From: Candidatus Accumulibacter conexus
Lineage (GTDB): Bacteria; Pseudomonadota; Gammaproteobacteria; Burkholderiales; Rhodocyclaceae
NCBI GenBank assembly: GCA_017592775.1
Contig: JAGFNJ010000016.1
Span: 22,789-86,788 of the forward strand
Direction: 5' to 3'
Length of the DNA stretch: 64,000 nucleotides
Shown: in pieces, positions 1 through 64,000 of the stretch
How the letters are laid out: every line of letters begins with the position of its first letter
Position numbering within the stretch: the first letter of the stretch is position 1
Notes under the pieces: generated by a model
Told to the model about the DNA's origin: nothing
What the model saw: only the letters and a program-made list of their open reading frames with translations
The model's database searches: none
Position numbers and translations under genes: made by a program

Positions 1-497
1 GCAAGGCGCTTGTCGACAGGCCGGCGCTGAAGCTCGAGATCGAGGGGCATGCCGATCTGCAGAGCGACCCCGAGGGACTGAAGCGTCATCGCCTGCAGAG
101 CAAGGTGCGTGCGCTGAAACGCGAGGAACTGACGAAGAAGGGCGTTGAAAGCGGCTCGGTGGAGACCGTCGAGGTCGACGCCAAGGAGTATCCGGCGCTG
201 CTCGAGCGCGTCTATCGAGCCGAGAAGTTTCCCAAGCCGCGCAACCTCGTGGGCATGGTCAAGGGCTTGCCGGTCGATGAGATGGAGAAGCTGATCCTGG
301 CCAACACCGTCGCCGACGAGGAGGAACTGCGCGATCTCGCCGACCGCCGCGCAAAAGCCGTTCGCGACGCACTGCTGGCGCGCGATGTTCCCGGCGAACG
401 GTTGTTCCTGCTGCCGGTCAGGCTCGTCGCTTCGGACGGCAAGGCCGATGCCGCTGCCCAGGCGCGCGAGAGCCGGGTGGCGTTGTCGCTGAAGTAG
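1..497 (+). CDS. C-terminal end of a DUF748-type (AsmA-like) protein, 5' partial
   Basis: An open frame runs from the window edge (codons from base 3) to a TAG at 495-497, giving about 164 residues. It is charged, with the look of the C-terminal part of large DUF748/AsmA-like proteins of proteobacteria, where a KALxxRPxLxLxIEG stretch is followed by a helical tail with many Glu, Lys and Arg. These proteins are thought to bridge or organise the cell envelope, but no function can be read from this fragment. The first Met (105) is internal. rmuC follows after 27 bases on the same strand. The family call is moderate because most of the protein lies outside the window. Confidence 0.6.
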   Translation, partial: KALVDRPALKLEIEGHADLQSDPEGLKRHRLQSKVRALKREELTKKGVESGSVETVEVDAKEYPALLERVYRAEKFPKPRNLVGMVKGLPVDEMEKLILANTVADEEELRDLADRRAKAVRDALLARDVPGERLFLLPVRLVASDGKADAAAQARESRVALSLK

Positions 498-524
498 GCC
501 CGGCGCCTTGCCGTCGGCTGGCAA

Positions 525-1868
525 ATGAGCGAGGGCATCCTGCAGGCACTGCTGGGAATCGGCGTCGCGCTGCTGGTGCTGCAGGTCCTCGTCCTGGCAC
601 GTGCCGCGCACAGCCGCGAGACGCTCGACGCCGGCCTGCGCGACGTGCAGCGGTCGATCGGCCAGGTCGAACGCGAGCTGCGCGAGGAACTGGCGCGTGG
701 ACGGCAGGAGGCCGTGGCGACTGCGCGTGGTGATCGCGAGGAGCAGACGCTGTCGCTGGGCCGTCTGTCACAGGCGCTTGCCGGCGAACTCGGCCGGCTC
801 GGCGAACTGCAGGCACAGCAGCTCGAATCCTTCGCGCAGCAGTTGTCGCGGCTGACGAACAGCAACGAGCAGCGTTTCGAAAGCCTGCGCCTGGCGCTCG
901 AGGCACGCCTGTCGCTGCTGCAGGGCGACAACGCGAGAAAGCTCGAGGAAATCCGCCAGACCGTGGACGAAAAGCTGCACGCGACCCTCGAGCAGCGGCT
1001 GGGCGATTCGTTCAGGCTGGTCAGCGATCGTCTCGAGCAGGTGCACCGCGGTCTGGGCGAGATGCAGACGCTGGCCACCGGCGTCGGTGACCTGAAGCGC
1101 GTCCTGAGCAACGTCAAGACGCGTGGCACCTGGGGTGAGGTGCAGCTCGATGCGCTCCTCGACCAACTGCTGACCGGCGACCAGTATGCGCGCAACGTGG
1201 CGACGCGGCCTAATCGCAACGATCGCGTCGAGTTCGCCATTCGTCTGCCGGGTGCCGACGGGCAGCAGCCGGTATGGCTGCCGATCGATGCCAAGTTTCC
1301 GCTCGAGGATCATCAGCGGCTGGTCGATGCGCAGGAGCGCAACGATCCGGCGGCGCTCGAGCTGGCGACGCGGGCGCTCGAGGGCCGGTTGCGGGACGAG
1401 GCGAAGAAGATCCGCGACAAGTACGTCGAACCGCCGTACACGACGGACTTCGCCATCCTCTACCTGCCGACCGAGGGCCTGTACGCGGAGGTCCTGCGCC
1501 GCCCCGGACTGGTTGACGGTCTGCAGAGGGACCTGCGCATCTGCATCGCCGGACCGACGACCCTGGCGGCGCTGCTCAACAGCCTGCAGATGGGTTTCCG
1601 CACGCTGGCGATCGAACGTCGTTCGTCGGAGGTGTGGGCGGTGCTCGGCGCGGTGAAGACCGAGTTCGGCAGGTTCGGCGAGGTGCTCGAGGCGACCCGC
1701 CGCAAACTCGAGCAGGCGAGCAGGAGCATCGAGTCGGCGGGCGTGCGGACGCGACAGATCGAGCGCAAACTGAAGAACGTCGAGGCGCTGCCGGTCGAAG
1801 AGGCGCAGCGCCGGCTGGGCGATCTCGAGGAGGTGGCGGATGCCGATCCGCCGGAGGGAGGCGATTGA
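525..1868 (+). CDS. rmuC: DNA recombination protein RmuC
   Basis: A 447-residue protein with an N-terminal membrane segment (about residues 4-25), a long Gln/Glu/Arg-rich coiled coil (about 35-200) and the RmuC nuclease-like domain (about 200-410). The domain is recognised by WGEVQL near residue 203 and PIDAKFPLEDHQRLV. RmuC proteins limit inversions at short inverted repeats and have a PD-(D/E)XK-like fold; activity in this organism is inferred. Length fits the family (about 450-500). Its TGA overlaps the TTG start of the downstream kinase gene, so the two are probably translationally coupled. Confidence 0.93.
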   Translation: MSEGILQALLGIGVALLVLQVLVLARAAHSRETLDAGLRDVQRSIGQVERELREELARGRQEAVATARGDREEQTLSLGRLSQALAGELGRLGELQAQQLESFAQQLSRLTNSNEQRFESLRLALEARLSLLQGDNARKLEEIRQTVDEKLHATLEQRLGDSFRLVSDRLEQVHRGLGEMQTLATGVGDLKRVLSNVKTRGTWGEVQLDALLDQLLTGDQYARNVATRPNRNDRVEFAIRLPGADGQQPVWLPIDAKFPLEDHQRLVDAQERNDPAALELATRALEGRLRDEAKKIRDKYVEPPYTTDFAILYLPTEGLYAEVLRRPGLVDGLQRDLRICIAGPTTLAALLNSLQMGFRTLAIERRSSEVWAVLGAVKTEFGRFGEVLEATRRKLEQASRSIESAGVRTRQIERKLKNVEALPVEEAQRRLGDLEEVADADPPEGGD

Positions 1869-4282
1869 GCAGAAAGGTCGGGCGTTTCGAGATCGTTCGC
1901 GAACTCGGACGCGGCGCGCAGAGCGTCGTCTATCTGGCACGTGATCCGCACCTGCAGCGACAGGTGGCGATCAAGACGCTGCACTTCGCCCGTCCGGACG
2001 CGCAGCAGAACAGCCAGTTGCTGGCCGAGGCGCGGATGGTCAGCCAGTTGCGGCATCCGAACATCGTGCCGATCTTCGAGGCGGCGGAAGAGCAGGGGGA
2101 TCTGTATCTGGTCTTTCAGCTCGTCCCGGGCAGGAACCTCGCCGAGCATCTGCAGATCACCGGTGCCTTGCCGCCGGCGCGGGCGATTCCGATCATGCTG
2201 GCGATCCTCGATGCGGTTGCCCATGCCCACGCCGCCGGCATCATCCATCGCGACCTGAAGCCGAGCAACATCCTGATCGACGACGACGGCGTCGCGCGCG
2301 TGATGGACTTCGGCATCGCGGCGCGCGCCGAGGCGCGGTCGACGGACGGTGGCCAGTTGACGGGGACGCCGGCGTACATGGCGCCGGAGTACATCAGCGA
2401 GCGCCGGAGCAGCGAGCGGTCGGACATCTTCGCCGCCGGCCTCGTCCTCTACGAGTTGCTCGCCGGCCGGCGCGCTTTGGCCGGCGGCGACGTGCAGCAG
2501 GCGATGCGGCGGATCGTCAGCGAGGACATCCGCCTGCCAGCGGAGACGATCGGGCTGCTCGACGAGCGCCTGGTGCACCTCGTGCACCGGGCCCTCGAAC
2601 GTGATCCGGCGAATCGCTACGAATCCGCCGCGCAGATGCGCGAGGCGCTCGATGAGCATCTGCACCCACCGCCGGTTGGCGAAGCGAGCGACGCGCGCCA
2701 GAGCACGATCGACTTCCTGTTGCGGCGCATGCGCCACAAGAGCGACTTTCCGGCGCTCTCTGAGTCGGTCAGCGCCATCAACCGAATCACCGCTGCCGAG
2801 AATCAGAGCGTGTCGCAGCTCGCCAACACGATCCTGAAGGACTTTTCGTTGACCAACAAGATTCTGCGCATGGTCAACTCGGCGTATTACCAGCAGGCGG
2901 GTGGCGGCAACATCAGTACCGTATCGCGTGCCGTCGTCGTTCTCGGCCTCGATGCCGTTCGCAGCATGGCGATCACGGTGCTGCTTCTCGACCACCTGCA
3001 GAACACGGACAATGCCGATCAGCTCAAGGATGAATTCCTGCGCGCCAATCTCGCCGGTGTGCTGGCGCGCGACATCGGCAGTCGGGTTGCCGGCCGGCCG
3101 GAGAGCGAGGAGGCGTTCATCTGCTCGATGTTCCACAACCTCGGTCGCCTGCTGAGCCAGTATTACTTTCCGGAAGAAAGCGCCGAGATCCGGCGTGTCC
3201 TGCTGCAGAGGAACTGCTCCGAAGACGCCGCCGCGCAGCAGGTGCTCGGAATTTCCTTTGCCGACCTGGGAATGGCCATCGCCCAGACCTGGGGCTTCCC
3301 GCGGCAGATCGTCAACAGCATGCGGCGCCTGCCGGTGGGCAGCGTCCGCCGTCCGCTCGGCAGCGAGGATCGCTTGCGCGTCCTGGCCGCGCTGTCGAAC
3401 GAGTTGTGCGGGGTGATCGCGGAAAGCGCCAGCGAGCAACAGCCGAAGGAGCTGCGGCGCATCGCCAGCCGCTTCGCCGACGCCATCGCGCTCGACGAGA
3501 AGGAGCTGCGGCAGGCAGTGGACCGCTCGCTCGCGCAGGTGGCGGACTTCGCGCGCAGCATCCGCCTGAACCTGCAACAGACGCGCTTCGGCCGCCAGCT
3601 CAAGGCCTGGGGCGCGTCGCAGGCCAGTCCGCTCGTGCCACCGCCGCCGGTGGATGACGGACTGAGCGACAGCGCGCTGCCCGAACTCGCTGCCGTGCCG
3701 GCGGCGGCCGACGCCGTGGCCGAGGCGGCGGCCGTTGTCGCCGGCACGGCCGGCAGCAACGACGGCGTCGCGAGGACGGCGACCCTGCTCGCCGGCATCC
3801 AGGACGTCAGCAATGCCCTCGTCAGCGACTGCCGGCTCAACGACGTCCTGCGCATCACCCTCGAGACGATGTACCGCGCCATGGGCTTCCGGCGGGTGAT
3901 CCTGTGCGTGCGGGATCAGCGCAGCAATTCGATGGTCGGCCGTTTCGGTTTCGGTCCCGACGTGGTGGAGGTGGCGAAGCGTTTTCGCTTTTCGCTCGTC
4001 TTTTCGCCCGACATTTTCCATGCCGCGCTGGCCAACGGGGTCGACATACTGATCAGCGACACCAGCGACCCGAAGATCGCCGCGCGCATTCCGGACTGGT
4101 TTCGCAAGGCGGTGGCGGCCGAGACTTTCGTCGTCCTGCCGCTGTGCATCAAGCGCAGCGCAGTGGCGATGATCTACGCCGACCGGCCGCGGGCGGGAGA
4201 AATTTCCATTTCCGGGCAGGAACTCTCGCTGCTGCGAACCCTGCGCAATCAGGCGGTGCTGGCGATCAAGCAGTCGGGTTGA
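1865..4282 (+). CDS. Ser/Thr protein kinase with HDOD and GAF domains
   Basis: I place the start at TTG 1865, which overlaps the rmuC stop (TTGA) and follows a GGAGGGAGG ribosome site; the open frame upstream is shadow. The 805-residue protein has a Hanks-type kinase domain first: glycine loop GRGAQS at 15-20, Lys37, HRDLKPSN at 128-135, DFG at 148-150, then an APE motif. An HDOD domain follows (about 280-490), then an Ala-rich linker and a GAF-like domain (about 640-805). All core catalytic residues are present, so an active kinase is likely. HDOD and GAF modules occur in signalling proteins that sense small ligands or control motility and cyclic-di-GMP; the output here is unknown. bamD lies convergent 21 bases downstream. 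Confidence 0.88.
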   Translation: MSRKVGRFEIVRELGRGAQSVVYLARDPHLQRQVAIKTLHFARPDAQQNSQLLAEARMVSQLRHPNIVPIFEAAEEQGDLYLVFQLVPGRNLAEHLQITGALPPARAIPIMLAILDAVAHAHAAGIIHRDLKPSNILIDDDGVARVMDFGIAARAEARSTDGGQLTGTPAYMAPEYISERRSSERSDIFAAGLVLYELLAGRRALAGGDVQQAMRRIVSEDIRLPAETIGLLDERLVHLVHRALERDPANRYESAAQMREALDEHLHPPPVGEASDARQSTIDFLLRRMRHKSDFPALSESVSAINRITAAENQSVSQLANTILKDFSLTNKILRMVNSAYYQQAGGGNISTVSRAVVVLGLDAVRSMAITVLLLDHLQNTDNADQLKDEFLRANLAGVLARDIGSRVAGRPESEEAFICSMFHNLGRLLSQYYFPEESAEIRRVLLQRNCSEDAAAQQVLGISFADLGMAIAQTWGFPRQIVNSMRRLPVGSVRRPLGSEDRLRVLAALSNELCGVIAESASEQQPKELRRIASRFADAIALDEKELRQAVDRSLAQVADFARSIRLNLQQTRFGRQLKAWGASQASPLVPPPPVDDGLSDSALPELAAVPAAADAVAEAAAVVAGTAGSNDGVARTATLLAGIQDVSNALVSDCRLNDVLRITLETMYRAMGFRRVILCVRDQRSNSMVGRFGFGPDVVEVAKRFRFSLVFSPDIFHAALANGVDILISDTSDPKIAARIPDWFRKAVAAETFVVLPLCIKRSAVAMIYADRPRAGEISISGQELSLLRTLRNQAVLAIKQSG

Positions 4283-4303
4283 AAGTCCTCTGCGGCCGGC
4301 CGA

Positions 4304-5098
4304 CTACCAGAGTTTCCACCACGGCTCCTTGCGCTCGAGTCCGCGCACGTAGTACTCGCTGTTCGGGAAGGTGCGCCGCATGACGCGCTCGGCGTCGTCA
4401 CGCAGGTCGGTCAGGCCGAGCGCGTCGTAGGCCTTGACCATGATGAACAGGGCCTCTTCGTTGGCGGGCGCTGCGGGATAGTTCAGGACGGCATACTGGG
4501 CGCGATTCGCAGCGGCGAGATAGGCGCCGCGTTTCATGTAGTAGCGTGCGACATGCAGTTCCAGCGAGGCGAGGGCATTGACCAGGTACTTCATGCGCAG
4601 GAGCGCATCGGGTGTGTATTTGCTTTCCGGGAAGCGGGTCACCAGCTCGCGGAAGGCATCGAAGGACTCGCGTGCGCCCTTCGGATCGCGTTCGGTCATG
4701 TCCTGGTTGCTGACGATGCCGAGGATGCCGAGATTCTCGTTGAAGTTGATCAGACCCTTGAGGTAATAGACGTAATCGACATTCGGGTGGTTCGGATGCA
4801 GCTTGATGAAACGGTCGCAGGCGGCGATCGCCGAGGCCGGCTCCTGGTCCTTCCAGTAGGCGTAGGCAATGTCGATCTGCGCCTGCTGCGCGTAGCGGCC
4901 GTAGGGATAGCGCGATTCGAGTTTCTCGAAGTACTTCACCGCCTTCGCGTAGGAGCCGTCGTTGAGTGCTTCCTTGGCTTCGGCGTAGAGCTTGTTGGCC
5001 GACCAGCCAATCGTTTCGTCCTTGGCATCAGGGAAGAGCCCACAGCCGGCAAGCAGCGACGCGAGGAAAAGGGATGCGATAATCGCTAAACTACGCAT
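4304..5098 (-). CDS. bamD: Outer membrane assembly lipoprotein BamD
   Basis: A 264-residue lipoprotein precursor with a hydrophobic signal and lipobox LLAGC (Cys19). The mature part is built of TPR helices with the BamD signatures [22 protein letters not shown] and YPxxPxxxEAL. BamD is the essential lipoprotein of the BAM complex that inserts beta-barrel proteins into the outer membrane. Length is close to the E. coli protein (245). It is divergent from rluD with facing starts (bamD ATG at 5098), the arrangement seen around bamD in beta- and gammaproteobacteria. Confidence 0.96.
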
Positions 5099-5117
5099 GA
5101 TGAAGAACCCAGAGAAG

Positions 5118-6227
<1,110 letters not shown>

Positions 6228-6281
6228 GGTCGCCATAGCCTGCAGCCGCCGGCCGTCGCGCATTGAAGGCGCTGCCTGGCG

Positions 6282-7097
6282 ATGATCGGTGAGAGCTTCC
6301 TCGTTCCCGGCTGGCCGGCGCCGGCGTCGGTGCGCAGCCTGGTGACGACTCGCCGCGGCGGCGTCAGCCTGCCTCCCTACGGCAGCCTCAATCTCGCCGA
6401 TCACGTCGGCGACGATCCGCTGGCGGTCGCTGCCAACCGGCAACGGCTCGGCCAGCGACTCCCGGCCGCCCCGTGCTGGTTGCAGCAGGTGCATGGAACG
6501 ACAGTGGTCGACGCCGCTGTGGCAGTTGGCGCTGCCGCGCCTGCGGTTGCCGACGCATCGTTCACCCGTGCGCCCGGCGTCGTCTGCGTCGTCATGACCG
6601 CCGATTGTCTGCCGGCGCTGCTCTGCGATCGCGCCGGAACCGTCGTCGCCGCCGCGCATGCCGGCTGGCGGGGCCTGCAGGCCGGCATCATCGAGCGGAC
6701 GGTGGCCGCGATGGAAGTCCCGGCTGCGAGCCTGCTCGCCTATCTCGGACCGGCGATCGGAGCGCAGGCTTTCGAGGTGGGCGACGAGGTGCGGCAGGCG
6801 TTCGTCGCTGCCGATCCACAGGCGGCATGTGCCTTCAGCAAGCTGGCCGACGTTGCCGCCGCCGGTGCGTCGGCCGGCGGTAGTCCGCGGCAGTCATCCG
6901 TTGCGCGGGCGGGGAGCGGCGGCTGGCTGGCGGATCTTTACCTGTTGGCGCGGCAACGGCTGTTGCGGCTCGGTGTCGAGTCGATTCACGGTGGCGACCA
7001 CTGTACGCTGCGGCAGCAGGAGCTTTTCTTCTCCTATCGGCGTGACGGCGTGACCGGCCGGCTGGCGTCGCTGATCTGGCTGGCCAGCGACCAATAG
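6282..7097 (+). CDS. pgeF: Peptidoglycan editing factor PgeF (multicopper polyphenol oxidase family)
   Basis: A 271-residue member of the YfiH/PgeF (DUF152) family. Visible hallmarks are TADCLP, AHAGWRG and GDHCTLRQQELFFSYRRDG, which supply the Cys/His metal and active-site ligands. In E. coli PgeF removes L-Ser misincorporated into muropeptides; oxidase and adenosine-deaminase activities have also been ascribed to the family. It is slightly longer than E. coli PgeF (243) because of a Gly/Ser/Ala-rich insert around residues 190-205. Position directly after rluD supports the call. Confidence 0.9.
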   Translation: MIGESFLVPGWPAPASVRSLVTTRRGGVSLPPYGSLNLADHVGDDPLAVAANRQRLGQRLPAAPCWLQQVHGTTVVDAAVAVGAAAPAVADASFTRAPGVVCVVMTADCLPALLCDRAGTVVAAAHAGWRGLQAGIIERTVAAMEVPAASLLAYLGPAIGAQAFEVGDEVRQAFVAADPQAACAFSKLADVAAAGASAGGSPRQSSVARAGSGGWLADLYLLARQRLLRLGVESIHGGDHCTLRQQELFFSYRRDGVTGRLASLIWLASDQ

Positions 7098-7247
7098 CTC
7101 GTTCGGTCGATCACATCACCAACGCACTGGCGGCATTATCCCGTGCCAGGCCAGGCGCAACCCCAGTGCGCCCTGGCGACGACTTGCGCTGCCAGCTGGC
7201 TTGCCATGGCGCGGCTCATGTCCCTGGTCTGGCAGAGGAAACAGCCT

Positions 7248-7469
7248 TCACTGCGGCGGGTCCGGCTCATCGCCAGCGGCCGCCGGCGTCGTCTGCGCCG
7301 CCTTGCGGGCCGCCCGTCGCCGACGCCCCGAGCCACCGAAGAGCCAGAGCAGGAGGGCGAGCGGCAGGATGCCGTAAAACAGCAGCGTGAGGATGCCGGC
7401 GACGACGTTGCTTTCGGTCATGGCCATCAGCACGGTCACGTAAAGCCAGGCAATGGCGACGATATGCAT
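7248..7469 (-). CDS. Small membrane protein of unknown function
   Basis: A 73-residue protein if started at the ATG at 7469 (the longer frame upstream lacks coding character). It has two hydrophobic segments, roughly residues 2-13 and 18-42, and ends in a basic then Ala/Pro-rich tail after GGSGRRRRAARK. It resembles short inner-membrane hypothetical proteins common in Betaproteobacteria; I do not recognise a named family. It lies between pgeF and phaB on the opposite strand and seems monocistronic. Confidence 0.55.
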   Translation of the reverse strand: MHIVAIAWLYVTVLMAMTESNVVAGILTLLFYGILPLALLLWLFGGSGRRRRAARKAAQTTPAAAGDEPDPPQ

Positions 7470-7566
7470 GCCGTGATTATAAGCGTGGCCGCGGCGCAGT
7501 CGCGCCGCTGTCGCGACCTGGGCTGGCGCCACCGAGGCACAAGAGCGAAAACTTTGCCTGCCGGCA

Positions 7567-7595
7567 TTGACAGCGTCGATGCTGCAATGCAGAAT
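7567..7595 (+). promoter_or_regulatory. Probable sigma-70 promoter of phaB
   Basis: TTGACA at 7567-7572 is separated by 17 bases from CAGAAT at 7590-7595, placing transcription start near 7602 and leaving a leader of about 55 bases before phaB. The -35 matches the consensus fully; the -10 matches 4 of 6. Confidence 0.5.
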
Positions 7596-7656
7596 CGACG
7601 ATGGCCTCATCGGTCAGAATAAGAGCGTTCAACCTTCAACAGGAAAGGAAACATCT

Positions 7657-8400
7657 ATGACGCAACGTGTTGCATTGGTTACAGGTGCCATGGGGGGAAT
7701 TGGTACCGCCATCTGCCAGGAACTGGCGAAAGCCGGTCACAAGGTGGTTGCTGCCTATCATCCGGAGTTCGACAAGCCGGAGGAGTGGACCAAGGCGATG
7801 GCCGAAGCCGGCTTCAACGACTTCATCTGTGTCGCCGGCGACGTTTCCGATTACGATTCATGCGTTGCGCTGGTCGCCGAGGCCGAAGCCAAGGCGGGTC
7901 CGATCGACATCCTGGTCAACAACGCCGGCATCACCCGTGACAAGATGTTCGCCCGCATGGAGCTGGCGCAGTGGAATGCGGTGATCTCGACCAACCTCAA
8001 CAGCCTCTTCAACATGACCAAGCAGGTCTCGGGCAAGATGGCGGAGCGCGGCTGGGGCCGGATCATCAACATTTCGTCGCTCAACGGCCTCAAGGGCCAG
8101 GCCGGCCAGACCAACTACTCGGCGGCCAAGGCTGGCGTCATCGGTTTCACCAAGGCTCTGGCCGCGGAAGTGGCAGCCAAGGGCGTGACGGTGAATGCGA
8201 TCTGCCCAGGTTACGTCGCGACGCAGATGGTCATGGCGATCAAGCCGGAGATCCTGCAGGGAATCATCGACACGGTGCCGATGAAGCGCCTGGCGAAGCC
8301 GGAGGAGATCGGCGGTGCCTGCGTCTATCTCGCTTCGGACATCGCTGGTTTCATGACCGGTTCGACGATGAACATCTGCGGCGGTCTGTACTACCAGTAA
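7657..8400 (+). CDS. phaB: Acetoacetyl-CoA reductase (NADPH) of PHB synthesis
   Basis: A 247-residue short-chain dehydrogenase starting at ATG 7657 behind AGGAAAGGAA. It has the nucleotide-binding TGAMGGIGTA (residues 9-18), NNAG, and the catalytic Tyr154/Lys158 in YSAAKAG. Sequence and length match PhaB, which reduces acetoacetyl-CoA to (R)-3-hydroxybutyryl-CoA, the monomer for polyhydroxybutyrate. No phaA or phaC is adjacent, but phaR follows, which supports the PHB role over a FabG role. A rho-independent terminator follows at once, so it is probably a single-gene transcript. Confidence 0.93.
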   Translation: MTQRVALVTGAMGGIGTAICQELAKAGHKVVAAYHPEFDKPEEWTKAMAEAGFNDFICVAGDVSDYDSCVALVAEAEAKAGPIDILVNNAGITRDKMFARMELAQWNAVISTNLNSLFNMTKQVSGKMAERGWGRIINISSLNGLKGQAGQTNYSAAKAGVIGFTKALAAEVAAKGVTVNAICPGYVATQMVMAIKPEILQGIIDTVPMKRLAKPEEIGGACVYLASDIAGFMTGSTMNICGGLYYQ

Positions 8401-8429
8401 GAGAAACTTTTTTCTCCCGCGCAGTCCAG

Positions 8430-8458
8430 ACAGGCTCCAGATGGGGCCTGTTTTTTTT
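8430..8458 (+). terminator. Rho-independent terminator of phaB
   Basis: ACAGGCTCC (8430-8438) pairs with GGGGCCTGT around a 4-base AGAT loop (one G-U pair), followed at once by eight T residues. It lies 30 bases after the phaB stop. Confidence 0.9.
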
Positions 8459-8466
8459 CGCTGGCG

Positions 8467-8472
8467 TATAAT
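8467..8472 (+). promoter_or_regulatory. Possible -10 element for phaR
   Basis: A perfect TATAAT lies just after the phaB terminator and about 190 bases before phaR. No good -35 is seen at the right distance, so the promoter may need an activator. The GC-rich leader 8473-8650 has no gene I can support. Confidence 0.35.
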
Positions 8473-8664
8473 GGTGCTGCACCGCACCAAAGAACCACGT
8501 TCCCCGCACAGCGGCCCTGCCGGCAGCAGATCACGAGCCTGCCTCGTCGATCACCGGCAGCGCACGCCGCGGTTGACGGCAGAGGTGGATTGGTGGGGTG
8601 ACCATCACGGTCCGGGCGCCGATGAGCGCCCGCCGAGCCATCTCTAGAAGGAGGAAGGGTCGCC

Positions 8665-9243
8665 ATGCCCGAGCAGCCGCGACTGATCAAGAAATACCCG
8701 AACCGTCGTCTTTACGATACCAGGACCAGCGCCTACATCACCCTCAGTGATGTCAAGGATCTCGTGCTCGCCCGCGAGAGCTTCAACGTGCTGGATGCCA
8801 AGACCAGCGAGGACATCACGCGCAGCATCCTGCTGCAGATCATTCTCGAGGAGGAGGCGGCCGGTGTCCCGTTGTTCACCACCGACCTGCTGGCGCAAAT
8901 GATCCGTTTCTACGGGCACGCGATGCAGGGGGTCCTCGGCAAATACCTGGAAACGAACATCAAGTCCTTCGTCGATTTCCAGAAGAAGCTGCAGGATCAA
9001 TCACAGCAGCTCTACGGCGAAAGCAACAGCCAGATGCACGCAGACATGTGGTCCCAGTTCATGAACTTCCAGGGGCCGGCGATGCAGACGATGATGGCGA
9101 CTTACATGGAACAGAGCCGCAAGATGTTGCACCAGATGCAGGATCAGTTGAAGACGCAGACCCGGACGCTGTTCACCAGCCTGCCGCTGCCCGGTTTCCC
9201 GGCGGACGCCGACAGCAGGCGAGAGAGCGATGTAGAGAAGTAG
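8665..9243 (+). CDS. phaR: Polyhydroxyalkanoate synthesis regulator PhaR
   Basis: A 192-residue protein with the hallmark N-terminal PHB/PHA accumulation regulator DNA-binding domain (LIKKYPNRRLYDT at about 6-18, YITLSDVKDLV after it), then the PHB-binding region with MIRFYGHAMQ and a Gln/Met-rich helical tail. PhaR represses phasin genes and leaves DNA when PHB granules or oligomers are present. A strong AGGAGGAAGG ribosome site (about 8649-8658) fixes the start. Placement after phaB is typical in this order. Confidence 0.94.
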   Translation: MPEQPRLIKKYPNRRLYDTRTSAYITLSDVKDLVLARESFNVLDAKTSEDITRSILLQIILEEEAAGVPLFTTDLLAQMIRFYGHAMQGVLGKYLETNIKSFVDFQKKLQDQSQQLYGESNSQMHADMWSQFMNFQGPAMQTMMATYMEQSRKMLHQMQDQLKTQTRTLFTSLPLPGFPADADSRRESDVEK

Positions 9244-9347
9244 GCGCAGGCGCAGCCAAAGCCAGGCGCCCCAAAGCTGCCGGTCGGCTCGGCCGCGCCT
9301 GCCGGCTCGGCGATCTGCTGCCGGCTTTCCGGCCGACAGGGGAAACC

Positions 9348-9375
9348 GCGGGCTGCCGCTTGCGCAGCAGCCCGC
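9348..9375. terminator. Possible bidirectional hairpin between convergent phaR and mmdB
   Basis: GCGGGCTGC (9348-9356) pairs perfectly with GCAGCCCGC (9367-9375) around a 10-base loop, between two convergent genes. It lacks a T tract on either side, so it is only a candidate. Confidence 0.35.
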
Positions 9376-9409
9376 CGGCGGTGCTGGCTTTGGCTACTCC
9401 GCTCCAGCC

Positions 9410-10618
9410 CTACTGCCGCAACAGCGCGATGAAGGTCGCCGCGATGATCGCCGAGGTGATGACGCCGCTGATGTTCGCACCGAGCGCCTGCGGCATGATG
9501 ATGGCGCGGGCGTTGGCGGCGCTGGCAACCTTCTGCACGATCTTCGCCGTCGTCGGCACACAACTGACGCCGGCAATGCCGATGATCGGGTTGAACTTGC
9601 CACCCGACCAGTAGTACAGGATGTAGCCGCCGAGCAGTCCGCCGAGGGCCGAGATCGTCAGCGCCAGCATGCCGAGCAGCAGCAGCTTGAGGACGGTCGG
9701 CTCGAGCAGCGTGTTGGCTTCGCAGAGGACACCCAGCGTCAGGCCGAGGAAGAAGGTTGCGGCATACAGGAACACTTCGCTCAGCAGCTTGGTGAACGCG
9801 TCGATGCCGCTCTCGCGCACGGCGACGCCGAGGAACAGCGAGAAGAACAGCGGCGCCGCCACCGGAAACAGCAGGCACAGCAGTGTGCAGGCAACGACCG
9901 CGAAGGTCAGCTTCTGCGCCCGGCTGATCTTCGGCCCGCGATCGTCGGCCATGCTGATGCCGCGGATGTGCTCGGGTACCAGCCACTTGATCAGGTACGG
10001 GTAGGCACCATAGGTGAGGCCGAGATAGAGGTAGCCGACGACCGTGATCGGAACGAAAAGATCCTTGGCCAGAACCAGCGAGGTGAACAGCACCATCGGC
10101 CCGTCGGCGCCGCCGATCGTCGCCACCGCCGCCGCCTGACCCGAGTTCAGGCCAAGGCCGACGGCGATCGGGAAGACGGCGATCGTCCCCAGTTCGGCGA
10201 AGAGAGCGATGATCATGCTCTGGAAAGGCCGCGCCATGACGTAGCCGACATCGAGCAGGACGCCGATTCCCATGAACACCAGGCAGGCGATCAGGCCGTT
10301 GCTGAAGGTCAGCGTGTACACCGGCTGCAGCCAGTCGATCTGCATGATGTTCATCAGATCGATCGGGTCGGACAACAGCGGATCGACGAACAGCGTTCCC
10401 ATCCGGTTGCCGTCGAGGAACATCACGCCGGCGTTGACCGACGACATGCCGAGACCCATCGGGATCATCAGCAGCGGCTCGAGGATGTTCTTCGAACCCA
10501 GGTAGATGAGGAGGAAACCGAGCAGCATCAGGAAGATGCGCCCGAACATGATCTTCGGTTCGGAAGCCGCCAGAGTGGCGATTCCCTGGAACAGATCGAG
10601 AAAATTGATGCCTTCCAT
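9410..10618 (-). CDS. mmdB: Sodium-translocating decarboxylase beta subunit (methylmalonyl-CoA decarboxylase)
   Basis: A 402-residue polytopic protein of the OadB/MmdB/GcdB family. Family signatures are MIPMGLGMSSVNAG, GGADGPMVLFTSLVLA, and the C-terminal MPQALGANISGVITSAI. This subunit decarboxylates carboxybiotin and couples it to Na+ export. It is the last gene of the operon mmdA-mmdD-mmdC-mmdB, all on the minus strand. Substrate is assigned from the alpha subunit, not from this sequence. Confidence 0.92.
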   Translation of the reverse strand: MEGINFLDLFQGIATLAASEPKIMFGRIFLMLLGFLLIYLGSKNILEPLLMIPMGLGMSSVNAGVMFLDGNRMGTLFVDPLLSDPIDLMNIMQIDWLQPVYTLTFSNGLIACLVFMGIGVLLDVGYVMARPFQSMIIALFAELGTIAVFPIAVGLGLNSGQAAAVATIGGADGPMVLFTSLVLAKDLFVPITVVGYLYLGLTYGAYPYLIKWLVPEHIRGISMADDRGPKISRAQKLTFAVVACTLLCLLFPVAAPLFFSLFLGVAVRESGIDAFTKLLSEVFLYAATFFLGLTLGVLCEANTLLEPTVLKLLLLGMLALTISALGGLLGGYILYYWSGGKFNPIIGIAGVSCVPTTAKIVQKVASAANARAIIMPQALGANISGVITSAIIAATFIALLRQ

Positions 10619-10712
10619 ACGCGTCAGTCCTCGCGCCGGACGCCGGCATGACAGCCGGCCGGCGCAGCGAGTTGCAGACGGCAGGAAACCGCTTCCTGCC
10701 TGTTGGCCAAGC

Positions 10713-11108
10713 TCAGCCGATGGTCACCAGCGGCTGCCCGCCCTCGACCGAGTCGCCGGGCGCGACGAGAACGCGCGTCACCTGGCCGCCACGGCTGGCG
10801 ATGACCGGCGTCTTCATCTTCATCGCCTCGAGCACCAGCAACCGGTCACCGCTGGCTACCGTCTGGCCGACCTTGACGAGGACCTCGACGACGACGCCGC
10901 CCATGCCGGCGACCTCGTCGCCGGCGCCGGCCGCCGCCGCCGTGGTCGATGGCGCGGCGGCGGCGGCCGGCGCCGCTGTCGTGGCGCTGCCGGCTGCCGC
11001 GACAGCGGTCGTCGGAGCGGGAGCCGGCGCCGACTGGCCGGCGGTAAGTTCGAGGACGGTCACGTCGTACTCGCGTCCGTTGACCGTCACCTTGAATTTT
11101 CTGGGCAT
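10713..11108 (-). CDS. mmdC: Biotin carrier subunit of methylmalonyl-CoA decarboxylase
   Basis: A 131-residue protein from ATG 11108, behind AGGAG. It has a short N-terminal beta region (KFKVTVNGREYDV), a flexible Ala/Pro/Thr linker (about 24-62), and a biotinyl domain with LEAMKMK; the biotinylated Lys is residue 97. It shuttles CO2 from the carboxyltransferase (mmdA) to the membrane subunit (mmdB). Position and linker composition match gamma subunits of the Na+-pumping decarboxylases. Confidence 0.93.
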   Translation of the reverse strand: MPRKFKVTVNGREYDVTVLELTAGQSAPAPAPTTAVAAAGSATTAAPAAAAAPSTTAAAAGAGDEVAGMGGVVVEVLVKVGQTVASGDRLLVLEAMKMKTPVIASRGGQVTRVLVAPGDSVEGGQPLVTIG

Positions 11109-11121
11109 GTTCTTGCTCCTG

Positions 11122-11454
11122 TTATCTGCCGCCGCGGCCCGCGGGGCCCGGCAGGTGTGAGTGATGATGGGCGGCGCGTCCTTCGCTCGCCCAGCCATGG
11201 CTGGAGGGTGCAATGTGGAGGATGCGGTGCGGTCCCATGGCGGCGAAGATCGCGGCCGACAGGGCGGCGACGTCCTCGTCGGGGACCCCCGGACCAACCG
11301 GGCAGACCGTTCCGGTGGGCATCTCGACCGGTCTGGACTTTTCGGCGCGCGTGCCCAGCACCACCATCAGTTTGATCACCACTGCGACGAGCAGCGAGAT
11401 GACGATGGCGATGCCGTAGACCTTCAGCGACGTGATGATTGCGGCAGTCAGCAT
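11122..11454 (-). CDS. mmdD: Small membrane subunit (OadG/MmdD-like) of the decarboxylase
   Basis: A 110-residue protein with one N-terminal transmembrane helix (about residues 11-33), then a cytoplasmic stretch with AALSAAIFAAM and a C-terminal His/Gly/Arg-rich tail. The membrane anchor followed by a soluble tail is typical of OadG/MmdD assembly subunits, which hold the carboxyltransferase to the membrane. The His-rich tail may bind metal, as proposed for OadG; that is inference. It lies 24 bases after mmdA and 13 bases before mmdC. Confidence 0.82.
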   Translation of the reverse strand: MLTAAIITSLKVYGIAIVISLLVAVVIKLMVVLGTRAEKSRPVEMPTGTVCPVGPGVPDEDVAALSAAIFAAMGPHRILHIAPSSHGWASEGRAAHHHSHLPGPAGRGGR

Positions 11455-11478
11455 GGTGCGGGTTCCTTTGCTCGCCGG

Positions 11479-13032
11479 TTACATGGGGATGTTGCCGTGC
11501 TTCTTGGCCGGCCGCAATTCGCGCTTGTCGAGCGTCTTGCGCAGCGCGAGGGCGACCATCCAGCGCGTGTCCTGCGGCTCGATGACGTCGGTGATGTAGA
11601 AGTTGCTCGCCGAGACGTACGGTGACGCGAACTCGTCGCGGTACGCCTGTGCCAGTTCGGCAGCCTTCGCCTGGCGATCCTCGGCCTGCTCGAGTTCCTT
11701 GCGGTAAAGGATCTTGACCGCAGCTTCCGCACCCATGACGGCGATCTCGGCCGTTGGCCAGGCATAGACCATGTCGGCGCCCATCTCCTGGCTGCACATT
11801 GCCAGATACGAACCGCCGTAGGCCTTGCGCAGGATGACGGTGATCTTCGGCGAGGTGCACGAGCCGTAGGCGGAGAGCATCTTGGCGCCGTGACGGATGA
11901 TGCCGCCGCGTTCCTGTTCGACCCCGGGCAGGAATCCCGGCACATCGACGAGGGTCACCACCGGCACGTTGAAGATGTTGCAGGTGCGGACGAAGCGCGC
12001 CACCTTGTCGGCGGCGTTGAGGTCGAGCGCCCCGGCATTGACCATCGGCTGGTTGGCGACGAGGCCGATGACGACGCCACTGATGCGCGCGAAGCCGACG
12101 ATGACGTTGCGCGCGAAGCCCGCATGCACTTCCAGCAGTTCGCCGTTGTCCACCAGACGGCGGATGACCGAATACATGTCGAGCGGTTCGGAGGGGCTGT
12201 CCGGGATGCAGTCGTTGATTCCGGGATCCTCGAGTTCCTCGATCGGCACCGAGAGGTCGTGCGGCGGATCCTCGGTATTGTTCGCCGGCAGGTAGGAGAG
12301 AATCTGCTTCACCAGCGTGATTGCGTGGCGGTCGTCCTCGGCGACGAAGTGCGCGTTGCCGCTCACCGTCGAATGCATCTCGGCGCCGCCGACCTCGGCC
12401 ATCGTCGTCGCACGGCCGGTCACCGCCTTGATGACTTCCGGTCCGGTGAGGAACATGTGCGCGTTGTTGCGGGTCATGATGACGAAGTCCATCAGCGCCG
12501 GCGAGTACGCCGCGCCGCCGGCGCATGGGCCGCAGATCACCGCGATCTGCGGCACGACGCCCGAGAGCAGGACGTTGGTGTAGAAGACGTCGCCGTACCC
12601 CGAGAGGGCGTCGACGCCTTCCTGGATGCGGGCGCCGCCGGAGTCCTTGAAGGCGACCAGCGGCACCCCGGTCTTCAGCGCGTGGCGCATGATGCGCGTG
12701 ATCTTGCGTGCCTGCATCTTGCCCAGCGTGCCGGCGACGACGTTGAAGTCCTGGCTGAAGGCGGCGATCTGCAGCGGTCCGACGTAGCCGTTGCCGGCGA
12801 TGACGCCGTCGGCCGGCAGCGTGCGCCCGGCCAGGCCGAAGGCGGTCGCGGCGTGTGCGGCATAAAGTCCGAGTTCCTGGAAGGTGCCCTCGTCGAAGAG
12901 GGTCAGGAGCCGCTCACGGGCGGACAGCAGTCCCTTCGCGTGCAGGGCTTCCAGTTTCTCGGGGCTGACATGGTCAATCAGCTTGTCGCGCCTGGCGCGC
13001 AGCTTTTCTATCAACTCCGGTCGTATGGTCAT
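11479..13032 (-). CDS. mmdA: Methylmalonyl-CoA decarboxylase alpha subunit (carboxyltransferase)
   Basis: A 517-residue acyl-CoA carboxyltransferase with the two crotonase-like halves of the ACC/PCC beta family: DSGGARIQEGV and GPCAGGAAYSPAL in the first, VTLVDVPGFLPGVEQE and AYGGSYLAMCS in the second. It transfers the carboxyl group of (S)-methylmalonyl-CoA to biotin on MmdC. Alone it could be a propionyl-CoA carboxylase beta chain, but the following membrane and biotin subunits make the sodium-pumping decarboxylase far more likely. An AGGAATCC site precedes the ATG. It heads the operon. Confidence 0.92.
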   Translation of the reverse strand: MTIRPELIEKLRARRDKLIDHVSPEKLEALHAKGLLSARERLLTLFDEGTFQELGLYAAHAATAFGLAGRTLPADGVIAGNGYVGPLQIAAFSQDFNVVAGTLGKMQARKITRIMRHALKTGVPLVAFKDSGGARIQEGVDALSGYGDVFYTNVLLSGVVPQIAVICGPCAGGAAYSPALMDFVIMTRNNAHMFLTGPEVIKAVTGRATTMAEVGGAEMHSTVSGNAHFVAEDDRHAITLVKQILSYLPANNTEDPPHDLSVPIEELEDPGINDCIPDSPSEPLDMYSVIRRLVDNGELLEVHAGFARNVIVGFARISGVVIGLVANQPMVNAGALDLNAADKVARFVRTCNIFNVPVVTLVDVPGFLPGVEQERGGIIRHGAKMLSAYGSCTSPKITVILRKAYGGSYLAMCSQEMGADMVYAWPTAEIAVMGAEAAVKILYRKELEQAEDRQAKAAELAQAYRDEFASPYVSASNFYITDVIEPQDTRWMVALALRKTLDKRELRPAKKHGNIPM

Positions 13033-13341
13033 GTGGATTCCTATCGGTGTCTGAGCCTGAACTGATTCTCATTGTTGCAGCAGTGGTCTGCTGGCGAGCT
13101 ACCGGCAGCGTAGTATCCATACTTTCGCTTGTGTTGGCTAGAGGCCAGAAAAATTTTCTTGCCTGTTGCGGGAAGCGTCGGGATCGCGGCGGCGCGGCTT
13201 GGCGGGGCGGCGGCCAGCAGCGGCGCGCTGGCGGAGGGGTCATTGCCGCGGCGCAAGCGCCGTCTTGGCGTACAATGACGCGGTGCTGTGCGGGGAGCGG
13301 ATGCCCGCTGCGCTGCCTGGCAAGGCGCGCGGGGCAGAAAC

Positions 13342-13371
13342 ACGAAAGCCCCGAAGAATCGGGGCTTTCGT
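13342..13371 (-). terminator. Terminator of the tRNA-Leu gene
   Basis: ACGAAAGCCCCG (13342-13353) and CGGGGCTTTCGT (13360-13371) form a perfect 12-bp stem around a 6-base loop, 22 bases past the tRNA 3' end on the minus strand. The T tract is short, but stem strength and position fit a terminator. Confidence 0.75.
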
Positions 13372-13393
13372 CATCTTGCGTGATTCCTGTGGC

Positions 13394-13480
13394 TGGTGCC
13401 CAAGAGAGGAATCGAACCTCCACGGTGTTGCCACCACTAGGACCTGAACCTAGCGCGTCTACCAATTTCGCCACCTGGGC
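13394..13480 (-). tRNA. tRNA-Leu (anticodon CAG)
   Basis: Read on the minus strand, the sequence starts GCCCAGGTGGCGAAATTGG and ends with CTTGGGC-A-CCA; the acceptor stem GCCCAGG pairs with the 3' end (one mismatch or wobble). The anticodon stem CTAGG/CCTAG encloses TTCAGGT, giving anticodon CAG. A variable arm of the long class and a TTCGATTC T-loop are present. CCA is encoded. Length of 87 bases fits a tRNA-Leu. Confidence 0.97.
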
Positions 13481-13519
13481 AATTCCAGCGAAGGCCGAAT
13501 TCTATAGGAACATGAGCAG

Positions 13520-15748
13520 ATGTCAATAATCAGCCAGTCGGCGATCCGCCGGCGTGACCCGCATCTCGAGCGCGAGCAGAAGCGCTACGAGCAACCGCTG
13601 CCCTCCCGCGAGTACGTTCTGCAGGTGCTGGCGGAGCAGGGCAGGCCGGTCGCTTTCGAGGCGTTGCGCGGCCTGCTCGACATCCAGGAGGAAGAATCCG
13701 GCGCTTTCCAGCGCCGCCTGCGGGCGATGGAGCGTGAAGGCCAGTTGTTGCGCAACCGCAAGGAGTGCTACCTGCTGCCGCAGCGTGCCAGCCTGATTGC
13801 CGGCCGGGTCGAGGGACACCCCGACGGCTACGGCTTCCTCATCCCCGACGACGGCAGCGAGGATCTGTCGCTCGAAGCGCGGCAGATGTCGAAGGTGCTG
13901 CATCGCGACCGGGCCCTGGTGCGCGTCGTCGGCGTCGACCGCCGCGGGCGCCGCGAGGGCGTCATCGTCGAAGTGCTCGAGCGAGCCAACAGCCGCGTCG
14001 TCGGCCGCGTCCTCGTCGAGCACGGCATCACGCTGGTGGTGCCCGAAGACCGGCGGATCAACCAGGACATCCTGGTCGCACCGGAAGAGGCGACCGGCGT
14101 CCGTCCCGGCGCCGTGGTGACGGTCGAGATCATCGAGCAGCCCGACCGCCACACCAAGCCGGTGGGACGGATCGTCGAGGTGCTCGGCAACTACGCCGAT
14201 CCGGGAATGGAGATCGAGATCGCGCTGCGCAAGCACGCGCTGCCCTTCGAGTTCTCGCCGGCGGCGCTGGCCGAAGCCGCCAGCCTGCCTGAAGTCGTGG
14301 CGCCGGCTTCCTGGCAGGGACGAGTCGACCTGCGTTCGCTGCCACTGGTGACGATCGACGGCGCAACGGCGAAGGATTTCGACGACGCCGTCTTCGCCGA
14401 GCGGCAGCAGCATGGCTGGCGGCTGGTGGTGGCGATCGCCGATGTCAGTCACTACGTGCAACCCGCCTCGGCGCTCGATCGCGACGCGCAGGAGCGCGGC
14501 AACTCGGTCTATTTCCCGCGGCGGGTGATTCCGATGTTGCCGGAGAAGCTGTCGAACGGCCTTTGCTCGCTGAACCCCGAGGTCGACCGGCTGGCGATGG
14601 TCTGCGACATGACGATCGACGACTCGGGAGAGATCAGCGGCTACCGTTTCGACGAAGCCGTCTTCCGTTCGCATTCCCGACTGACCTACGACCAGGTGTG
14701 GGGCTGGCTGTCGCATGCCAGCGAACCGGAGAGCGCGGCGCATCGCCGCCTGCAGCCGCAACTGCAGGCACTGCACGCGCTTTACCAGGTGCTGGCCAGG
14801 GCGCGTGGCAAGCGCGGTGCGATCGACTTCGAGACCATCGAGACGATGATGCTGTTCAACGACCAGGGCAAGATCGAGAACATCGTCCCGGTCTTCCGCA
14901 ACGACGCCCATCGGCTGATCGAGGAGTGCATGCTCGCCGCCAACGTCTGCGCCTCGGACTTCCTGCAGGTGCGCAAGCAGGCCTGCCTGTACCGGATCCA
15001 CGAGGGCCCGACGGCCGAGAAGCTGGATGCGCTGCGCAAGTTCCTCGGCGAGTTCGGCCTCGCGCTCGGCGGCGGAGACGAGCCGTCCGCACGTGACTAC
15101 GCCGACCTGCTGGCGAGCATCCAGGGTCGTCCCGACGTCCAGTTGCTGCAGACGGTGATGCTGCGCTCGCTGCGGCAGGCGGTCTACAGCCCGGACAACG
15201 TCGGCCATTTCGGCCTCGCCTATGAGCACTACACGCATTTCACCTCGCCGATCCGTCGCTACCCCGATCTGCTCGTGCACCGCTCGATCAAGGCGGCGCT
15301 CGCCGGCCGATCGTACACGCCGGGCAAGTGGCAGGAAATCGGCGTGCACTGCTCGCTGACCGAGCGCCGCGCCGACGAAGCGACGCGCGACGTCAGCAAC
15401 TGGCTCAAGTGCTACTACATGCGTGAGCGGATCGGCGAGACCTTCGCCGGAACGATCGCCGCCGTCGTTCCCTTTGGCATCTTCGTTGCCCTCGACGAGG
15501 TTTACGTCGAAGGCCTGGTGCATGTTTCGGAACTGGGCGACGAGTACTTCCAGTTCGACGCCACGCGTCACCAGATGCTCGGTGAACGCAGTGGCAGGCG
15601 CCATCGCCTCGGCGACCGCCTGGTCGTGCGGCTGGTGCGCGCCGACCTCGAGACCGGGCGCATCGATTTCGTACTCGGCGAGCCATCGCCGGCCGCCGCA
15701 CCGGCTGCTGCCGGTTCGCCATCCGGCAAGCCGGGGGGCAGCACCTGA
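13520..15748 (+). CDS. rnr: Ribonuclease R
   Basis: A 742-residue 3'-5' exoribonuclease. Order of domains: N-terminal helix-turn-helix (about 27-85), cold-shock domains (GHPDGYGFLIPDD and following), the RNB catalytic domain with DGATAKDFDDAV near residue 278 (metal-binding Asp), and a C-terminal S1 domain (GTIAAVVPFGIFVALDEVYVEGLVHVSEL). RNase R degrades structured RNA and takes part in rRNA and tmRNA quality control. It is divergent from the tRNA gene; napF starts 2 bases after its stop, so the two may be cotranscribed. Confidence 0.95.
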   Translation: MSIISQSAIRRRDPHLEREQKRYEQPLPSREYVLQVLAEQGRPVAFEALRGLLDIQEEESGAFQRRLRAMEREGQLLRNRKECYLLPQRASLIAGRVEGHPDGYGFLIPDDGSEDLSLEARQMSKVLHRDRALVRVVGVDRRGRREGVIVEVLERANSRVVGRVLVEHGITLVVPEDRRINQDILVAPEEATGVRPGAVVTVEIIEQPDRHTKPVGRIVEVLGNYADPGMEIEIALRKHALPFEFSPAALAEAASLPEVVAPASWQGRVDLRSLPLVTIDGATAKDFDDAVFAERQQHGWRLVVAIADVSHYVQPASALDRDAQERGNSVYFPRRVIPMLPEKLSNGLCSLNPEVDRLAMVCDMTIDDSGEISGYRFDEAVFRSHSRLTYDQVWGWLSHASEPESAAHRRLQPQLQALHALYQVLARARGKRGAIDFETIETMMLFNDQGKIENIVPVFRNDAHRLIEECMLAANVCASDFLQVRKQACLYRIHEGPTAEKLDALRKFLGEFGLALGGGDEPSARDYADLLASIQGRPDVQLLQTVMLRSLRQAVYSPDNVGHFGLAYEHYTHFTSPIRRYPDLLVHRSIKAALAGRSYTPGKWQEIGVHCSLTERRADEATRDVSNWLKCYYMRERIGETFAGTIAAVVPFGIFVALDEVYVEGLVHVSELGDEYFQFDATRHQMLGERSGRRHRLGDRLVVRLVRADLETGRIDFVLGEPSPAAAPAAAGSPSGKPGGST

Positions 15749-15750
15749 CG

Positions 15751-16251
15751 ATGGGCGACGCGCTCAGCCGCCGCAACTTCCTGCGCGGCCGTTTCGCCGC
15801 CCGCGTGCCGGTGCTGCGGCCGCCGTGGGCGGTCGCCGAGGCGGACTTTGCGCACTTGTGCACCCGCTGCGGCGACTGCACTGCCGCGTGTCCGACGCGC
15901 ATCATCGTCGCTGGCGACGGTGGCTACCCGACGCTCGACTTCGCTCGCGGCGAGTGCAGCTTCTGCACCGCCTGCGTTGCCGCCTGTCCCAGCGGTGCCT
16001 TGCAGCAGCAGGCGGAACAGCCGCCGTGGTCGCTGCGGGCGACGATCGGCGATTCCTGCCTTGCCCGGCGGCGGGTCGAATGCCGCGTCTGTGGCGATCT
16101 CTGCGCGGCGGCGGCGATCCGCTTCGTGCCGCAAAGGGGGGGCACTTCTCTGCCGCTGCTCGACGCGGTGCGCTGTACCGGCTGCGGCGCCTGCGTTGCC
16201 CCTTGTCCGGTGCGGGCGATCGTCGTTGCCGAGGTGGCCGATGCCTGCTGA
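15751..16251 (+). CDS. napF: Ferredoxin-type protein NapF
   Basis: A 166-residue protein with a twin-arginine-like N terminus (SRRNFLRG) and three 4Fe-4S motifs: CTRCGDCTAACP, CSFCTACVAACP and CTGCGACVAPCP, plus a CRVCGDLC cluster. This is NapF, a cytoplasmic iron-sulfur protein needed for maturation of the NapA catalytic subunit. It lies apart from the other nap genes, which are on the opposite strand 3 kb away, with a fatty-acid ligase fusion between them. Confidence 0.9.
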   Translation: MGDALSRRNFLRGRFAARVPVLRPPWAVAEADFAHLCTRCGDCTAACPTRIIVAGDGGYPTLDFARGECSFCTACVAACPSGALQQQAEQPPWSLRATIGDSCLARRRVECRVCGDLCAAAAIRFVPQRGGTSLPLLDAVRCTGCGACVAPCPVRAIVVAEVADAC

Positions 16252-16386
16252 GCGGCTCTGGCCCATGGTTGGCGGCTGCCGACTGCCGAGACGCCGCCGG
16301 CTTCCCGCAGTACCGGCTTGCGGTGGCTGCCGCGTGTCGCCAGACGCCGGCGCGTGCGCCGGTGCGGCATCCCGCCCGCTGTTGCG

Positions 16387-19224
16387 ATGAGCCAGGACCG
16401 TCACGAGGCGGCGAGCGGGCCGGTCGACGCAGCGGCCGACGCCGCGGCGCGTCTGTTGCGGGTGGTGAGCCTGCTGGTCGAGGAGACGCGGCCGGGGCGT
16501 GCCGGCCGGGTCGGCCTGCACAGCCACCTCGAACGGGATCTCGGGCTCGACAGCCTGGCGCGCGTCGAACTCCTGTTGCGCGTCGGCAGCGAATTCGGCC
16601 GCTCGCTGCCCGAGGCTGCACTCAGCGAAGCCGAAACGCCGGCGGATCTGCTGCGCCTGATCGACCGCGCCGGCACTGCGACGCTGCGCGCGGCAGCCGT
16701 CGACCTGGCGCCGACCGGCGGGCCGGTCAGTCTCCCCGAGCAGGCACGGACGCTGGTCGAGGTCCTCGAGTGGCATGCCGAGCGACAGCCGGAGCGGCGG
16801 CACGTGCTGTTGTACGGCGACATCGACGCCGCCACCGGCGAGCCGCGCTGCGAGCCACTTTCCTATGGCGAGCTGCTCGCCGAGGCGCGCCGCGTCGCCA
16901 CCGCGCTGGTGTCGCGCGGTCTGCTGCCGCGGCAGGCGGTGGCGCTGATGCTGCCGACCGGCCGCGACTACCTCACCTGCTTCTTCGGTGTCATGATCGC
17001 CGGCGGCATCCCGGTGCCGATCTATCCGCCGGCGCGGCTGGCGCAGATCGAGGACCACCTGCAGCGGCACGCGCGCATCCTCGCCAATGCCGAAGCCGTG
17101 TTCATCATCACCGTGCCGCAGGCGAAGGGCGTCGCCGCGCTGCTGCGCGCCGAAGCGCCGATGCTGAGCGAAGTCCTGACGCCCGACGAACTGTCGGCGG
17201 TGGCGATGCCGCTGCTCCATCGGCCGGCAGCGACCGACACCGCCTTCCTGCAGTACACCTCGGGCAGTACCGGCGACCCGAAGGGAGTCGTTCTCAGCCA
17301 CGCCAACCTGCTCGCCAACCTGCGGGCGATGGGCGAGGCCGTCGCCGTGACCAGTGACGATGTCTTCGTCTCCTGGCTGCCGCTCTATCACGACATGGGA
17401 CTCATCGGTGCCTGGTTCGGCTCGCTCTACTTCGGCATGCTGCTCGTCCTGATGTCGCCGCTGGCCTTCCTGTCGCGACCGGTGCGCTGGTTGCGGATGA
17501 TCGCGCAGCATCGGGGCACGCTGTCGCCGGCACCCAACTTCGCCTATGACCTGTGCGCGCGCAAGCTGGCCGACGCCGACCTTGCCGGTCTCGACCTCGG
17601 CTCGTGGCGGCTGGCGCTGAACGGCGCCGAACCGGTGAGTCCGGCGACGCTGCAGGCCTTTGCCGATCGTTTCGCCCCCTACGGACTGCGGCGCACGGCG
17701 ATCACGCCGGTCTATGGGCTCGCCGAGTGTTCGGTCGGTCTCGCCTTCCCGCCGCTCGGGCGCGGGCCGCGAATCGACGTCATCGATCGTGCCGCACTGC
17801 TGCAGCGCAGGCTCGCCGTGCCGGCCGCTGCCGCTGCCACCGACGTCATGCGCGTGCCCGCCTGTGGTCGCCCGTTGCCGCGGCACGAGATCCGCATCGT
17901 CGGCGAGGACGGCGGCGAGTTGCCCGACCGGCATGTCGGCGGGCTGCAATTTCGTGGTCCGTCGGCGACCGCCGGCTACCACCGCAATCCGGCGGCGACG
18001 CAGGCGCTGTTCCGTGATGGCTGGCTGGATTCCGGTGATTTCGCCTATACCGTCGACGGCGAGATCTACCTCACCGGGCGCGTCAAGGACGTGATCATCC
18101 GCGGCGGCCGCAACCTCTATCCCTACGAACTCGAGCAGGCGGTCGGCAACCTGCCGGGAGTGCGCCGCGGCTGCGTCGCGGTGTTCGCCAGCAACGACCC
18201 GGTCAACGCCACCGAGCGTCTGGTCGTCGTCGCCGAGACGCGCGAGGAGGATCCGCAGCGGCGCGAGGAACTGCGGCAGCAGATCAACGAAGCGGCGGTG
18301 GCGGCGATCGGCCTGCCGGCCGACGAGGTCGTGCTGGCGCCGCCGAACTCGGTGCTCAAGACCTCGAGCGGCAAGATCCGCCGCAACGCCTCGCGCGAGG
18401 CCTATGAAAGCGGGCTGCTCGGTGTCGCCGGTGCCAGCGCCCGGCGGCAACTCGTGCGTCTGGCGATCGCCGGCGGGCAGGCTCGGGCGGCCGACGCCGG
18501 GCGGCGATTCAGCAGGCGCGCCTACGGCGCCTGGTGCTGGACGGTCTTCCTGCTGCTCGGGCTGCCGGTGATGGCACTGGTGATCGCCCTGCGCTCGCCG
18601 TCAGCGGGCCGGCGCATCGTCCATCACGCGGCGCGCATCTTCCTGCGCCTCGCCGGCATGCCGGTGCCCGCGGTCGCCGCCGACGCCCTGCCCGCCGCGC
18701 CGCACCTGCTTCTGGTCAACCACTGCAGCTATCTCGACTCACTCGTCCTCTTTGCCGCGCTGCCGCCGGCCGCTGCCTACAGTTTCGTCGCCAAGCGCGA
18801 GTTCGTCGCGCAGCCGCTGATCCACGCCTTCCTGCGCGCGCTCGGGACGCTCTTCGTCGAACGTTTCGACGCCTCGAAGAGCGTCGAGGACGTCGACGAG
18901 ATCATCGCCGCGCTGGCGCGCGGGCAGCGGGTGCTCGTCTTTCCCGAAGGCACCTTCTCGCGCGAGGCCGGGCTCAAGCCGTTCCGCATGGGTGCCTTCG
19001 TTGCCGCCGTGCGGGCCGGCGTGCCGGTTCTGGTCGGTGGCCTGCGCGGTACGCGCAGCGTCCTGCGCGACCGCAGTTGGATGCCGCGCCGCGGTCCGCT
19101 CGCCTGCGAAACCGGAGCGTTGCTGCCGCCGGATGGCGACGACTGGGCGGCAGCGGTGCGGCTGCGCGACGCCAGCCGCCGGGCGATGCTGCCGCTTTGC
19201 GGCGAGCACGACCTCGAGGCCTGA
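16387..19224 (+). CDS. ACP / fatty acyl-AMP ligase / acyltransferase fusion protein
   Basis: A 945-residue fusion starting at ATG 16387. It begins with an acyl-carrier domain (LGLDSLARVEL; phosphopantetheine Ser56), continues with an adenylate-forming ligase of the FAAL type (TSGSTGDPKGVV near residue 291, PVYGLAE, YLTGRVKDVIIRGGRNLYP), then a transmembrane segment near 715-735 and a PlsC-type acyltransferase (H779xxxxD784, FPEGTFSRE near 853). The order suggests that a fatty acid is activated as acyl-AMP, loaded on the attached ACP and passed to a lipid acceptor at the membrane. The product is unknown. It sits between napF and the convergent napB. Confidence 0.85.
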   Translation: MSQDRHEAASGPVDAAADAAARLLRVVSLLVEETRPGRAGRVGLHSHLERDLGLDSLARVELLLRVGSEFGRSLPEAALSEAETPADLLRLIDRAGTATLRAAAVDLAPTGGPVSLPEQARTLVEVLEWHAERQPERRHVLLYGDIDAATGEPRCEPLSYGELLAEARRVATALVSRGLLPRQAVALMLPTGRDYLTCFFGVMIAGGIPVPIYPPARLAQIEDHLQRHARILANAEAVFIITVPQAKGVAALLRAEAPMLSEVLTPDELSAVAMPLLHRPAATDTAFLQYTSGSTGDPKGVVLSHANLLANLRAMGEAVAVTSDDVFVSWLPLYHDMGLIGAWFGSLYFGMLLVLMSPLAFLSRPVRWLRMIAQHRGTLSPAPNFAYDLCARKLADADLAGLDLGSWRLALNGAEPVSPATLQAFADRFAPYGLRRTAITPVYGLAECSVGLAFPPLGRGPRIDVIDRAALLQRRLAVPAAAAATDVMRVPACGRPLPRHEIRIVGEDGGELPDRHVGGLQFRGPSATAGYHRNPAATQALFRDGWLDSGDFAYTVDGEIYLTGRVKDVIIRGGRNLYPYELEQAVGNLPGVRRGCVAVFASNDPVNATERLVVVAETREEDPQRREELRQQINEAAVAAIGLPADEVVLAPPNSVLKTSSGKIRRNASREAYESGLLGVAGASARRQLVRLAIAGGQARAADAGRRFSRRAYGAWCWTVFLLLGLPVMALVIALRSPSAGRRIVHHAARIFLRLAGMPVPAVAADALPAAPHLLLVNHCSYLDSLVLFAALPPAAAYSFVAKREFVAQPLIHAFLRALGTLFVERFDASKSVEDVDEIIAALARGQRVLVFPEGTFSREAGLKPFRMGAFVAAVRAGVPVLVGGLRGTRSVLRDRSWMPRRGPLACETGALLPPDGDDWAAAVRLRDASRRAMLPLCGEHDLEA

Positions 19225-19262
19225 GATTCTGCCGTCCACCCGCTCTGGTGACGCCAGCATCG

Positions 19263-19307
19263 GTGCGGTGTGGCGCCGGCTGCAGTCCCGCCGGCGCCAC
19301 ACCGCAC
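19263..19307. terminator. Strong hairpin between convergent ligase fusion gene and napB
   Basis: An 18-base perfect inverted repeat (19263-19280 with 19290-19307) around a 9-base loop lies exactly between the convergent stops at 19224 and 19312. No T tract is seen. A bidirectional terminator or mRNA-protecting hairpin is likely. Confidence 0.6.
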
Positions 19308-19311
19308 GCGA

Positions 19312-19779
19312 TCAGTTCTTCCTGACGACCTTCTTGACTGCGTCGCCCTTGAAGGTGTTGTCGACCAGCGGCGGGGCATCCACCTGCGGCACGTGGCACT
19401 GCACGCAGTTGTAGCGGCCACCGGTGGCATCGGCATGCTTCTTGCCATCGCGGTCGATGAAGTGGCTGTCGCCCATCTTCGGCGCGTTCTTCTTCTTGAA
19501 AGTGGCGGCCGAGTGGCAGTCCAGGCACTGGTTGCCTTCGAGGTTGATCTCGTCGAAGTTCTCGACGGCGTGCGGAATGACCGGCGGCTGCGTGCTGAAG
19601 GTGCGCGCGACCGGTGCTTCGGTGCCGGGCCGCTTGCCGACGTAGGTCTTCACCTCCGGCGCCTGGTCGGGGGTGGCGACGTCGGCACCGCGCATCGAAC
19701 TGGCGCCGTCGGCAGCAAACGCCAGCGATGTCAGGCAGCTCGCGGCAAGGGCCAGGATGAGTTTCAGTGACTGGTTCAT
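19312..19779 (-). CDS. napB: Periplasmic nitrate reductase, diheme cytochrome subunit NapB
   Basis: A 155-residue precursor starting at ATG 19779 behind GAGGAAA. It has a Sec signal peptide (about 1-23, cleavage after AFA), then two haem c motifs, CLDCH (85-89) and CVQCH (125-129), and the conserved PVIPH and HFIDRDG segments with distal His ligands. NapB passes electrons from the quinol-oxidising module to NapA in the periplasm. Last gene of napDAGHB. Confidence 0.94.
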   Translation of the reverse strand: MNQSLKLILALAASCLTSLAFAADGASSMRGADVATPDQAPEVKTYVGKRPGTEAPVARTFSTQPPVIPHAVENFDEINLEGNQCLDCHSAATFKKKNAPKMGDSHFIDRDGKKHADATGGRYNCVQCHVPQVDAPPLVDNTFKGDAVKKVVRKN

Positions 19780-19866
19780 GGTTGGCGTTTCCTCCACTTC
19801 AAAGGATGGTTGCAGGCATTGCGAGGGATCGGCATGCGGGCTCTGCTGGCGGTCATTCCCCGGCTT

Positions 19867-20769
19867 TCAGGGTGCGGCGGTCGGCGACGGCGCTGCCGGC
19901 TGCACGCCGTCGTCGGGGTGATTGTTGAAGCGCAGTCCGAAAGCGAAGACGTCCTTCGAGCAGACATCGATGCAGCGCCCGCAATTGGTGCAGTTGGCGG
20001 CGAGGATCACCGGCCCGATCCCCTTGCCGGCGCCCTTCAGCGCCGGGCGGATGACCTGTGGCTCCGGGCAGACCTCGAAACAGTCCATGCAGTCATTGCA
20101 CGCGGCGCGCTTGGCTGCCGTCACGCGCAGTGGGCTCCACTTGCCGGGCAGGCTGTAGAAGGCGCCGACCGGACAGAGGTGGCCACACCAGCCACGGCTC
20201 ATGACGAAGAGGTCGAAGACGAAGACCGCCAGGGCCAGCATCCAGGCGGCACCGAGACCGAAAATCAGGCCGCGCTGCAGCATCGACACCGGATTGACCA
20301 GCTCCCAGGCGATGCTGCCGCTGAGCGCGGCGAGCAGCAGCGTCATCGCCAGGATCCAGTAGCGGGTGCTGCGCGCGACGTGCGCACTGCCGCGGATGCC
20401 GAGGCGGTCGCGCAGCCAGCCGGCGAGGTCGGTGACGGCGTTCAGCGGGCAGACCCAGGAGCAGTAGACGCGGCCGCCGACGAGAAGATAGAAGATGAGG
20501 ACGATCGCCGCTCCGATCAGCCCGAGTCTTTCCGGCCGGTGGCCGGCGAGCAGGGACTGCAGCAGCACGTAGGGGTCGGTCAACGGCAGCGTGTCGAGCG
20601 TCAGGCTGTAGGCGAGATTGCCCTTGACGATCCAGATTCCCGCCAGCGGACCGAGGAGGAAGAGCGCGAGAATCGCCAGCTGGCAGAAACGCCGCGCCAG
20701 CAGCCATCGGTGTGCCGCCAGCCAGCCCTTTTCGGCAACCGCTTCGGCACCGGCGCGGCGGCTGTTCAT
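19867..20769 (-). CDS. napH: Quinol dehydrogenase membrane component NapH
   Basis: A 300-residue integral membrane ferredoxin. ATG 20769 overlaps the napG stop (ATGA). Four or five membrane helices carry the CSWVCP and CGHLCPVGAFY motifs, followed by two cytoplasmic 4Fe-4S motifs (CNDCMDCFEVCP and CTNCGRCIDVC). NapH with NapG forms a quinol dehydrogenase that feeds NapB/NapA. The frame stays open far upstream inside napG, but that part is shadow. Confidence 0.93.
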   Translation of the reverse strand: MNSRRAGAEAVAEKGWLAAHRWLLARRFCQLAILALFLLGPLAGIWIVKGNLAYSLTLDTLPLTDPYVLLQSLLAGHRPERLGLIGAAIVLIFYLLVGGRVYCSWVCPLNAVTDLAGWLRDRLGIRGSAHVARSTRYWILAMTLLLAALSGSIAWELVNPVSMLQRGLIFGLGAAWMLALAVFVFDLFVMSRGWCGHLCPVGAFYSLPGKWSPLRVTAAKRAACNDCMDCFEVCPEPQVIRPALKGAGKGIGPVILAANCTNCGRCIDVCSKDVFAFGLRFNNHPDDGVQPAAPSPTAAP

Positions 20770-21755
20770 CGTCCGGCCTCCAGCGGTAGTGACTTGGCGC
20801 CGGCACCCCTGACCGCCGTCGTCGCGCCACCGCCGCCCGTCGGCGCCGCGCCACCGAGGCCGGGCGGCAGGCTGGGAACGACCTGCGCATCGCCACTGCC
20901 CGGAATTCCCGGCGGCAGCCGCTCGCTGCCGGGGTCGAAGTGTCCCTCGAGCTTCATTCCTTCGGGCATGCGGTCGGGCAGGTCGACGATGCCGCGTTCC
21001 TCGACCAGCGAGTGGCCGCCGGCCTTCTTCTTCTCCTCCCAGCCGAGGCGGTAGTGCTCGCCGAGCGATCCCCTGACCAACGGCGCCGGCAGCACCTTGA
21101 TCGACGCCTCTTCGGTGACGCAGGCGTTCTCGCACTTGCCGCAGCCGGTGCAGTGTTCCGAATGCACCGTCGGAATGAACATCGTGTGTCGTCCGGTGCG
21201 TGTGTTCGGTCGCAGTTCGAGGGTGATTGCCTTGTCGATCACCGGGCAGACGCGGTAGCAGACATCGCAGCGCAGGCCGAGGAAGTTGAGGCAGGTCTCC
21301 TGGTCGGAGAGGATCGCGAGCCCCATTCGCGACTGGTTGATGTCGGTCAGGGAATGGTCGAGGGCGCCGGTCGGACAGGCCTTGACGCAGGGAATGTCCT
21401 CGCACATCTCGCACGGCCCGCTACGCGCGGTGAAATGGGGCGTGCCGCTGGCGACCGGCGATTCCGGCCTCGCCAGTTGGAGAATGTGATAGGGACAGTC
21501 GCGGACGCACATACCGCAGCGGATGCAGGCGCCGAGAAAGTCTTCTTCGGCGCCGGCGCCCGGCGGACGGATCGCCAGCGGCGGTCGCGCCAGCGCGTTG
21601 CGCTGGTAGCCGGCGAGGCCAAGACCGAGGATGCCGACGCCGCAGAGCAGCCGCGCCGAGTCGAAGACGAATTGGCGTCGCGCCGGCGACCGCGCGCTGG
21701 CGCTGCCGGATGCGCTCGCCGTGCGTTGACGGGGCTGCTCGGAGGCCTTGGACAT
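20766..21755 (-). CDS. napG: Ferredoxin-type quinol dehydrogenase component NapG
   Basis: A 329-residue protein with a twin-arginine-type signal (ARRQFVFDSARLL at about 25-37 and a hydrophobic stretch) and four 4Fe-4S clusters: CIRCGMCVRDCP, CEMCEDIPCVKACP, CDVCYRVCP and CTGCGKCENAC. It is the periplasmic partner of NapH. The C-terminal 50 residues are Gly/Pro/Ala-rich, longer than in most NapG. The gap to napA is 134 bases. Confidence 0.93.
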   Translation of the reverse strand: MSKASEQPRQRTASASGSASARSPARRQFVFDSARLLCGVGILGLGLAGYQRNALARPPLAIRPPGAGAEEDFLGACIRCGMCVRDCPYHILQLARPESPVASGTPHFTARSGPCEMCEDIPCVKACPTGALDHSLTDINQSRMGLAILSDQETCLNFLGLRCDVCYRVCPVIDKAITLELRPNTRTGRHTMFIPTVHSEHCTGCGKCENACVTEEASIKVLPAPLVRGSLGEHYRLGWEEKKKAGGHSLVEERGIVDLPDRMPEGMKLEGHFDPGSERLPPGIPGSGDAQVVPSLPPGLGGAAPTGGGGATTAVRGAGAKSLPLEAGR

Positions 21756-21889
21756 GGGGGTATGGGATGCCTAACCGTGACGGTTGCGCCGGCGCTTCAC
21801 GAAAACCCGGCAGCCGCTGGGCGGGCAATGTTCCGCCCGCCCCGGCACTCCCTGATTGTTCCGCTGTCGCCGTTGTTGCCCGCAGTCGC

Positions 21890-24418
21890 TCAGGCCTTGA
21901 CCACCTTGCACGCGCACTTCTTGAAGTCGGTTTCCTTCGAGATCGGGCAGGTGGCATCGAGCGTCAGCTTGTTCACCAGCCGGTGCTCGTCGAAGAAGGG
22001 AACGAACACCAGCCCGACCGGCGGCTTGTTGCGCCCGCGCGTTTCCACCCGCACCTGGATCTCGCCGCGGCGCGTGCTCAGCTTGACGATGTCACCGCGC
22101 TGCAGACTGCGCTTCTTGGCGTCGTCCGGATGCATGTACAGCCAGGCATCGGGCATCGCCTTGTACAGCTCGGGAATGCGGCGGGTCATCGACCCGGTGT
22201 GCCAGTGCTCGAGCACGCGGCCGGTGCACAGCCAGAGGTCGTAGTCCCTGTCGGGCATTTCGGCCGCCGGCTGGTAGGGCAGGGCGAAGATCACCGCCTT
22301 GCCGTCGGCGTGGCCGTAGAACTTGACGCCCTCTCCCTTCTTGACGTAGGGATCGTAACCCTCGCGGAAGCGCCACAGCGTCTCCTTGTTGTCTACCACC
22401 GGCCAGCGCAGGCCGCGCGCCTTGTGGTAGACGTCGAAGGCGGCGAGGTCGTGCGCGTGACCGCGACCAAAGGCGGCGTACTCCTCGAACAGCCCCTTCT
22501 GCACGTAGAAGCCGAGCGCCTTCGATTCGTCGTTGTCGAAGCCCTTGTAGGTCTGGTTGAGCGGGAACCGGTCGGCCTGGCCATTGGCGAAAAGCACCTG
22601 GTACAGCGTCTTGCCCTTGTATTCCGGATTCTTCTCGAGCAGGGCAGCCGGCCACACCTCGTCGGTCGTGAAGCGCTTCGAGAACTCGATGTACTGCCAG
22701 AGGTCCGAGCGAGCCTGGCCGGGCGCCTTGACCTGCTGCCGCCAGAACTGCGTGCGGCGCTCGGCGTTGCCAAAGGCGCCTTCCTTCTCCATCCACATCG
22801 CCGACGGCAGGATCAGGTCGGCCGACATCGCCGAGACCGTCGGGTAGGCGTCGGAGACGACGATGAAGTTGTCCGGGTTGCGCCAGCCGGGGAAGATCTC
22901 GTCATTGACGTTCGGACCGGCCTGCATGTTGTTGGTCGTCGTCGTCCAGTAGAAGTTGATCTTGCCATCCTTGAGCAGGCGGCTCTGGGCGACGGCGTGG
23001 GCGCCGATCCAGTCGGGGATCGTTCCCGCCGGCAGCTTCCACAGCTTCTCCGACATCTCGCGATGCTTCGGATTGGTCACCACCATGTCGGCCGGCAGGC
23101 GGTGCGAGAAGGTGCCGACCTCACGTGCGGTGCCGCAGGCGGAGGGTTGGCCGGTGAGCGAGAAGGGGCTGTTGCCGGGTTCCGAGATCTTGCCGACCAG
23201 CAGGTGCACGTTGTACACCATGTTGTTGACCCAGGTGCCGCGCGTGTGCTGGTTGAAGCCCATCGTCCAGAACGAGGTGACCTTGATCTTCGGGTCGGCG
23301 TAGGCCTTCGCCAGTGCCTCGAGCTTGTCTTTCGGCACGCCCGAGATCTCGTGCGCCCGGTCGAGCGTGTACTCGGCGACGAAGGCCTTGAACTCGTCGA
23401 AACTCATCGGGCTGGCGTTGTTCGGGTTGCCTTTCGGCTTGCTGTCATCGCCCGGATAGCCGTTGTTCATCGCCACCTTCTCGAGCGGGTGGTTCGCCCG
23501 CAGGCCATAGCCGATGTCGGTGACGCCCTTCTTGAAGTTGACGTTGCGGGCGACGAACTCCTGGTTCACCGCGTTGTTCTGGATGATGTAGTTGCAGATG
23601 TAGTTGAGGATCGCGAGGTCGCTCTGCGGCTTGAAGATCAGTTCGTTGTCGGCGAGTTCGGTCGAGCGGTGGCCGAAGGTCGACAGGACGTGAATCTTGA
23701 CGTCCTTGCCGGTCAGGCGGCGATCGGTGACGCGTGACCAGAGGATCGGGTGCATCTCCGCCATATTCGCACCCCAGAGCACGAACGCGTCGGCGTGTTC
23801 GATGTCGTCGTAGCAGCCCATCGGTTCGTCGATGCCGAAGGTGCGCATGAAGCCGGCGACCGCCGACGCCATGCAGTGGCGCGCGTTGGGGTCGATGTTG
23901 TTGCTCAGGAGGCCGGCCTTCATCAGCTTGGCGGCCGCGTAGCCCTCCCAGATGGTCCATTGGCCGGAGCCGAACATGGCGATGTTGCGCGGGCCGCCCT
24001 TCTTCAGTGCCGCCTTGCACTTCTCGGTCATGATGTCGAAGGCCTGATCCCACGAGATCGGCGCGAACTCGCCGTTCTTGTCGAACCTGCCGTCCTTCAT
24101 GCGCAGCAGCGGCGTCGTCAGGCGATCCTTGCCATACTGGACCTTCGACAGGAAGTAACCCTTGATGCAGTTCAGTCCCTTGTTGACCGGCGCATCCGGG
24201 TCGCCCTGCGTGGCGACGATCCGTCCTTCCTTCGTGCCGACGAGAACGCCGCAGCCGGTGCCGCAGTAGCGGCAGGCGCCCTTGTCCCAGCGCACGCCGT
24301 CATCCTTCTTCGCCGCTGCCGCCTGCGCCAGACCGGGAACGCTGATGCCGGCGACGCTGGCAGCGGCGGCAACCGCCTGGCTCTTGATAAAGTCACGACG
24401 TGTCAAGGTCACTTTCAT
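21890..24418 (-). CDS. napA: Periplasmic nitrate reductase catalytic subunit NapA
   Basis: An 842-residue molybdoenzyme with a Tat signal (TRRDFIKS at 6-13). The 4Fe-4S ligands are Cys49, Cys52, Cys56 and Cys84 (CRYCGTGC and NCIKG); Cys182 in ARHCMASAV is the expected Mo ligand. It reduces nitrate to nitrite with a bis-MGD cofactor. Length is typical (about 830). It is the second gene of napDAGHB, one base after napD. Confidence 0.97.
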
Positions 24419-24419
24419 T

Positions 24420-24668
24420 TCATGCTTCCTTATCAGGATCGGGTTCGAACTGGTGATAGACCATCGACGCCGAGAGCACTCCCGGCTGCTGGTTGATCAG
24501 GGTGAAGAGTTCGCTGCTGCGCTGCAGCGAATCGGTCTCGATGGTGACGATGAGGCGACCTTCTTCGGTCGCGGCGTGCACCTCGACGCCGGCGAGCGCC
24601 GACAGCGCTGCCTGCACCTCGGGCAGTGCCCGCGGGACGGCGTGGACCAGCACGCTGGAGATGTTCAT
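24420..24668 (-). CDS. napD: NapA signal-peptide chaperone NapD
   Basis: An 82-residue protein from ATG 24668 ([12 protein letters not shown]). Ferredoxin-like fold pattern, with the NapD-type [15 protein letters not shown] strand region. NapD binds the NapA twin-arginine signal and prevents premature export. Its TGA lies 1 base before the napA ATG. A longer upstream frame to 24755 overlaps the promoter and is rejected. Confidence 0.9.
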
Positions 24669-24755
24669 GAAGGCAAGTCGCTCCGCATCGCAAGCGCTCC
24701 GGTCAGCGCGCGGCACCATGCCGCAGGCGGCTTTCCGATCTTGCGTCTGGCGCAC

Positions 24756-24797
24756 ACTCTATGCCTGCCGCGATGGCTTTTTCTTGATCCGGATCAA
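24756..24797 (-). promoter_or_regulatory. FNR/Anr-type box and class II promoter of napDAGHB
   Basis: TTGATCCGGATCAA at 24784-24797 is a perfect 14-base match to the FNR consensus TTGATNNNNATCAA. On the minus strand a TAGAGT hexamer (24761-24756) lies where the -10 should be if the box is centred at -41.5, which puts transcription start near 24749, about 80 bases upstream of napD. This predicts induction when oxygen is low. Confidence 0.85.
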
Positions 24798-24879
24798 GAT
24801 CGAAAAAAGTTTCCGCAGTGCAGCAAAAATGCCGCCGACCGCCGCTTGCCGCCTCCTGGCGAAGCCCTTTCCGGGGGGC

Positions 24880-25401
24880 TCAGATGGCCTGCAGCTCGCG
24901 CTGGTAGCGCTGCCAGTTGTCCACGTAATGCGCTGCGCTGAGGCGGATGCGGGCGACCTGTTCGGCGTCGAGCTGGCGCACCACCTTGCCCGGCGAGCCG
25001 ACGATCAGCGAATGGTCGGGAAAGACCTTGCCTTCGGGAATCAGCGTGTTGGCGCCGACGATGCAGCCCTCGCCGATCACTGCCCGGTTGAGCAGCACCG
25101 AGCCGATGCCGATCAGCGAGCCATCGCCGATCGTGCAGCCATGCAGCATCACCAGGTGGCCGACGGTCACCTCGCGGCCGATCGTCAGCGGCACACCCTC
25201 GTCGGTGTGCAGCACGCAATGGTCCTGGATGTTGCTGTCCTCGCCGATGCTGATCGGATCGTTGTCGCCGCGCAGCGTCGCGTTCCACCAGATCGACGCG
25301 TTCTTCGCCAGACGCACGTCGCCGATGACGATCGCGTTGGGGGCGACCCAGCTTTGCGGGTCGAGCTGCGGGCGGCGGCTGCCGAGAAGGTAGATGGGCA
25401 T
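24880..25401 (-). CDS. Gamma-class carbonic anhydrase-like hexapeptide protein
   Basis: A 173-residue left-handed beta-helix protein of the YrdA/CaiE/PaaY group, with repeated [LIV]GxxxxI hexapeptides between residues 20 and 135. Putative Zn ligands are His65, His82 and His87 (DHCVLH and GHLVMLHGC). Enzymatic carbonic anhydrase activity is known for only some members. It seems monocistronic and ends just before the nap promoter region. Confidence 0.85.
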   Translation of the reverse strand: MPIYLLGSRRPQLDPQSWVAPNAIVIGDVRLAKNASIWWNATLRGDNDPISIGEDSNIQDHCVLHTDEGVPLTIGREVTVGHLVMLHGCTIGDGSLIGIGSVLLNRAVIGEGCIVGANTLIPEGKVFPDHSLIVGSPGKVVRQLDAEQVARIRLSAAHYVDNWQRYQRELQAI

Positions 25402-25461
25402 GGGAGTGGACTCGCTGTGGTTGGGACGGCCAGATTGTAGCCTGCGTTGCCCTCGCCGCGG

Positions 25462-26675
<1,214 letters not shown>

Positions 26676-26682
<7 letters not shown>

Positions 26683-27380
26683 GGCGTTTCCGACCGCGTC
26701 GGCTCGTCGCTGACCAGCAGCCCATCGCGAAAGCGCACCTGACGCGCGGCACAGGCGGCGATGTCCGCTTCATGCGTGACGAGGACGATGCTGATCCCCT
26801 GCCGGTTGAGGTCGGCGAAGAGGCCCATGATCTCGGCGCTGGTGTGGCTGTCGAGGTTGCCCGTCGGTTCGTCGGCGAGGATCAGCTGCGGCGAATTGAC
26901 CAGCGCGCGGGCGATCGCCACCCGCTGCTGCTGGCCGCCCGAGATCTGGTTCGGCCGCGCGCCGGCGTAGTCGGCGAGGCCGACCCGCGCCAGCTCGCTG
27001 CGCGCCCGCTGCCGCCGTTCGTCGCGGCGACAGCCGGAATAGACCAGCGGCAGGGCGACATTGTCCTCGAGGCTCATGCGCGGCAACAGGTTGAAACCCT
27101 GGAAGACGAAACCGATGCAGCGGTTGCGCAGGGCCGCGAGTTCATCCCGGGCGAGGTGGGCGACGTTGCGCCCGACGAGAAAGTAGTCGCCGCTGCTCGG
27201 CGTGTCGAGGCAACCGAGCAGGTTCATGAAGGTCGACTTGCCCGACCCGGAGGGTCCCATGATGGCGACGAACTCGCCGCCGGTGATGCACAGGTCGACC
27301 CCCTTCAACGCCGGGAATGAACCGGCAGCGGTCAAGTATGACTTGCCCAGCCCGACCGTCCGGATGACCGCCTCGGGCAT
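26676..27380 (-). CDS. MacB/LolD-type ABC transporter ATPase
   Basis: A 234-residue ATPase from ATG 27380. Walker A GPSGSGKST (about 40-48), Q-loop FVFQGFNLLPRMS, signature SGGQQQRVAIARAL, Walker B LILADEPTG and the switch His in VTHEAD are all present. Its start shares an A with the macA stop (TGATG) and its stop overlaps the permease gene, so the three are translationally coupled. Substrate unknown. Confidence 0.92.
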
Positions 27381-28579
27381 CAGAACAGGCGCATCCCGAC
27401 GCTGCTCGGCTTGCCGCCCGGCGCCGCGACATTCTCGCCGACGACCACCGTGTCGCCGACCTTCAGCTCGCCGCCGACGACCTCGGTGTTGCGGTTGTCG
27501 GTGATGCCGAGCTGCACGCTGACCGGCTTCAGCTCGCCCTGCTCGACGCGATAGACAGTGCCGCTGCCGGTGGCGTCGCGCCTGCGCCCGGCGCCCTCGC
27601 CGGGCGGCCGCCCGCCGCCGGCGGCTGCTGCCGGCGGCGGGCGGCCGCCGTTGCCATCGGCCGGCTTGAAGCGCAGCGCGGCGTTCGGCACCAGCAGCGC
27701 GTCGTGCCGGCTGGCGACGCCGATGCTGACGTAGGCGGTCATCCCCGGCAGCAGGATATGTTCCGGATTCGACAGCGAGACGCGCACGTTGTAGGTAACG
27801 ACGTTCTGCTGCGTCGTCGGGTTGAGCCGGATCTGCTGCACCTCGCCCTGGAAACTGCGATTGGGAAAGGCGTCGACGGTGAAGCGCACCTTCTGGCCCT
27901 CGCGAATCTTGCCGATGTCGGCCTCGGCGAAACTCGAGTCGATGCGCATCTCCGACAGATCCTGCGCGATCTTGATCAGCGTCGGCGTCTGCAGGCTGGC
28001 GGCGACCGTCTGCCCGAGGTCGACGACGCGATCGACGACGACGCCCGAAACCGGCGAGCGGATCGTCGTGTAGTGCAGGTTGACCTCGTCCTTTTCGGCC
28101 GCTGCCCTCGCCTGCGCCAGTTGCGCCTCGCTCGAGCGGCGCGCCTGGACGGCCTGCTCGAGTTCCTGCCGCGAGACATACTCCTGCTTGAAGAGCGCCT
28201 GCATGCGGGCCTCGTTGGCCCGCGCCAGGTCCACCGCGGCGGCGACATTGACCACGTTCGCCGCCGACTGGCGGGCCTGCGCGGCGAGCAGGCGGTCGTC
28301 GAGTTCGAGCAGTGCCTGCCCCTTCTCGACCTTGTCGTTGAAGTCTACGTAGAGCCTGGTGACGGTACCGGAGACCTGGGTTCCGACGTTGACCAGGACG
28401 ATCGGATTCAGCGTGCCATTCGCCGATACCGTCTGCGTGACGTCGCCACGCTCGATCGTCTGCAGCTTGTAGCGCTGCTCGAGCGATTCGCCGCTGCTCT
28501 GGCGATACCACCAGAAGGCACCGGCGGCGAGCGCGCCGGCGACGACGATCAGCAGGGACTTGCGGGCGGAGATCTTCAT
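27380..28579 (-). CDS. macA: MacA-type periplasmic adaptor (RND/HlyD family)
   Basis: A 399-residue adaptor with an N-terminal membrane anchor (about 7-25), biotinyl-lipoyl halves (GTQVSGTVTRLYVDFNDKVEKGQALLELD and TTIRSPVSGVVVDRVVDLGQTV), a coiled-coil hairpin between them (about 95-170), and beta-barrel and membrane-proximal domains. A Gly/Pro-rich insert (about 315-345) is unusual. It links the MacB-like ABC pair to the TolC-like channel. The start overlaps the outer-membrane gene stop (ATGA). Confidence 0.9.
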   Translation of the reverse strand: MKISARKSLLIVVAGALAAGAFWWYRQSSGESLEQRYKLQTIERGDVTQTVSANGTLNPIVLVNVGTQVSGTVTRLYVDFNDKVEKGQALLELDDRLLAAQARQSAANVVNVAAAVDLARANEARMQALFKQEYVSRQELEQAVQARRSSEAQLAQARAAAEKDEVNLHYTTIRSPVSGVVVDRVVDLGQTVAASLQTPTLIKIAQDLSEMRIDSSFAEADIGKIREGQKVRFTVDAFPNRSFQGEVQQIRLNPTTQQNVVTYNVRVSLSNPEHILLPGMTAYVSIGVASRHDALLVPNAALRFKPADGNGGRPPPAAAAGGGRPPGEGAGRRRDATGSGTVYRVEQGELKPVSVQLGITDNRNTEVVGGELKVGDTVVVGENVAAPGGKPSSVGMRLF

Positions 28580-30024
28580 CGGGGGTCCTGCAGGCTGCGG
28601 GTCGATGACAGCACTTGGCCGTCGAGGGCGCCGAGCGCGCGTGCCAGCGTGGCGCGCGAGACATGCCAGTCGAGCGCCGCCTGCACGCGCTGCAGGCGGG
28701 CGTTGGCGAGCGCGCTCTGCGCGTTGAGAACGTCGAGTATGTTGCCGACGCCGGCCTTGTAGCGGCCGAGGGCGACGCGCTCCGAGTGTTCGGCGCTGGC
28801 CAGCAGGTCGGCGCTGGTGCGCAGCGTCTGCGTCGCGGTGTTCAGGCTCTGCCAGGCTTCCCACACTTCCAGCGCCACCTGCTGCCGCACGTTGTCGCGC
28901 CGCGCGGCGGCGACGTCGCTGCGCGCCTGCGCGGCGCGCACGTTGTAGGTGGTGTTGAAGCCGGAGAAGAGCGGCAGGTCGAGCGTCAGGCCGATCGCGC
29001 TGGCGTTCGCCGAGACGCCGCCGATGTTCTCCCACCGCGGACCGGCGCCGAGCGAGAGGGTCGGCAGGCCGCTGGCGCGGGCGTAGTCGATTCCCGCCTC
29101 GGCGGCGCGGTACTCGGCTTCGGCCGCCTTCAACTCGGGTCGCCGCAGGCGCGCCTCGCCGATCAGCGCCGCGACGTCGTCGCTGAAACGCTCGTCGGGT
29201 CGCGCCGATGGCGGATCGTCGAGACGCAGCGGCTGGTTGGCGTCGAGTCCCATGACGTTGGCCAGGCGCCCGAGGGTGTTTTCACGCACGCCCTCGGCGC
29301 GGATGCGGGTCAGCGTCGCCTGCGACCACGCCGTCTGCGCCTGCAGCCGGTCGGCCGGGGTGCCGGTGCCGACCCGGTAACGAACCTCGGCGGCGTTGAG
29401 GCTCTCGCGGCTGGCTTTTTCCGACTCGACGGCCGCGGCCACCGCCGCCCGCGCCGCCTGCGCATTGAAGTAGGCCTGCATGGCGTTGAGGAAGACCGTC
29501 TGCACGCTCGCGTCGAGCGTCGAGGTGGCGGCGCTCATCAGTTGCCGGGCGACCTCGAGGTTGGCCGAGCGGGCGCGGAAGTCGAACAGCAGCCACGACA
29601 GCGTCAGCGAGCCGTTGCGCTGGCTGGCACTGCGCGAGTCGGCGCGGATGCGGCTGGCGCTGGCGCGGCCGTCGAGGGTCGGCAGGAAGTCGGCCTGCGC
29701 CAAGCCGACATCGGCCGCCTGTACGCGCGCCGCGGACCACACCTCGCGCGTCGTCGGGTTGCGGCACAGCGCCAGGTCGACCACCTCGACGATGCCGTAA
29801 CGAGCATCGGCCGCCGGTACCTGGCACGGCAGGATGCCGTCGTCGATGCGCAGCGCCGGCCGCTCCGGCGTGATGTCGCGGGTGGCGAACGGGTCGCCGA
29901 GGTCGAAGGCCGGCACCTCGGCGCTCAGGAGCACGAGCATGCCGGCGACGACGACGAGGCGGCGGTGAGCGACGGCGGTGGAGCGGGCGACGGTCGCCGG
30001 TTGCGGAAAGGGGAGAAGGCTCAT
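28576..30024 (-). CDS. TolC-family outer membrane efflux protein
   Basis: A 482-residue protein with a signal peptide (about 20-40) and two OEP repeats rich in Ala, Arg, Leu and Gln forming long helices; YKAGVGNILDVLNAQSALANARLQ near residue 430 is the family mark. First gene of the operon (tolC-like, macA-like, ATPase, permease). Such tripartite systems export peptides, macrolides or siderophores; the substrate cannot be told. Confidence 0.9.
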   Translation of the reverse strand: MSLLPFPQPATVARSTAVAHRRLVVVAGMLVLLSAEVPAFDLGDPFATRDITPERPALRIDDGILPCQVPAADARYGIVEVVDLALCRNPTTREVWSAARVQAADVGLAQADFLPTLDGRASASRIRADSRSASQRNGSLTLSWLLFDFRARSANLEVARQLMSAATSTLDASVQTVFLNAMQAYFNAQAARAAVAAAVESEKASRESLNAAEVRYRVGTGTPADRLQAQTAWSQATLTRIRAEGVRENTLGRLANVMGLDANQPLRLDDPPSARPDERFSDDVAALIGEARLRRPELKAAEAEYRAAEAGIDYARASGLPTLSLGAGPRWENIGGVSANASAIGLTLDLPLFSGFNTTYNVRAAQARSDVAAARRDNVRQQVALEVWEAWQSLNTATQTLRTSADLLASAEHSERVALGRYKAGVGNILDVLNAQSALANARLQRVQAALDWHVSRATLARALGALDGQVLSSTRSLQDPR

Positions 30025-30245
30025 CGGACGCTAGTATAGCCAGTCCGGGGCCGATTCCGCCTCCCCGCCAGCCGCCCTCTGCCATCCCGCGCCGTTGCCA
30101 AATGTTTCAGGGCGCCGCGCCTGTGCCGCGCCGGCGGGCGATTTGACGGCTGGTGCGACTTGCGGGGATACTGCGACCTGCTGTCCGACCTCTGTCCAAC
30201 GCTGCTCCACGTCCACCGGCGAGCAGCCTTTCCGGCGCATACCGC

Positions 30246-30764
30246 TTGTCGCTCACTGCACCCACCACCAGCCCATGGTATGTTTGCTTCTGCAAGCCCA
30301 GACGCGAGAGTTTCGCGCTGCGCAAGCTCGAGGAGCAGGGCTACGAAGTCTTCCTGCCGCTGCTGACGCAGTGGGAGAAGGCCAGGGACGGCTGGCAGAA
30401 GAAGCAGCAGGTGATGTTTCCGCGCTACTGCTTCCTGCGCTGCGGCCGCCCCGGGCAGAGCATCGCGCCGATTCGCAGCACGCCCGGGATCAGCGGTCTG
30501 GTGACCTTCGGCAACCTTCCCGCGACCCTCGACGAAGCGACCCTCGAAGCACTCCGTTCGCTCGTCGAGAAACAGGCGCGTGCCGTCGATGCGGGGGCTA
30601 CGCCGTTTCGCTCCGGCGACCCGGTCGCCATCGCCGACGGGCCGCTGAAGGGAATGTCCGGCATCGTTTCGGCGGTCGCCGCCGAGCGCGTCACCGTCAT
30701 GCTCAGCCTGCTCGGGCGCGAAAAGCCGGTGGCGGTGCCGGCTGCCCACCTGACACTGGCGTGA
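30246..30764 (+). CDS. rfaH: RfaH/NusG-like transcription antitermination protein
   Basis: A roughly 172-residue NusG paralog. The N-terminal NGN domain starts WYVCFCKPRRESFALRKLEEQG, followed by FPRYCFLR, and a C-terminal KOW-like domain with GDPVAIADGPLKGMSGIVSAV. RfaH-type proteins let RNA polymerase read through long polysaccharide operons, which fits the gmd/fcl genes directly downstream. Start is uncertain: I chose TTG 30246, which places the Trp near residue 10; an ATG at 30153 would add 31 atypical residues. Confidence 0.88.
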   Translation: MSLTAPTTSPWYVCFCKPRRESFALRKLEEQGYEVFLPLLTQWEKARDGWQKKQQVMFPRYCFLRCGRPGQSIAPIRSTPGISGLVTFGNLPATLDEATLEALRSLVEKQARAVDAGATPFRSGDPVAIADGPLKGMSGIVSAVAAERVTVMLSLLGREKPVAVPAAHLTLA

Positions 30765-30848
30765 TATAGTCCCGCGCCGGATTCGCAGGGTAAGCGCACA
30801 ATGGGCGCCCTGACAGACTCCAACTTGACCTTGAGGAGAAGAACCGGC

Positions 30849-31973
30849 ATGACCGTGCAGAGAAAGATTGCCCTGATCACCGGCGTGACCGGCCAGGATG
30901 GCGCCTACCTGGCCGAACTGCTGTTGGCCAAGGGCTACGAGGTCCATGGCATCAAGCGCCGCAGCTCGCTGTTCAACACCGACCGCATCGACCACCTGTA
31001 CCAGGATCCGCACGAGCAGGACCGCCGCTTCATCCTCCACCATGGTGACCTGACCGACTCGACGAGCCTGATCCGCATCATCCAGCAGGTGCAGCCGGAC
31101 GAGATCTACAATCTCGCGGCGCAGAGCCACGTCGCCGTCAGCTTCGAGGAGCCGGAGTACACCGCCAACGCGGACGGCATCGGCGCGCTGCGCATGCTTG
31201 AGGCGATCCGCATCCTCGGTCTGGAGAAGAAGACCCGCTTCTACCAGGCGAGCACCTCGGAACTCTACGGCCTCGTTCAGGAAATACCGCAGAAGGAGAC
31301 GACGCCGTTCTACCCGCGCAGTCCGTATGCGGTCGCCAAGCTCTACGCCTACTGGATCACCGTCAACTACCGCGAAGCCTACGGCATCTATGCCTGCAAC
31401 GGCATCCTCTTCAATCACGAAAGCCCGGTGCGCGGCGAGACCTTCGTCACGCGCAAGATCACCCGTGCCGTCGCCCGCATCGCACTTGGCCTGCAGGACT
31501 GCCTTTACCTCGGCAACCTGAGTGCCCTGCGCGACTGGGGCCACGCCCGCGACTACGTCGAGATGCAGTGGCTGATGCTGCAGCAGGACCATCCAGAGGA
31601 TTTCGTCATCGCCACCGGCGTGCAGTACAGCGTCCGCCAGTTCGTCGAGTTCGCGGCTGCCGAACTCGGGATCGGTGTCCGCTTCGAGGGCGAGGGCGTC
31701 GATGAGGTGGGCATCGTCAGCCGCGTCGAGGGTACCCGCGCCAAGGTCAAGCCGGGCGACGTCATCGTCCGTGTCGACCCACGCTACTTCCGGCCGACCG
31801 AAGTCGAGACGCTGCTCGGCGATCCCTCGAAGGCGCGCGACAAGCTCGGCTGGACGCCGACCACCAGCGTCCAGGAACTGGTCCGGGAGATGGTTCTTGC
31901 CGACTACAGCTCGGCACGGCGCGACGCGATGGTCAAGCTCGCCGGTTTCCAGACCTTCGACCACCATGAATGA
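30849..31973 (+). CDS. gmd: GDP-mannose 4,6-dehydratase
   Basis: A 374-residue short-chain dehydratase from ATG 30849, with GAGGAG 8 bases upstream. [14 protein letters not shown] is the NADP-binding loop, STSELYG and [15 protein letters not shown] hold the catalytic Ser/Thr, Tyr and Lys. It converts GDP-D-mannose to GDP-4-keto-6-deoxymannose. The product feeds the next gene, fcl. [11 protein letters not shown] and [21 protein letters not shown] match the C-terminal end of Gmd. Confidence 0.96.
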
Positions 31974-31985
31974 CGGGTGACGACG

Positions 31986-33032
31986 ATGACTGAACCGCGC
32001 ATCTACGTCGCCGGCCACCGCGGCATGGTCGGCTCGGCAATCGTCCGCATCCTGCAGGGTCAGGGGCAGTCGCATCTGATCACCCGCAGCCACGCCGAAC
32101 TCGATCTCACCGACCAGGCTGCGGTGCGGCAGTTCTTCGCCAGCGAGAAGCCCGAGCAGGTCTATCTCGCCGCCGCCAGGGTCGGCGGCATCCACGCCAA
32201 CAACACCTACCCGGCCGAATTCATCTACCAGAACCTGATGATCGAGGCCAACATCATCCACCAGGCGTGGCGTGCCGGTGTCCGCAAGCTGCTCTTCCTC
32301 GGCAGCAGTTGCATCTACCCCAGGCTCGCGACGCAGCCGATGGCCGAGGATGCACTGCTCACCGGTACCCTCGAGCCGACCAACGAAGCCTACGCCGTCG
32401 CCAAGATCGCCGGCATCAAGCTCTGCGAGAGCTACAACCGGCAGTACGGTACCGATTACCGCAGCGTCATGCCGACCAACCTCTACGGTCCGGGCGACAA
32501 CTACGATCTGCAGAACAGCCACGTCATCCCGGCGATGATCCGCAAGCTGCACCTCGCCAAGCTCGCCGCGGCGCATGACTGGCCGGGAATCGCGCGTGAC
32601 GAGGCGCGCAACGGCACGATCCCCGACGAGCTGCGGCAGCAGTTGCACGGCACCAGCAATGCCGGTCTGGCGCCGTGTCTGACGCTCTGGGGAACCGGCA
32701 CGCCGAAGCGCGAGTTCCTCTACGTGGACGACATGGCGGCCGCCAGCGTACACGTGATGAACCTCGACAAGGCGAGCTACGATGCGCACACGCAGCCGAT
32801 GCTCTCGCACATCAACGTCGGCACCGGCGAGGACCTCAGCATCCGGGAACTGGCGGAAGCCGTCGCGCGGGTCGTCGGTTACGGGGGCCTTATCGAGTTC
32901 GACGCGAGCAAGCCGGACGGCACCCCGCGCAAGCTGCTCGACGTTTCCCGCCTGCACGCGCTCGGCTGCCAGGCCCGGGTCGGACTCGAGGAGGGCCTGC
33001 GGCAGGCCTATGCCGATTTCCTGCAGCGCTGA
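31986..33032 (+). CDS. fcl: GDP-L-fucose synthase
   Basis: A 348-residue epimerase/reductase. [12 protein letters not shown] is the Rossmann loop; SSCIYP and [20 protein letters not shown] carry the Ser/Tyr/Lys triad. It turns the Gmd product into GDP-L-fucose. ATG 31986 is chosen; a GTG at 31977 is also in frame. The gap to gmd is 12 bases, so the two form one operon behind the RfaH-like gene. Confidence 0.95.
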
Positions 33033-33113
33033 GCCAGTGCCTGGCGCCGCGTCCGAGGTTCACTGCTGCGGACCGGCCGGCCATGTGCCGTGGCCGGCAG
33101 GGCGTCGCCGCTG

Positions 33114-34535
33114 ATGCCCGCCGGGCAGCAGCCGATGCCCGTCTGGCGCATCAGCCACCACGGCGCGGTCGACGGCGTCACCGGCTCGTGCCACCAGCTC
33201 AGCCTTGCCGATGGGCAGTCGCTGCTGATCGATTGTGGTCTCTTCCAGGGTGCCGAAACATCGCGTGAGGGCGCCAGTGCCGAGCGCCTGGCGGTCAACT
33301 TTCCAATCGGCCGGGTGCGCGCCCTCGTCGTCACGCACGTCCATATCGACCATGTCGGACGCCTGCCGCATCTCCTCGCCGCCGGCTATCGCGGGCCGAT
33401 CCTCTGCAGCGAGGCGTCGGCGAAGCTGCTGCCACTGGTCCTCGAGGATGCCATCAAGGTCGGCTTCACGCGCGAGCGGGCGCTCGGCGAACGCTTCCTC
33501 GAGCAGACCCGCCGGCAGATCGTCGCCTTGCCCTACAAGGAATGGCAGACCGTCATCGACGGCGAGGTCGTGCTGCGCGTCAAGCTCTCGCCGGCCGGCC
33601 ACATCCTCGGCTCGGCCTACGTCGAATGCGAACTGCGGCAGGGCAGCGAACGGCGGCGGATCGTCTTCTCGGGTGATCTCGGCGCGCCGCACACGCCCTT
33701 GCTGCCGGCGCCGCGGTCGCCCTATGCGGCCGACGTCGTCGTCCTCGAGAGCACCTACGGCGACCGCTGCCACGAGAGCCGCCGCGACCGCCGGCAGCGG
33801 CTGCAGGCGGTGTGCGAACACGCCTTCGGCAACAAGGGAGCCTTGCTCATCCCCGCCTTCAGCATCGGCCGCACGCAGGAACTGCTCTACGAACTCGAGG
33901 AGATCATCCACCGCAACCGCCAGCGCGCCGCCGCTCCCGGCGTCCGCTGGGAGGACCTCGACATCATCGTCGATTCCCCACTCGCCGCCGACTTCACCAA
34001 TGGTTACATGCAACTGCGCCAGCACTGGGACGCCGAAGCCCGGCGCAAGCTCGCCGCCGGTCGCCATCCGCTCGACTTCGAGCAACTGACCACCATCGAC
34101 GACCATGCCACCCACCTGCGCGCCGTCGAGTACCTGGCCCGAACCGCCCGGCCGGTGATCGTCATTGCCGCCAGCGGCATGTGCAGCGGCGGGCGCATCG
34201 TCAACTACCTCAAGGCGATGCTCGGCGACCCGCGCCACGACATCCTGTTCACCGGCTACCAGGCGGCGGGGACACCGGGCAGGGACATCCAGCGCTACGG
34301 GCCGAAAGGCGGCCACGTCGAACTCGACGGCCAGCGCTACCCGATCCGGGCCGCCGTGCACACCCTGGGAGGCTACTCCGCGCACGCCGACCAGAAGGAT
34401 CTCCTCAACTTCATCGGCCGCATGCGGCGGCCGCCGCGGCAGGTGCGCCTGGTGCATGGCGAAGAGGCCGCCAAGCGGGCGCTGGCGGCGGCGATCAGGG
34501 AGCGACATCCCGGGATCGAGGTGCTGGTACCGTGA
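33114..34535 (+). CDS. Beta-CASP metallo-beta-lactamase fold hydrolase (RNase-like)
   Basis: About 473 residues. The metallo-beta-lactamase motif THVHIDHVGRLP lies near residue 73, with the GDLGAPH and ESTYGDR motifs of the CPSF73/YSH1 group, then the beta-CASP domain with ASGMCSGGRI and the C-terminal HTLGGYSAHAD. Family members are RNA endo- and 5'-exonucleases, although bacterial substrates are mostly untested. Start is uncertain (GTG 33090, ATG 33114 and ATG 33135 are in frame). It lies 81 bases after fcl. Confidence 0.85.
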   Translation: MPAGQQPMPVWRISHHGAVDGVTGSCHQLSLADGQSLLIDCGLFQGAETSREGASAERLAVNFPIGRVRALVVTHVHIDHVGRLPHLLAAGYRGPILCSEASAKLLPLVLEDAIKVGFTRERALGERFLEQTRRQIVALPYKEWQTVIDGEVVLRVKLSPAGHILGSAYVECELRQGSERRRIVFSGDLGAPHTPLLPAPRSPYAADVVVLESTYGDRCHESRRDRRQRLQAVCEHAFGNKGALLIPAFSIGRTQELLYELEEIIHRNRQRAAAPGVRWEDLDIIVDSPLAADFTNGYMQLRQHWDAEARRKLAAGRHPLDFEQLTTIDDHATHLRAVEYLARTARPVIVIAASGMCSGGRIVNYLKAMLGDPRHDILFTGYQAAGTPGRDIQRYGPKGGHVELDGQRYPIRAAVHTLGGYSAHADQKDLLNFIGRMRRPPRQVRLVHGEEAAKRALAAAIRERHPGIEVLVP

Positions 34536-34735
34536 CCGCTCGTGCCGGCGTCGCCATCCCGGCAGGTGGCCCGGGTGGCGGCGCAGGTCATCGGGGCCTG
34601 TGGCTGGCCTGATCAGCGGCTGCGGGGAAAAACCGGTACCGTCACCGCGTCGTCGGGGTTGTCCGCGGGCGCGGTGGATCTTGTCCAGCCCTCGTGATGG
34701 CCTTATGATTCGCGTTCACCCATTGAACAGCGAAC

Positions 34736-35074
34736 ATGACTCCGGCGGAACAGGCACAGCTGCGCATCCTCAAGATCGTCGACGCCGAGCCGGCCATCAG
34801 CCAGCGACAGCTTGCCGAACGACTCGGGGTCAGCCTCGGCAAGGTCAACTATCTGCTCAGGGCGCTGCTGGACAAGGGCCACATCAAGGCCGGCAATTTC
34901 CTGCGCGCCGAGGACAAGTCGAAGTATGCCTACCTGCTCACGCCGGAAGGCATCAGTGCCAAGCTACACCTCACGCGCAACTACCTGGCGCGCAAGGAGC
35001 AGGAGTACCTGACCGTGAAGGCCGAGATCGACGCCATGCGCGCCGAACTGGGCGTTCACGAGGAGCGCCGCTGA
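34736..35074 (+). CDS. MarR-family EPS-associated transcriptional regulator
   Basis: A 112-residue winged-helix protein: AISQRQLAERLGVSLGKVNYLLRALLDKGHIKAGNF is the DNA-binding part (about 20-57), followed by a coiled tail (KEQEYLTVKAEIDAM). It matches the MarR-type family found next to exopolysaccharide loci in betaproteobacteria and other groups. It closes the intact part of the first polysaccharide block and probably regulates it. The 200 bases upstream hold no other gene. Confidence 0.85.
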   Translation: MTPAEQAQLRILKIVDAEPAISQRQLAERLGVSLGKVNYLLRALLDKGHIKAGNFLRAEDKSKYAYLLTPEGISAKLHLTRNYLARKEQEYLTVKAEIDAMRAELGVHEERR

Positions 35075-35614
35075 CCCGGTGGCCGGTTGCCGTCCTGGGA
35101 CGTCGGGACAGGAGTCGAAGGCGACCGCTCCCGGGCGGGTGAAAGGCGAAACGTGCTGAATGCTCTCGAGCATCCGGGCATGGCGGTAGCGTGCCTGCGG
35201 GCTATGGCGCAGGAAGCTGTCGTCGCCTGCCCCCCCCCAGCACATCCGGGCGATACGAGCGGTTGCCCGTCCGTTGGCGCGCAACCAGGCGCGCACCCGG
35301 TTCTTCGGTTCCCGGCTCGACGACACCGGACACACGCTGGTCGTCGTGGTTGAGCGCGACGCCTGGACATGAACAGGTTTGGCGCCATGTCGACCGGCCG
35401 GAGAAGCTAACGGCCCGGCCCGTCACGTGGCCCATTCGGTATAAGTGCACCGTATTGCTGGGGCATGCAGGCAAGGTTCCCGCGATCAATCCAGGTTCTC
35501 CCGTTGCCCCTGTTCAGGGACGTAGTTCCCATACCGTGTCCCCTGATCGACTTTCGGAATGCCGTGGTTGATGGTGTTCTCAGGAGAATCGAGCATGCTG
35601 TCTACTTGTCGCAG
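35075..35614. other. 540-base gap with dispersed repeats and no supported gene
   Basis: No convincing coding frame. It contains one copy of the GCATGGCGGTAGCGTGCC motif (35178-35195), a run of nine C residues near 35231, and a degenerate copy of the TATACT leader repeat (35521-35550) ahead of mntA. Composition and repeat content mark the left border of the accessory island. Confidence 0.6.
35521..35550 (+). repeat. TATACT leader repeat, copy 1 (degenerate)
   Basis: TTCCCATACCGTGTCCCC aligns with the island-wide leader repeat. It lies 65 bases upstream of mntA. Confidence 0.45.
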
Positions 35615-36049
35615 ATGACAACGACCGAATTGATTGGCTCGGTGCTGCTCCGCCACCCTCATGTCAAGCTGGCGGTACTGTTTGGCTCACTGGCAGCGGG
35701 TGCGGGTCGACCGGACAGCGACCTCGACCTGGCGGTGGCGGATGACAGGCCGTTGAGCGCCGATGCCAGGATGGCGTTGATCGCCGATCTTGCGGAGCAT
35801 GTAGGCCGGCCGGTTGATCTGATTGACCTGACTCGCACCGGCGAGCCGCTGCTCGGCCAAATCCTTGCGCATGGGCGCCGCATCCTGGGAAGCGATGAAC
35901 GCTACGCCGACTTGTTGCGCCGGCACCTTTTCGATGAGGCGGATTTCGCACCCTATCGCAGCCGCATATTGGCTGAACGGAGGCGGGCATGGATCGGCAG
36001 CCAGTCGAGCAGAAGCTCGAGTCCCTCCGCCGCTGTCTGCTCAGAGTGA
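35615..36049 (+). CDS. mntA: MntA-type nucleotidyltransferase antitoxin
   Basis: A 144-residue minimal nucleotidyltransferase. GS (24-25) and D36xD38 in the GSx10DxD motif are intact, with Pro-Val-Asp-Leu-Ile-Asp (VDLIDL) further on. In the MntA/HepT module the enzyme adds AMP to the HEPN toxin and so neutralises it. The start at ATG 35615 is chosen by family length; the upstream frame reads through a repeat. It overlaps the next gene by 61 bases. Its normal partner is truncated here. Confidence 0.85.
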   Translation: MTTTELIGSVLLRHPHVKLAVLFGSLAAGAGRPDSDLDLAVADDRPLSADARMALIADLAEHVGRPVDLIDLTRTGEPLLGQILAHGRRILGSDERYADLLRRHLFDEADFAPYRSRILAERRRAWIGSQSSRSSSPSAAVCSE

Positions 36050-36246
36050 CGGAAAAATGCCCGCTTGATGCGGCAAGCCTGGTGCGCGATGTTGACGCCC
36101 AGGACATCATCACGCTGAATCTGACCCGCGCCGTGCAAGTCTCCGTCGATCTGGCGGCCCACCTGATCGCCAGCCGCGACGTCCCCGCGCCAAACACCAT
36201 GGGGCAAAGCTTTGAAGCGCTCGCCCTCCGGGTGTACCCGCGATGA
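35989..36246 (+). pseudogene. hepT: Truncated HepT-like HEPN toxin
   Basis: 85 residues with the HepT N-terminal pattern (QKLESLRRCLLRV, DAQDIITLNLTRAVQVSVDLAAHLIA, PNTMGQSFEAL). Full-length HepT proteins have about 135-145 residues; the C-terminal half with the RNase motif Rx4-6H and the MntA-modified Tyr is missing, replaced by a short unrelated end (LRVYPR). No continuation is seen in other frames downstream. The toxin is therefore probably inactive. Confidence 0.8.
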
Positions 36247-36298
36247 AGCAAGAGGACGGCAAGCAGGGGGAGGGCGGCGTCAAGGTGCTCTTCTCTTG

Positions 36299-36328
36299 AG
36301 GAAATGCATATAGTGTCCCCCCTTTTCG
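36299..36328 (+). repeat. TATACT leader repeat, copy 2
   Basis: ATGCATATAGTGTCCCCC, four bases before the GTG start of the first Rpn-type gene. Confidence 0.55.
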
Positions 36329-36332
36329 CACG

Positions 36333-37340
36333 GTGAACCCGCTCCTCGAACCCGCCGTCGCCAACGACGACTACGACACTCCCTGGAAAGACGCCGTCAC
36401 GCGCTACTTTCCCGAGTTCATCGCGTTCTACTTTCCAGACGCGCATCGGCAGATCGACTGGAACCGCGGCTACACCTTCCTTGATCAGGAACTCGCCCAG
36501 ATCGTCAGAGATGCCGAACTCGGCAAGCGGCTTCTCGACAAACTCGTTCAGGTCGCCACCCACGACGGCGGCGAACGCTGGGTGTACGTCCACATCGAAG
36601 TGCAAGGTGGCCCGGAGGGTGACTTCGCCGAACGCCTCTTCACCTACAACTACCGTCTCTACGACAAATACCGGCGCCCCATCGCCAGCCTCGCCGTTCT
36701 TGCTGACGACCGTCCACACTGGAAGCCGCAAACCTATGGATATGAACTCTTCGGTTGCCGGCACTACCTCGAGTTTCCCACGGTAAAGCTGCTCGACTAC
36801 CAGCCGCAAGCCCAGTCCCTGCTGGTCGACCCCAACCCTTTCGCCCTGGTTACTGCCGCTCACCTGCTCACCCAGCAAACCAAGGGGGACGACGGGCAAA
36901 GGCTTGCTGCAAAATGGCGGCTGGCCAAACTGCTCTACGAACGCAACTGGGACAAGCAACGCATCATTGACCTGTTCAGCGTCATCGACTGGATGATGCA
37001 AGTGCCGAAAGACCTGCAGAATCAACTCTGGCAAGACATCGAACAACTGGAGAGGAACCGAGCCATGCCCTACATCACCTCGGTAGAACGTATCGGCATT
37101 GAGAAAGGCATGCAGCAAGGCATGCGGCAAGGCATGCAGCAAGGCATGCAGCAAGGCATGCAGCAAGGCATTCGGCAAGGGGAGTCTGCGCTCCTCGAAC
37201 GCCAACTCACCCGCCGCTTCGGCCCGCCCAGCGCGGAGACACTGGCTCGGCTGAACGCCGCCGCCGTTGAAGAACTGGAGCAATGGGCCGAGAACATCCT
37301 GGACGCCACGACGCTGGAAGAGGTTTTCAAGGAACACTGA
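36333..37340 (+). CDS. Rpn-family (PD-(D/E)XK) nuclease with DUF4351-like C terminus, copy 1
   Basis: A 335-residue protein of the recombination-promoting nuclease / putative transposase group. DDYDTPWKDAVTRYFPEF marks the N terminus; the nuclease core includes VHIEVQG (Glu-x-Gln). After a helical middle, the tail carries a 12-bp tandem repeat coding GMQQ/GMRQ units, then the QLTRRFGPPSAETLARLNAA...LDATTLEEVF end shared by all the family copies here. Known Rpn proteins cut DNA and can act against phage. Start is GTG 36333. It is about 70% alike by eye to the gene at 40971. An internal start lies at 37065. Confidence 0.85.
   Translation: MNPLLEPAVANDDYDTPWKDAVTRYFPEFIAFYFPDAHRQIDWNRGYTFLDQELAQIVRDAELGKRLLDKLVQVATHDGGERWVYVHIEVQGGPEGDFAERLFTYNYRLYDKYRRPIASLAVLADDRPHWKPQTYGYELFGCRHYLEFPTVKLLDYQPQAQSLLVDPNPFALVTAAHLLTQQTKGDDGQRLAAKWRLAKLLYERNWDKQRIIDLFSVIDWMMQVPKDLQNQLWQDIEQLERNRAMPYITSVERIGIEKGMQQGMRQGMQQGMQQGMQQGIRQGESALLERQLTRRFGPPSAETLARLNAAAVEELEQWAENILDATTLEEVFKEH
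37065..37340 (+). CDS. Candidate intragenic small product (RpnS-like) of Rpn copy 1
   Basis: In-frame ATG 37065 follows GGAGAGG at 37049-37055 with 9 bases spacing and would give a 91-residue protein with the repeat and C-terminal domain only (MPYITSVERIG...). In E. coli rpn genes, such internal products are antitoxins of the full-length nuclease. The sites are seen; use is inferred. Confidence 0.5.
   Translation: MPYITSVERIGIEKGMQQGMRQGMQQGMQQGMQQGIRQGESALLERQLTRRFGPPSAETLARLNAAAVEELEQWAENILDATTLEEVFKEH
37107..37180 (+). repeat. 12-bp tandem repeat inside Rpn copy 1
   Basis: About six units of GGCATGCAGCAA with small changes code for GMQQ. Unit length is a multiple of three, so gain or loss keeps the frame. 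Confidence 0.9.
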
Positions 37341-37420
37341 CCATCTGACGATCTGGACAGGCGGGGCCGGTTCCGGTTGTTGAGCACCCTTGTCTGTCGT
37401 AGGGTGCAATAAGCGGCGTG

Positions 37421-37667
37421 TACTTCGCCGGTGAAGACCGAGAGCGTGTGCAGTCCTTTCTGGCGAGGGTGACACGGGTCGGCATTGGCGCGCTAGCGAG
37501 AACTTGCCTGGTTTATCTGCTTGTTCGTCCAGGCATGGCGGGATGAACTGGGTTCGCTTGCGCGGGAACGTCAACGGCTTGGCGCGCCGCTCCAATTCTC
37601 GACCGCCCCCGCGACCTCGCGTCATGCCCGAAGTCAGCCGGGGTTGATGGGTGGGTCCTGCGCTGGA
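37421..37667 (+). repeat. Long leader repeat, left copy
   Basis: This stretch aligns over about 250 bases with 42096-42354, in the same orientation. Shared blocks include TTCGCCGGTGA, ACCG-GAGCG-GTG, CTGGCGAG-GTGACAC, CAGGCATGGCGG and GCGCTTGCGCGGGA-like segments. Both end in a TATACT repeat and then an accessory gene. No gene lies in it. Confidence 0.7.
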
Positions 37668-37697
37668 AGGTATTTCATCTACTGTCCCTTTGATTGT
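37668..37697 (+). repeat. TATACT leader repeat, copy 3
   Basis: TATTTCATCTACTGTCCCTT, 19 bases before the DUF29 gene. Confidence 0.75.
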
Positions 37698-37716
37698 GCA
37701 TTGTGGGGAGGTCGAT

Positions 37717-38154
37717 ATGAGCACCAGGTACGAAACCGATGTCGTGGCATGGGCAAACGAGCAGGCCAGCCTTCTTCGTGCCGGGCGGTTCGAACTGCTC
37801 GACCGCGACCACCTCGCGGAGGAAATCGAAGACGTGGGCAAGAGCGAGCAGCGCGAACTCGCGAGCCGGATGTCGGTTCTGATGGCTCATCTACTCACGT
37901 GGCGATATCAGCCGGAGCGGCGGGGAGCCAGTTGGGAAAAGATCATCCTCGCGCCGCGCAAGGAGATTGCCTATGGACTGAGTGACGCCCCAAGCCTCAC
38001 CGCCAAGCTCCAGGAAGCGCGATGGCTTGAGATGGTGTGGGCCAAGGCTGTTGCTCAGGCGGTTGGGGAAACCGGCCTTGATTGCTTTCCCGACGCCTGT
38101 CCGTGGGCGATGGAAGAAGAAGTCCTCAATGAGGGCTGGTTACCGGACGCCTGA
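37717..38154 (+). CDS. DUF29 family protein
   Basis: A 145-residue protein from ATG 37717 behind GGGGAG. The DUF29 pattern is clear: YETDVVAWANEQASLLRAGRF, LDRDHLAEEIEDVGKSEQRELASRMSVLMAHLLTWRYQPE and a C-terminal CPWAMEEEVLNEGWLP. DUF29 proteins are all-helical, often many per genome in cyanobacteria and Accumulibacter-like bacteria, with unknown function. The frame is open upstream through the leader repeat, which is not counted as coding. Confidence 0.88.
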   Translation: MSTRYETDVVAWANEQASLLRAGRFELLDRDHLAEEIEDVGKSEQRELASRMSVLMAHLLTWRYQPERRGASWEKIILAPRKEIAYGLSDAPSLTAKLQEARWLEMVWAKAVAQAVGETGLDCFPDACPWAMEEEVLNEGWLPDA

Positions 38155-38240
38155 AGACATTCATCGCGACCAGCCGATCCCCGACGCCGTCACGTCACCA
38201 GGCGGACAAAGGCTTGCGCCGTGCCACATACCCATCGCCC

Positions 38241-39239
38241 ATGGCTACCGACTCGACACCGGATACCGGCTACAAGCTGATCTTCTCGCACGCCGTCGTC
38301 GTCGAAGACCTGCTGCGCGGCTTTGTCGGCGAAGACTGGGTCGAAGATCTCGACTTCTCGACGCTCGAGAAGTCGGGGGGCAGTTACGTCACGGACGACC
38401 TTCGTGAACGCGAAGACGATGTGATCTGGCGGATTCGGCGGCGCGACGGCTGGCTGTACATCTACCTGCTGCTCGAATTCCAGAGTGCCGTCGACCCCTG
38501 GATGGCCCTCCGGATACTCGTCTATACCGGCCTGCTGTATCAGGACCTGATCCGCAAGGGCGAAGTGGGCCGTGGTGAGAAACTGCCGGCGGTTTTCCCG
38601 TTGGTCATCTACAATGGCCGTGAGCCGTGGGGTGCTGCGCGCGATGTCGGCGAGCTGATCGACGAACTCCCCGGCAGCCTGAAGTGCTATCGACCGATGA
38701 ACCGCTACTTTCTGCTCGAAGAAGCGAGCATCGACGAAGCTTGTCTGTCTGACGAGTCGAACACGGTCGGCGGCATCATCCGGATCGAGCAGAGTGGCGC
38801 GCCCGCCGACATCCGTCGAGCTGTCGCGCGGCTTCATCAGCGGCTGCAGGGTCCGCAGTACGACAGCCTGCGCCGGGCGCTGGTCGTATGGATCAACCGG
38901 GTCGTACTTCGCCGGCTGATGCCCGGCCAGGCGATCGCGGAAGTTAACGAACTACAGGAGATCGACACCATGCTGGCGGAAACGGTAGACAGCTGGGCAC
39001 GACAGTGGAAAGAAGACGGGCTGCGCGAAGGTCGCCTCGAAGGTCGCCTCGAAGGTCGCCTCGAAGGTCGCCTCGAAGGCGAGAGCACGTTGCTGCAGAA
39101 GCAGTTCGAGCGCCGTTTCGGGCCGCTACCGGACTGGGTGCACCAACGGCTCTTGGATGCGACGACCGAGCAACTGGAAGCGTGGGCGCTCGACATCCTC
39201 GACGCCGCCACGCTCGAGGATGTGTTCAGGGAAGATTGA
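38241..39239 (+). CDS. Rpn-family nuclease/transposase (YhgA-like), copy 2
   Basis: A 332-residue protein from ATG 38241. YKLIFSHAVVVEDLLRGFV and LEFQSAVDPWMALRILVYTGLLYQDLI are typical of the Rpn group, with the catalytic Glu-x-Gln in LLLEFQS and PLVIYNGREPW. The tail has a 12-bp repeat coding EGRL, then KQFERRFGPLPDWVHQRLLDATTEQLEAWALDILDAATLEDVF, the same C-terminal module as the other copies although the nuclease part is of a different subgroup. An internal start lies at 38970. It begins 86 bases after the DUF29 gene, with no leader repeat between. Confidence 0.88.
   Translation: MATDSTPDTGYKLIFSHAVVVEDLLRGFVGEDWVEDLDFSTLEKSGGSYVTDDLREREDDVIWRIRRRDGWLYIYLLLEFQSAVDPWMALRILVYTGLLYQDLIRKGEVGRGEKLPAVFPLVIYNGREPWGAARDVGELIDELPGSLKCYRPMNRYFLLEEASIDEACLSDESNTVGGIIRIEQSGAPADIRRAVARLHQRLQGPQYDSLRRALVVWINRVVLRRLMPGQAIAEVNELQEIDTMLAETVDSWARQWKEDGLREGRLEGRLEGRLEGRLEGESTLLQKQFERRFGPLPDWVHQRLLDATTEQLEAWALDILDAATLEDVFRED
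38970..39239 (+). CDS. Candidate intragenic small product of Rpn copy 2
   Basis: In-frame ATG 38970 is preceded by AGGAG (38956-38960) at 9 bases and gives 89 residues (MLAETVDSWARQ...) covering the repeat and C-terminal domain. Predicted as an antitoxin by analogy with E. coli rpn genes. Confidence 0.5.
   Translation: MLAETVDSWARQWKEDGLREGRLEGRLEGRLEGRLEGESTLLQKQFERRFGPLPDWVHQRLLDATTEQLEAWALDILDAATLEDVFRED
39027..39079 (+). repeat. 12-bp tandem repeat inside Rpn copy 2
   Basis: About 4.4 units of GAAGGTCGCCTC coding EGRL; near-perfect copies. Confidence 0.9.
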
Positions 39240-39998
39240 GCGGCGGCCCAGCCAGCAGCGAGTTGCATTGACCTTTCGCGCGCCCGGCGAACAACGTGGC
39301 GCCCTCATCAACCATCAAGACCGTGCCGAGTTCCGGGGTCTGCTCGGCTCCGCCCACCACTGGCTGGCCGTCCGCAGAATCGGGAACCAGATGGGCCGTG
39401 AAAGCAGCGCGCATCCGAAGCTGGTGCGCGACACCTTGCGGGCGGCGCATGGTGTCGTTCCCGTGCAAATCGCCATATTCGAGGGCCTGATCGGCGAAGC
39501 ACGAAAGGTGCCGCTGGGCTTGATGGTCCAGGCAGGCAATCGGCGCGGGCGCGCGAGTGGTCGTGGTCGCGTCCATCGTACGGCCCGCTTGCTGCCGCAG
39601 CGCGCGGCCCCTTGGCATTGCAGTGCAAGGCTGCGGCAACCGTGGAGCAATTCACATGCCATCGGCCCGGGCCCTGCGATCATCCGGGGCAGTCGCATGT
39701 CGGCGCGCTCGCCGTGCGGCCTGGCGTTGAACCATCGCGACCGACGATCGTCTGCGAGCGGCTGCTGCCCGCAAGGGCTGCGCGCTGCGAGCACTTGCGG
39801 AATGAACCGCGCCGTCACGGCCGCTGTGCTCGGAACGAACGACGAGCAGTCTGCTGAATGCCAGCGCATTCCGGCATGGCGGTAGCGTGCCCGCGCGCGC
39901 GCCGTCGGACGCCCGGTACGACCCCCGTCGGGCCGAGCCGGGAGACCGGCTGCCAATCGCCGGACTGCAACCCGCGGGCCGGATTCAACCCGCGGTAG
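39240..39998. other. Non-coding or decayed stretch with long repeat
   Basis: Open frames exist on both strands but none has recognisable family content. The part 39640-39960 is homologous in the same orientation to 45480-45790: shared blocks are GATCATCCGGG, CGCTCGCCGTGCGGC, TGCTGAATGCCA, and GCATGGCGGTAGCGTGCC (39874-39891). The rest (39240-39640) I cannot assign. Confidence 0.55.
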
Positions 39999-40290
39999 AC
40001 GCGATGCTCGCGACGCGGGTCAGCTTCATCAACGAACGCGCCAACCTCGCCCAAGCGACCCCAAACGAGTGCCATTTTGCTATCTGGGCACAGGCTTTCA
40101 GGCCGAACACCGAGGGCATGCGCGAAGCGCCGGGTCGGACGCTGCTCAACGAACTCTTCGCTGCCGGAGCGACCGCCACCGCCCGCGGCCCGGTCGCCAT
40201 GGAAGCGGCCCGGCGGGTCTTCCGCGACGAGGCGTCACCGATATACGTGACCCATCCGCAGACTGTGCTCGAAACGCTTGGTGCGCGGGC
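39999..40290 (+). pseudogene. Decayed UDP-glucose 6-dehydrogenase fragment
   Basis: AMLATRVSFINERANLAQA at the left and CHFAIWAQAFRPNTEGMREAPGRTLLNELF onwards at the right match two separate parts of the intact dehydrogenase at 46908 ([19 protein letters not shown], and [29 protein letters not shown]). About 250 bases between them, including the catalytic Cys, are missing. It runs into leader repeat copy 4. Confidence 0.8.
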
Positions 40291-40302
40291 TGGTCTCCGG
40301 AA

Positions 40303-40332
40303 TGAATTTCATATACTGTCACCTTTATTTAC
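40303..40332 (+). repeat. TATACT leader repeat, copy 4
   Basis: AATTTCATATACTGTCACC; it ends directly at the ATG of the next gene (40333). Confidence 0.75.
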
Positions 40333-40536
40333 ATGAGAACTGATGCAGAAATTCGCCATGAAGGTGTAGCGACGCTCATCAAAACCCTTGGCCCCGTCGA
40401 AGCCGAGCGATTTATCGCACTGATCAACCGGGAACGGCTTGATTACACCGAATGGCGCAGAAATCAATGGCTGGAAGAAACAGTTGCCTCCCTCGCCGAT
40501 AAGGCAAGAAAACTTCGTTCGGCAAGTAAGGAATGA
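40333..40536 (+). CDS. Small conserved protein of unknown function (paralog pair, first member)
   Basis: 67 residues: an N-terminal helix pattern IRHEGVATLIKTLGPVEAERFIALINRERLDYTEWRRNQWLEE and a basic tail (KARKLRSASKE). It shares ILxxLGxxEAxRFxxLxxR with the next gene, so the two are paralogs. Similar small proteins occur in pairs in cyanobacteria and proteobacteria, without known function. No helix-turn-helix or toxin motif is visible. Its stop overlaps an ATG of the next frame (ATGA at 40533). Confidence 0.6.
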   Translation: MRTDAEIRHEGVATLIKTLGPVEAERFIALINRERLDYTEWRRNQWLEETVASLADKARKLRSASKE

Positions 40537-40610
40537 ATCCTCAAGCCAATTTACGCGATGAGCCCGCTCGAATTCATTGCTCAAGAGGAACCATCAGTGG
40601 CGAAACACTG

Positions 40611-40796
40611 ATGACCGAAGAACGACTGATCCGTCAAGCGACCGATGTCTTGATCGAAAATCTGGGGATCATGGAGGCCACCCGCTTTTTCACCCTGAGC
40701 CGCGAAGGCCGTCCGGAGCCTGTGGAACGACACAGAGCATGGCAAGGAGATCTGGACAAGGAGGTGTTCTTTGCCGAGATTTTTGGGGCAGACTAA
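40611..40796 (+). CDS. Small conserved protein of unknown function (paralog pair, second member)
   Basis: 61 residues from ATG 40611 (MTEERLIRQATDVLIENLGIMEATRFFTLSREGR...), ending DKEVFFAEIFGAD. Paralog of the 67-residue protein just upstream. The frame is open back to ATG 40533, which overlaps the first gene's stop; the extra 26 residues look non-conserved, but that start would give translational coupling. The two genes make a plausible uncharacterised small-protein module. Confidence 0.6.
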   Translation: MTEERLIRQATDVLIENLGIMEATRFFTLSREGRPEPVERHRAWQGDLDKEVFFAEIFGAD

Positions 40797-40917
40797 AGGT
40801 CCAAGGTAGGCAAGAACGGAGGCCGGGAAGGGCGGCGCCAATGCGTTTCTGCTCTTGCGGGGACAAGGAGACTGTCCCCTTATCCCAGTGGAGGTTATCG
40901 AGTGGGCGCTTCTGGGA

Positions 40918-40947
40918 AGGTATTTCATATACTGTTTCTTTAATTGC
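40918..40947 (+). repeat. TATACT leader repeat, copy 5
   Basis: TATTTCATATACTGTTTC, 23 bases before the second long Rpn gene start. A partial extra block (ACTGTCCCCTTATCCC) lies at 40871-40886. Confidence 0.75.
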
Positions 40948-40970
40948 CCATCTCCGCCAAGCACAGACCG

Positions 40971-41951
40971 ATGGAAAAGCCGACCCTACCCAGCGACGAC
41001 TACGACACCCCGTGGAAAGACGCGTTGACGCGCTACTTCCCGGAGTTCATGGCCTTCTACTTCCCGCGAGCCCACGGCGAGATCGACTGGCAGCAGCCGC
41101 ACATTTTCCTCGAACAGGAACTCGCCCAGGTGGTGCAGGACGCGCAGCTCGGCAAGCGTCTGGTTGACTGCCTGGTGCAGGTCGCGACGCGGGACGGAGG
41201 TGAGCAATGGGTCTACATCCACGTCGAAGTCCAGGGCCAGCAGGATGCCGACTTTCCCGAGCGCCTGTTCACCTACAACTACCGCCTCTACGACCGCTAC
41301 CGTCGTCCGGTTGCCAGCCTGGCCGTACTGGCTGACGAACGCGAAAACTGGAAGCCGGACGGGTTTGGCTATCAACTGTTCGGCTGCGAGGTCGGCATCC
41401 GCTTTCCCGTGGTCAAGCTCCTCGACTATGCCAGCCAGACCGAATCCCTGCTTGAAGACCCCAACCCCTTCGCACTGGTCACCGCCGCCCACCTTCTTAC
41501 CCGGCGCACCAAGGGTGACCCGGAACAGCGCTATGCGGCAAAATGGCGGCTGGCCAAGCTGCTCTACGAACGCAATTGGGACAAGCAGCGCATCATCGAT
41601 CTGTTCGGGGTCATCGACTGGCTGATGCGGCTGCCGACAGATCTTGAGCAACGGCTGCTGCAGGAAGTCTACACACTGGAAAGGAAGGTCATCATGCCTT
41701 ACGTCACCTCTGCAGAACGCTTCGGAGTCGAGAAAGGCCGGCAGGAAGGCCGGCAGGAAGGCCGGCAGGAAGGCCGGCAGGAAGGCGAGGCTGCCCTCCT
41801 GAAGCGCCTGCTCGCGCGTCGCTTTGGCGCGCTCCCCGATGCGGTCCAGGTTCGGCTGACCACCGCCGATGTCGATCAACTGGAAGAATGGGCAATCAAG
41901 GTGCTCGATGCAGAGTCGCTGGACGAAGTCTTCGATCAGCGCCCACAGTAG
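40971..41951 (+). CDS. Rpn-family nuclease with DUF4351-like C terminus, copy 3
   Basis: A 326-residue close paralog of the gene at 36333 (same DDYDTPWKDALTRYFPEF, VHVEVQG, FTYNYRLYDRYRRPVASLAVLADE and AAKWRLAKLLYERNWDKQRIIDLF blocks). The tandem repeat at the same place has a different sequence and codes GRQE instead of GMQQ. C-terminal KRLLARRFGALPDAVQVRL...VLDAESLDEVF is the shared module. Start ATG 40971 fits the paralog; an in-frame ATG at 40944 lies inside the leader repeat. Confidence 0.85.
   Translation: MEKPTLPSDDYDTPWKDALTRYFPEFMAFYFPRAHGEIDWQQPHIFLEQELAQVVQDAQLGKRLVDCLVQVATRDGGEQWVYIHVEVQGQQDADFPERLFTYNYRLYDRYRRPVASLAVLADERENWKPDGFGYQLFGCEVGIRFPVVKLLDYASQTESLLEDPNPFALVTAAHLLTRRTKGDPEQRYAAKWRLAKLLYERNWDKQRIIDLFGVIDWLMRLPTDLEQRLLQEVYTLERKVIMPYVTSAERFGVEKGRQEGRQEGRQEGRQEGEAALLKRLLARRFGALPDAVQVRLTTADVDQLEEWAIKVLDAESLDEVFDQRPQ
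41694..41951 (+). CDS. Candidate intragenic small product of Rpn copy 3
   Basis: In-frame ATG 41694 follows AAGGAAGG (41681-41688) by 5 bases; 85 residues starting MPYVTSAERFG, the exact homolog of the internal start in copy 1. Confidence 0.5.
   Translation: MPYVTSAERFGVEKGRQEGRQEGRQEGRQEGEAALLKRLLARRFGALPDAVQVRLTTADVDQLEEWAIKVLDAESLDEVFDQRPQ
41735..41787 (+). repeat. 12-bp tandem repeat inside Rpn copy 3
   Basis: Four or more near-identical GGCCGGCAGGAA units coding GRQE. Confidence 0.9.
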
Positions 41952-42095
41952 CAAGTGGGCAGCACACCCCAACCGCTTGCGATGTCGCAGAACCACCCTC
42001 ACGACTGCGTCGTTGCCACTGGCGCGCCATACAGCGGTCGGCAGTTCGCCGTCCAGGTCGTCAAGTTCGCCGCCGCAAGACGGGGGCGCGCCCGT

Positions 42096-42354
42096 GTAGT
42101 TCGCCGGTGAGGACCGCGAGCGCGTGAATTCCTGGCTGGCGAGCGTGACACTGGTCGTCATCCCCGCACAGGCGAGAAGTTGCCTCGTCTGTCGGCTTGT
42201 TCTTTCAGGCATGGCGGTATGGAAACGGGTCATACGAAGTGTGTTGGCGCTTGCGCGGGAGTGAGGGCTTCGTGGCTCTGCCCCAATTGTTGACAGCGCG
42301 GATTCGCACCATGACCGAGGTCAGCTGAAGTTGGTGAGAAGGCTTTGCGCTGAA
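42096..42354 (+). repeat. Long leader repeat, right copy
   Basis: Diverged copy of 37421-37667 (see there). It fills most of the 446-base gap between the Rpn gene and the DUF4160 gene. Confidence 0.7.
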
Positions 42355-42384
42355 AGGAATTGCATGTGCTGTGCCGTTGATTGA
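42355..42384 (+). repeat. TATACT leader repeat, copy 6 (diverged)
   Basis: AATTGCATGTGCTGTGCCG, 13 bases before the DUF4160 start. Confidence 0.5.
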
Positions 42385-42397
42385 TGAGGAGTCAGTG

Positions 42398-42658
42398 ATG
42401 CCTGAGATAAGCCGCTTTCTCGGAATCATCATTGCCATGTACTACAATGAGCATAGTCCACCGCATTTTCATGCTCGCTATGGTGACGCCCAAGTGGAAA
42501 TCGGAATCGAGACCCTTTCCGTGCTGGCGGGAAAGTTGCCTCCCAGGGCCATTGGGTTGGTAATGGAATGGGCCAGTCGTCATCAGGAAGAACTCATGGT
42601 CGACTGGGAATTGGCCCGCCAACAGGCAGAGCTCAGGAAGATTGACCCACTGGAGTAA
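42398..42658 (+). CDS. DUF4160 protein, pair 1
   Basis: 86 residues from ATG 42398 (MPEISRFLGIIIAMYYNEHSPPHFHARYG...). HSPPHFHARYGDAQVEIGIETLSVLAGKLPPRAIGLVMEWA is the DUF4160 core with the conserved Pro-His-Phe/Ile-His. DUF4160 genes regularly stand directly before a DUF2442 gene and the pair has been proposed to be a toxin-antitoxin-like module; biochemistry is lacking. Same architecture as the pair at 44182-44692. Confidence 0.88.
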   Translation: MPEISRFLGIIIAMYYNEHSPPHFHARYGDAQVEIGIETLSVLAGKLPPRAIGLVMEWASRHQEELMVDWELARQQAELRKIDPLE

Positions 42659-42661
42659 ACC

Positions 42662-42946
42662 ATGTTCATGATCGACATCATCGATGTTCAGCCTCTGCAC
42701 GCAAGGCATCTTGAACTGACCTTTGCTGACGGCTTGCACGGTGTGGTCAACCTGGACCAAGTGATAGGGCAATACACCGGTGTATTTTCGCCGCTACTTG
42801 ATGACAGCTACTTTCACCAGGTCACTCTCAACCATGAGCTGGGAACGGTCGTCTGGCCAAACGGCGCAGATCTTTGTCCTGATGTGCTTTATTCGCATGT
42901 CTCTGGAAAGCCGATCACAGTGCATGGAGTTCGCGTGCTCAATTGA
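42662..42946 (+). CDS. DUF2442 protein, pair 1
   Basis: 94 residues. DVQPLHARHLELTFADGLHGVVNL, FSPLLDDSYFHQVTLNHELGTVVWPNGADLCPDVLY are typical for DUF2442. It starts 3 bases after the DUF4160 stop (ATG 42662; ATG 42668 also possible). DUF2442 has a small alpha/beta fold; often the second gene of this pair. Confidence 0.88.
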   Translation: MFMIDIIDVQPLHARHLELTFADGLHGVVNLDQVIGQYTGVFSPLLDDSYFHQVTLNHELGTVVWPNGADLCPDVLYSHVSGKPITVHGVRVLN

Positions 42947-43054
42947 TGGCAAGTCCTCTATCTCACAGCCCTTGCCCGTCAATCCCAATTCTCATGCTGG
43001 AAGACGGTACGACCCTTCACGACGCCTTTCCCGACAGGAGATTCAAGCCATGAT

Positions 43055-43215
43055 GTCTTGTCCGAGAGCCGGATGCGCGAGAAGCGCCTGTCCGGTTCGA
43101 TGAGCGGGATGTGGAAACGGGGTTACGGCAAGGCTACTTGGGCACCGTCAGACGAAAGGGACGGAAACAGACAAGCCGAACCTATCGCCACCGCGCCACA
43201 TCTCGACTCTACCCT
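43055..43215 (+). mobile_element. Probable 3' remnant of a group II intron
   Basis: GAGCCGGA (43065-43072) pairs with TCCGGTTC (43090-43097), enclosing a second short stem GCGC/GCGC. This is the look of group II intron domain V. The sequence after it (GAAACGGG, then a stretch whose frame reads [21 protein letters not shown]) resembles flanks of degraded intron copies. No reverse transcriptase is present. Only the hairpin is directly visible; the identity is inferred. Confidence 0.5.
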
Positions 43216-43244
43216 GTTGGCCTTATCAGTGAAGGCGGATTGCC

Positions 43245-43502
43245 ATGCAAAGCACCATTGAAATAGAGTGCCCACGGGAAATCTTGTTGGGTTTGCACCT
43301 GGACGCAGACCAATTTGCCGAATTGGTCAAGGAGGAAGCCGCGATGGCCTTGTTTCGCGAGGGTCGCTTGTCGTCTGGCATGGCAGCAAACTGGCTTGGC
43401 ATTCCGCGCGCCCATTTCCTCTTGAAAGCGATGCAGACAGGTGGCGCAAACCTGTTGGAAGACAACGATGACGACTTTCTCAGAGAGATTTCCTTGCTGT
43501 GA
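43245..43502 (+). CDS. UPF0175 family antitoxin-like protein
   Basis: 85 residues. [55 protein letters not shown] is the UPF0175 pattern: ribbon-like start, then a helix-turn-helix with [14 protein letters not shown]. Such proteins are putative antitoxins for the DUF3368 PIN-like toxin encoded next. Its TGA overlaps the GTG start of the toxin (GTGA). Confidence 0.88.
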
Positions 43503-43987
43503 TCGTTTTTTCCAATACCACGCCGTTTATTGCACTCGCCAGCATCGGCCAGTTGCATCTCTTGCCGCAGTTGTTCGGCACGGTGCACGTTGCAGAATCG
43601 GTCATCGGCGAATGCGCTGACGGCGGACGAATAGTTGTTCCCGCTTTGAGATCACTGGATTGGGTCATCCCCGTAGTAGATGAAGCGACATCGGGATTAC
43701 CCGTCCTCCTCGAACTGGATCGCGGAGAAAAGCAAACCATCATCCTGGCGAGGAAGTGCGCCGCGCACAGAGTGATCATCGACGAGCGCCTGGGCCGCCG
43801 CATCGCCGAGTATCTTGGGCTTAACGTGACAGGCACGCTCGGTGTGCTTGCCAAAGCCAAGTCGGCTGGCCTGATCCCGTCATTCCATGAAGCCGCGCAA
43901 GCGATGCGACAACAAGGCATCCACTACAATGCAGGGCTGATCAGTCGGGTTGCCCTGCACTTGGGCGAGGACCCCGGATCGAACTGA
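43499..43987 (+). CDS. DUF3368 PIN-domain toxin-like nuclease
   Basis: 162 residues from GTG 43499. VFSNTTPFIALASIGQLHLLPQLFGTVHVAESVIGE at the N terminus, LDRGEKQTIILARKCAAHRVIIDERLGRRIAEYLGLNVTGTLGVLAKAKSAGLIPS in the middle: a PIN fold with the acidic residues Glu/Asp kept (GE, DER). It pairs with UPF0175 as a type II toxin-antitoxin-like module. Expected activity is RNA cleavage; not shown for this group. Confidence 0.88.
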   Translation: MIVFSNTTPFIALASIGQLHLLPQLFGTVHVAESVIGECADGGRIVVPALRSLDWVIPVVDEATSGLPVLLELDRGEKQTIILARKCAAHRVIIDERLGRRIAEYLGLNVTGTLGVLAKAKSAGLIPSFHEAAQAMRQQGIHYNAGLISRVALHLGEDPGSN

Positions 43988-44110
43988 ATGACCCGGTGCC
44001 CCCTTTTGTTGGCGCACTGCATGCAGGCCGCTGTCCGCTGCTGCTGTATCGATTTTCCAACCGCTTTCAACAGGGCAGAATCACTCGCACCCTTGAGACG
44101 AGTCCAGCGA

Positions 44111-44171
44111 GGGTATTTCATATACTGTCCCCTTTATTCGTCCCCTTTATTCGTGGTCCCTTTTATTCGCG
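44111..44171 (+). repeat. TATACT leader repeat, copy 7, with tandem end
   Basis: TATTTCATATACTGTCCCC followed by three tandem versions of TCCCCTTTATTCG. It ends 10 bases before the second DUF4160 gene. This is the most regular copy. Confidence 0.8.
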
Positions 44172-44181
44172 GTAGACTCCC

Positions 44182-44451
44182 ATGCCTATACTGTCAGTCT
44201 TCTTCGGCATCATCGTTCGTATGTGGCATGATGACCATCCGCCGCCCCATATTCACGTCGAGTACCAGGGATTCGAGGCTTTTGTCGAAATTCGAACGGG
44301 CGAGATCAGCGAAGGGCGGCTACCAAGGAAAGCTGCGGCCCTCGTCAAGGAATGGTGCCTGCGGCATCAAGATGAGTTGATGACGAACTGGGAGCGCGCG
44401 CAGAGATTTGAATCGTTGCAACGTATAGCTGGAGCAGACCACGATGATTAA
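44182..44451 (+). CDS. DUF4160 protein, pair 2
   Basis: 89 residues, MPILSVFFGIIVRMWHDDHPPPHIHVEYQGFEAFVEIRTGEISEGRLPRKAAALVKEWC..., with the PPHIHVEY core. It differs strongly from pair 1, so this is not a recent copy. Its last codons overlap the DUF2442 start (44444). Confidence 0.88.
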   Translation: MPILSVFFGIIVRMWHDDHPPPHIHVEYQGFEAFVEIRTGEISEGRLPRKAAALVKEWCLRHQDELMTNWERAQRFESLQRIAGADHDD

Positions 44452-44692
44452 GGTGATTACGGCACGCTATCTTGGCAACTATCAAGTTGCACTTGTCTTC
44501 TCTGACAACAAAGAAGGGGTTTTTGACGGTACACGTTTGTTACAACGCCACGGAACGCTGATAGAAGCGCTGCGCGATGAGAACTTCTTCAAGCTCCTGT
44601 TTGTCGATATGGGCGCTTTATGCTGGCCGAACGGCCTGGAGCTCTCGCCGGCACGACTGTATGAGAACTGCAACATGACTGCAGTGGCCTGA
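44444..44692 (+). CDS. DUF2442 protein, pair 2
   Basis: 82 residues with LGNYQVALVFSDNKEGVFD and MGALCWPNGLELSPARLYE. It overlaps the DUF4160 stop by 8 bases, so the pair is translationally coupled. Function as for pair 1: proposed toxin-antitoxin-like, unproven. Confidence 0.87.
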   Translation: MIKVITARYLGNYQVALVFSDNKEGVFDGTRLLQRHGTLIEALRDENFFKLLFVDMGALCWPNGLELSPARLYENCNMTAVA

Positions 44693-44699
44693 GGCCTCG

Positions 44700-44940
44700 G
44701 ACAAGGCCAACCAAGGCGCGGTCCATGTCGTTCTGCAGCGTGATGTATTCGAGCGTCACGCGATTTCCCAACCCCTCGTGTTGCGTTGGCTGGTGTGGCA
44801 GTTGCTCGGCAGCGCGGCGGGAACCTTCAGTATCAACAAATTCCAAATCGACCTGAAATCTCAAGGCATTGCTGTCGGCAAGGACACCCTGCACAGCTAC
44901 CTGAGCCATCTGGATGGCCACGAAGAACGTAACCGTTCAC
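44700..44940 (+). pseudogene. Fragment of an AAA-type ATPase (DUF4143 family)
   Basis: The forward frame reads VVLQRDVFERHAISQPLVLRWLVWQLLGSAAGTFSINKFQIDLKSQGIAVGKDTLHSYLSHL, the middle part of the ATP-binding protein/DUF4143 family. No Walker motifs and no C-terminal domain; it ends in unrelated sequence. About 80 of some 400 residues remain. Confidence 0.7.
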
Positions 44941-45141
44941 TCCCCCCCACGCCGATTGGCCGCCAGACCCCGCGACAATGCACGATGCCGTCATAGCGGG
45001 GAGCCAAGCGACGCGGCAATTCAGCCGACAACTTCCCGGATCGCCACGCCCCTCCGGGGCTCGCGATGCCGAGAAACGGTGACGGTATGCTTTTCTTTCC
45101 TGGAAGGTCCGCTGCGGCGACCTCTACGGATGCCGTGCTGC

Positions 45142-45301
45142 CCTCTCGGGGCTGGCCATACAAGCTGAACAGCGACGACCTGCGCGAAGCGCCGAGCCGG
45201 ACGCTGCTCGCCGACCTCTTCGCCGCGGTCGCGACCGCGACCACGTACGACCCCGTCGCCATGGAAACGGCCCGGCGCGTCTGCGGCGAGAGGGGGGACT
45301 G
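45142..45301 (+). pseudogene. Second decayed UDP-glucose 6-dehydrogenase fragment
   Basis: [48 protein letters not shown] is nearly identical to residues around 325-370 of the intact enzyme at 46908. It stops at a TGA (45299-45301). The downstream piece up to about 45355 resembles the end of the fragment at 39999-40290. Confidence 0.82.
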
Positions 45302-45362
45302 AGCACCGTGAGCAATCCGCGGACTGCGCTCGAAGGGCTTGGTGAGTCGGCTGGTCTCTGGA

Positions 45363-45392
45363 AGGTATTTCCCATACTGTCACTTAAATTAG
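45363..45392 (+). repeat. TATACT leader repeat, copy 8
   Basis: TATTTCCCATACTGTCACTT. Unlike the others it has no gene directly after it. Confidence 0.65.
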
Positions 45393-45877
45393 ACCGGGCG
45401 ATCGCGGTCGCGCCCATCGTACGGCAACCACTCGCTGCCTCAGTGCGCGGCCACCTCGGATTACTGTGCAAGGCAATAGACCGTGAAACAATTCACACCC
45501 GGCCGGTCCGGGGGGTGCGATCATCCGGGCCAGTCGCAGCGCGGAGCGCTCGCCGTGCGGCTTGATGTTGACCAGCCGCGACCGATGATCATGCGCGAGC
45601 GGCAGTGGCGCTCAAGGGCAGGGCGCTGCGAGCGCCCGCACGAATGGGCCGGGCTGTCATGGGGCCGCTGGGGACGGAACGAAGGGCGACCAGTCTGCTG
45701 AATGCCAATGCATTCGGGCATGGCGGTAGCGTGCCTGAGCGCGCGCAGGCGGACGCCGAATACGATCCCCACCTGCTCAAGCCGCAAGAACCGGCAGGCC
45801 GCGACCGCTGCTCGGACCGCACGGATCCGCAGAACCACCATCGCTGATCGCCGTCTTCCACCTGTGAGGTCCTTGAC
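45393..45877. other. 485-base gap with long repeat, no gene
   Basis: 45480-45790 is the partner of the repeat at 39640-39960 and includes GCATGGCGGTAGCGTGCC at 45718-45735. Nothing coding is supported. The last 40 bases lead into the epimerase gene. Confidence 0.55.
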
Positions 45878-46885
45878 TTGAAAATCCTGGTTACCGGCGC
45901 TGCCGGCTTCATCGGCATGCACACCGCGCTCAGCCTGCTGCGCCGCGGCGACAGCGTCGTCGGCATCGACAACCTCAACGACTATTACGACGTCCGCCTC
46001 AAGCACGACCGCCTGCAGCAGCTTGCCGGGCAGGGGGACTTCCGCTTCGAGCGCCTCGACCTCGCCGACCGAGCGGCGATGGCCGCGCTCTTCGCCCGCC
46101 AAGGCTTTGATCGCGTCATCCACCTCGCCGCTCAGGCCGGAGTCCGCTACTCGCTCGTCAATCCGGAGGCCTACGTCGACAGCAACCTCAGTGGCTTCCT
46201 CTCCGTCCTCGAAGGCTGCCGCCACCACGGAGTCGAGCACCTCGTCTACGCCTCGAGTTCGAGCGTGTACGGCGGCAACACGCGCATGCCGTTCTCGGAG
46301 CGGGACAACGTCGACCACCCGGTCAGCCTCTACGCGGCGACCAAGAAGGCCAACGAACTGATGGCCCACACCTACAGTCATCTCTATCGGCTGCCGACCA
46401 CCGGCCTGCGCTTCTTCACCGTTTACGGACCCTGGGGCCGGCCCGACATGGCCGCCTTTTTGTTCACCAGCGCGATCCTCGAAGGCCGGCCGATCGATGT
46501 CTTCAACCACGGCCAGATGCAGCGCGACTTCACCTACATCGACGACATCGTCGCCGCCGTCGTCCGGGTTTGCGATCGGCTGCCCACCGGCGACCAGGGC
46601 TTCGATTCCGGACAGCCCGACCCGGCGAGCAGCAGTGCACCCTACCGCGTCTTCAACATCGGCAATCACCAGCCCGTCGCACTCACCGAGTTCATCGGCT
46701 GCCTCGAGCGGCAGCTCGGCCGCGCCGCCGAAAGGCGGCTACTGCCGATGCAATCCGGCGACGTCCCGGCCACGTATGCCGACACCGCGGCGCTCGCCCA
46801 ATGGATCGGCTTCGCGCCGGCCACACCGCTCGCCGACGGCGTGGCGCGCTTCGTTCGGTGGTACCGTGACTACTACCGCATCTGA
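45878..46885 (+). CDS. NAD-dependent sugar epimerase (UDP-glucuronate 4-epimerase type), copy 1
   Basis: 335 residues from TTG 45878 with a GAGG site upstream. GAAGFIGMH is the NAD loop; Ser-Ser-Ser-Val-Tyr and Y152AATK156 carry the catalytic residues; [18 protein letters not shown] is typical of UDP-glucuronate/galacturonate epimerases. It lies 22 bases before a UDP-glucose dehydrogenase, so the pair would turn UDP-glucose into UDP-glucuronate and UDP-galacturonate. The paralog at 60720 is of equal length but carries a stop codon. Confidence 0.9.
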   Translation: MKILVTGAAGFIGMHTALSLLRRGDSVVGIDNLNDYYDVRLKHDRLQQLAGQGDFRFERLDLADRAAMAALFARQGFDRVIHLAAQAGVRYSLVNPEAYVDSNLSGFLSVLEGCRHHGVEHLVYASSSSVYGGNTRMPFSERDNVDHPVSLYAATKKANELMAHTYSHLYRLPTTGLRFFTVYGPWGRPDMAAFLFTSAILEGRPIDVFNHGQMQRDFTYIDDIVAAVVRVCDRLPTGDQGFDSGQPDPASSSAPYRVFNIGNHQPVALTEFIGCLERQLGRAAERRLLPMQSGDVPATYADTAALAQWIGFAPATPLADGVARFVRWYRDYYRI

Positions 46886-46907
46886 CCCCCTGAAGTAAGG
46901 AGTTCCC

Positions 46908-48227
46908 TTGAAAGTAACCGTCATCGGCACCGGCTACGTCGGTCTGGTCAGCGGCGCCTGCCTCGCCGAGGTCGGCAACGATGTCCTCTGCCTCGACGTC
47001 GATCCCGAGAAAATCCGCATCCTCGAAGCCGGCGGCATCCCGATCCATGAACCCGGCCTGCAGGAGATGGTCCGGCAAAATGTCGCCGCCGGGCGCCTGC
47101 ACTTCAGCACCGACGTCGAGCGCTCGGTACACCACGGCACAATCCAGTTCATCGCCGTCGGCACCCCGCCCGACGAAGACGGCTCCGCCGACCTGCAGTA
47201 CGTCCTCGCCGCCGCACGCAGCATCGGCCGGGTGATGACCGACTACAAGGTCGTCGTCGACAAGAGCACCGTACCTGTCGGCACCGGCGACGCCGTCCAT
47301 GCCGCAGTCGCCGAAGAACTCAGTGAGCGCGGGCTCGACATCCCGTACAGCGTCGTCTCCAATCCCGAGTTTCTCAAGGAAGGCGCCGCCGTCGAAGACT
47401 TCATGCGCCCCGACCGGATCGTCGTCGGTGCGTCGAGTGACCAGGCGATCCACCTGATGCGCGCGCTCTACGCGCCGTTCCAGCGCAACCACGAACGGCT
47501 GATCGTCACCAACCTGCGCAGCGCCGAACTGATCAAGTACGCGGCGAATGCAATGCTCGCGACGCGGATCAGTTTCATGAACGAACTCGCCAACCTCGCC
47601 GAAGCACTCGGTGCCGACATCGAGATGGTCCGCCGTGGAATCGGTGCGGATCCGCGAATCGGCTATCAGTTCCTCTACCCTGGCTGTGGCTATGGCGGGT
47701 CGTGTTTTCCGAAAGACGTCAAGGCGCTGATCCAAAGTGCGCGCAGCGCAGCGGGGATTGACCTGCGCGTCCTGCGCGCCGTCGAGGAAGCCAACGACGC
47801 CCAGAAGCACGTCCTCGCCACGAAACTCAAGGCACGCTTCGGCGACCTCAACGGGCGCCATTTCGCCGTCTGGGGACTGGCTTTCAAGCCGAACACCGAC
47901 GACCTGCGCGAAGCGCCGAGCCGGACGTTGCTTGCCGACCTCTTCGCCGCGGGCGCGACCGCCACCGCCTACGACCCGGTCGCCATGGACGAGGCTAGGC
48001 GGATCTTCGGCAACGAGGCGCGACTGAGCTGCGCGAGCAGTCCGCTCGCTGCGCTCGACGGCGCCGACGCGCTGGTCATCGTCACCGAGTGGAAGGAATT
48101 CCGCAGCCCGGACTTCGACGCGATCAGGCAAAGACTTCGGCACCCCGTGATCGTTGACGGGCGGAACCTCTTCGATCCGGAGCTGGTGCGCGCGCAGGGA
48201 ATCGAGTACTTCGCCATTGGGCGGTGA
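46908..48227 (+). CDS. ugd: UDP-glucose 6-dehydrogenase, copy 1
   Basis: 439 residues from TTG 46908 behind [25 protein letters not shown] binds NAD; the catalytic Cys266 is in [35 protein letters not shown] and the C-terminal [13 protein letters not shown] region are standard. It oxidises UDP-glucose to UDP-glucuronate. Second copy at 61746 and two fragments at 39999 and 45142 belong to the same gene family. Confidence 0.95.
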
Positions 48228-48715
48228 ATGGCTGATCGTGCGGAGAGACAGCGCTGCTCTGGGCCGTGACTGAACCTTCGCAGCGATACGAACGCGCTGC
48301 ATCTTCCGATTGTGGCTCCGCTAGAGGGCGATCCTGCTGGACCCTTGGTGATAGGTGCTGCCTTGCGATGGGCCCCACTTCGTCGCGCGCTGCGTACGCT
48401 CGACCGAGGTCGAAGCCCCGCTCGCGGAGAACCGGGCCAAGGTCAGGGGCGCTTGCTCACTCCGGACCAGCTTTGACGGACTGGTGGCCCAAATGGCGCG
48501 CGAAGACTATCGGCGACGCGACTGTAAGAGCACTGCAAGGTGGCTGCAGTGGTCTGATTCCTCGGACAAGGTCATCAAGGCCGCGGTGCTCGGGGCCAAC
48601 CGCATGATGATTTGCTTGGCACTGGATCCCAATGATCCGTACCGCGGACAGGGGTGTGAATGATTCTGAGCAAAGAGAATCGTTGCTCGAAACTGCCGCA
48701 AAGGGAAGTGACGGG
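48228..48715. other. 490-base gap with no supported gene
   Basis: No frame has family content. 48530-48585 (CTGCAGTGGTCTGATTCCTC and after) resembles 44672-44725, just before the ATPase fragment, so another dispersed repeat is present. The missing N-terminal part of the next protein is not found here in any frame. Confidence 0.5.
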
Positions 48716-49966
48716 ATGACAATCACCTTCCCGCCTGACGCCTCGGCCATCTCGCAATTTCGCCAGGAACAGGCCGCACTTGCCCGGTTGGCGGGTGACG
48801 CGCGTCGTCTTGCGCAAGAAGCGATCAGTCGCGCGCGCCGCGACCTGGTGCAAAGGTATTCCGATCTGACCCTGCAGCGCAGCTTCAACAGCCCGGATGC
48901 CGAAACCGAGCAACTGGTCTGGTTCTGGTTCAACCACTTCAACGTCTATTGGCAGAAGAGCCTGGTTGGCGTGGCCGTGCCGGATTACGTCGACACGGCG
49001 ATCCGGCCACATGTTCGCGGCAGCTTCCGCGACATGCTCCTCAGCGTGCTGACTCACCCGGCGATGCTCGTCTACCTGGACAACGTCAGCAATACTGCTG
49101 GCCGCGGTAACGAAAACCTGGCCCGAGAGCTGCTGGAACTGCATACCCTGGGGGTGAATGGCGGTTACAGCCAGGCCGACGTACGTGAAGTCGCTCGCGT
49201 GCTCACTGGCATGGGCCTCAGACCACTCACGCCTGGCAAGAAGAATCCCGAGGAACACCCGCTGGCAAAGGCGCGCGGGGAATTCCTGTTCGACCCCTAC
49301 AAGCATCAAGGCGGTGCCAAGGAGGTGCTGGGGCAGACCATCGAAAGCGGTGGCTTTGCCGAAGTCGAAGCGCTTGCGGACCTGTTGGCGACACATCCCG
49401 CGACGGCGCGCCACATTAGCGGCAAACTGAGCCGCCATCTGCTGGGCGTGGCCAGCAGCGAAGCGCAGCAGGCACACGCCGCGTACGCCTTCCTCGCTAC
49501 GCAGGGCAATCTGGGCAGCACGGTTGCGGCCATCCGCGAAAAAGCCGGGGGAGAAGCGACGCCTGGCCGAACGTTCAAGGACCCTTACCGTTATGTCAGC
49601 ACGGCAGTTGAGCTGTTACGCCACGGACAAGCGATGCAGAACGCAGATCCGGTAGTGCGCTGGATCTCCACTCTCGGGCAACCGTTGTTCGGCTGCCGTA
49701 CGCCGGATGGCTATAGCCTCGACGGTGACTACTGGCTAAGCTCTGGCCAGCTCGCGCAGAGGTTCGAACTGGCGCCCACCATGGTCGCGGCAGTCGGTCG
49801 CCTTACCGAAAAGCCGGTGCCGGCAGAAGCCGCCTGGGCATCGAGGTCTGCGACGGAGTTGCTCGCGACTTTCCCGAGCAGCGCACGACGCGCCATCGCA
49901 CAGGCGGCAACAGCATCCGATCGCCTCGCGCTGCTGCTATCCAGCCCGGAATTCATGTACTGGTAA
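48716..49966 (+). CDS. DUF1800 family protein, N-terminally short
   Basis: 416 residues from ATG 48716 (AAGGGAAG upstream). WFWFNHFNVYWQKSLVG, RPHVRGSFRDMLLSVLTHPAMLVYLDN, NENLARELLELHTLGVNGGYSQADVREVARVLTG are the DUF1800 signature. Family members normally have an export signal and an LNRLTFGPRPGD-like start, absent here, so the gene is probably truncated at the 5' side. It pairs with the DUF1501 gene 13 bases after, a very common duo of exported proteins with unknown function. Confidence 0.85.
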   Translation: MTITFPPDASAISQFRQEQAALARLAGDARRLAQEAISRARRDLVQRYSDLTLQRSFNSPDAETEQLVWFWFNHFNVYWQKSLVGVAVPDYVDTAIRPHVRGSFRDMLLSVLTHPAMLVYLDNVSNTAGRGNENLARELLELHTLGVNGGYSQADVREVARVLTGMGLRPLTPGKKNPEEHPLAKARGEFLFDPYKHQGGAKEVLGQTIESGGFAEVEALADLLATHPATARHISGKLSRHLLGVASSEAQQAHAAYAFLATQGNLGSTVAAIREKAGGEATPGRTFKDPYRYVSTAVELLRHGQAMQNADPVVRWISTLGQPLFGCRTPDGYSLDGDYWLSSGQLAQRFELAPTMVAAVGRLTEKPVPAEAAWASRSATELLATFPSSARRAIAQAATASDRLALLLSSPEFMYW

Positions 49967-49979
49967 GCCAGGTACCGGC

Positions 49980-51191
49980 ATGCAAAGACGACAATTCCTG
50001 AACCTGGCCACGGGCGCGTTGCTCACCGGCGTGAGCTGGCGGTTATGGGCCGCACCCAGCGGTGGCAGCAACGCGCGCTTCATCCTGGTTTTCCTGCGCG
50101 GCGGTTACGATGCGCTCAGCGCGCTGGTGCCGTACAACGAACCCTTCTACTACGAGGCTAGGCCCAATATCGCCATCCCGGCGCCAAGCGAGGGCAAGAC
50201 AGATACGGTCATCGCGCTCGATGAACGGTGGGGGCTGCACCCCGCCCTGCAAGAAAGCATCCTGCCGCTGTACGAGGCAAAGCAGGTCGTTTTTGTCCCC
50301 TTCGCTGGCACGGCATTCGTATCGCGGAGCCACTTCCAGGCACAAGACTGGCTCGCGTTCGGTCAGCCGCCGGGGCCGATTCCCAGCCACAGTACTGGGT
50401 TCCTGAATCGACTGCTCGAACGCTTGCACCGAGACCAAGGCCAGGCGACCGCCATCAGTTTCACCAGCACGATGCCGCCGATCCTGCGCGGCTCCGCGCA
50501 GGTTGCCAACTCACCGATCACGGTGCCCCAACGCGCCGGCGTCGACGCGAACCGGGAAGAACTGATCCTCGCAATGTACCAGGGCCACGCACTGGAGCCC
50601 CTTGTGCGTGACGGCATCGGTTTGCGGCGGGAGATCTCCAAGGAACTGCAGGAAGAAATGCAGAGCGCCAGTCGCGGCGCCATGCCCGCCAAAGGCTTCT
50701 CGCAGCAGGCGGCGCGCATTGGCCGATTGCTGCGAGAGCGGCCGGAGTACCGTGTTGGTTTCATCGAACTCGGCGGATGGGATACCCACGCCGCGCAGGG
50801 CAACGCACTGGGGACCTTGAGCCGGCAATTGCACGGACTGGGTGAGGGTCTCAGCGTGCTGGCGGATTCCCTGGGGCCGACCTGGAACAACACCGTTGTC
50901 GCCGTCGTCTCCGAGTTCGGCCGCACGTTCCGCGAAAATGGCAGCAAGGGTACAGATCACGGTCACGGCAGCACTCTGTGGCTGCTGGGTGGCGGCATTT
51001 CTGGTGGGGCAATTCGTGGCGAGCAGGCTCGGCTACGGGAGAGCGATCTGCATGAGAATCGGGATGTGCCGGTGTTGCACGAGTACCGCGCAGTCCTCAG
51101 TGGAGTGCTTCGGGAGATGTATGCGCTGGATGCCCAGGACCTGCTCCATGTCTTTCCCGGCTTAAAGCCCTGGAACAAGGTGCCCATTTAG
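49980..51191 (+). CDS. DUF1501 family exported protein
   Basis: 403 residues with an N-terminal signal of twin-arginine type (MQRRQFLNLATGALLTGVSW). RFILVFLRGGYDALSALVPYNE, GLHPALQESILPLYEAKQVVFVPFAGT, GGWDTHAAQG and VVAVVSEFGRTFRENGSKGTDHGHGS are DUF1501 marks (alkaline-phosphatase-like fold). Partner of the DUF1800 gene. Role in the polysaccharide locus is not evident. Confidence 0.9.
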   Translation: MQRRQFLNLATGALLTGVSWRLWAAPSGGSNARFILVFLRGGYDALSALVPYNEPFYYEARPNIAIPAPSEGKTDTVIALDERWGLHPALQESILPLYEAKQVVFVPFAGTAFVSRSHFQAQDWLAFGQPPGPIPSHSTGFLNRLLERLHRDQGQATAISFTSTMPPILRGSAQVANSPITVPQRAGVDANREELILAMYQGHALEPLVRDGIGLRREISKELQEEMQSASRGAMPAKGFSQQAARIGRLLRERPEYRVGFIELGGWDTHAAQGNALGTLSRQLHGLGEGLSVLADSLGPTWNNTVVAVVSEFGRTFRENGSKGTDHGHGSTLWLLGGGISGGAIRGEQARLRESDLHENRDVPVLHEYRAVLSGVLREMYALDAQDLLHVFPGLKPWNKVPI

Positions 51192-51759
51192 CTGGCAAGG
51201 TCAGGCCGCCAAAATATTGCGCGACCGCTACACTCCGCTTCCCAACACCGGCCTTCTTTCATCGCCGGAGTGGCCGCAGTTGCAAGGACCGTTGGCTGGC
51301 TTCCTGTGTTCTCCGGAACATTCCTATGCTGCCCTCAATTTATCGTCAACGCTGGAGCGTTCTGGCATGGCCGGCGGTAGTGTTTCGGATGGCCGTCATA
51401 CGACTCTCAAGCACAGACTCGGGCGTGGCCGAGGATGTCGCGCGGCTATTTGCCTCCTGTGATGCGCCAGGAATAGCAGTTACGAGCACACGAGGTCGCT
51501 GGCAAAGCCGCGAGGCGAGTTGCCCGGGGCAAATGGAGACTGACTCCGCAGGGTGCGAGGCAAAAAGCCCGCTGGCGCTGTGGCTGGTGGGGCATGCAGG
51601 AATGTTGCCGCGGTCTGCTAACGCTTCCAGATTGATTCTTCCCTGGGAGGTCCTTTCTATATGGGCCCCCTATTACTCGCGTCTGCATCCAAAGGCGCCA
51701 AGTAACACACGGCGTCGCGTGGCTGAAATCTCCGCCCCGAGAAACAAACGAGATTAACC
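51192..51759. other. 570-base gap, no supported gene
   Basis: Open frames are short and overlap on both strands without family content. A weak, doubtful match to the leader repeat is TTTCTATATGGGCCCCC near 51653-51669. It ends at the left tip of the IS200-like element. Confidence 0.5.
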
Positions 51760-52410
51760 AAGAATGGGAAATCCCCCGGCTCTGCCGGGGGACTGGAGAA
51801 GTTTGACATTTCAGGGAGTCCATCAGGAAACTTCAAGCCGTGAGCCGCCAAGCACACGACTATGGAGAATCCCGATGGACGAGTCTGAAAGCCTAAGCCA
51901 CTCCAAGTGGGAGTGCAAATGTCACGTAGTGTTCATCCCGAAGTGCCGACGGCGTACGCTGTATGGGCAGCTGCGTCGCCACCTCGGGGAAGTTTTCCGC
52001 AAACTGGCTGAGCAGAGGGAGAGTCGGATCGAAGAGGGGCATCTGATGCAGGATCACGTGCACATGCTGATTTCGATTCCCCCGAAGTACGCGGTATCGC
52101 ATGTGGTGGGGTACATCAAGGGCAAGAGCGCGATTCACTTGGCCCGAGTGTACGGTGAGCAGAAGAGGAACTTCGTCGGCCAGAGCTTCTGGGCAAGAGG
52201 GTACTTCGTCTCGACCGTTGGTCGAGACGAGACGTTGATCCGGGAGTACATCCGAGACCAGGAGCAGGAGGACAAGCGACTGGATCAAGTGAGCCTGTGG
52301 CGCTGAGTTGCCACCTTTAGGTGGCCCAAAAGAGTCAGGGTCGCGTTAGCGACCCTGTTTAGCCGCTTTGAGCGGCTCACATAATGAAAGCCCCCGGCTT
52401 TGCCGGGGGA
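51760..52410 (+). mobile_element. IS200/IS605-type element with hairpin ends
   Basis: A tnpA gene is bracketed by near-identical hairpins: CCCCCGGC-TCT-GCCGGGGG at 51773-51791 and CCCCCGGC-TTT-GCCGGGGG at 52391-52409. Between the gene and the right tip lie three more hairpins (52311-52326, about 52337-52356, and 52361-52378). No tnpB. The structure fits a single-strand transposing IS200 element; exact tips are not determined. Confidence 0.8.
51875..52306 (+). CDS. tnpA: IS200/IS605 family transposase TnpA
   Basis: 143 residues from ATG 51875. KWECKCHVVFIPKCRRRTLYGQLRRHLGEVFRKLAEQRESRIEEGHLMQDHVHMLISIPPKYAVSHVVGYIKGKSAI is the Y1 transposase pattern with the HUH metal motif HVHM; the catalytic Tyr is expected in the RDEtlIREYIRDQ part. 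Length is normal, no frameshift, so the element may be active. Confidence 0.95.
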   Translation: MDESESLSHSKWECKCHVVFIPKCRRRTLYGQLRRHLGEVFRKLAEQRESRIEEGHLMQDHVHMLISIPPKYAVSHVVGYIKGKSAIHLARVYGEQKRNFVGQSFWARGYFVSTVGRDETLIREYIRDQEQEDKRLDQVSLWR

Positions 52411-52420
52411 TGGTTACTCG

Positions 52421-53500
52421 ATGATCTTTTTCGCTCTTCGTACCCAATACAGTAACCCCGGTGACGAACTGATCAATACGGCTCTGCTGAGGGAATTGGC
52501 GGCGCGGACCCGAGTGATAGCACTATGCGTTGATGTGCCCGATTGGTACGTCGAAAACGTCATGCTAGGTTTAGGGCGCCATGGTGCAAACGTCACGCTG
52601 GAGCGCCATTCGGCCCGGTTCTACGCAAGGATTCTTGCCCGCGCATTCGGGCGCGAGAAGATCTGGGTGTATCTGTCCTGCGGCGACACGACTCAGACGA
52701 AAGAGCACGACGCCCGGGATTACCTCAAGTCGACCATATTAGGGACTTTGCAAAGATTTCCAGCGGTCCATGTCGGCATGGTTGGCGTATCGACCGCACG
52801 GATCACTTCGTCACGGGCATGGTTGTTGCGCATGGCGCAGACAAGGGGCGGTGCGATCACCGTCCGCGACACGGCATCGAAGGCCGTGCTGGAGCGCCAT
52901 GGGATCGACGCGATGCTGGTACCCGACTTGGCCTTCGCTTTATCCTTCTCGCCGAAGCCCCGTCAAGAGACGGTCGTTCTGTCGTTTCGAAGCCACAACG
53001 CCATATCCGATGCTTTGTTGACGGAGGGGCTGAAGCGCGTGGTGCCTTGGGCCCTTGCTCTCGGATTCAAGCTCGCGGTCGTGTGGCAGGTCGAACATGA
53101 CCGCGCGTTCAGCGAAGCTTTGGCCAAGATCTTGGATTTGCCGCTGATCGTGCGTGAAGCACCGCGGATCAATCGCCTGGCGGAACTGACCGCGATTTAT
53201 GATAAGAGCGGCTTCGTCTTGAGCAATCGGCTCCATGTGCTGCTGCTGGGGGCGTCTCGGGGGGCCATCCCGATCGCCTTGCTCGCAAGAGAAGACAGAA
53301 AGATCTCGCCGTTGCTGCAAGACAATGGGCTCGGCGCGATCGCCATCCGAGTAGAGGACGAAATGGCAGCGGACCACGTTATCGCTGCGCTGTCGTCTGC
53401 GGAGGATGTCGCCGATCGACTGCGCGACACCTTCGGTCGGAACAGGTGGGTGATCTCGGAGCATTTCACCGCCGTTCACGGCACGGCTCAGGCAGGTTAA
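52421..53500 (+). CDS. Polysaccharide pyruvyl transferase family protein
   Basis: 359 residues from ATG 52421. RTQYSNPGDELINTALLREL near the start and SNRLHVLLLGASRGAIPIAL near residue 265 are the family marks; members add ketal-linked pyruvate to sugars of exopolysaccharides. The start lies only 11 bases after the right hairpin of the IS element, so its ribosome site (GGGGGATGG) is part of the element tip and its original leader has been lost. It opens a more AT-rich run of sugar genes. Confidence 0.8.
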   Translation: MIFFALRTQYSNPGDELINTALLRELAARTRVIALCVDVPDWYVENVMLGLGRHGANVTLERHSARFYARILARAFGREKIWVYLSCGDTTQTKEHDARDYLKSTILGTLQRFPAVHVGMVGVSTARITSSRAWLLRMAQTRGGAITVRDTASKAVLERHGIDAMLVPDLAFALSFSPKPRQETVVLSFRSHNAISDALLTEGLKRVVPWALALGFKLAVVWQVEHDRAFSEALAKILDLPLIVREAPRINRLAELTAIYDKSGFVLSNRLHVLLLGASRGAIPIALLAREDRKISPLLQDNGLGAIAIRVEDEMAADHVIAALSSAEDVADRLRDTFGRNRWVISEHFTAVHGTAQAG

Positions 53501-53617
53501 GAGGCCCAAGGAATCAGTTCCGGGCCTAGTTCTGACCAAGTGTGTCAGAACTGGTGGCCTGATACAGCTTGGAGCCCAGGGAAGCTGAAGTATCACTTAA
53601 CGAAAGTTGTTGCGAAA

Positions 53618-54760
53618 ATGAAAGTTCTCATCATTGGGTTTGGGGTCGCTGAGGCGCATGGCGATGGCTTCAAGACGAAATCGGCCATCAGCAACTATTT
53701 GGCAACATGGAACGAGTCCTGTGATGTCACTTGGGCCTGCGAGGTGCTGCAGACCGACCGCGGCTTCGACGGGAAAGTCGACCGTGACATCAAGGTTTTG
53801 CAGCTCACCAAGAACATGCTTTCGAACTATATCGCCTTGAATCGTTCTGTCCTTGAGAGCTCTGACGGGGAGCATGCAAAATATGATGTGGTTATCGCCG
53901 CCTACCCGGCGGCCATCCTCGCCGGGCTTTGTCTCCTGAGACGCGGCTTCTCCGATGTTCTCGCAATCTACGTGGGAAACGACTTCACCTTGCCGCTGAA
54001 GCAGAAATGGGGCCTGCGACGGTTTCGCAATGCTGCGGGTGCCTACTGGAGGTTGGCCTGGATGGGGGCGCTTTTCAGAGCCTCCACTTTCATAATCGCG
54101 CGAGGCGCGCATCTGCGGACCAAGCTGGAGCGATATAGGCGGCCCGTTCATGAAACGGTTGCCATTACGCAGATTTCCTCCGGCACTCTAGAGGGATATC
54201 CTGTCGTCAATCTCCCTGATAAGTACAGTCTGTTTGTAGGGAATCTGTCTTCCGAAAAGGGCGTAGATATCTTGGTGGAAGGTCATCGGTTAGCGCGCAG
54301 TGTTGATAGTGCCACCCCCGATCTCGTACTCGTTGGCTCGGGTCCTCTTGAGGAGGAGATTCGCACCAGCGAGCCAGACGGGCTTCGTCTATTGGGCTAC
54401 GTCGATAATGAGCATCAGCTGTCGCACCTCTACACCAAAGCGCTCCGCCTAGTCGTTCCAAGCCGACCATGGGGCGAGGGTGTCCCTCGCGTCATCGAGG
54501 AGGCGATCGCGCGAGGCACTGTGGTCTGGTGTTCGCCGCTCGAAACGGTCGTTCGCGAATTCGGAACATCTCTACGGTATTTTTCGAGCGCGCCACCGGC
54601 GGTGGAGGACATGGCTAAGGTGCTGGTGGGTGCGGATGACAACGGACACAATACCGGCCCACCTACACGCCGGCTGATCGGCGCGAGGGAGGCCGCAAGG
54701 CAGCACATAGACCTCAGTGTTACAGCGATGACGCGGCAGAATCGCGAACCGGCAAGATGA
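53618..54760 (+). CDS. Glycosyltransferase (GT-B, family 4-like)
   Basis: 380 residues from ATG 53618 (MKVLIIGFGVAEAHGDGFKT...). The C-terminal half has LFVGNLSSEKGVDILVEG and PSRPWGEGVPRVIEEAIARG, the nucleotide-sugar site of GT1/GT4 enzymes. Predicted to add a sugar on the cytoplasmic side to a lipid-linked unit. The donor is unknown. Its stop overlaps the next gene (ATGA at 54757). Confidence 0.85.
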   Translation: MKVLIIGFGVAEAHGDGFKTKSAISNYLATWNESCDVTWACEVLQTDRGFDGKVDRDIKVLQLTKNMLSNYIALNRSVLESSDGEHAKYDVVIAAYPAAILAGLCLLRRGFSDVLAIYVGNDFTLPLKQKWGLRRFRNAAGAYWRLAWMGALFRASTFIIARGAHLRTKLERYRRPVHETVAITQISSGTLEGYPVVNLPDKYSLFVGNLSSEKGVDILVEGHRLARSVDSATPDLVLVGSGPLEEEIRTSEPDGLRLLGYVDNEHQLSHLYTKALRLVVPSRPWGEGVPRVIEEAIARGTVVWCSPLETVVREFGTSLRYFSSAPPAVEDMAKVLVGADDNGHNTGPPTRRLIGAREAARQHIDLSVTAMTRQNREPAR

Positions 54761-56046
54761 GAGCGTCGAGAGGCTTCAGCTGGTGCGAGCCGGCATTTCT
54801 GACAACGTTGTATATCTTGGCCTTTGTCCAAGTTTGCTACTCGATCATCGGACCCGACATCTCCGGCACGGTTCTCGCGGCCGGTGCCGTTGCGCTCGTT
54901 GTAGAAGGACTCATTCCGGGCTTTATCAGCGGAAGCCATTTTAGACTTAAGATTTCACCTGCGGTTGGTCTGACCGGAAGCGCGACGGTTTTTTATGTCG
55001 CCCTTAGTGCGATCTTCTACACGGGTGATGCGTTGGCAGAGTACCTCAGGCCATTGACGCTGACGGCGATTTTCTTCGTGTTCGTCGTATTGATCCGGGC
55101 GGGAGACTACCACCGGGATATCCGTTTGCCGGCAGTCTTCGTGGTGATCGCGGTGGCTGGCGTCCTACACTTGGTCGAATTTGGCACAGCAGGCGTCGGC
55201 CTAGACCGAGCCGTTGGCGACACCGAGTATCGCTACGGGTTTCAAGAAGACACTAACCGGATCAACGTTACAGCAACAAATATCTCTTATCTGCTGCTTA
55301 CCGCTTATATCCTTGGACGGTCAATACAAGGGCTCTGGCCGCGCACGGCGTTCTTAATTTTTGCTGGCGTTCTCGCCTTGCCGCTCGTAGCCACAGGGTC
55401 GCGGGCAGCGATGCTCATAGCGGTGGTAACAATCCTTCTATTCGAGCTCAGGAAAGTTGGCATCACGAAGGTGATGATCCTCGTCAGTTTCATTATATTT
55501 ATCTTGGGGGTAGTGCAGAACTTTCCCGACTGGATAGGAGACCTATTTGGCTACGCGGGGAGCCGGTTTGTAGCCCTGTTCCAAGGGGACGACATGGCTG
55601 CCCAGATTCGGTTTGAGGCTATAATGGGTGCGATTAGTGGGGATCACCTTATTTTCGGGAGCGCTAAAACTCCGACTGAGGTTTTCGGGGCCTCCACCGA
55701 CAGTTCCTTTGCGAGCCTGATCATTTCCTTTGGCCTAATCGGCCTCGGTCTGTTCATGGGTCTGATCTACTTGCTCGTTCGAGATTTGTTTCATAACAGC
55801 GGAATAACGCGTGTTCCGCTGTTTGCCTTTGTGCCCATCGCTGTGCGCGGGATGGGAGAGGGTTTCTTCCTGCAACAGTCGACGATCTTCAGCCTCCTCC
55901 TGTTCTTGGTCGCCGTCCTGCATATCACGCAACAGAGCGTTACCCCCTTTGCCCCCTGCCATTCCACTGCGAAATCGTCGCGAGTCAATGGCCCTTACTC
56001 CAAGGCGTCAGGTATACGCAGTCGCTCGCTCGCCAAGGACCGATGA
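54757..56046 (+). CDS. Wzy-like polysaccharide polymerase (O-antigen ligase/polymerase family)
   Basis: 429 residues, about 10-11 hydrophobic segments with a large loop between about 130 and 180. LPLVATGSRAAMLIAVVTIL and GSAKTPTEVFGASTDSSFASLIISFGLIGL are the kind of conserved parts seen in Wzy. It would join repeat units in the periplasm. Family assignment rests mainly on topology and neighbourhood. Overlaps both neighbours by ATGA. Confidence 0.75.
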   Translation: MRASRGFSWCEPAFLTTLYILAFVQVCYSIIGPDISGTVLAAGAVALVVEGLIPGFISGSHFRLKISPAVGLTGSATVFYVALSAIFYTGDALAEYLRPLTLTAIFFVFVVLIRAGDYHRDIRLPAVFVVIAVAGVLHLVEFGTAGVGLDRAVGDTEYRYGFQEDTNRINVTATNISYLLLTAYILGRSIQGLWPRTAFLIFAGVLALPLVATGSRAAMLIAVVTILLFELRKVGITKVMILVSFIIFILGVVQNFPDWIGDLFGYAGSRFVALFQGDDMAAQIRFEAIMGAISGDHLIFGSAKTPTEVFGASTDSSFASLIISFGLIGLGLFMGLIYLLVRDLFHNSGITRVPLFAFVPIAVRGMGEGFFLQQSTIFSLLLFLVAVLHITQQSVTPFAPCHSTAKSSRVNGPYSKASGIRSRSLAKDR

Positions 56047-57311
56047 AAGCATCGTCATTCTTTCGAAACGTTGGGCTCTTCGCTGCCGCGAGCACAGTGT
56101 CAAGGGTGATCGCGGCTCTCTCGGTGTTGATTCTGACCAGGCTCTACGACCCCAGCGATTTCGGTATGTTGTCGATGGTCTCGTCGATTGCCATGGTGGC
56201 TGGGCCGCTAGTGACATTGCGGTACGCCGCAGCCATTCCGCTACCCAGAACCCAACTGAGCGCCCGTGGGCTTATCGCCCTGTCGTTCCTCCTCGCTGCG
56301 GGGTGCAGCCTGCTGTTTGGGATAGCCCTCTTCATTCTGTTCAGGACGGCAGTTTTTTCCGTTGCGGAACTTAGTTCGCCGGTCGTGGTACTGCTGGTTC
56401 CTCTGTCGGTCTTTCTCTATGCCGTGCAGGACATATACGGCAGCGTTCTTGTCCGCGAACGCGCGTTTTCAGTTTCAGCTGTGGCAAGTATCCTGCATTC
56501 GCTCATTGGCGAGACCTTCAAGATCGCTTTCGGCCTGTTCGGTGCGAATGGTATCGGACTGGTTGCTGGGAACCAAGTCGGGTACGTGTTGGCGACGACA
56601 TTTGTCGTGCGCCAACGCTGGACTCTGGTCGTCGGATTGTTCGACGGGCTGACGATCCGCAACCTAAGGCGGGTGATACGGTGTTACCTGCAGTTTCCGC
56701 TATATCGCGTGCCATCCCACGCGCTCATGTCGGTTTCGGCGCAATTCCCCATCTTCTTCACGGCCCTTAGATATGACTTAGCCCTAACTGGTCAGCTCGG
56801 TCTTGCCATCTCCTTGATCGCACTTCCGGTGCAACTGCTTGGCCGCACCATTTCTTCGGTTCACTATGGAGAAATCGCGACGTTTGGGCGGAAGAGGCCG
56901 GAGGAGGTTCATCGCCTGACCATTCGCCTGATCGGCATCATGGCCCTGATCGGCATTTTCCCTGCGGCGGGTTTGCTGGCGTTTGGGCCAGCGATTTTCA
57001 CAATCGCTTTCGGCCGTAAGTGGCAGCTTGCGGGCGAGTTCTGTTCTGTCCTAGCGCCCGCGGTCTTCTTTCAAGTCTTGCAGATCACGAGCTCGAACAT
57101 TTTCGACCTATATTCCGCCCAGAGGACGGCCTTCCTCCTAAATATTCAGCGTTCAATCCTGGTTATTGGCACGATCCTCTTGGCAGACTTCGGTGGCCTA
57201 GCGGCAGTCATGGTCATTCAAGCCTACTCGGTGGCGGTGTCGCTGCACTATCTGATCAGTCTGATGGTGGCCTACCGCTACTCGCGCGGTCGACGTGACA
57301 AGGGGCCGTAG
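56043..57311 (+). CDS. Wzx-like polysaccharide flippase (MOP superfamily)
   Basis: 422 residues with about 12 membrane helices. NVGLFAAASTVSRVIAALSVLILTRLYDPSDFGMLSMVSS is the typical N terminus of RfbX/Wzx oligosaccharide transporters. It would flip lipid-linked units across the inner membrane for the Wzy-like polymerase encoded just upstream. Confidence 0.85.
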   Translation: MKASSFFRNVGLFAAASTVSRVIAALSVLILTRLYDPSDFGMLSMVSSIAMVAGPLVTLRYAAAIPLPRTQLSARGLIALSFLLAAGCSLLFGIALFILFRTAVFSVAELSSPVVVLLVPLSVFLYAVQDIYGSVLVRERAFSVSAVASILHSLIGETFKIAFGLFGANGIGLVAGNQVGYVLATTFVVRQRWTLVVGLFDGLTIRNLRRVIRCYLQFPLYRVPSHALMSVSAQFPIFFTALRYDLALTGQLGLAISLIALPVQLLGRTISSVHYGEIATFGRKRPEEVHRLTIRLIGIMALIGIFPAAGLLAFGPAIFTIAFGRKWQLAGEFCSVLAPAVFFQVLQITSSNIFDLYSAQRTAFLLNIQRSILVIGTILLADFGGLAAVMVIQAYSVAVSLHYLISLMVAYRYSRGRRDKGP

Positions 57312-57429
57312 TTCGATGAAGCCGGCGGCTGTCGGCGCAAGAGACGGCGCCAGACGCCGGGAATGATTATGCAGTTGATCGAAGTGCTTCTATATATCGC
57401 ATATCAACAACGAACGATGGAGACCGACT

Positions 57430-58353
57430 GTGAGTCCGAATGCCGTGCCGCCAGTAGCCCTGTTTGTCTACAACCGTCCCACCCACACCCGGCGGACGCT
57501 AGATGCTCTCGCGCGAAACATAGGTGCCGCGCAAGTAGACCTCTATGTGTTCTCCGATGGGCCTAAACGGACGGAGGATGAAAGCGGCGTCGCTGAAGTC
57601 CGCTCGCTCTTCAATAACGAAGACCGGTTTCATTCAGTGACGCTCTTTGCTGAAGATTCTAACCGAGGTCTGGCGGCCGCGATCATCGCCGGAGTATCCG
57701 ATGTTCTTGATCGGCACGAAATGGTCATTGTCCTCGAGGATGACATAATCACTTCGCCACAGTTTCTACAGTTTCTGACGGAAGCACTTATTTTCTATCG
57801 CGATCACGAGGCCGTCTGGCATATAAGCGGCTGGAATTATCCAATCAAGGCCTGCGATGGCGAATATTCTGCGTTCCTATGGAGAGTCATGAATTGTTGG
57901 GGCTGGGCAACCTGGAAAGATCGTTGGGCCCTATTTGAACGGTCCCCGGAAGAAACGCTGCGCCTGTTTTCGCCGGAGCAGAAGTGGCAATTCAATCTCG
58001 ACGGGAGCCATGATTTCTTTTCCCAGGTTGAAAAGAATGCCCGTGGACGCATCAGAACGTGGGCCGTATTTTGGTATGTCACAATTTTCCTGCGTGGCGG
58101 GTTATGCGTTAACCCTGTTCACAGCTTGGCCGTTAATATTGGGTTTGATGGATCGGGGACGAATTGTGGCGCCGATGATTATTTTAGAGGCGGTCATTCC
58201 ACGTTGCACTATCCATTCAAATTTCCGGTGGAGATGGCTGAAGACCGGGAATGGAGAGGGGCGGTCAAGAAATTCTATGACGAGACATACCCGCCAAAGT
58301 GGAAGCGCGGACTCGCACGGCTGAAGTCAATATGGAACGAAACTGTAAAATAA
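57430..58353 (+). CDS. Glycosyltransferase family 2-like
   Basis: 307 residues from GTG 57430. VALFVYNRPTHTRRTLDALARN at the start, then VIVLEDDIITSPQFLQFL with the DxD-type metal site, and NCWGWATWKDRWALF. The pattern is that of GNT-I-like/GT2 bacterial glycosyltransferases. The 118-base gap before it holds nothing recognisable. Confidence 0.85.
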   Translation: MSPNAVPPVALFVYNRPTHTRRTLDALARNIGAAQVDLYVFSDGPKRTEDESGVAEVRSLFNNEDRFHSVTLFAEDSNRGLAAAIIAGVSDVLDRHEMVIVLEDDIITSPQFLQFLTEALIFYRDHEAVWHISGWNYPIKACDGEYSAFLWRVMNCWGWATWKDRWALFERSPEETLRLFSPEQKWQFNLDGSHDFFSQVEKNARGRIRTWAVFWYVTIFLRGGLCVNPVHSLAVNIGFDGSGTNCGADDYFRGGHSTLHYPFKFPVEMAEDREWRGAVKKFYDETYPPKWKRGLARLKSIWNETVK

Positions 58354-58442
58354 ACGTGGCGGACGGATGGTTATGGTTTTTGTTCATGGTTTGTTATCTC
58401 GTCACGTGATGCTTTCGCCATACGGTCGCTTGAGGTGGATGC

Positions 58443-59543
58443 GTGACAAGGAATAATTCAAAGGGTAGTGCGGCTGTGCGCCGTATTGCCATCTTGGGGT
58501 CTATGGCTGGCACGCCAGACGGGCAGAGAAAGCTTACCCGGCTCTACGCGTGCAGGTCGCGGTTCGACACCATCCTCCACGACTTCAACGGCCATCGTGG
58601 TGCTGCAGGTGGATTTCGTATCCTTGCAGAAGTGCTGCGGGCGGCTTGGTTCTCGTTGGTACGACGTCCCGATGTCGCCTATCTGGCGATTTCTAGGACT
58701 CGATTCGGTGCGCTGCGTGACCTGTTGATCATTCTGCCTTATCGGCTGGGTCAAGTTCCGGTCGTCGCCCATGTTCACGGGGCTGAGTTTGAGGATTATT
58801 TTGTACGGTCTCAGCGGCGTTGTCTGGTTTCACGGCTGCAGCTGCGAGCGGTGGACCAATTTATTTTCATTCATGAGACCTATGATTTGACGGGAATGCA
58901 AGGGATTAGGGGGGGCGTTATTAGAAATCCGCTGCCAGATTTTCCAGCGGACCGTCTTACTGCAAAAAAGGCAGAAGGGTCGCCATCCTTCGGATTCATT
59001 TCCTCATTTGTTCCAGGGAAGGGAATCGAGATCTTTCTAGAAGTCTCAAAGGAGCTAGCTGGTGTAGGGCGATGGGTGGTCGCGGGGGGGGCAAATAGCC
59101 GATTTCCTACTTATGGCAAAAATCTTGTTGCTACCGTGTCGGCCATGTCTCATATCAACTATCTTGGCTACCTAAATAATCCGTTTGAGTTTTTCGAACA
59201 GGTTGTTTTTCTGATTTTCCCGACATCCTACGAGAGCGAAGCAGTTCCGGGTGTAGTCGTGGAGGCATTGCTAACAGGATGTATTCCAATCATCTTGCAC
59301 AGCGATCGGCTGCGACGAGTTTTCGGTGGAGCACCGATTCAATGGTTCCACGATCGCGATGAATTGGAATGTATTGTAAAGAAGTGCGTTGATTGGAGGC
59401 CGGAAGAGCGGTCCAAGATCGCGGAGGCTTGCCAATCTTGGGGGCGTCAGAACTTCCCGTCTGTTCCCGATTGGGTCGATCGAATTGACGACTTCGTGAC
59501 CGATACGTATAAAGGCACTAAGCCCGCTAATAGGCTCAGGTAA
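58443..59543 (+). CDS. Glycosyltransferase family 4-like
   Basis: 366 residues from GTG 58443. VVAHVHGAEFEDYF in the N-terminal half, FGFISSFVPGKGIEIFLEVSKEL and PTSYESEAVPGVVVEALLTGCIPII in the C-terminal half are GT4 motifs. Base composition is clearly more AT-rich than the 1-35 kb part, suggesting transfer. Confidence 0.83.
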   Translation: MTRNNSKGSAAVRRIAILGSMAGTPDGQRKLTRLYACRSRFDTILHDFNGHRGAAGGFRILAEVLRAAWFSLVRRPDVAYLAISRTRFGALRDLLIILPYRLGQVPVVAHVHGAEFEDYFVRSQRRCLVSRLQLRAVDQFIFIHETYDLTGMQGIRGGVIRNPLPDFPADRLTAKKAEGSPSFGFISSFVPGKGIEIFLEVSKELAGVGRWVVAGGANSRFPTYGKNLVATVSAMSHINYLGYLNNPFEFFEQVVFLIFPTSYESEAVPGVVVEALLTGCIPIILHSDRLRRVFGGAPIQWFHDRDELECIVKKCVDWRPEERSKIAEACQSWGRQNFPSVPDWVDRIDDFVTDTYKGTKPANRLR

Positions 59544-59549
59544 GGAAGA

Positions 59550-60293
59550 ATGCTTACGATTTCTGTGATCACAGCTGTATATAACCGAGCAGATACAATA
59601 GGGCAGGCACTGGCCAGTGTAGAGAGGCAGTCTTGGACTCGTGTAGAGCACATCGTTATCGATGGAGCATCAACAGACGGCACTGTCGCGATACTCGAAT
59701 CGCACCGACAATACCTTGCGACGTTGGTTAGCGAGAGCGATGGCGGAATTTACGATGCGCTGAATAAGGGTTTGGCCCGTGCCACCGGGGATGTAGTGGG
59801 GTTGATGCATTCGGATGATTTCTATGCCGACGAGCGGGCGCTGGATAGGGTTGCGAAGGCCTTCACCGATCCGGCAGTGGATGGGGTGTATGGCGATCTG
59901 GACTATGTGGCGAAGGATGATCCGTCGCGGGTGATACGCCGTTGGCGTTCGGGCGAGTACGACCCGGCCCGTCTGGCTTGGGGCTGGATGCCGCCGCACC
60001 CGACTTTGTATCTGCGGCGCTCGGTGATCGAACAGTGGGGCGGGTTTGATACCTCTTTGCATATAGCGGCAGACTACGACGCCATGCTTCGCTATTTGGC
60101 GAAGGGAAGGATCAGGCTGGCTTACATCCCGGTGGTGTTGGTAAAGATGCGGGTGGGAGGGGAAAGCAATCGAACTCTTTCGCGTATCCTGCGCAAGAGC
60201 CAGGAAGATTACCGGGCGTTGCGCAACAACGGTGTGGGCGGTATCGGCGCCTTGCTCTGGAAGAACTTGAGCAAGGTAGCGCAGTTTTTTTAG
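59550..60293 (+). CDS. Glycosyltransferase family 2
   Basis: 247 residues from ATG 59550. SVITAVYNRADTIGQALASVERQSW, EHIVIDGASTDGT, ESDGGIYDALNKGLARATGDVVGLMHSDDFY are textbook GT2 (GT-A) motifs with HSDD as the metal site. The pattern ISVITAVYN...MHSDD is close to colanic acid-type WcaA/WcaE enzymes. It follows the previous gene by 6 bases and ends the AT-rich block. Confidence 0.9.
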   Translation: MLTISVITAVYNRADTIGQALASVERQSWTRVEHIVIDGASTDGTVAILESHRQYLATLVSESDGGIYDALNKGLARATGDVVGLMHSDDFYADERALDRVAKAFTDPAVDGVYGDLDYVAKDDPSRVIRRWRSGEYDPARLAWGWMPPHPTLYLRRSVIEQWGGFDTSLHIAADYDAMLRYLAKGRIRLAYIPVVLVKMRVGGESNRTLSRILRKSQEDYRALRNNGVGGIGALLWKNLSKVAQFF

Positions 60294-60719
60294 GGGGTAC
60301 AGGACAAATGCTCCCAACTTTACACGACATAGTCATGCCCCAGCTTTTTAAGGATGTGATCGATGGGATTTATGGGTGTACTTTCTGGGGCAGGATCGGT
60401 TTGGTTTTATGTGGACGAGGTTCTTGATGAGTTCGTTGAAGACGGAGGCGACATGCAAGACGTGGACCGTATTTGGATCTTTCCAACTGGTCGCGCATGG
60501 GCGCTCGCAATTAGCGATACTGACACTGCCGCGCATTCCCTGCCAGGTTGGCAACAGCCATCGGCTTTGAGAGTACAAGCCTCGATCGGCTCCCCTTTCG
60601 CTATGCTCATGTTCTGTCGCACCTCCTTATGGCCACCCCAGTGAGCCATTTTAGAGTCGTGATCCACTTCTTTTGTCGCACAGCCACGTAAGGTACTTGG
60701 TCGATCGGAGTCACCAAGC
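60294..60719. other. 426-base gap with no supported gene
   Basis: A 93-codon forward frame (60363-60644) and overlapping reverse frames have no recognisable content. It may hold remains of a mobile element at the junction between the AT-rich block and the duplicated epimerase, but I cannot show this. Confidence 0.5.
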
Positions 60720-61727
60720 TTGAAAATCCTCCTCACCGGCGCCGCCGGTTTCATCGGCATGCACACCGCGCTGAGCCTCCTGCGTCGCGGTGACACGGTC
60801 GTCGGCATCGACAACCTCAACGACTACTACGACGTTCGCCTCAAGCACGCCCGCCTGGCCTGCCTGGCGGGGCAGGGCGATTTTCGCTTCATCGAGATGG
60901 ACATCGCCGACCGGGCGGCGATGGCCGCGTTGTTCGCCGCTGAAGGTTTCGAGCGCGTGATTCACCTGGCGGCCCAGGCCGGTGTGCGCTACTCGCTGCT
61001 CAACCCCAACGCCTACGTCGATAGCAATCTGGTGGGCTTCGTGAACGTCCTCGAGGGCTGCCGCCAGCACGCGATTCAGCATCTGGTCTACGCCTCGAGT
61101 TCGAGCGTCTATGGCGGCAACACGCGCATGCCCTTCGCCGAGCGCGACAACGTCGATTACCCGGTCAGCCTGTACGCCGCGACGAAGAAGGCCAACGAGC
61201 TGATGGCGCACACCTACAGCCACCTCTATCGTCTGCCAACCACCGGCCTGCGCTTCTTCACCGTCTACGGCCCGTGGGGGCGGCCCGACATGGCGCCTTT
61301 CCTGTTCACCCGAGCGATCCTCGAGGGTCGGCCGATCGACGTCTTCAACCACGGCCGCATGCAGCGCGACTTCACCTACGTGGACGACATCGTCGAAGCC
61401 GTGCTGCGGGTGAACGACCGGGTGCCGGCGCCCGATCCCGATTACACTGCCGCCAACCCCGATCCGGCGACCAGCGACGCCCCGTATCGGGTGTTCAACA
61501 TCGGCAATCATCAACCGGTACCGTTGATGGACTTCATCGGTTGCATCGAGCAGCAGCTTGGGCGCTAGGCCGAGAAGCGCCTGCTGCCGATGCAGCCGGG
61601 CGATGTGGCGGCCACTTACGCCGACACCGCCGCCCTCGAACAGTGGATCGACTTCGCGCCGAGCACGCCGCTGGCGGAGGGCATCGCGCGCTTTGTCGAT
61701 TGGTATCGCCACTACTACCAAGTTTGA
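60720..61727 (+). pseudogene. UDP-glucuronate 4-epimerase-type gene, copy 2, with an in-frame amber codon
   Basis: TTG 60720 starts a frame of 335 codons plus stop, the same length as copy 1 at 45878. Codon 283 is TAG (61566-61568). Reading continues in the same frame as AEKRLLPMQPGDVAATYADTAALEQWIDFAP...YYQV to TGA 61725-61727. NAD and catalytic motifs ([16 protein letters not shown]) are intact, but the truncated product of 282 residues lacks the last 53 residues. Either a recent nonsense mutation, an assembly error, or suppression. Confidence 0.88.
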
Positions 61728-61745
61728 AAGGAAAGTTAACATCTC

Positions 61746-63098
61746 ATGAAAGTTACCGTTATTGGCGCCGGCTATGTCGGCCTGGTCACCGGCGCCTGCC
61801 TGTCGGAAATGGGCAACCACGTGCTCTGTCTCGATGTGGACAAGCGCAAGATCGAGATCCTCAACAGCGGCGGCATCCCGATCCATGAGCCGGGTCTGGA
61901 AGAGATGGTCAAGCGCAATGCCGCCGATGGCCGGCTGCAATTCACCACCGACATCGCCGCCGCGGTGCATCACGGGACGCTGCAGTTCATCGGCGTCGGT
62001 ACGCCGCCCGACGAGGACGGATCGGCCGATCTCCAGTACGTGCTGGCCGCCGCGCGCAGCATCGGCCAGCACATGACCGACTACAAGGTGATCGTCGACA
62101 AGAGCACGGTGCCGGTCGGCACCGCCGACCGGGTGCGCGCGGCGGTGCAGGAGGTGCTGGCGGAACGTGGCGTCAGCGTGGACTTCGCCGTCGTCAGCAA
62201 CCCGGAGTTTCTCAAGGAAGGGGCTGCGGTCGAGGACTTCATGCGCCCCGACCGCATCATCATCGGCGCTGACGACGAGCGCGCCAGGTTGCTGATGCGG
62301 GCGATCTACGCGCCGTTCTCCCGCAACCGCGACAAGCTGCTGCTGATGGATACACGCAGCGCCGAACTCACTAAATACGCGGCCAACGCCATGCTGGCGA
62401 CGCGCATCAGCTTCATGAATGAACTGGCGCGGCTGGCCGAGTGCGTCGGCGCCGATATCGAACGGGTGCGCCACGGCATCGGCAGCGATCCGCGCATCGG
62501 CACGCACTTTCTCTACGCCGGCACCGGCTACGGCGGGTCGTGCTTTCCCAAGGATGTCAAGGCGCTGGTCCGCACTGGCCACGACATGGGCATCGACCTG
62601 CGGGTGCTGACTGCGGTCGAAGCGGCGAACGATAGCCAGAAGCGGGTGCTGGTCGACAAGGTCGTCGCCCGCTTCGGCGAGGATCTGCAGGGGCGCAGCT
62701 TTGCTCTCTGGGGTCTGGCCTTCAAGCCGGACACCGACGACATGCGCGAAGCGCCGAGTCGGGTGATCGTGCACGAACTGCTGCGCCGCGGCGCGGCGAT
62801 CCGGGCGTACGACCCGGTGGCGATGGACGAAGCGCGGCGGGTGTTCGGCGACCTGCCAGGGCTGAGCTTCGCCAGCCACCAGGCGGACGCGCTGCGCGAT
62901 GCCGATGCACTGCTGATCGTCACCGAGTGGCGCGAGTTCAAGAGCCCGGACTTCGAGCAGATGGGGGTGCTGCTCAAACAACCGCTGATCTTCGACGGCC
63001 GCAACCTCTTCGACCCGGCACTGGTGCGCAGCCTGGGGCTCGAGTATTACGCCATCGGGCGAGGGCAGGCGCCCCTCGGGCTGGCGCTGGACGGGTAG
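61746..63098 (+). CDS. ugd: UDP-glucose 6-dehydrogenase, copy 2
   Basis: 450 residues from ATG 61746 behind [42 protein letters not shown] (Cys266) and [13 protein letters not shown]. Highly similar to copy 1 with the same neighbour order. The C-terminal 12 residues ([11 protein letters not shown]) are an extra tail. It is complete, so UDP-glucuronate supply does not depend on the broken epimerase beside it. Confidence 0.95.
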
Positions 63099-63131
63099 AG
63101 GGCGGCAGGGGCTCAGCTGCCCGAGCTTGCA

Positions 63132-63244
63132 AAAACGGTGTGGAAAACGGTGTGGAAAACGGTGTGTGGAAAACGGTGTGTGGAAAACGGTGTGTGGAAA
63201 ACGGTGTGTGGAAAACGGTGTGTGGAAAACGGTGACAGGGAAAA
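63132..63244 (+). repeat. Tandem repeat of 12- and 14-bp units
   Basis: Two units of AAAACGGTGTGG followed by about five units of AAAACGGTGTGTGG, then decayed units (AAAACGGTGACAGGG, AAAACAG). It lies just after the second dehydrogenase. Unit lengths of 12 and 14 argue against a protein repeat. Confidence 0.92.
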
Positions 63245-63629
63245 CAGTTACAGTAAACTCAACTCTCGTCAGTGTTACGCGTCCCGCGCGACAGCTTGCC
63301 ATGGCAGCTGCGTCCAAGGGAGCAGGTGGTGGTGCCTGTTCGTGGGGCAGCAGACGTGGATCGCCCCGTGGCAGCGACTCCTGGCTTTGGCGAGAAGGGC
63401 CCGGAGATGCTGCCGGCTGGCGTCAGCGAGGAGGGTGTCTTGCCGCCGATTGCCTGCGGCGGCTTCGTGGGGGAGAGCAGCCGCGTCTTCGAGACGAAGA
63501 TGTGTGGTCACGCCGGGGCCCGTACGCCGTCGTTGGCACGAGGCGAGGCGGACCTGGCCGTGTCTCTGCCGTGACCGATGTGCACCGACCGGGTGAAGGA
63601 TCAGGATCGCCCTTTCAGAGCCCGATCCG
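63245..63629. other. 385-base gap, no supported gene
   Basis: GC-rich, with a forward frame of 100 codons (63272-63574) that matches nothing I know. I see no motif that supports coding. Confidence 0.45.
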
Positions 63630-63938
63630 TTACCCGGATCGTTCGGCGAACACGGTGTCGAGGTCGGGTGCGTCGAGCACGCGCTTCGCCCACGCCTCCA
63701 GGCGCTCGGGTTCAGCGCCTGCGAGCTGGCTCTCGACCCAGGGCGGCAAGGCTCCGAAGCGCCAGCCCAGCAACTGCTTCAGCAGCCGTGCTTCGCCTTG
63801 CTCGATTCCTTTTTCAATTCCCCTTTCGATCCCTTGTTCAATTCCTTTTTCGATCCCTTTCTCGATCCCCTTCTCGATCCCCTTCTCGATCCCTCGCTCC
63901 ATCGCCTGTTGTTCCCATTGCTCGGCAATCGTCAGCAT
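63630..63938 (-). CDS. Candidate intragenic small product of Rpn copy 4
   Basis: In-frame ATG at 63938 lies 5 bases after GGAGGTG (63944-63950 on the minus strand), the strongest ribosome site of the four. It gives 102 residues with the repeat and C-terminal domain. Confidence 0.55.
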   Translation of the reverse strand: MLTIAEQWEQQAMERGIEKGIEKGIEKGIEKGIEQGIERGIEKGIEQGEARLLKQLLGWRFGALPPWVESQLAGAEPERLEAWAKRVLDAPDLDTVFAERSG

Positions 63939-64000
63939 CAGTTCACCTCCACCACTCAAAGTTTCTGTCACGACCTGGCGCAACTGGTCACCGGTCAAGC
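63630..64000 (-). CDS. Rpn-family nuclease, copy 4, C-terminal part (cut by the window edge)
   Basis: The frame runs off the right edge; 123 codons are visible. MLTIAEQWEQQAMERG is followed by GIEK/GIEQ units from a 12-bp tandem repeat and then RLLKQLLGWRFGALPPWVESQLAGAEPERLEAWAKRVLDAPDLDTVF, the module also found at the end of the other three Rpn-type genes here. The visible upstream codons (TGDQLRQVVTETLSGGGE) belong to the middle of the protein. Confidence 0.82.
   Translation of the reverse strand, partial: LTGDQLRQVVTETLSGGGELMLTIAEQWEQQAMERGIEKGIEKGIEKGIEKGIEQGIERGIEKGIEQGEARLLKQLLGWRFGALPPWVESQLAGAEPERLEAWAKRVLDAPDLDTVFAERSG
63796..63904 (-). repeat. 12-bp tandem repeat inside Rpn copy 4
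   Basis: About nine units close to GGGATCGAGAAG (minus strand) coding GIEK/GIEQ; the longest of the four arrays. Confidence 0.9.

What the first reader, a model, noticed from the sequence alone, without database searches (positions are those of the whole stretch)
35521..45392. A repeated TATACT leader stands directly before unrelated accessory genes
Eight copies of a roughly 30-nt sequence with the core TTTCATATACTGTCCC occur at 35521, 36299, 37668, 40303, 40918, 42355, 44111 and 45363, all on the plus strand. Seven end 0-65 bases before a start codon: mntA, two Rpn genes, DUF29, the 67-aa gene and two DUF4160 genes. The genes are unrelated, so the element travels with position, not family. 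TATACT fits a -10 box. It could be a shared promoter, a cassette boundary used for recombination, or a REP-like element. This is the best candidate for an undescribed cassette system.
Basis: seen in the sequence. Interest (0 to 1): 0.75.

Follow-up and report, generated by a model that had tools for sequence, protein, structure and literature searches.

The report
Mobile-element ends punctuating toxin-antitoxin genes
The repeated "leader" before these unrelated genes is not a promoter but the end-piece of a known kind of small jumping element (RAYT/TIRYT type), and in several Accumulibacter species the toxin-antitoxin and nuclease genes at this spot have been reshuffled, with breaks often at the edge of that end-piece.

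Summary
The repeat is real: 7 of 8 copies hold (not 35521). It is the right end of RAYT/TIRYT elements: Y1 (HUH) transposase genes flanked by terminal inverted repeats. The core flanks both sides of a RAYT gene in 5 of 6 Accumulibacter loci and in a genome of another order; the 6 of 28 genus genomes with that RAYT carry 15-44 cores, the other 22 carry 0-7. A left end at 45073 makes 45073-45390 a complete 318-bp non-autonomous element carrying a ugd fragment. In seven Accumulibacter genomes the ends form one-directional arrays among Rpn, MNT-HepT, UPF0175-DUF3368, DUF4160-DUF2442 and DUF29 genes; five share the left chromosomal border closely. Gene order differs between species and breakpoints favour the repeat edge (63 of 457 right ends, 6.5 expected; 51 of 107 long blocks start at an edge, 3.8 expected). 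So "cassette boundary" holds as a description and "REP-like" in kind; "promoter" has no support; an integron attC is contradicted by sequence. Not shown: that the transposase moves the genes. The window genome lacks this RAYT, and long blocks seldom end at the repeat (11 of 116), so recombination between repeats remains a live rival.

The parts
36300..36326 (+). right-end repeat (tail class F), 6 nt before the GTG of an Rpn-like/DUF4351 ORF
   Evidence: ORF coordinates
37669..37695 (+). right-end repeat (tail class B) before DUF29
40303..40329 (+). right-end repeat (tail class A, ugd-derived tail, no left end found) before the 67-aa gene
40870..40884 (+). partial 3'-terminal piece of the repeat (GACTGTCCCCTTATC)
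   Evidence: read from the sequence
40919..40945 (+). right-end repeat (tail class K) before an Rpn-like/DUF4351 gene
42356..42382 (+). decayed right-end repeat (tail class B) before DUF4160; not among the 50 cores used for statistics
   Evidence: in register with 37669 behind the same tail
44112..44138 (+). right-end repeat (tail class C), exact consensus, before DUF4160
44139..44169 (+). short tandem copies of the repeat's 3' end
45073..45390 (+). complete non-autonomous element: left end 45073-45099, fragment of ugd, right end 45364-45390
   Evidence: ten more left-right pairs in the other arrays (G014 7, G003 2, G022 1)
37417..37668 (+). class B tail upstream of the repeat
42093..42355 (+). 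class B tail, second copy
40055..40302 (+). class A tail: remnant of ugd (40055-40272 matches 47842-48058)
35615..36049 (+). MNT-type nucleotidyltransferase gene
   Evidence: PF18765 1e-16
35989..36246 (+). HepT-like gene, shortened here; longer copies in G014 and G016
   Evidence: PF01934 1.3e-4, below its cut-off
36333..37340 (+). Rpn-like gene (DUF4351 C-terminus)
   Evidence: PF14261 7.1e-11; PF04754 below its cut-off
37717..38154 (+). DUF29 gene
   Evidence: PF01724 4.9e-42
38241..39239 (+). Rpn gene (PF04754 + DUF4351)
   Evidence: PF04754 3.4e-22
40971..41951 (+). Rpn-like gene (DUF4351 C-terminus)
   Evidence: PF14261 9.1e-11; PF04754 below its cut-off
42398..42946 (+). DUF4160-DUF2442 pair
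43245..43987 (+). UPF0175-DUF3368 pair
44182..44692 (+). DUF4160-DUF2442 pair
34736..35074 (+). MarR-like regulator gene, conserved left border of the array
45878..48227 (+). epimerase and ugd genes, right border in the window; ugd is the source of the class A tail

Best explanation
The 'leader' is the right terminal repeat of RAYT/TIRYT-type mobile elements: small elements with inverted terminal repeats (outer edge about AATnnGGKGACAGTATA), normally associated with a Y1 HUH transposase of the REP-associated tyrosine transposase family. Shown: right ends, some left ends and complete non-autonomous units are scattered through a toxin-antitoxin/Rpn gene hot spot that in the window lies between a MarR-like gene and the epimerase-ugd genes; in different species gene modules often begin at the outer edge of these ends, and shared tails stop at it. 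Inferred: nicking and joining at the ends by the RAYT (present now or in the past), together with recombination between copies, inserts, duplicates and reorders the modules. That makes the repeat sit directly before unrelated genes. It is not needed as a promoter.
For: RAYT link: 6 full-length RAYT loci in the genus (76-100% identity) in G003, G013, G014, G022, G024, G027; the core flanks both sides in 5 and the right side only in 1. Those six genomes carry 21, 15, 32, 44, 35 and 23 cores at up to 2 mismatches; the other 22 of 28 carry 0-7, in G000, G016 and G020 mostly in the array (6 of 7, 4 of 5, 5 of 7); the reversed-pattern control gave 4 hits in all 28. Of 58 PF01797 matches listed, 30 loci were fetched; 3 are of this RAYT type and none of the other 27 has the core on both sides. 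NF047646 scores 80.2, 77.7, 82.8 against cut-off 80. A 57%-identical RAYT in a genome of another order has the same ends on both sides. Right border: 185 pairs with the same tail but different right side are about 65% alike upstream of the core (about 30% in unrelated pairs) and fall to about 25% at +27. Breakpoints: 63 of 457 distinct right ends of homology at +14..+32 from a core start, 6.5 expected, 0/2000; 42 of 454 left ends at +14..+45, 11.4 expected, 0/2000. Long cross-species blocks: 51 of 107 left ends at a repeat edge, 3.8 expected, 0/2000. Complete elements: 11 left-right pairs of 280-318 bp. Another end-to-end element lies between two conserved genes in G024; 6 of 11 compared genomes have only a spacer of about 100 bp there.
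Against: The window genome (G000), G016 and G020 have arrays but no RAYT above 41% identity (G000 is in 102 contigs, so a missing piece cannot be excluded), yet G000 and G016 differ in module order. Right ends of long cross-species blocks sit at the repeat in only 11 of 116 (2.5 expected; 17 of 2000 shifts reach it), and only 7 blocks have both borders at an edge. Pairs with the same right side but different tails (33) show only weak likeness just after the core in an ungapped comparison. A control window upstream of the core also has some excess of right ends (19, 10.5 expected, 39 of 2000 shifts). No clean target-site duplication or precise empty site was found for an array module; at the locus the other 5 of 11 genomes have longer, different spacers, some with core-like pieces. 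Most right ends have no recognisable left end (18 left-end-like sites for 50 cores). Rpn-like sequences stand beside the MarR-like gene in species without any core, so the hot spot does not depend on the repeat. Copies of the class A end are confined to the array contigs but for one, as local duplication would also give. Only 24 of 50 array and 32 of 49 dispersed cores match GGGGWSAS exactly; GGTGACAG is the next form, 11 and 12.
Confidence: 0.72

Rival explanations
1. Passive: the repeats are leftover ends of RAYT elements, and the modules are shuffled by the cell's own recombination or template switching between repeats, perhaps helped by the Rpn nucleases that lie in the array.
For: Arrays differ between G000 and G016 although neither has the RAYT. 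Crossing over inside a shared 20-27 nt core would give the same junction pattern as (reasoning). Local segmental copies exist: left ends at 8727 and 9339, and at 11252 and 17730, of the oriented G014 array share their 20-nt left flanks. Rpn (YhgA-like) proteins are linked to RecA-independent transfer (title and start of abstract of PMC5350276 in the listing).
Against: The same left-end-led segment meets different left flanks within 2 nt of the left end in G014 and G016, and an end-to-end element stands at another locus; both call for end-specific activity at some time.
Confidence: 0.4
2. Shared promoter or regulatory leader: TATACT is a -10 box that expresses each inserted gene.
For: 23 of 50 cores have a start codon within 70 nt (9.3 expected); in the arrays orientation is always with the cores' following genes on the plus strand.
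Against: -35-like hexamer in 4 of 50 cores against 1068 of 7000 random positions; no core among promoter-like sites; elsewhere the same core faces both ways; the breakpoint pattern is unexplained.
Confidence: 0.08
3. Integron-type cassette array: the repeat is an attC site used by an integron integrase.
For: One-directional cassette-like array of TA genes; the genome has three integron-integrase genes over the TIGR02249 cut-off.
Against: GTTRRRY in 0 of 50 junctions (38 of 2800 random stretches); no common hairpin seen by eye in 17 folded array cores; the three integrase hits lie on contigs C12, C1 and C68, the array on C11.
Confidence: 0.02

Closest known systems
TIRYT / TIRtrons (terminal-inverted-repeat-associated tyrosine transposases; PMC3733652, passages read)
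   Same: Y1 HUH transposase gene flanked by inverted repeats, some with the motif GGGGWSAS; repeats also occur as dimers and clusters; the paper reports two such genes in A. phosphatis.
   Different: The paper says A. phosphatis has no TIR repeats; here six genus members have 15-44 copies, ends punctuate accessory-gene arrays, and one element carries a gene fragment.
RAYT group 1 / TnpA_REP subclass 2.1 (PMC6006769, passages read)
   Same: Described there as the probable home of TIRYTs; no REP-like structure near the gene.
   Different: The C-terminal helix-turn-helix domains described there were not found by Pfam at E 0.1 in three proteins.
REP/REPIN/BIME repeats (PMC8266576, passages; PMC3116915, listing only)
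   Same: Repeats tied to a RAYT; inverted core pairs about 95 bp apart also occur here (coordinates).
   Different: No GTAG foot and no common hairpin.
Integron gene-cassette arrays (general knowledge; listings)
   Same: One-directional array of small accessory genes; modules differ at a short shared site next to the gene.
   Different: No attC, no integrase on the contig; modules often truncated; right borders of long blocks mostly not at the site.

Membership tests
TIRYT element ends | Y1/HUH transposase of the RAYT family associated with the repeat | tested here: met
   PF01797 in 3 of 3 and NF047646 over cut-off in 2 of 3 proteins; such a gene in 6 of 28 genus genomes, not found in the window genome
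TIRYT element ends | transposase gene flanked on both sides by the inverted repeat | tested here: met
   5 of 6 genus loci both sides, 1 right side only; plus one genome of another order
TIRYT element ends | GGGGWSAS motif in the terminal repeat (shared by some TIRs in the source paper) | tested here: met
   exact in 24 of 50 array and 32 of 49 dispersed cores; GGTGACAG form in 11 and 12
TIRYT element ends | mobility of the repeat caused by the transposase | not testable with these tools
   needs biochemistry or excision assays
TnpA_REP subclass 2.1 | C-terminal helix-turn-helix domain | tested here: not met
   Pfam at E 0.1 gave only Y1_Tnp for 3 proteins; I do not file the transposase in this subclass
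GTAG-type REP | GTAG tetranucleotide next to a palindrome | tested here: not met
   GTAG or CTAC within -40..+32 in 3 of 50 array cores; no common fold by eye
Integron cassette array | attC core GTTRRRY at the junction | tested here: not met
   0 of 50
Integron cassette array | integron integrase next to the array | tested here: not met
   three integrase hits over cut-off, all on other contigs
sigma-70 promoter | -35 hexamer at proper spacing from TATACT | tested here: not met
   4 of 50, less than at random positions; none of the cores

The most novel reading that the evidence does not exclude
A HUH (Y1) transposase-driven gene-cassette platform: the RAYT recognises right-end repeats in front of toxin-antitoxin and Rpn modules and inserts, duplicates and reorders such modules at existing repeat edges on single-stranded DNA, an integron analogue built on a different enzyme.
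Probability: 0.22. Interest if true: 0.82.

Novelty: new variant of a known kind. Interest (0 to 1): 0.55.

Why it matters
RAYTs are common, yet how they and their repeats spread is poorly understood (said so in the abstract of PMC8266576, listing). Here ends of a RAYT/TIRYT family mark borders along which toxin-antitoxin and Rpn genes differ between related species, and one non-autonomous element carries a piece of a host gene. If the enzyme does this, it adds a way besides integrons and IS elements to build islands of toxin-antitoxin and antiphage genes, and seven comparable arrays make it testable. If not, it is still a clear case in which a puzzling 'shared leader' is explained as element ends.

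Tried and rejected
Promoter: rejected. attC/integron: rejected on sequence. GTAG REP: rejected. Rfam at gathering threshold: only a tRNA elsewhere in the window. One-ended transposition with no left ends: held, dropped when left ends appeared. Pairing or direct likeness between the inner and outer flank of the core: no clear signal in 49 dispersed and 50 array copies (66 to 250 of 500 shuffles reach the observed value). Tails as remnants of RAYT genes: no tblastn match of 7 RAYT frames to the seven arrays. Insertion of a repeat into hepT: what first looked like a target duplication turned out to be a shortened hepT in the window against longer copies in G014 and G016. Cargo-bearing elements elsewhere: two 1.7-1.9 kb stretches between outward-facing cores in G024 hold what look by eye like ordinary chromosomal genes, so they are not evidence for cargo. 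Precise empty site: the flanks of the 1.4-kb query matched at separate places in the other genomes listed; one search gave a clean element but spacers of differing sequence. Two archaeal MAG hits of a 19-mer are at chance level by my estimate for 257 billion bases and were dropped. Stutter (short tandem copies of the repeat's 3' end): 17 of 49 dispersed and 6 of 50 array copies against 249 of 5107 control positions; it fits repeated nicking at the edge, but slippage explains it too. Single hits outside the genus (9 of the 10 other genomes) are near chance: the reversed-pattern control also hit 3 of 300.
Full report
What is there. Between a MarR-like gene (34736-35074) and the epimerase-ugd genes (45878-48227) stand three Rpn or Rpn-like/DUF4351 genes, an MNT-HepT pair with a shortened HepT, DUF29, two DUF4160-DUF2442 pairs and a UPF0175-DUF3368 pair, punctuated by seven copies of a ~27-nt repeat. 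An eighth copy proposed at 35521 does not hold.

Where else it is. In six further genomes of the genus (G003, G014, G016, G020, G022, G024) the repeat forms arrays in one orientation, with 3, 17, 4, 5, 7 and 8 cores found by likeness to the consensus; with 6 in the window that is 50 cores in seven arrays. The left border including the MarR-like gene matches the window in G003, G014, G016 and G024 at 91-96% identity; in G022 the MarR-like gene (78% identical protein) lies 4.6 kb before the first core. In G020 no MarR-like gene was found by the search, so its position is inferred from shared gene modules only.

What moves. Tail sequences upstream of the repeat fall into classes; class A (18 copies) is followed by 15 different right-flank groups. 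For 185 pairs with the same tail and different right side, identity is about 0.65 upstream of the core (about 0.3 in pairs that share neither side) and falls to 0.25 at +27; the core itself, to +26, is shared by all. For 33 pairs with the same right side and different tails the likeness after the core is weak in this ungapped comparison. In BLAST blocks between and within arrays, 63 of 457 distinct right ends lie at +14..+32 from a core start (6.5 expected) and 42 of 454 left ends at +14..+45 (11.4 expected), neither reached in 2000 shifts; 41 and 37 of 50 cores have one. A control window upstream gave 19 (10.5 expected, 39 of 2000) and 9 (10.8 expected). Among 116 cross-species blocks of >=250 bp and >=88% identity, 51 of 107 left ends sit at a right-end or left-end edge (3.8 expected, 0/2000), but only 11 of 116 right ends (2.5 expected, 17/2000); 7 have both. 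So the clear rule is that gene modules start at the repeat edge. No two of the seven arrays have the same whole gene order, though G022 and G024 share a stretch of it.

What the repeat is. Y1 transposase loci of the genus were compared: 30 fetched of 58 PF01797 matches listed. One RAYT type (MARxARVVAAGYPHHVTQRGNRR...) is flanked by the core in inverted orientation: of 6 full-length loci 5 on both sides and one on the right only; none of the 27 fetched loci of other types has it on both sides. The protein shows HVH and YIENNP motifs (read), PF01797 and NF047646. All six genomes with this RAYT have 15-44 cores; G007, with a 46% relative, has 5; the remaining 21 have 0-7. Outside the genus the repeat is sporadic: 10 of 299 genomes of the order other than G000 at one mismatch, 9 of them as single hits near chance, and 9 of 368 of the class other than G000 with no mismatch and no control hit. 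One of the latter, of another order, has a 57%-identical RAYT with the same ends on both sides. The ends fit the GGGGWSAS motif of TIRYT elements described in PMC3733652 (passages); PMC6006769 (passages) places most TIRYTs in subclass 2.1, whose C-terminal domain I did not find in three proteins, so I do not assign the subclass.

Complete elements. Left ends (GAAACGGTGACAGTATACTTTTCTTGC, up to 9 mismatches of 27 with up to 3 in the core) occur 18 times in the seven arrays and 0 times in the reversed sequence. Eleven left-right pairs span 280-318 bp; the one in the window, 45073-45390, carries a fragment of ugd (45104-45336 matches 47829-48061). Matches that include the class A right end lie in the array contigs except one, 90% identical over 84 nt, at another locus in G027. 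In G014 and G016 the same left-end-led segment, 96% identical over 500 bp, meets different left flanks within 2 nt of the left end. In G003 and G024 a left end stands directly before the first Rpn-like gene (in G024 after a run of N). In G024 an end-to-end element fills the spacer between two conserved genes where G020, G010, G018, G026, G021 and G001 have a spacer of about 100 bp without it; G000, G014, G016, G022 and G027 have longer, different spacers, some with core-like pieces.

How it most likely works. Shown: element ends, edges as breakpoints, gene modules starting at the edge. Inferred: RAYT-made nicks and joins at the ends created many of the junctions, and recombination between copies reshuffled them. 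Which of the two does most is open, because three genomes with arrays lack the RAYT. The cargo is of the kind linked to antiphage defence or addiction: Rpn proteins are reported as toxin-antitoxin and antiphage systems (start of abstract of PMC10327210 in the listing); that the MNT-HepT, UPF0175-DUF3368 and DUF4160-DUF2442 pairs are toxin-antitoxin systems I take from general knowledge and the listing.

Novelty. The repeat class is known. The listings for RAYT or TIRYT with REPIN/IS200, cassette, cargo and toxin-antitoxin terms (20 of 2,499 papers shown; 13 of 13; 2 of 2; 10 of 53) showed no title or abstract start on RAYT ends bordering accessory-gene arrays; I read passages of four papers only, and most subscription papers are not in that library. 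Hence 'new variant of a known kind'.

Noticed in passing
window 45877-48223 and 60719-63061: Two full epimerase-ugd gene pairs (75.7% identical DNA) plus ugd remnants at about 40001-40272 and 45104-45336.
   Followed up: partly
window 35989-36246: HepT-like gene is shortened here while G014 and G016 have longer copies in the same module.
   Followed up: partly
window 37095-37180, 39015-39079, 41724-41785: 12-nt tandem repeats inside each of the three Rpn or Rpn-like genes.
   Followed up: no
window 51905-52261: Strong IS200-type Y1 transposase gene (PF01797 1.5e-35) about 6.5 kb right of the array, with no core in its fetched locus.
   Followed up: partly
own genome G000 contigs C12, C1, C68: Three integron-integrase genes over the TIGR02249 cut-off.
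   Followed up: no
L098 (G013:C55:3500-9800): RAYT elements alternate with a CopG/PIN-like pair and a UPF0175-DUF3368-like pair (named by eye), the same layout as in the window with the transposase present.
   Followed up: partly
L213 (G359:C28): Tandem copies of the same terminal repeat, many about 34 nt apart in one direction; 51 exact pattern matches in a 1.6-Mb genome.
   Followed up: no
L131, L133, L134, L135: Rpn-like DNA (about 69-80% identical) near the MarR-like gene in G025, G011, G017 and G006, which have no core at up to two mismatches; the hot spot does not depend on the repeat.
   Followed up: partly
L008 (G027:C2): A right end with many short tandem copies of its 3' edge beside a leucine-rich-repeat-like gene (named by eye).
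   Followed up: no
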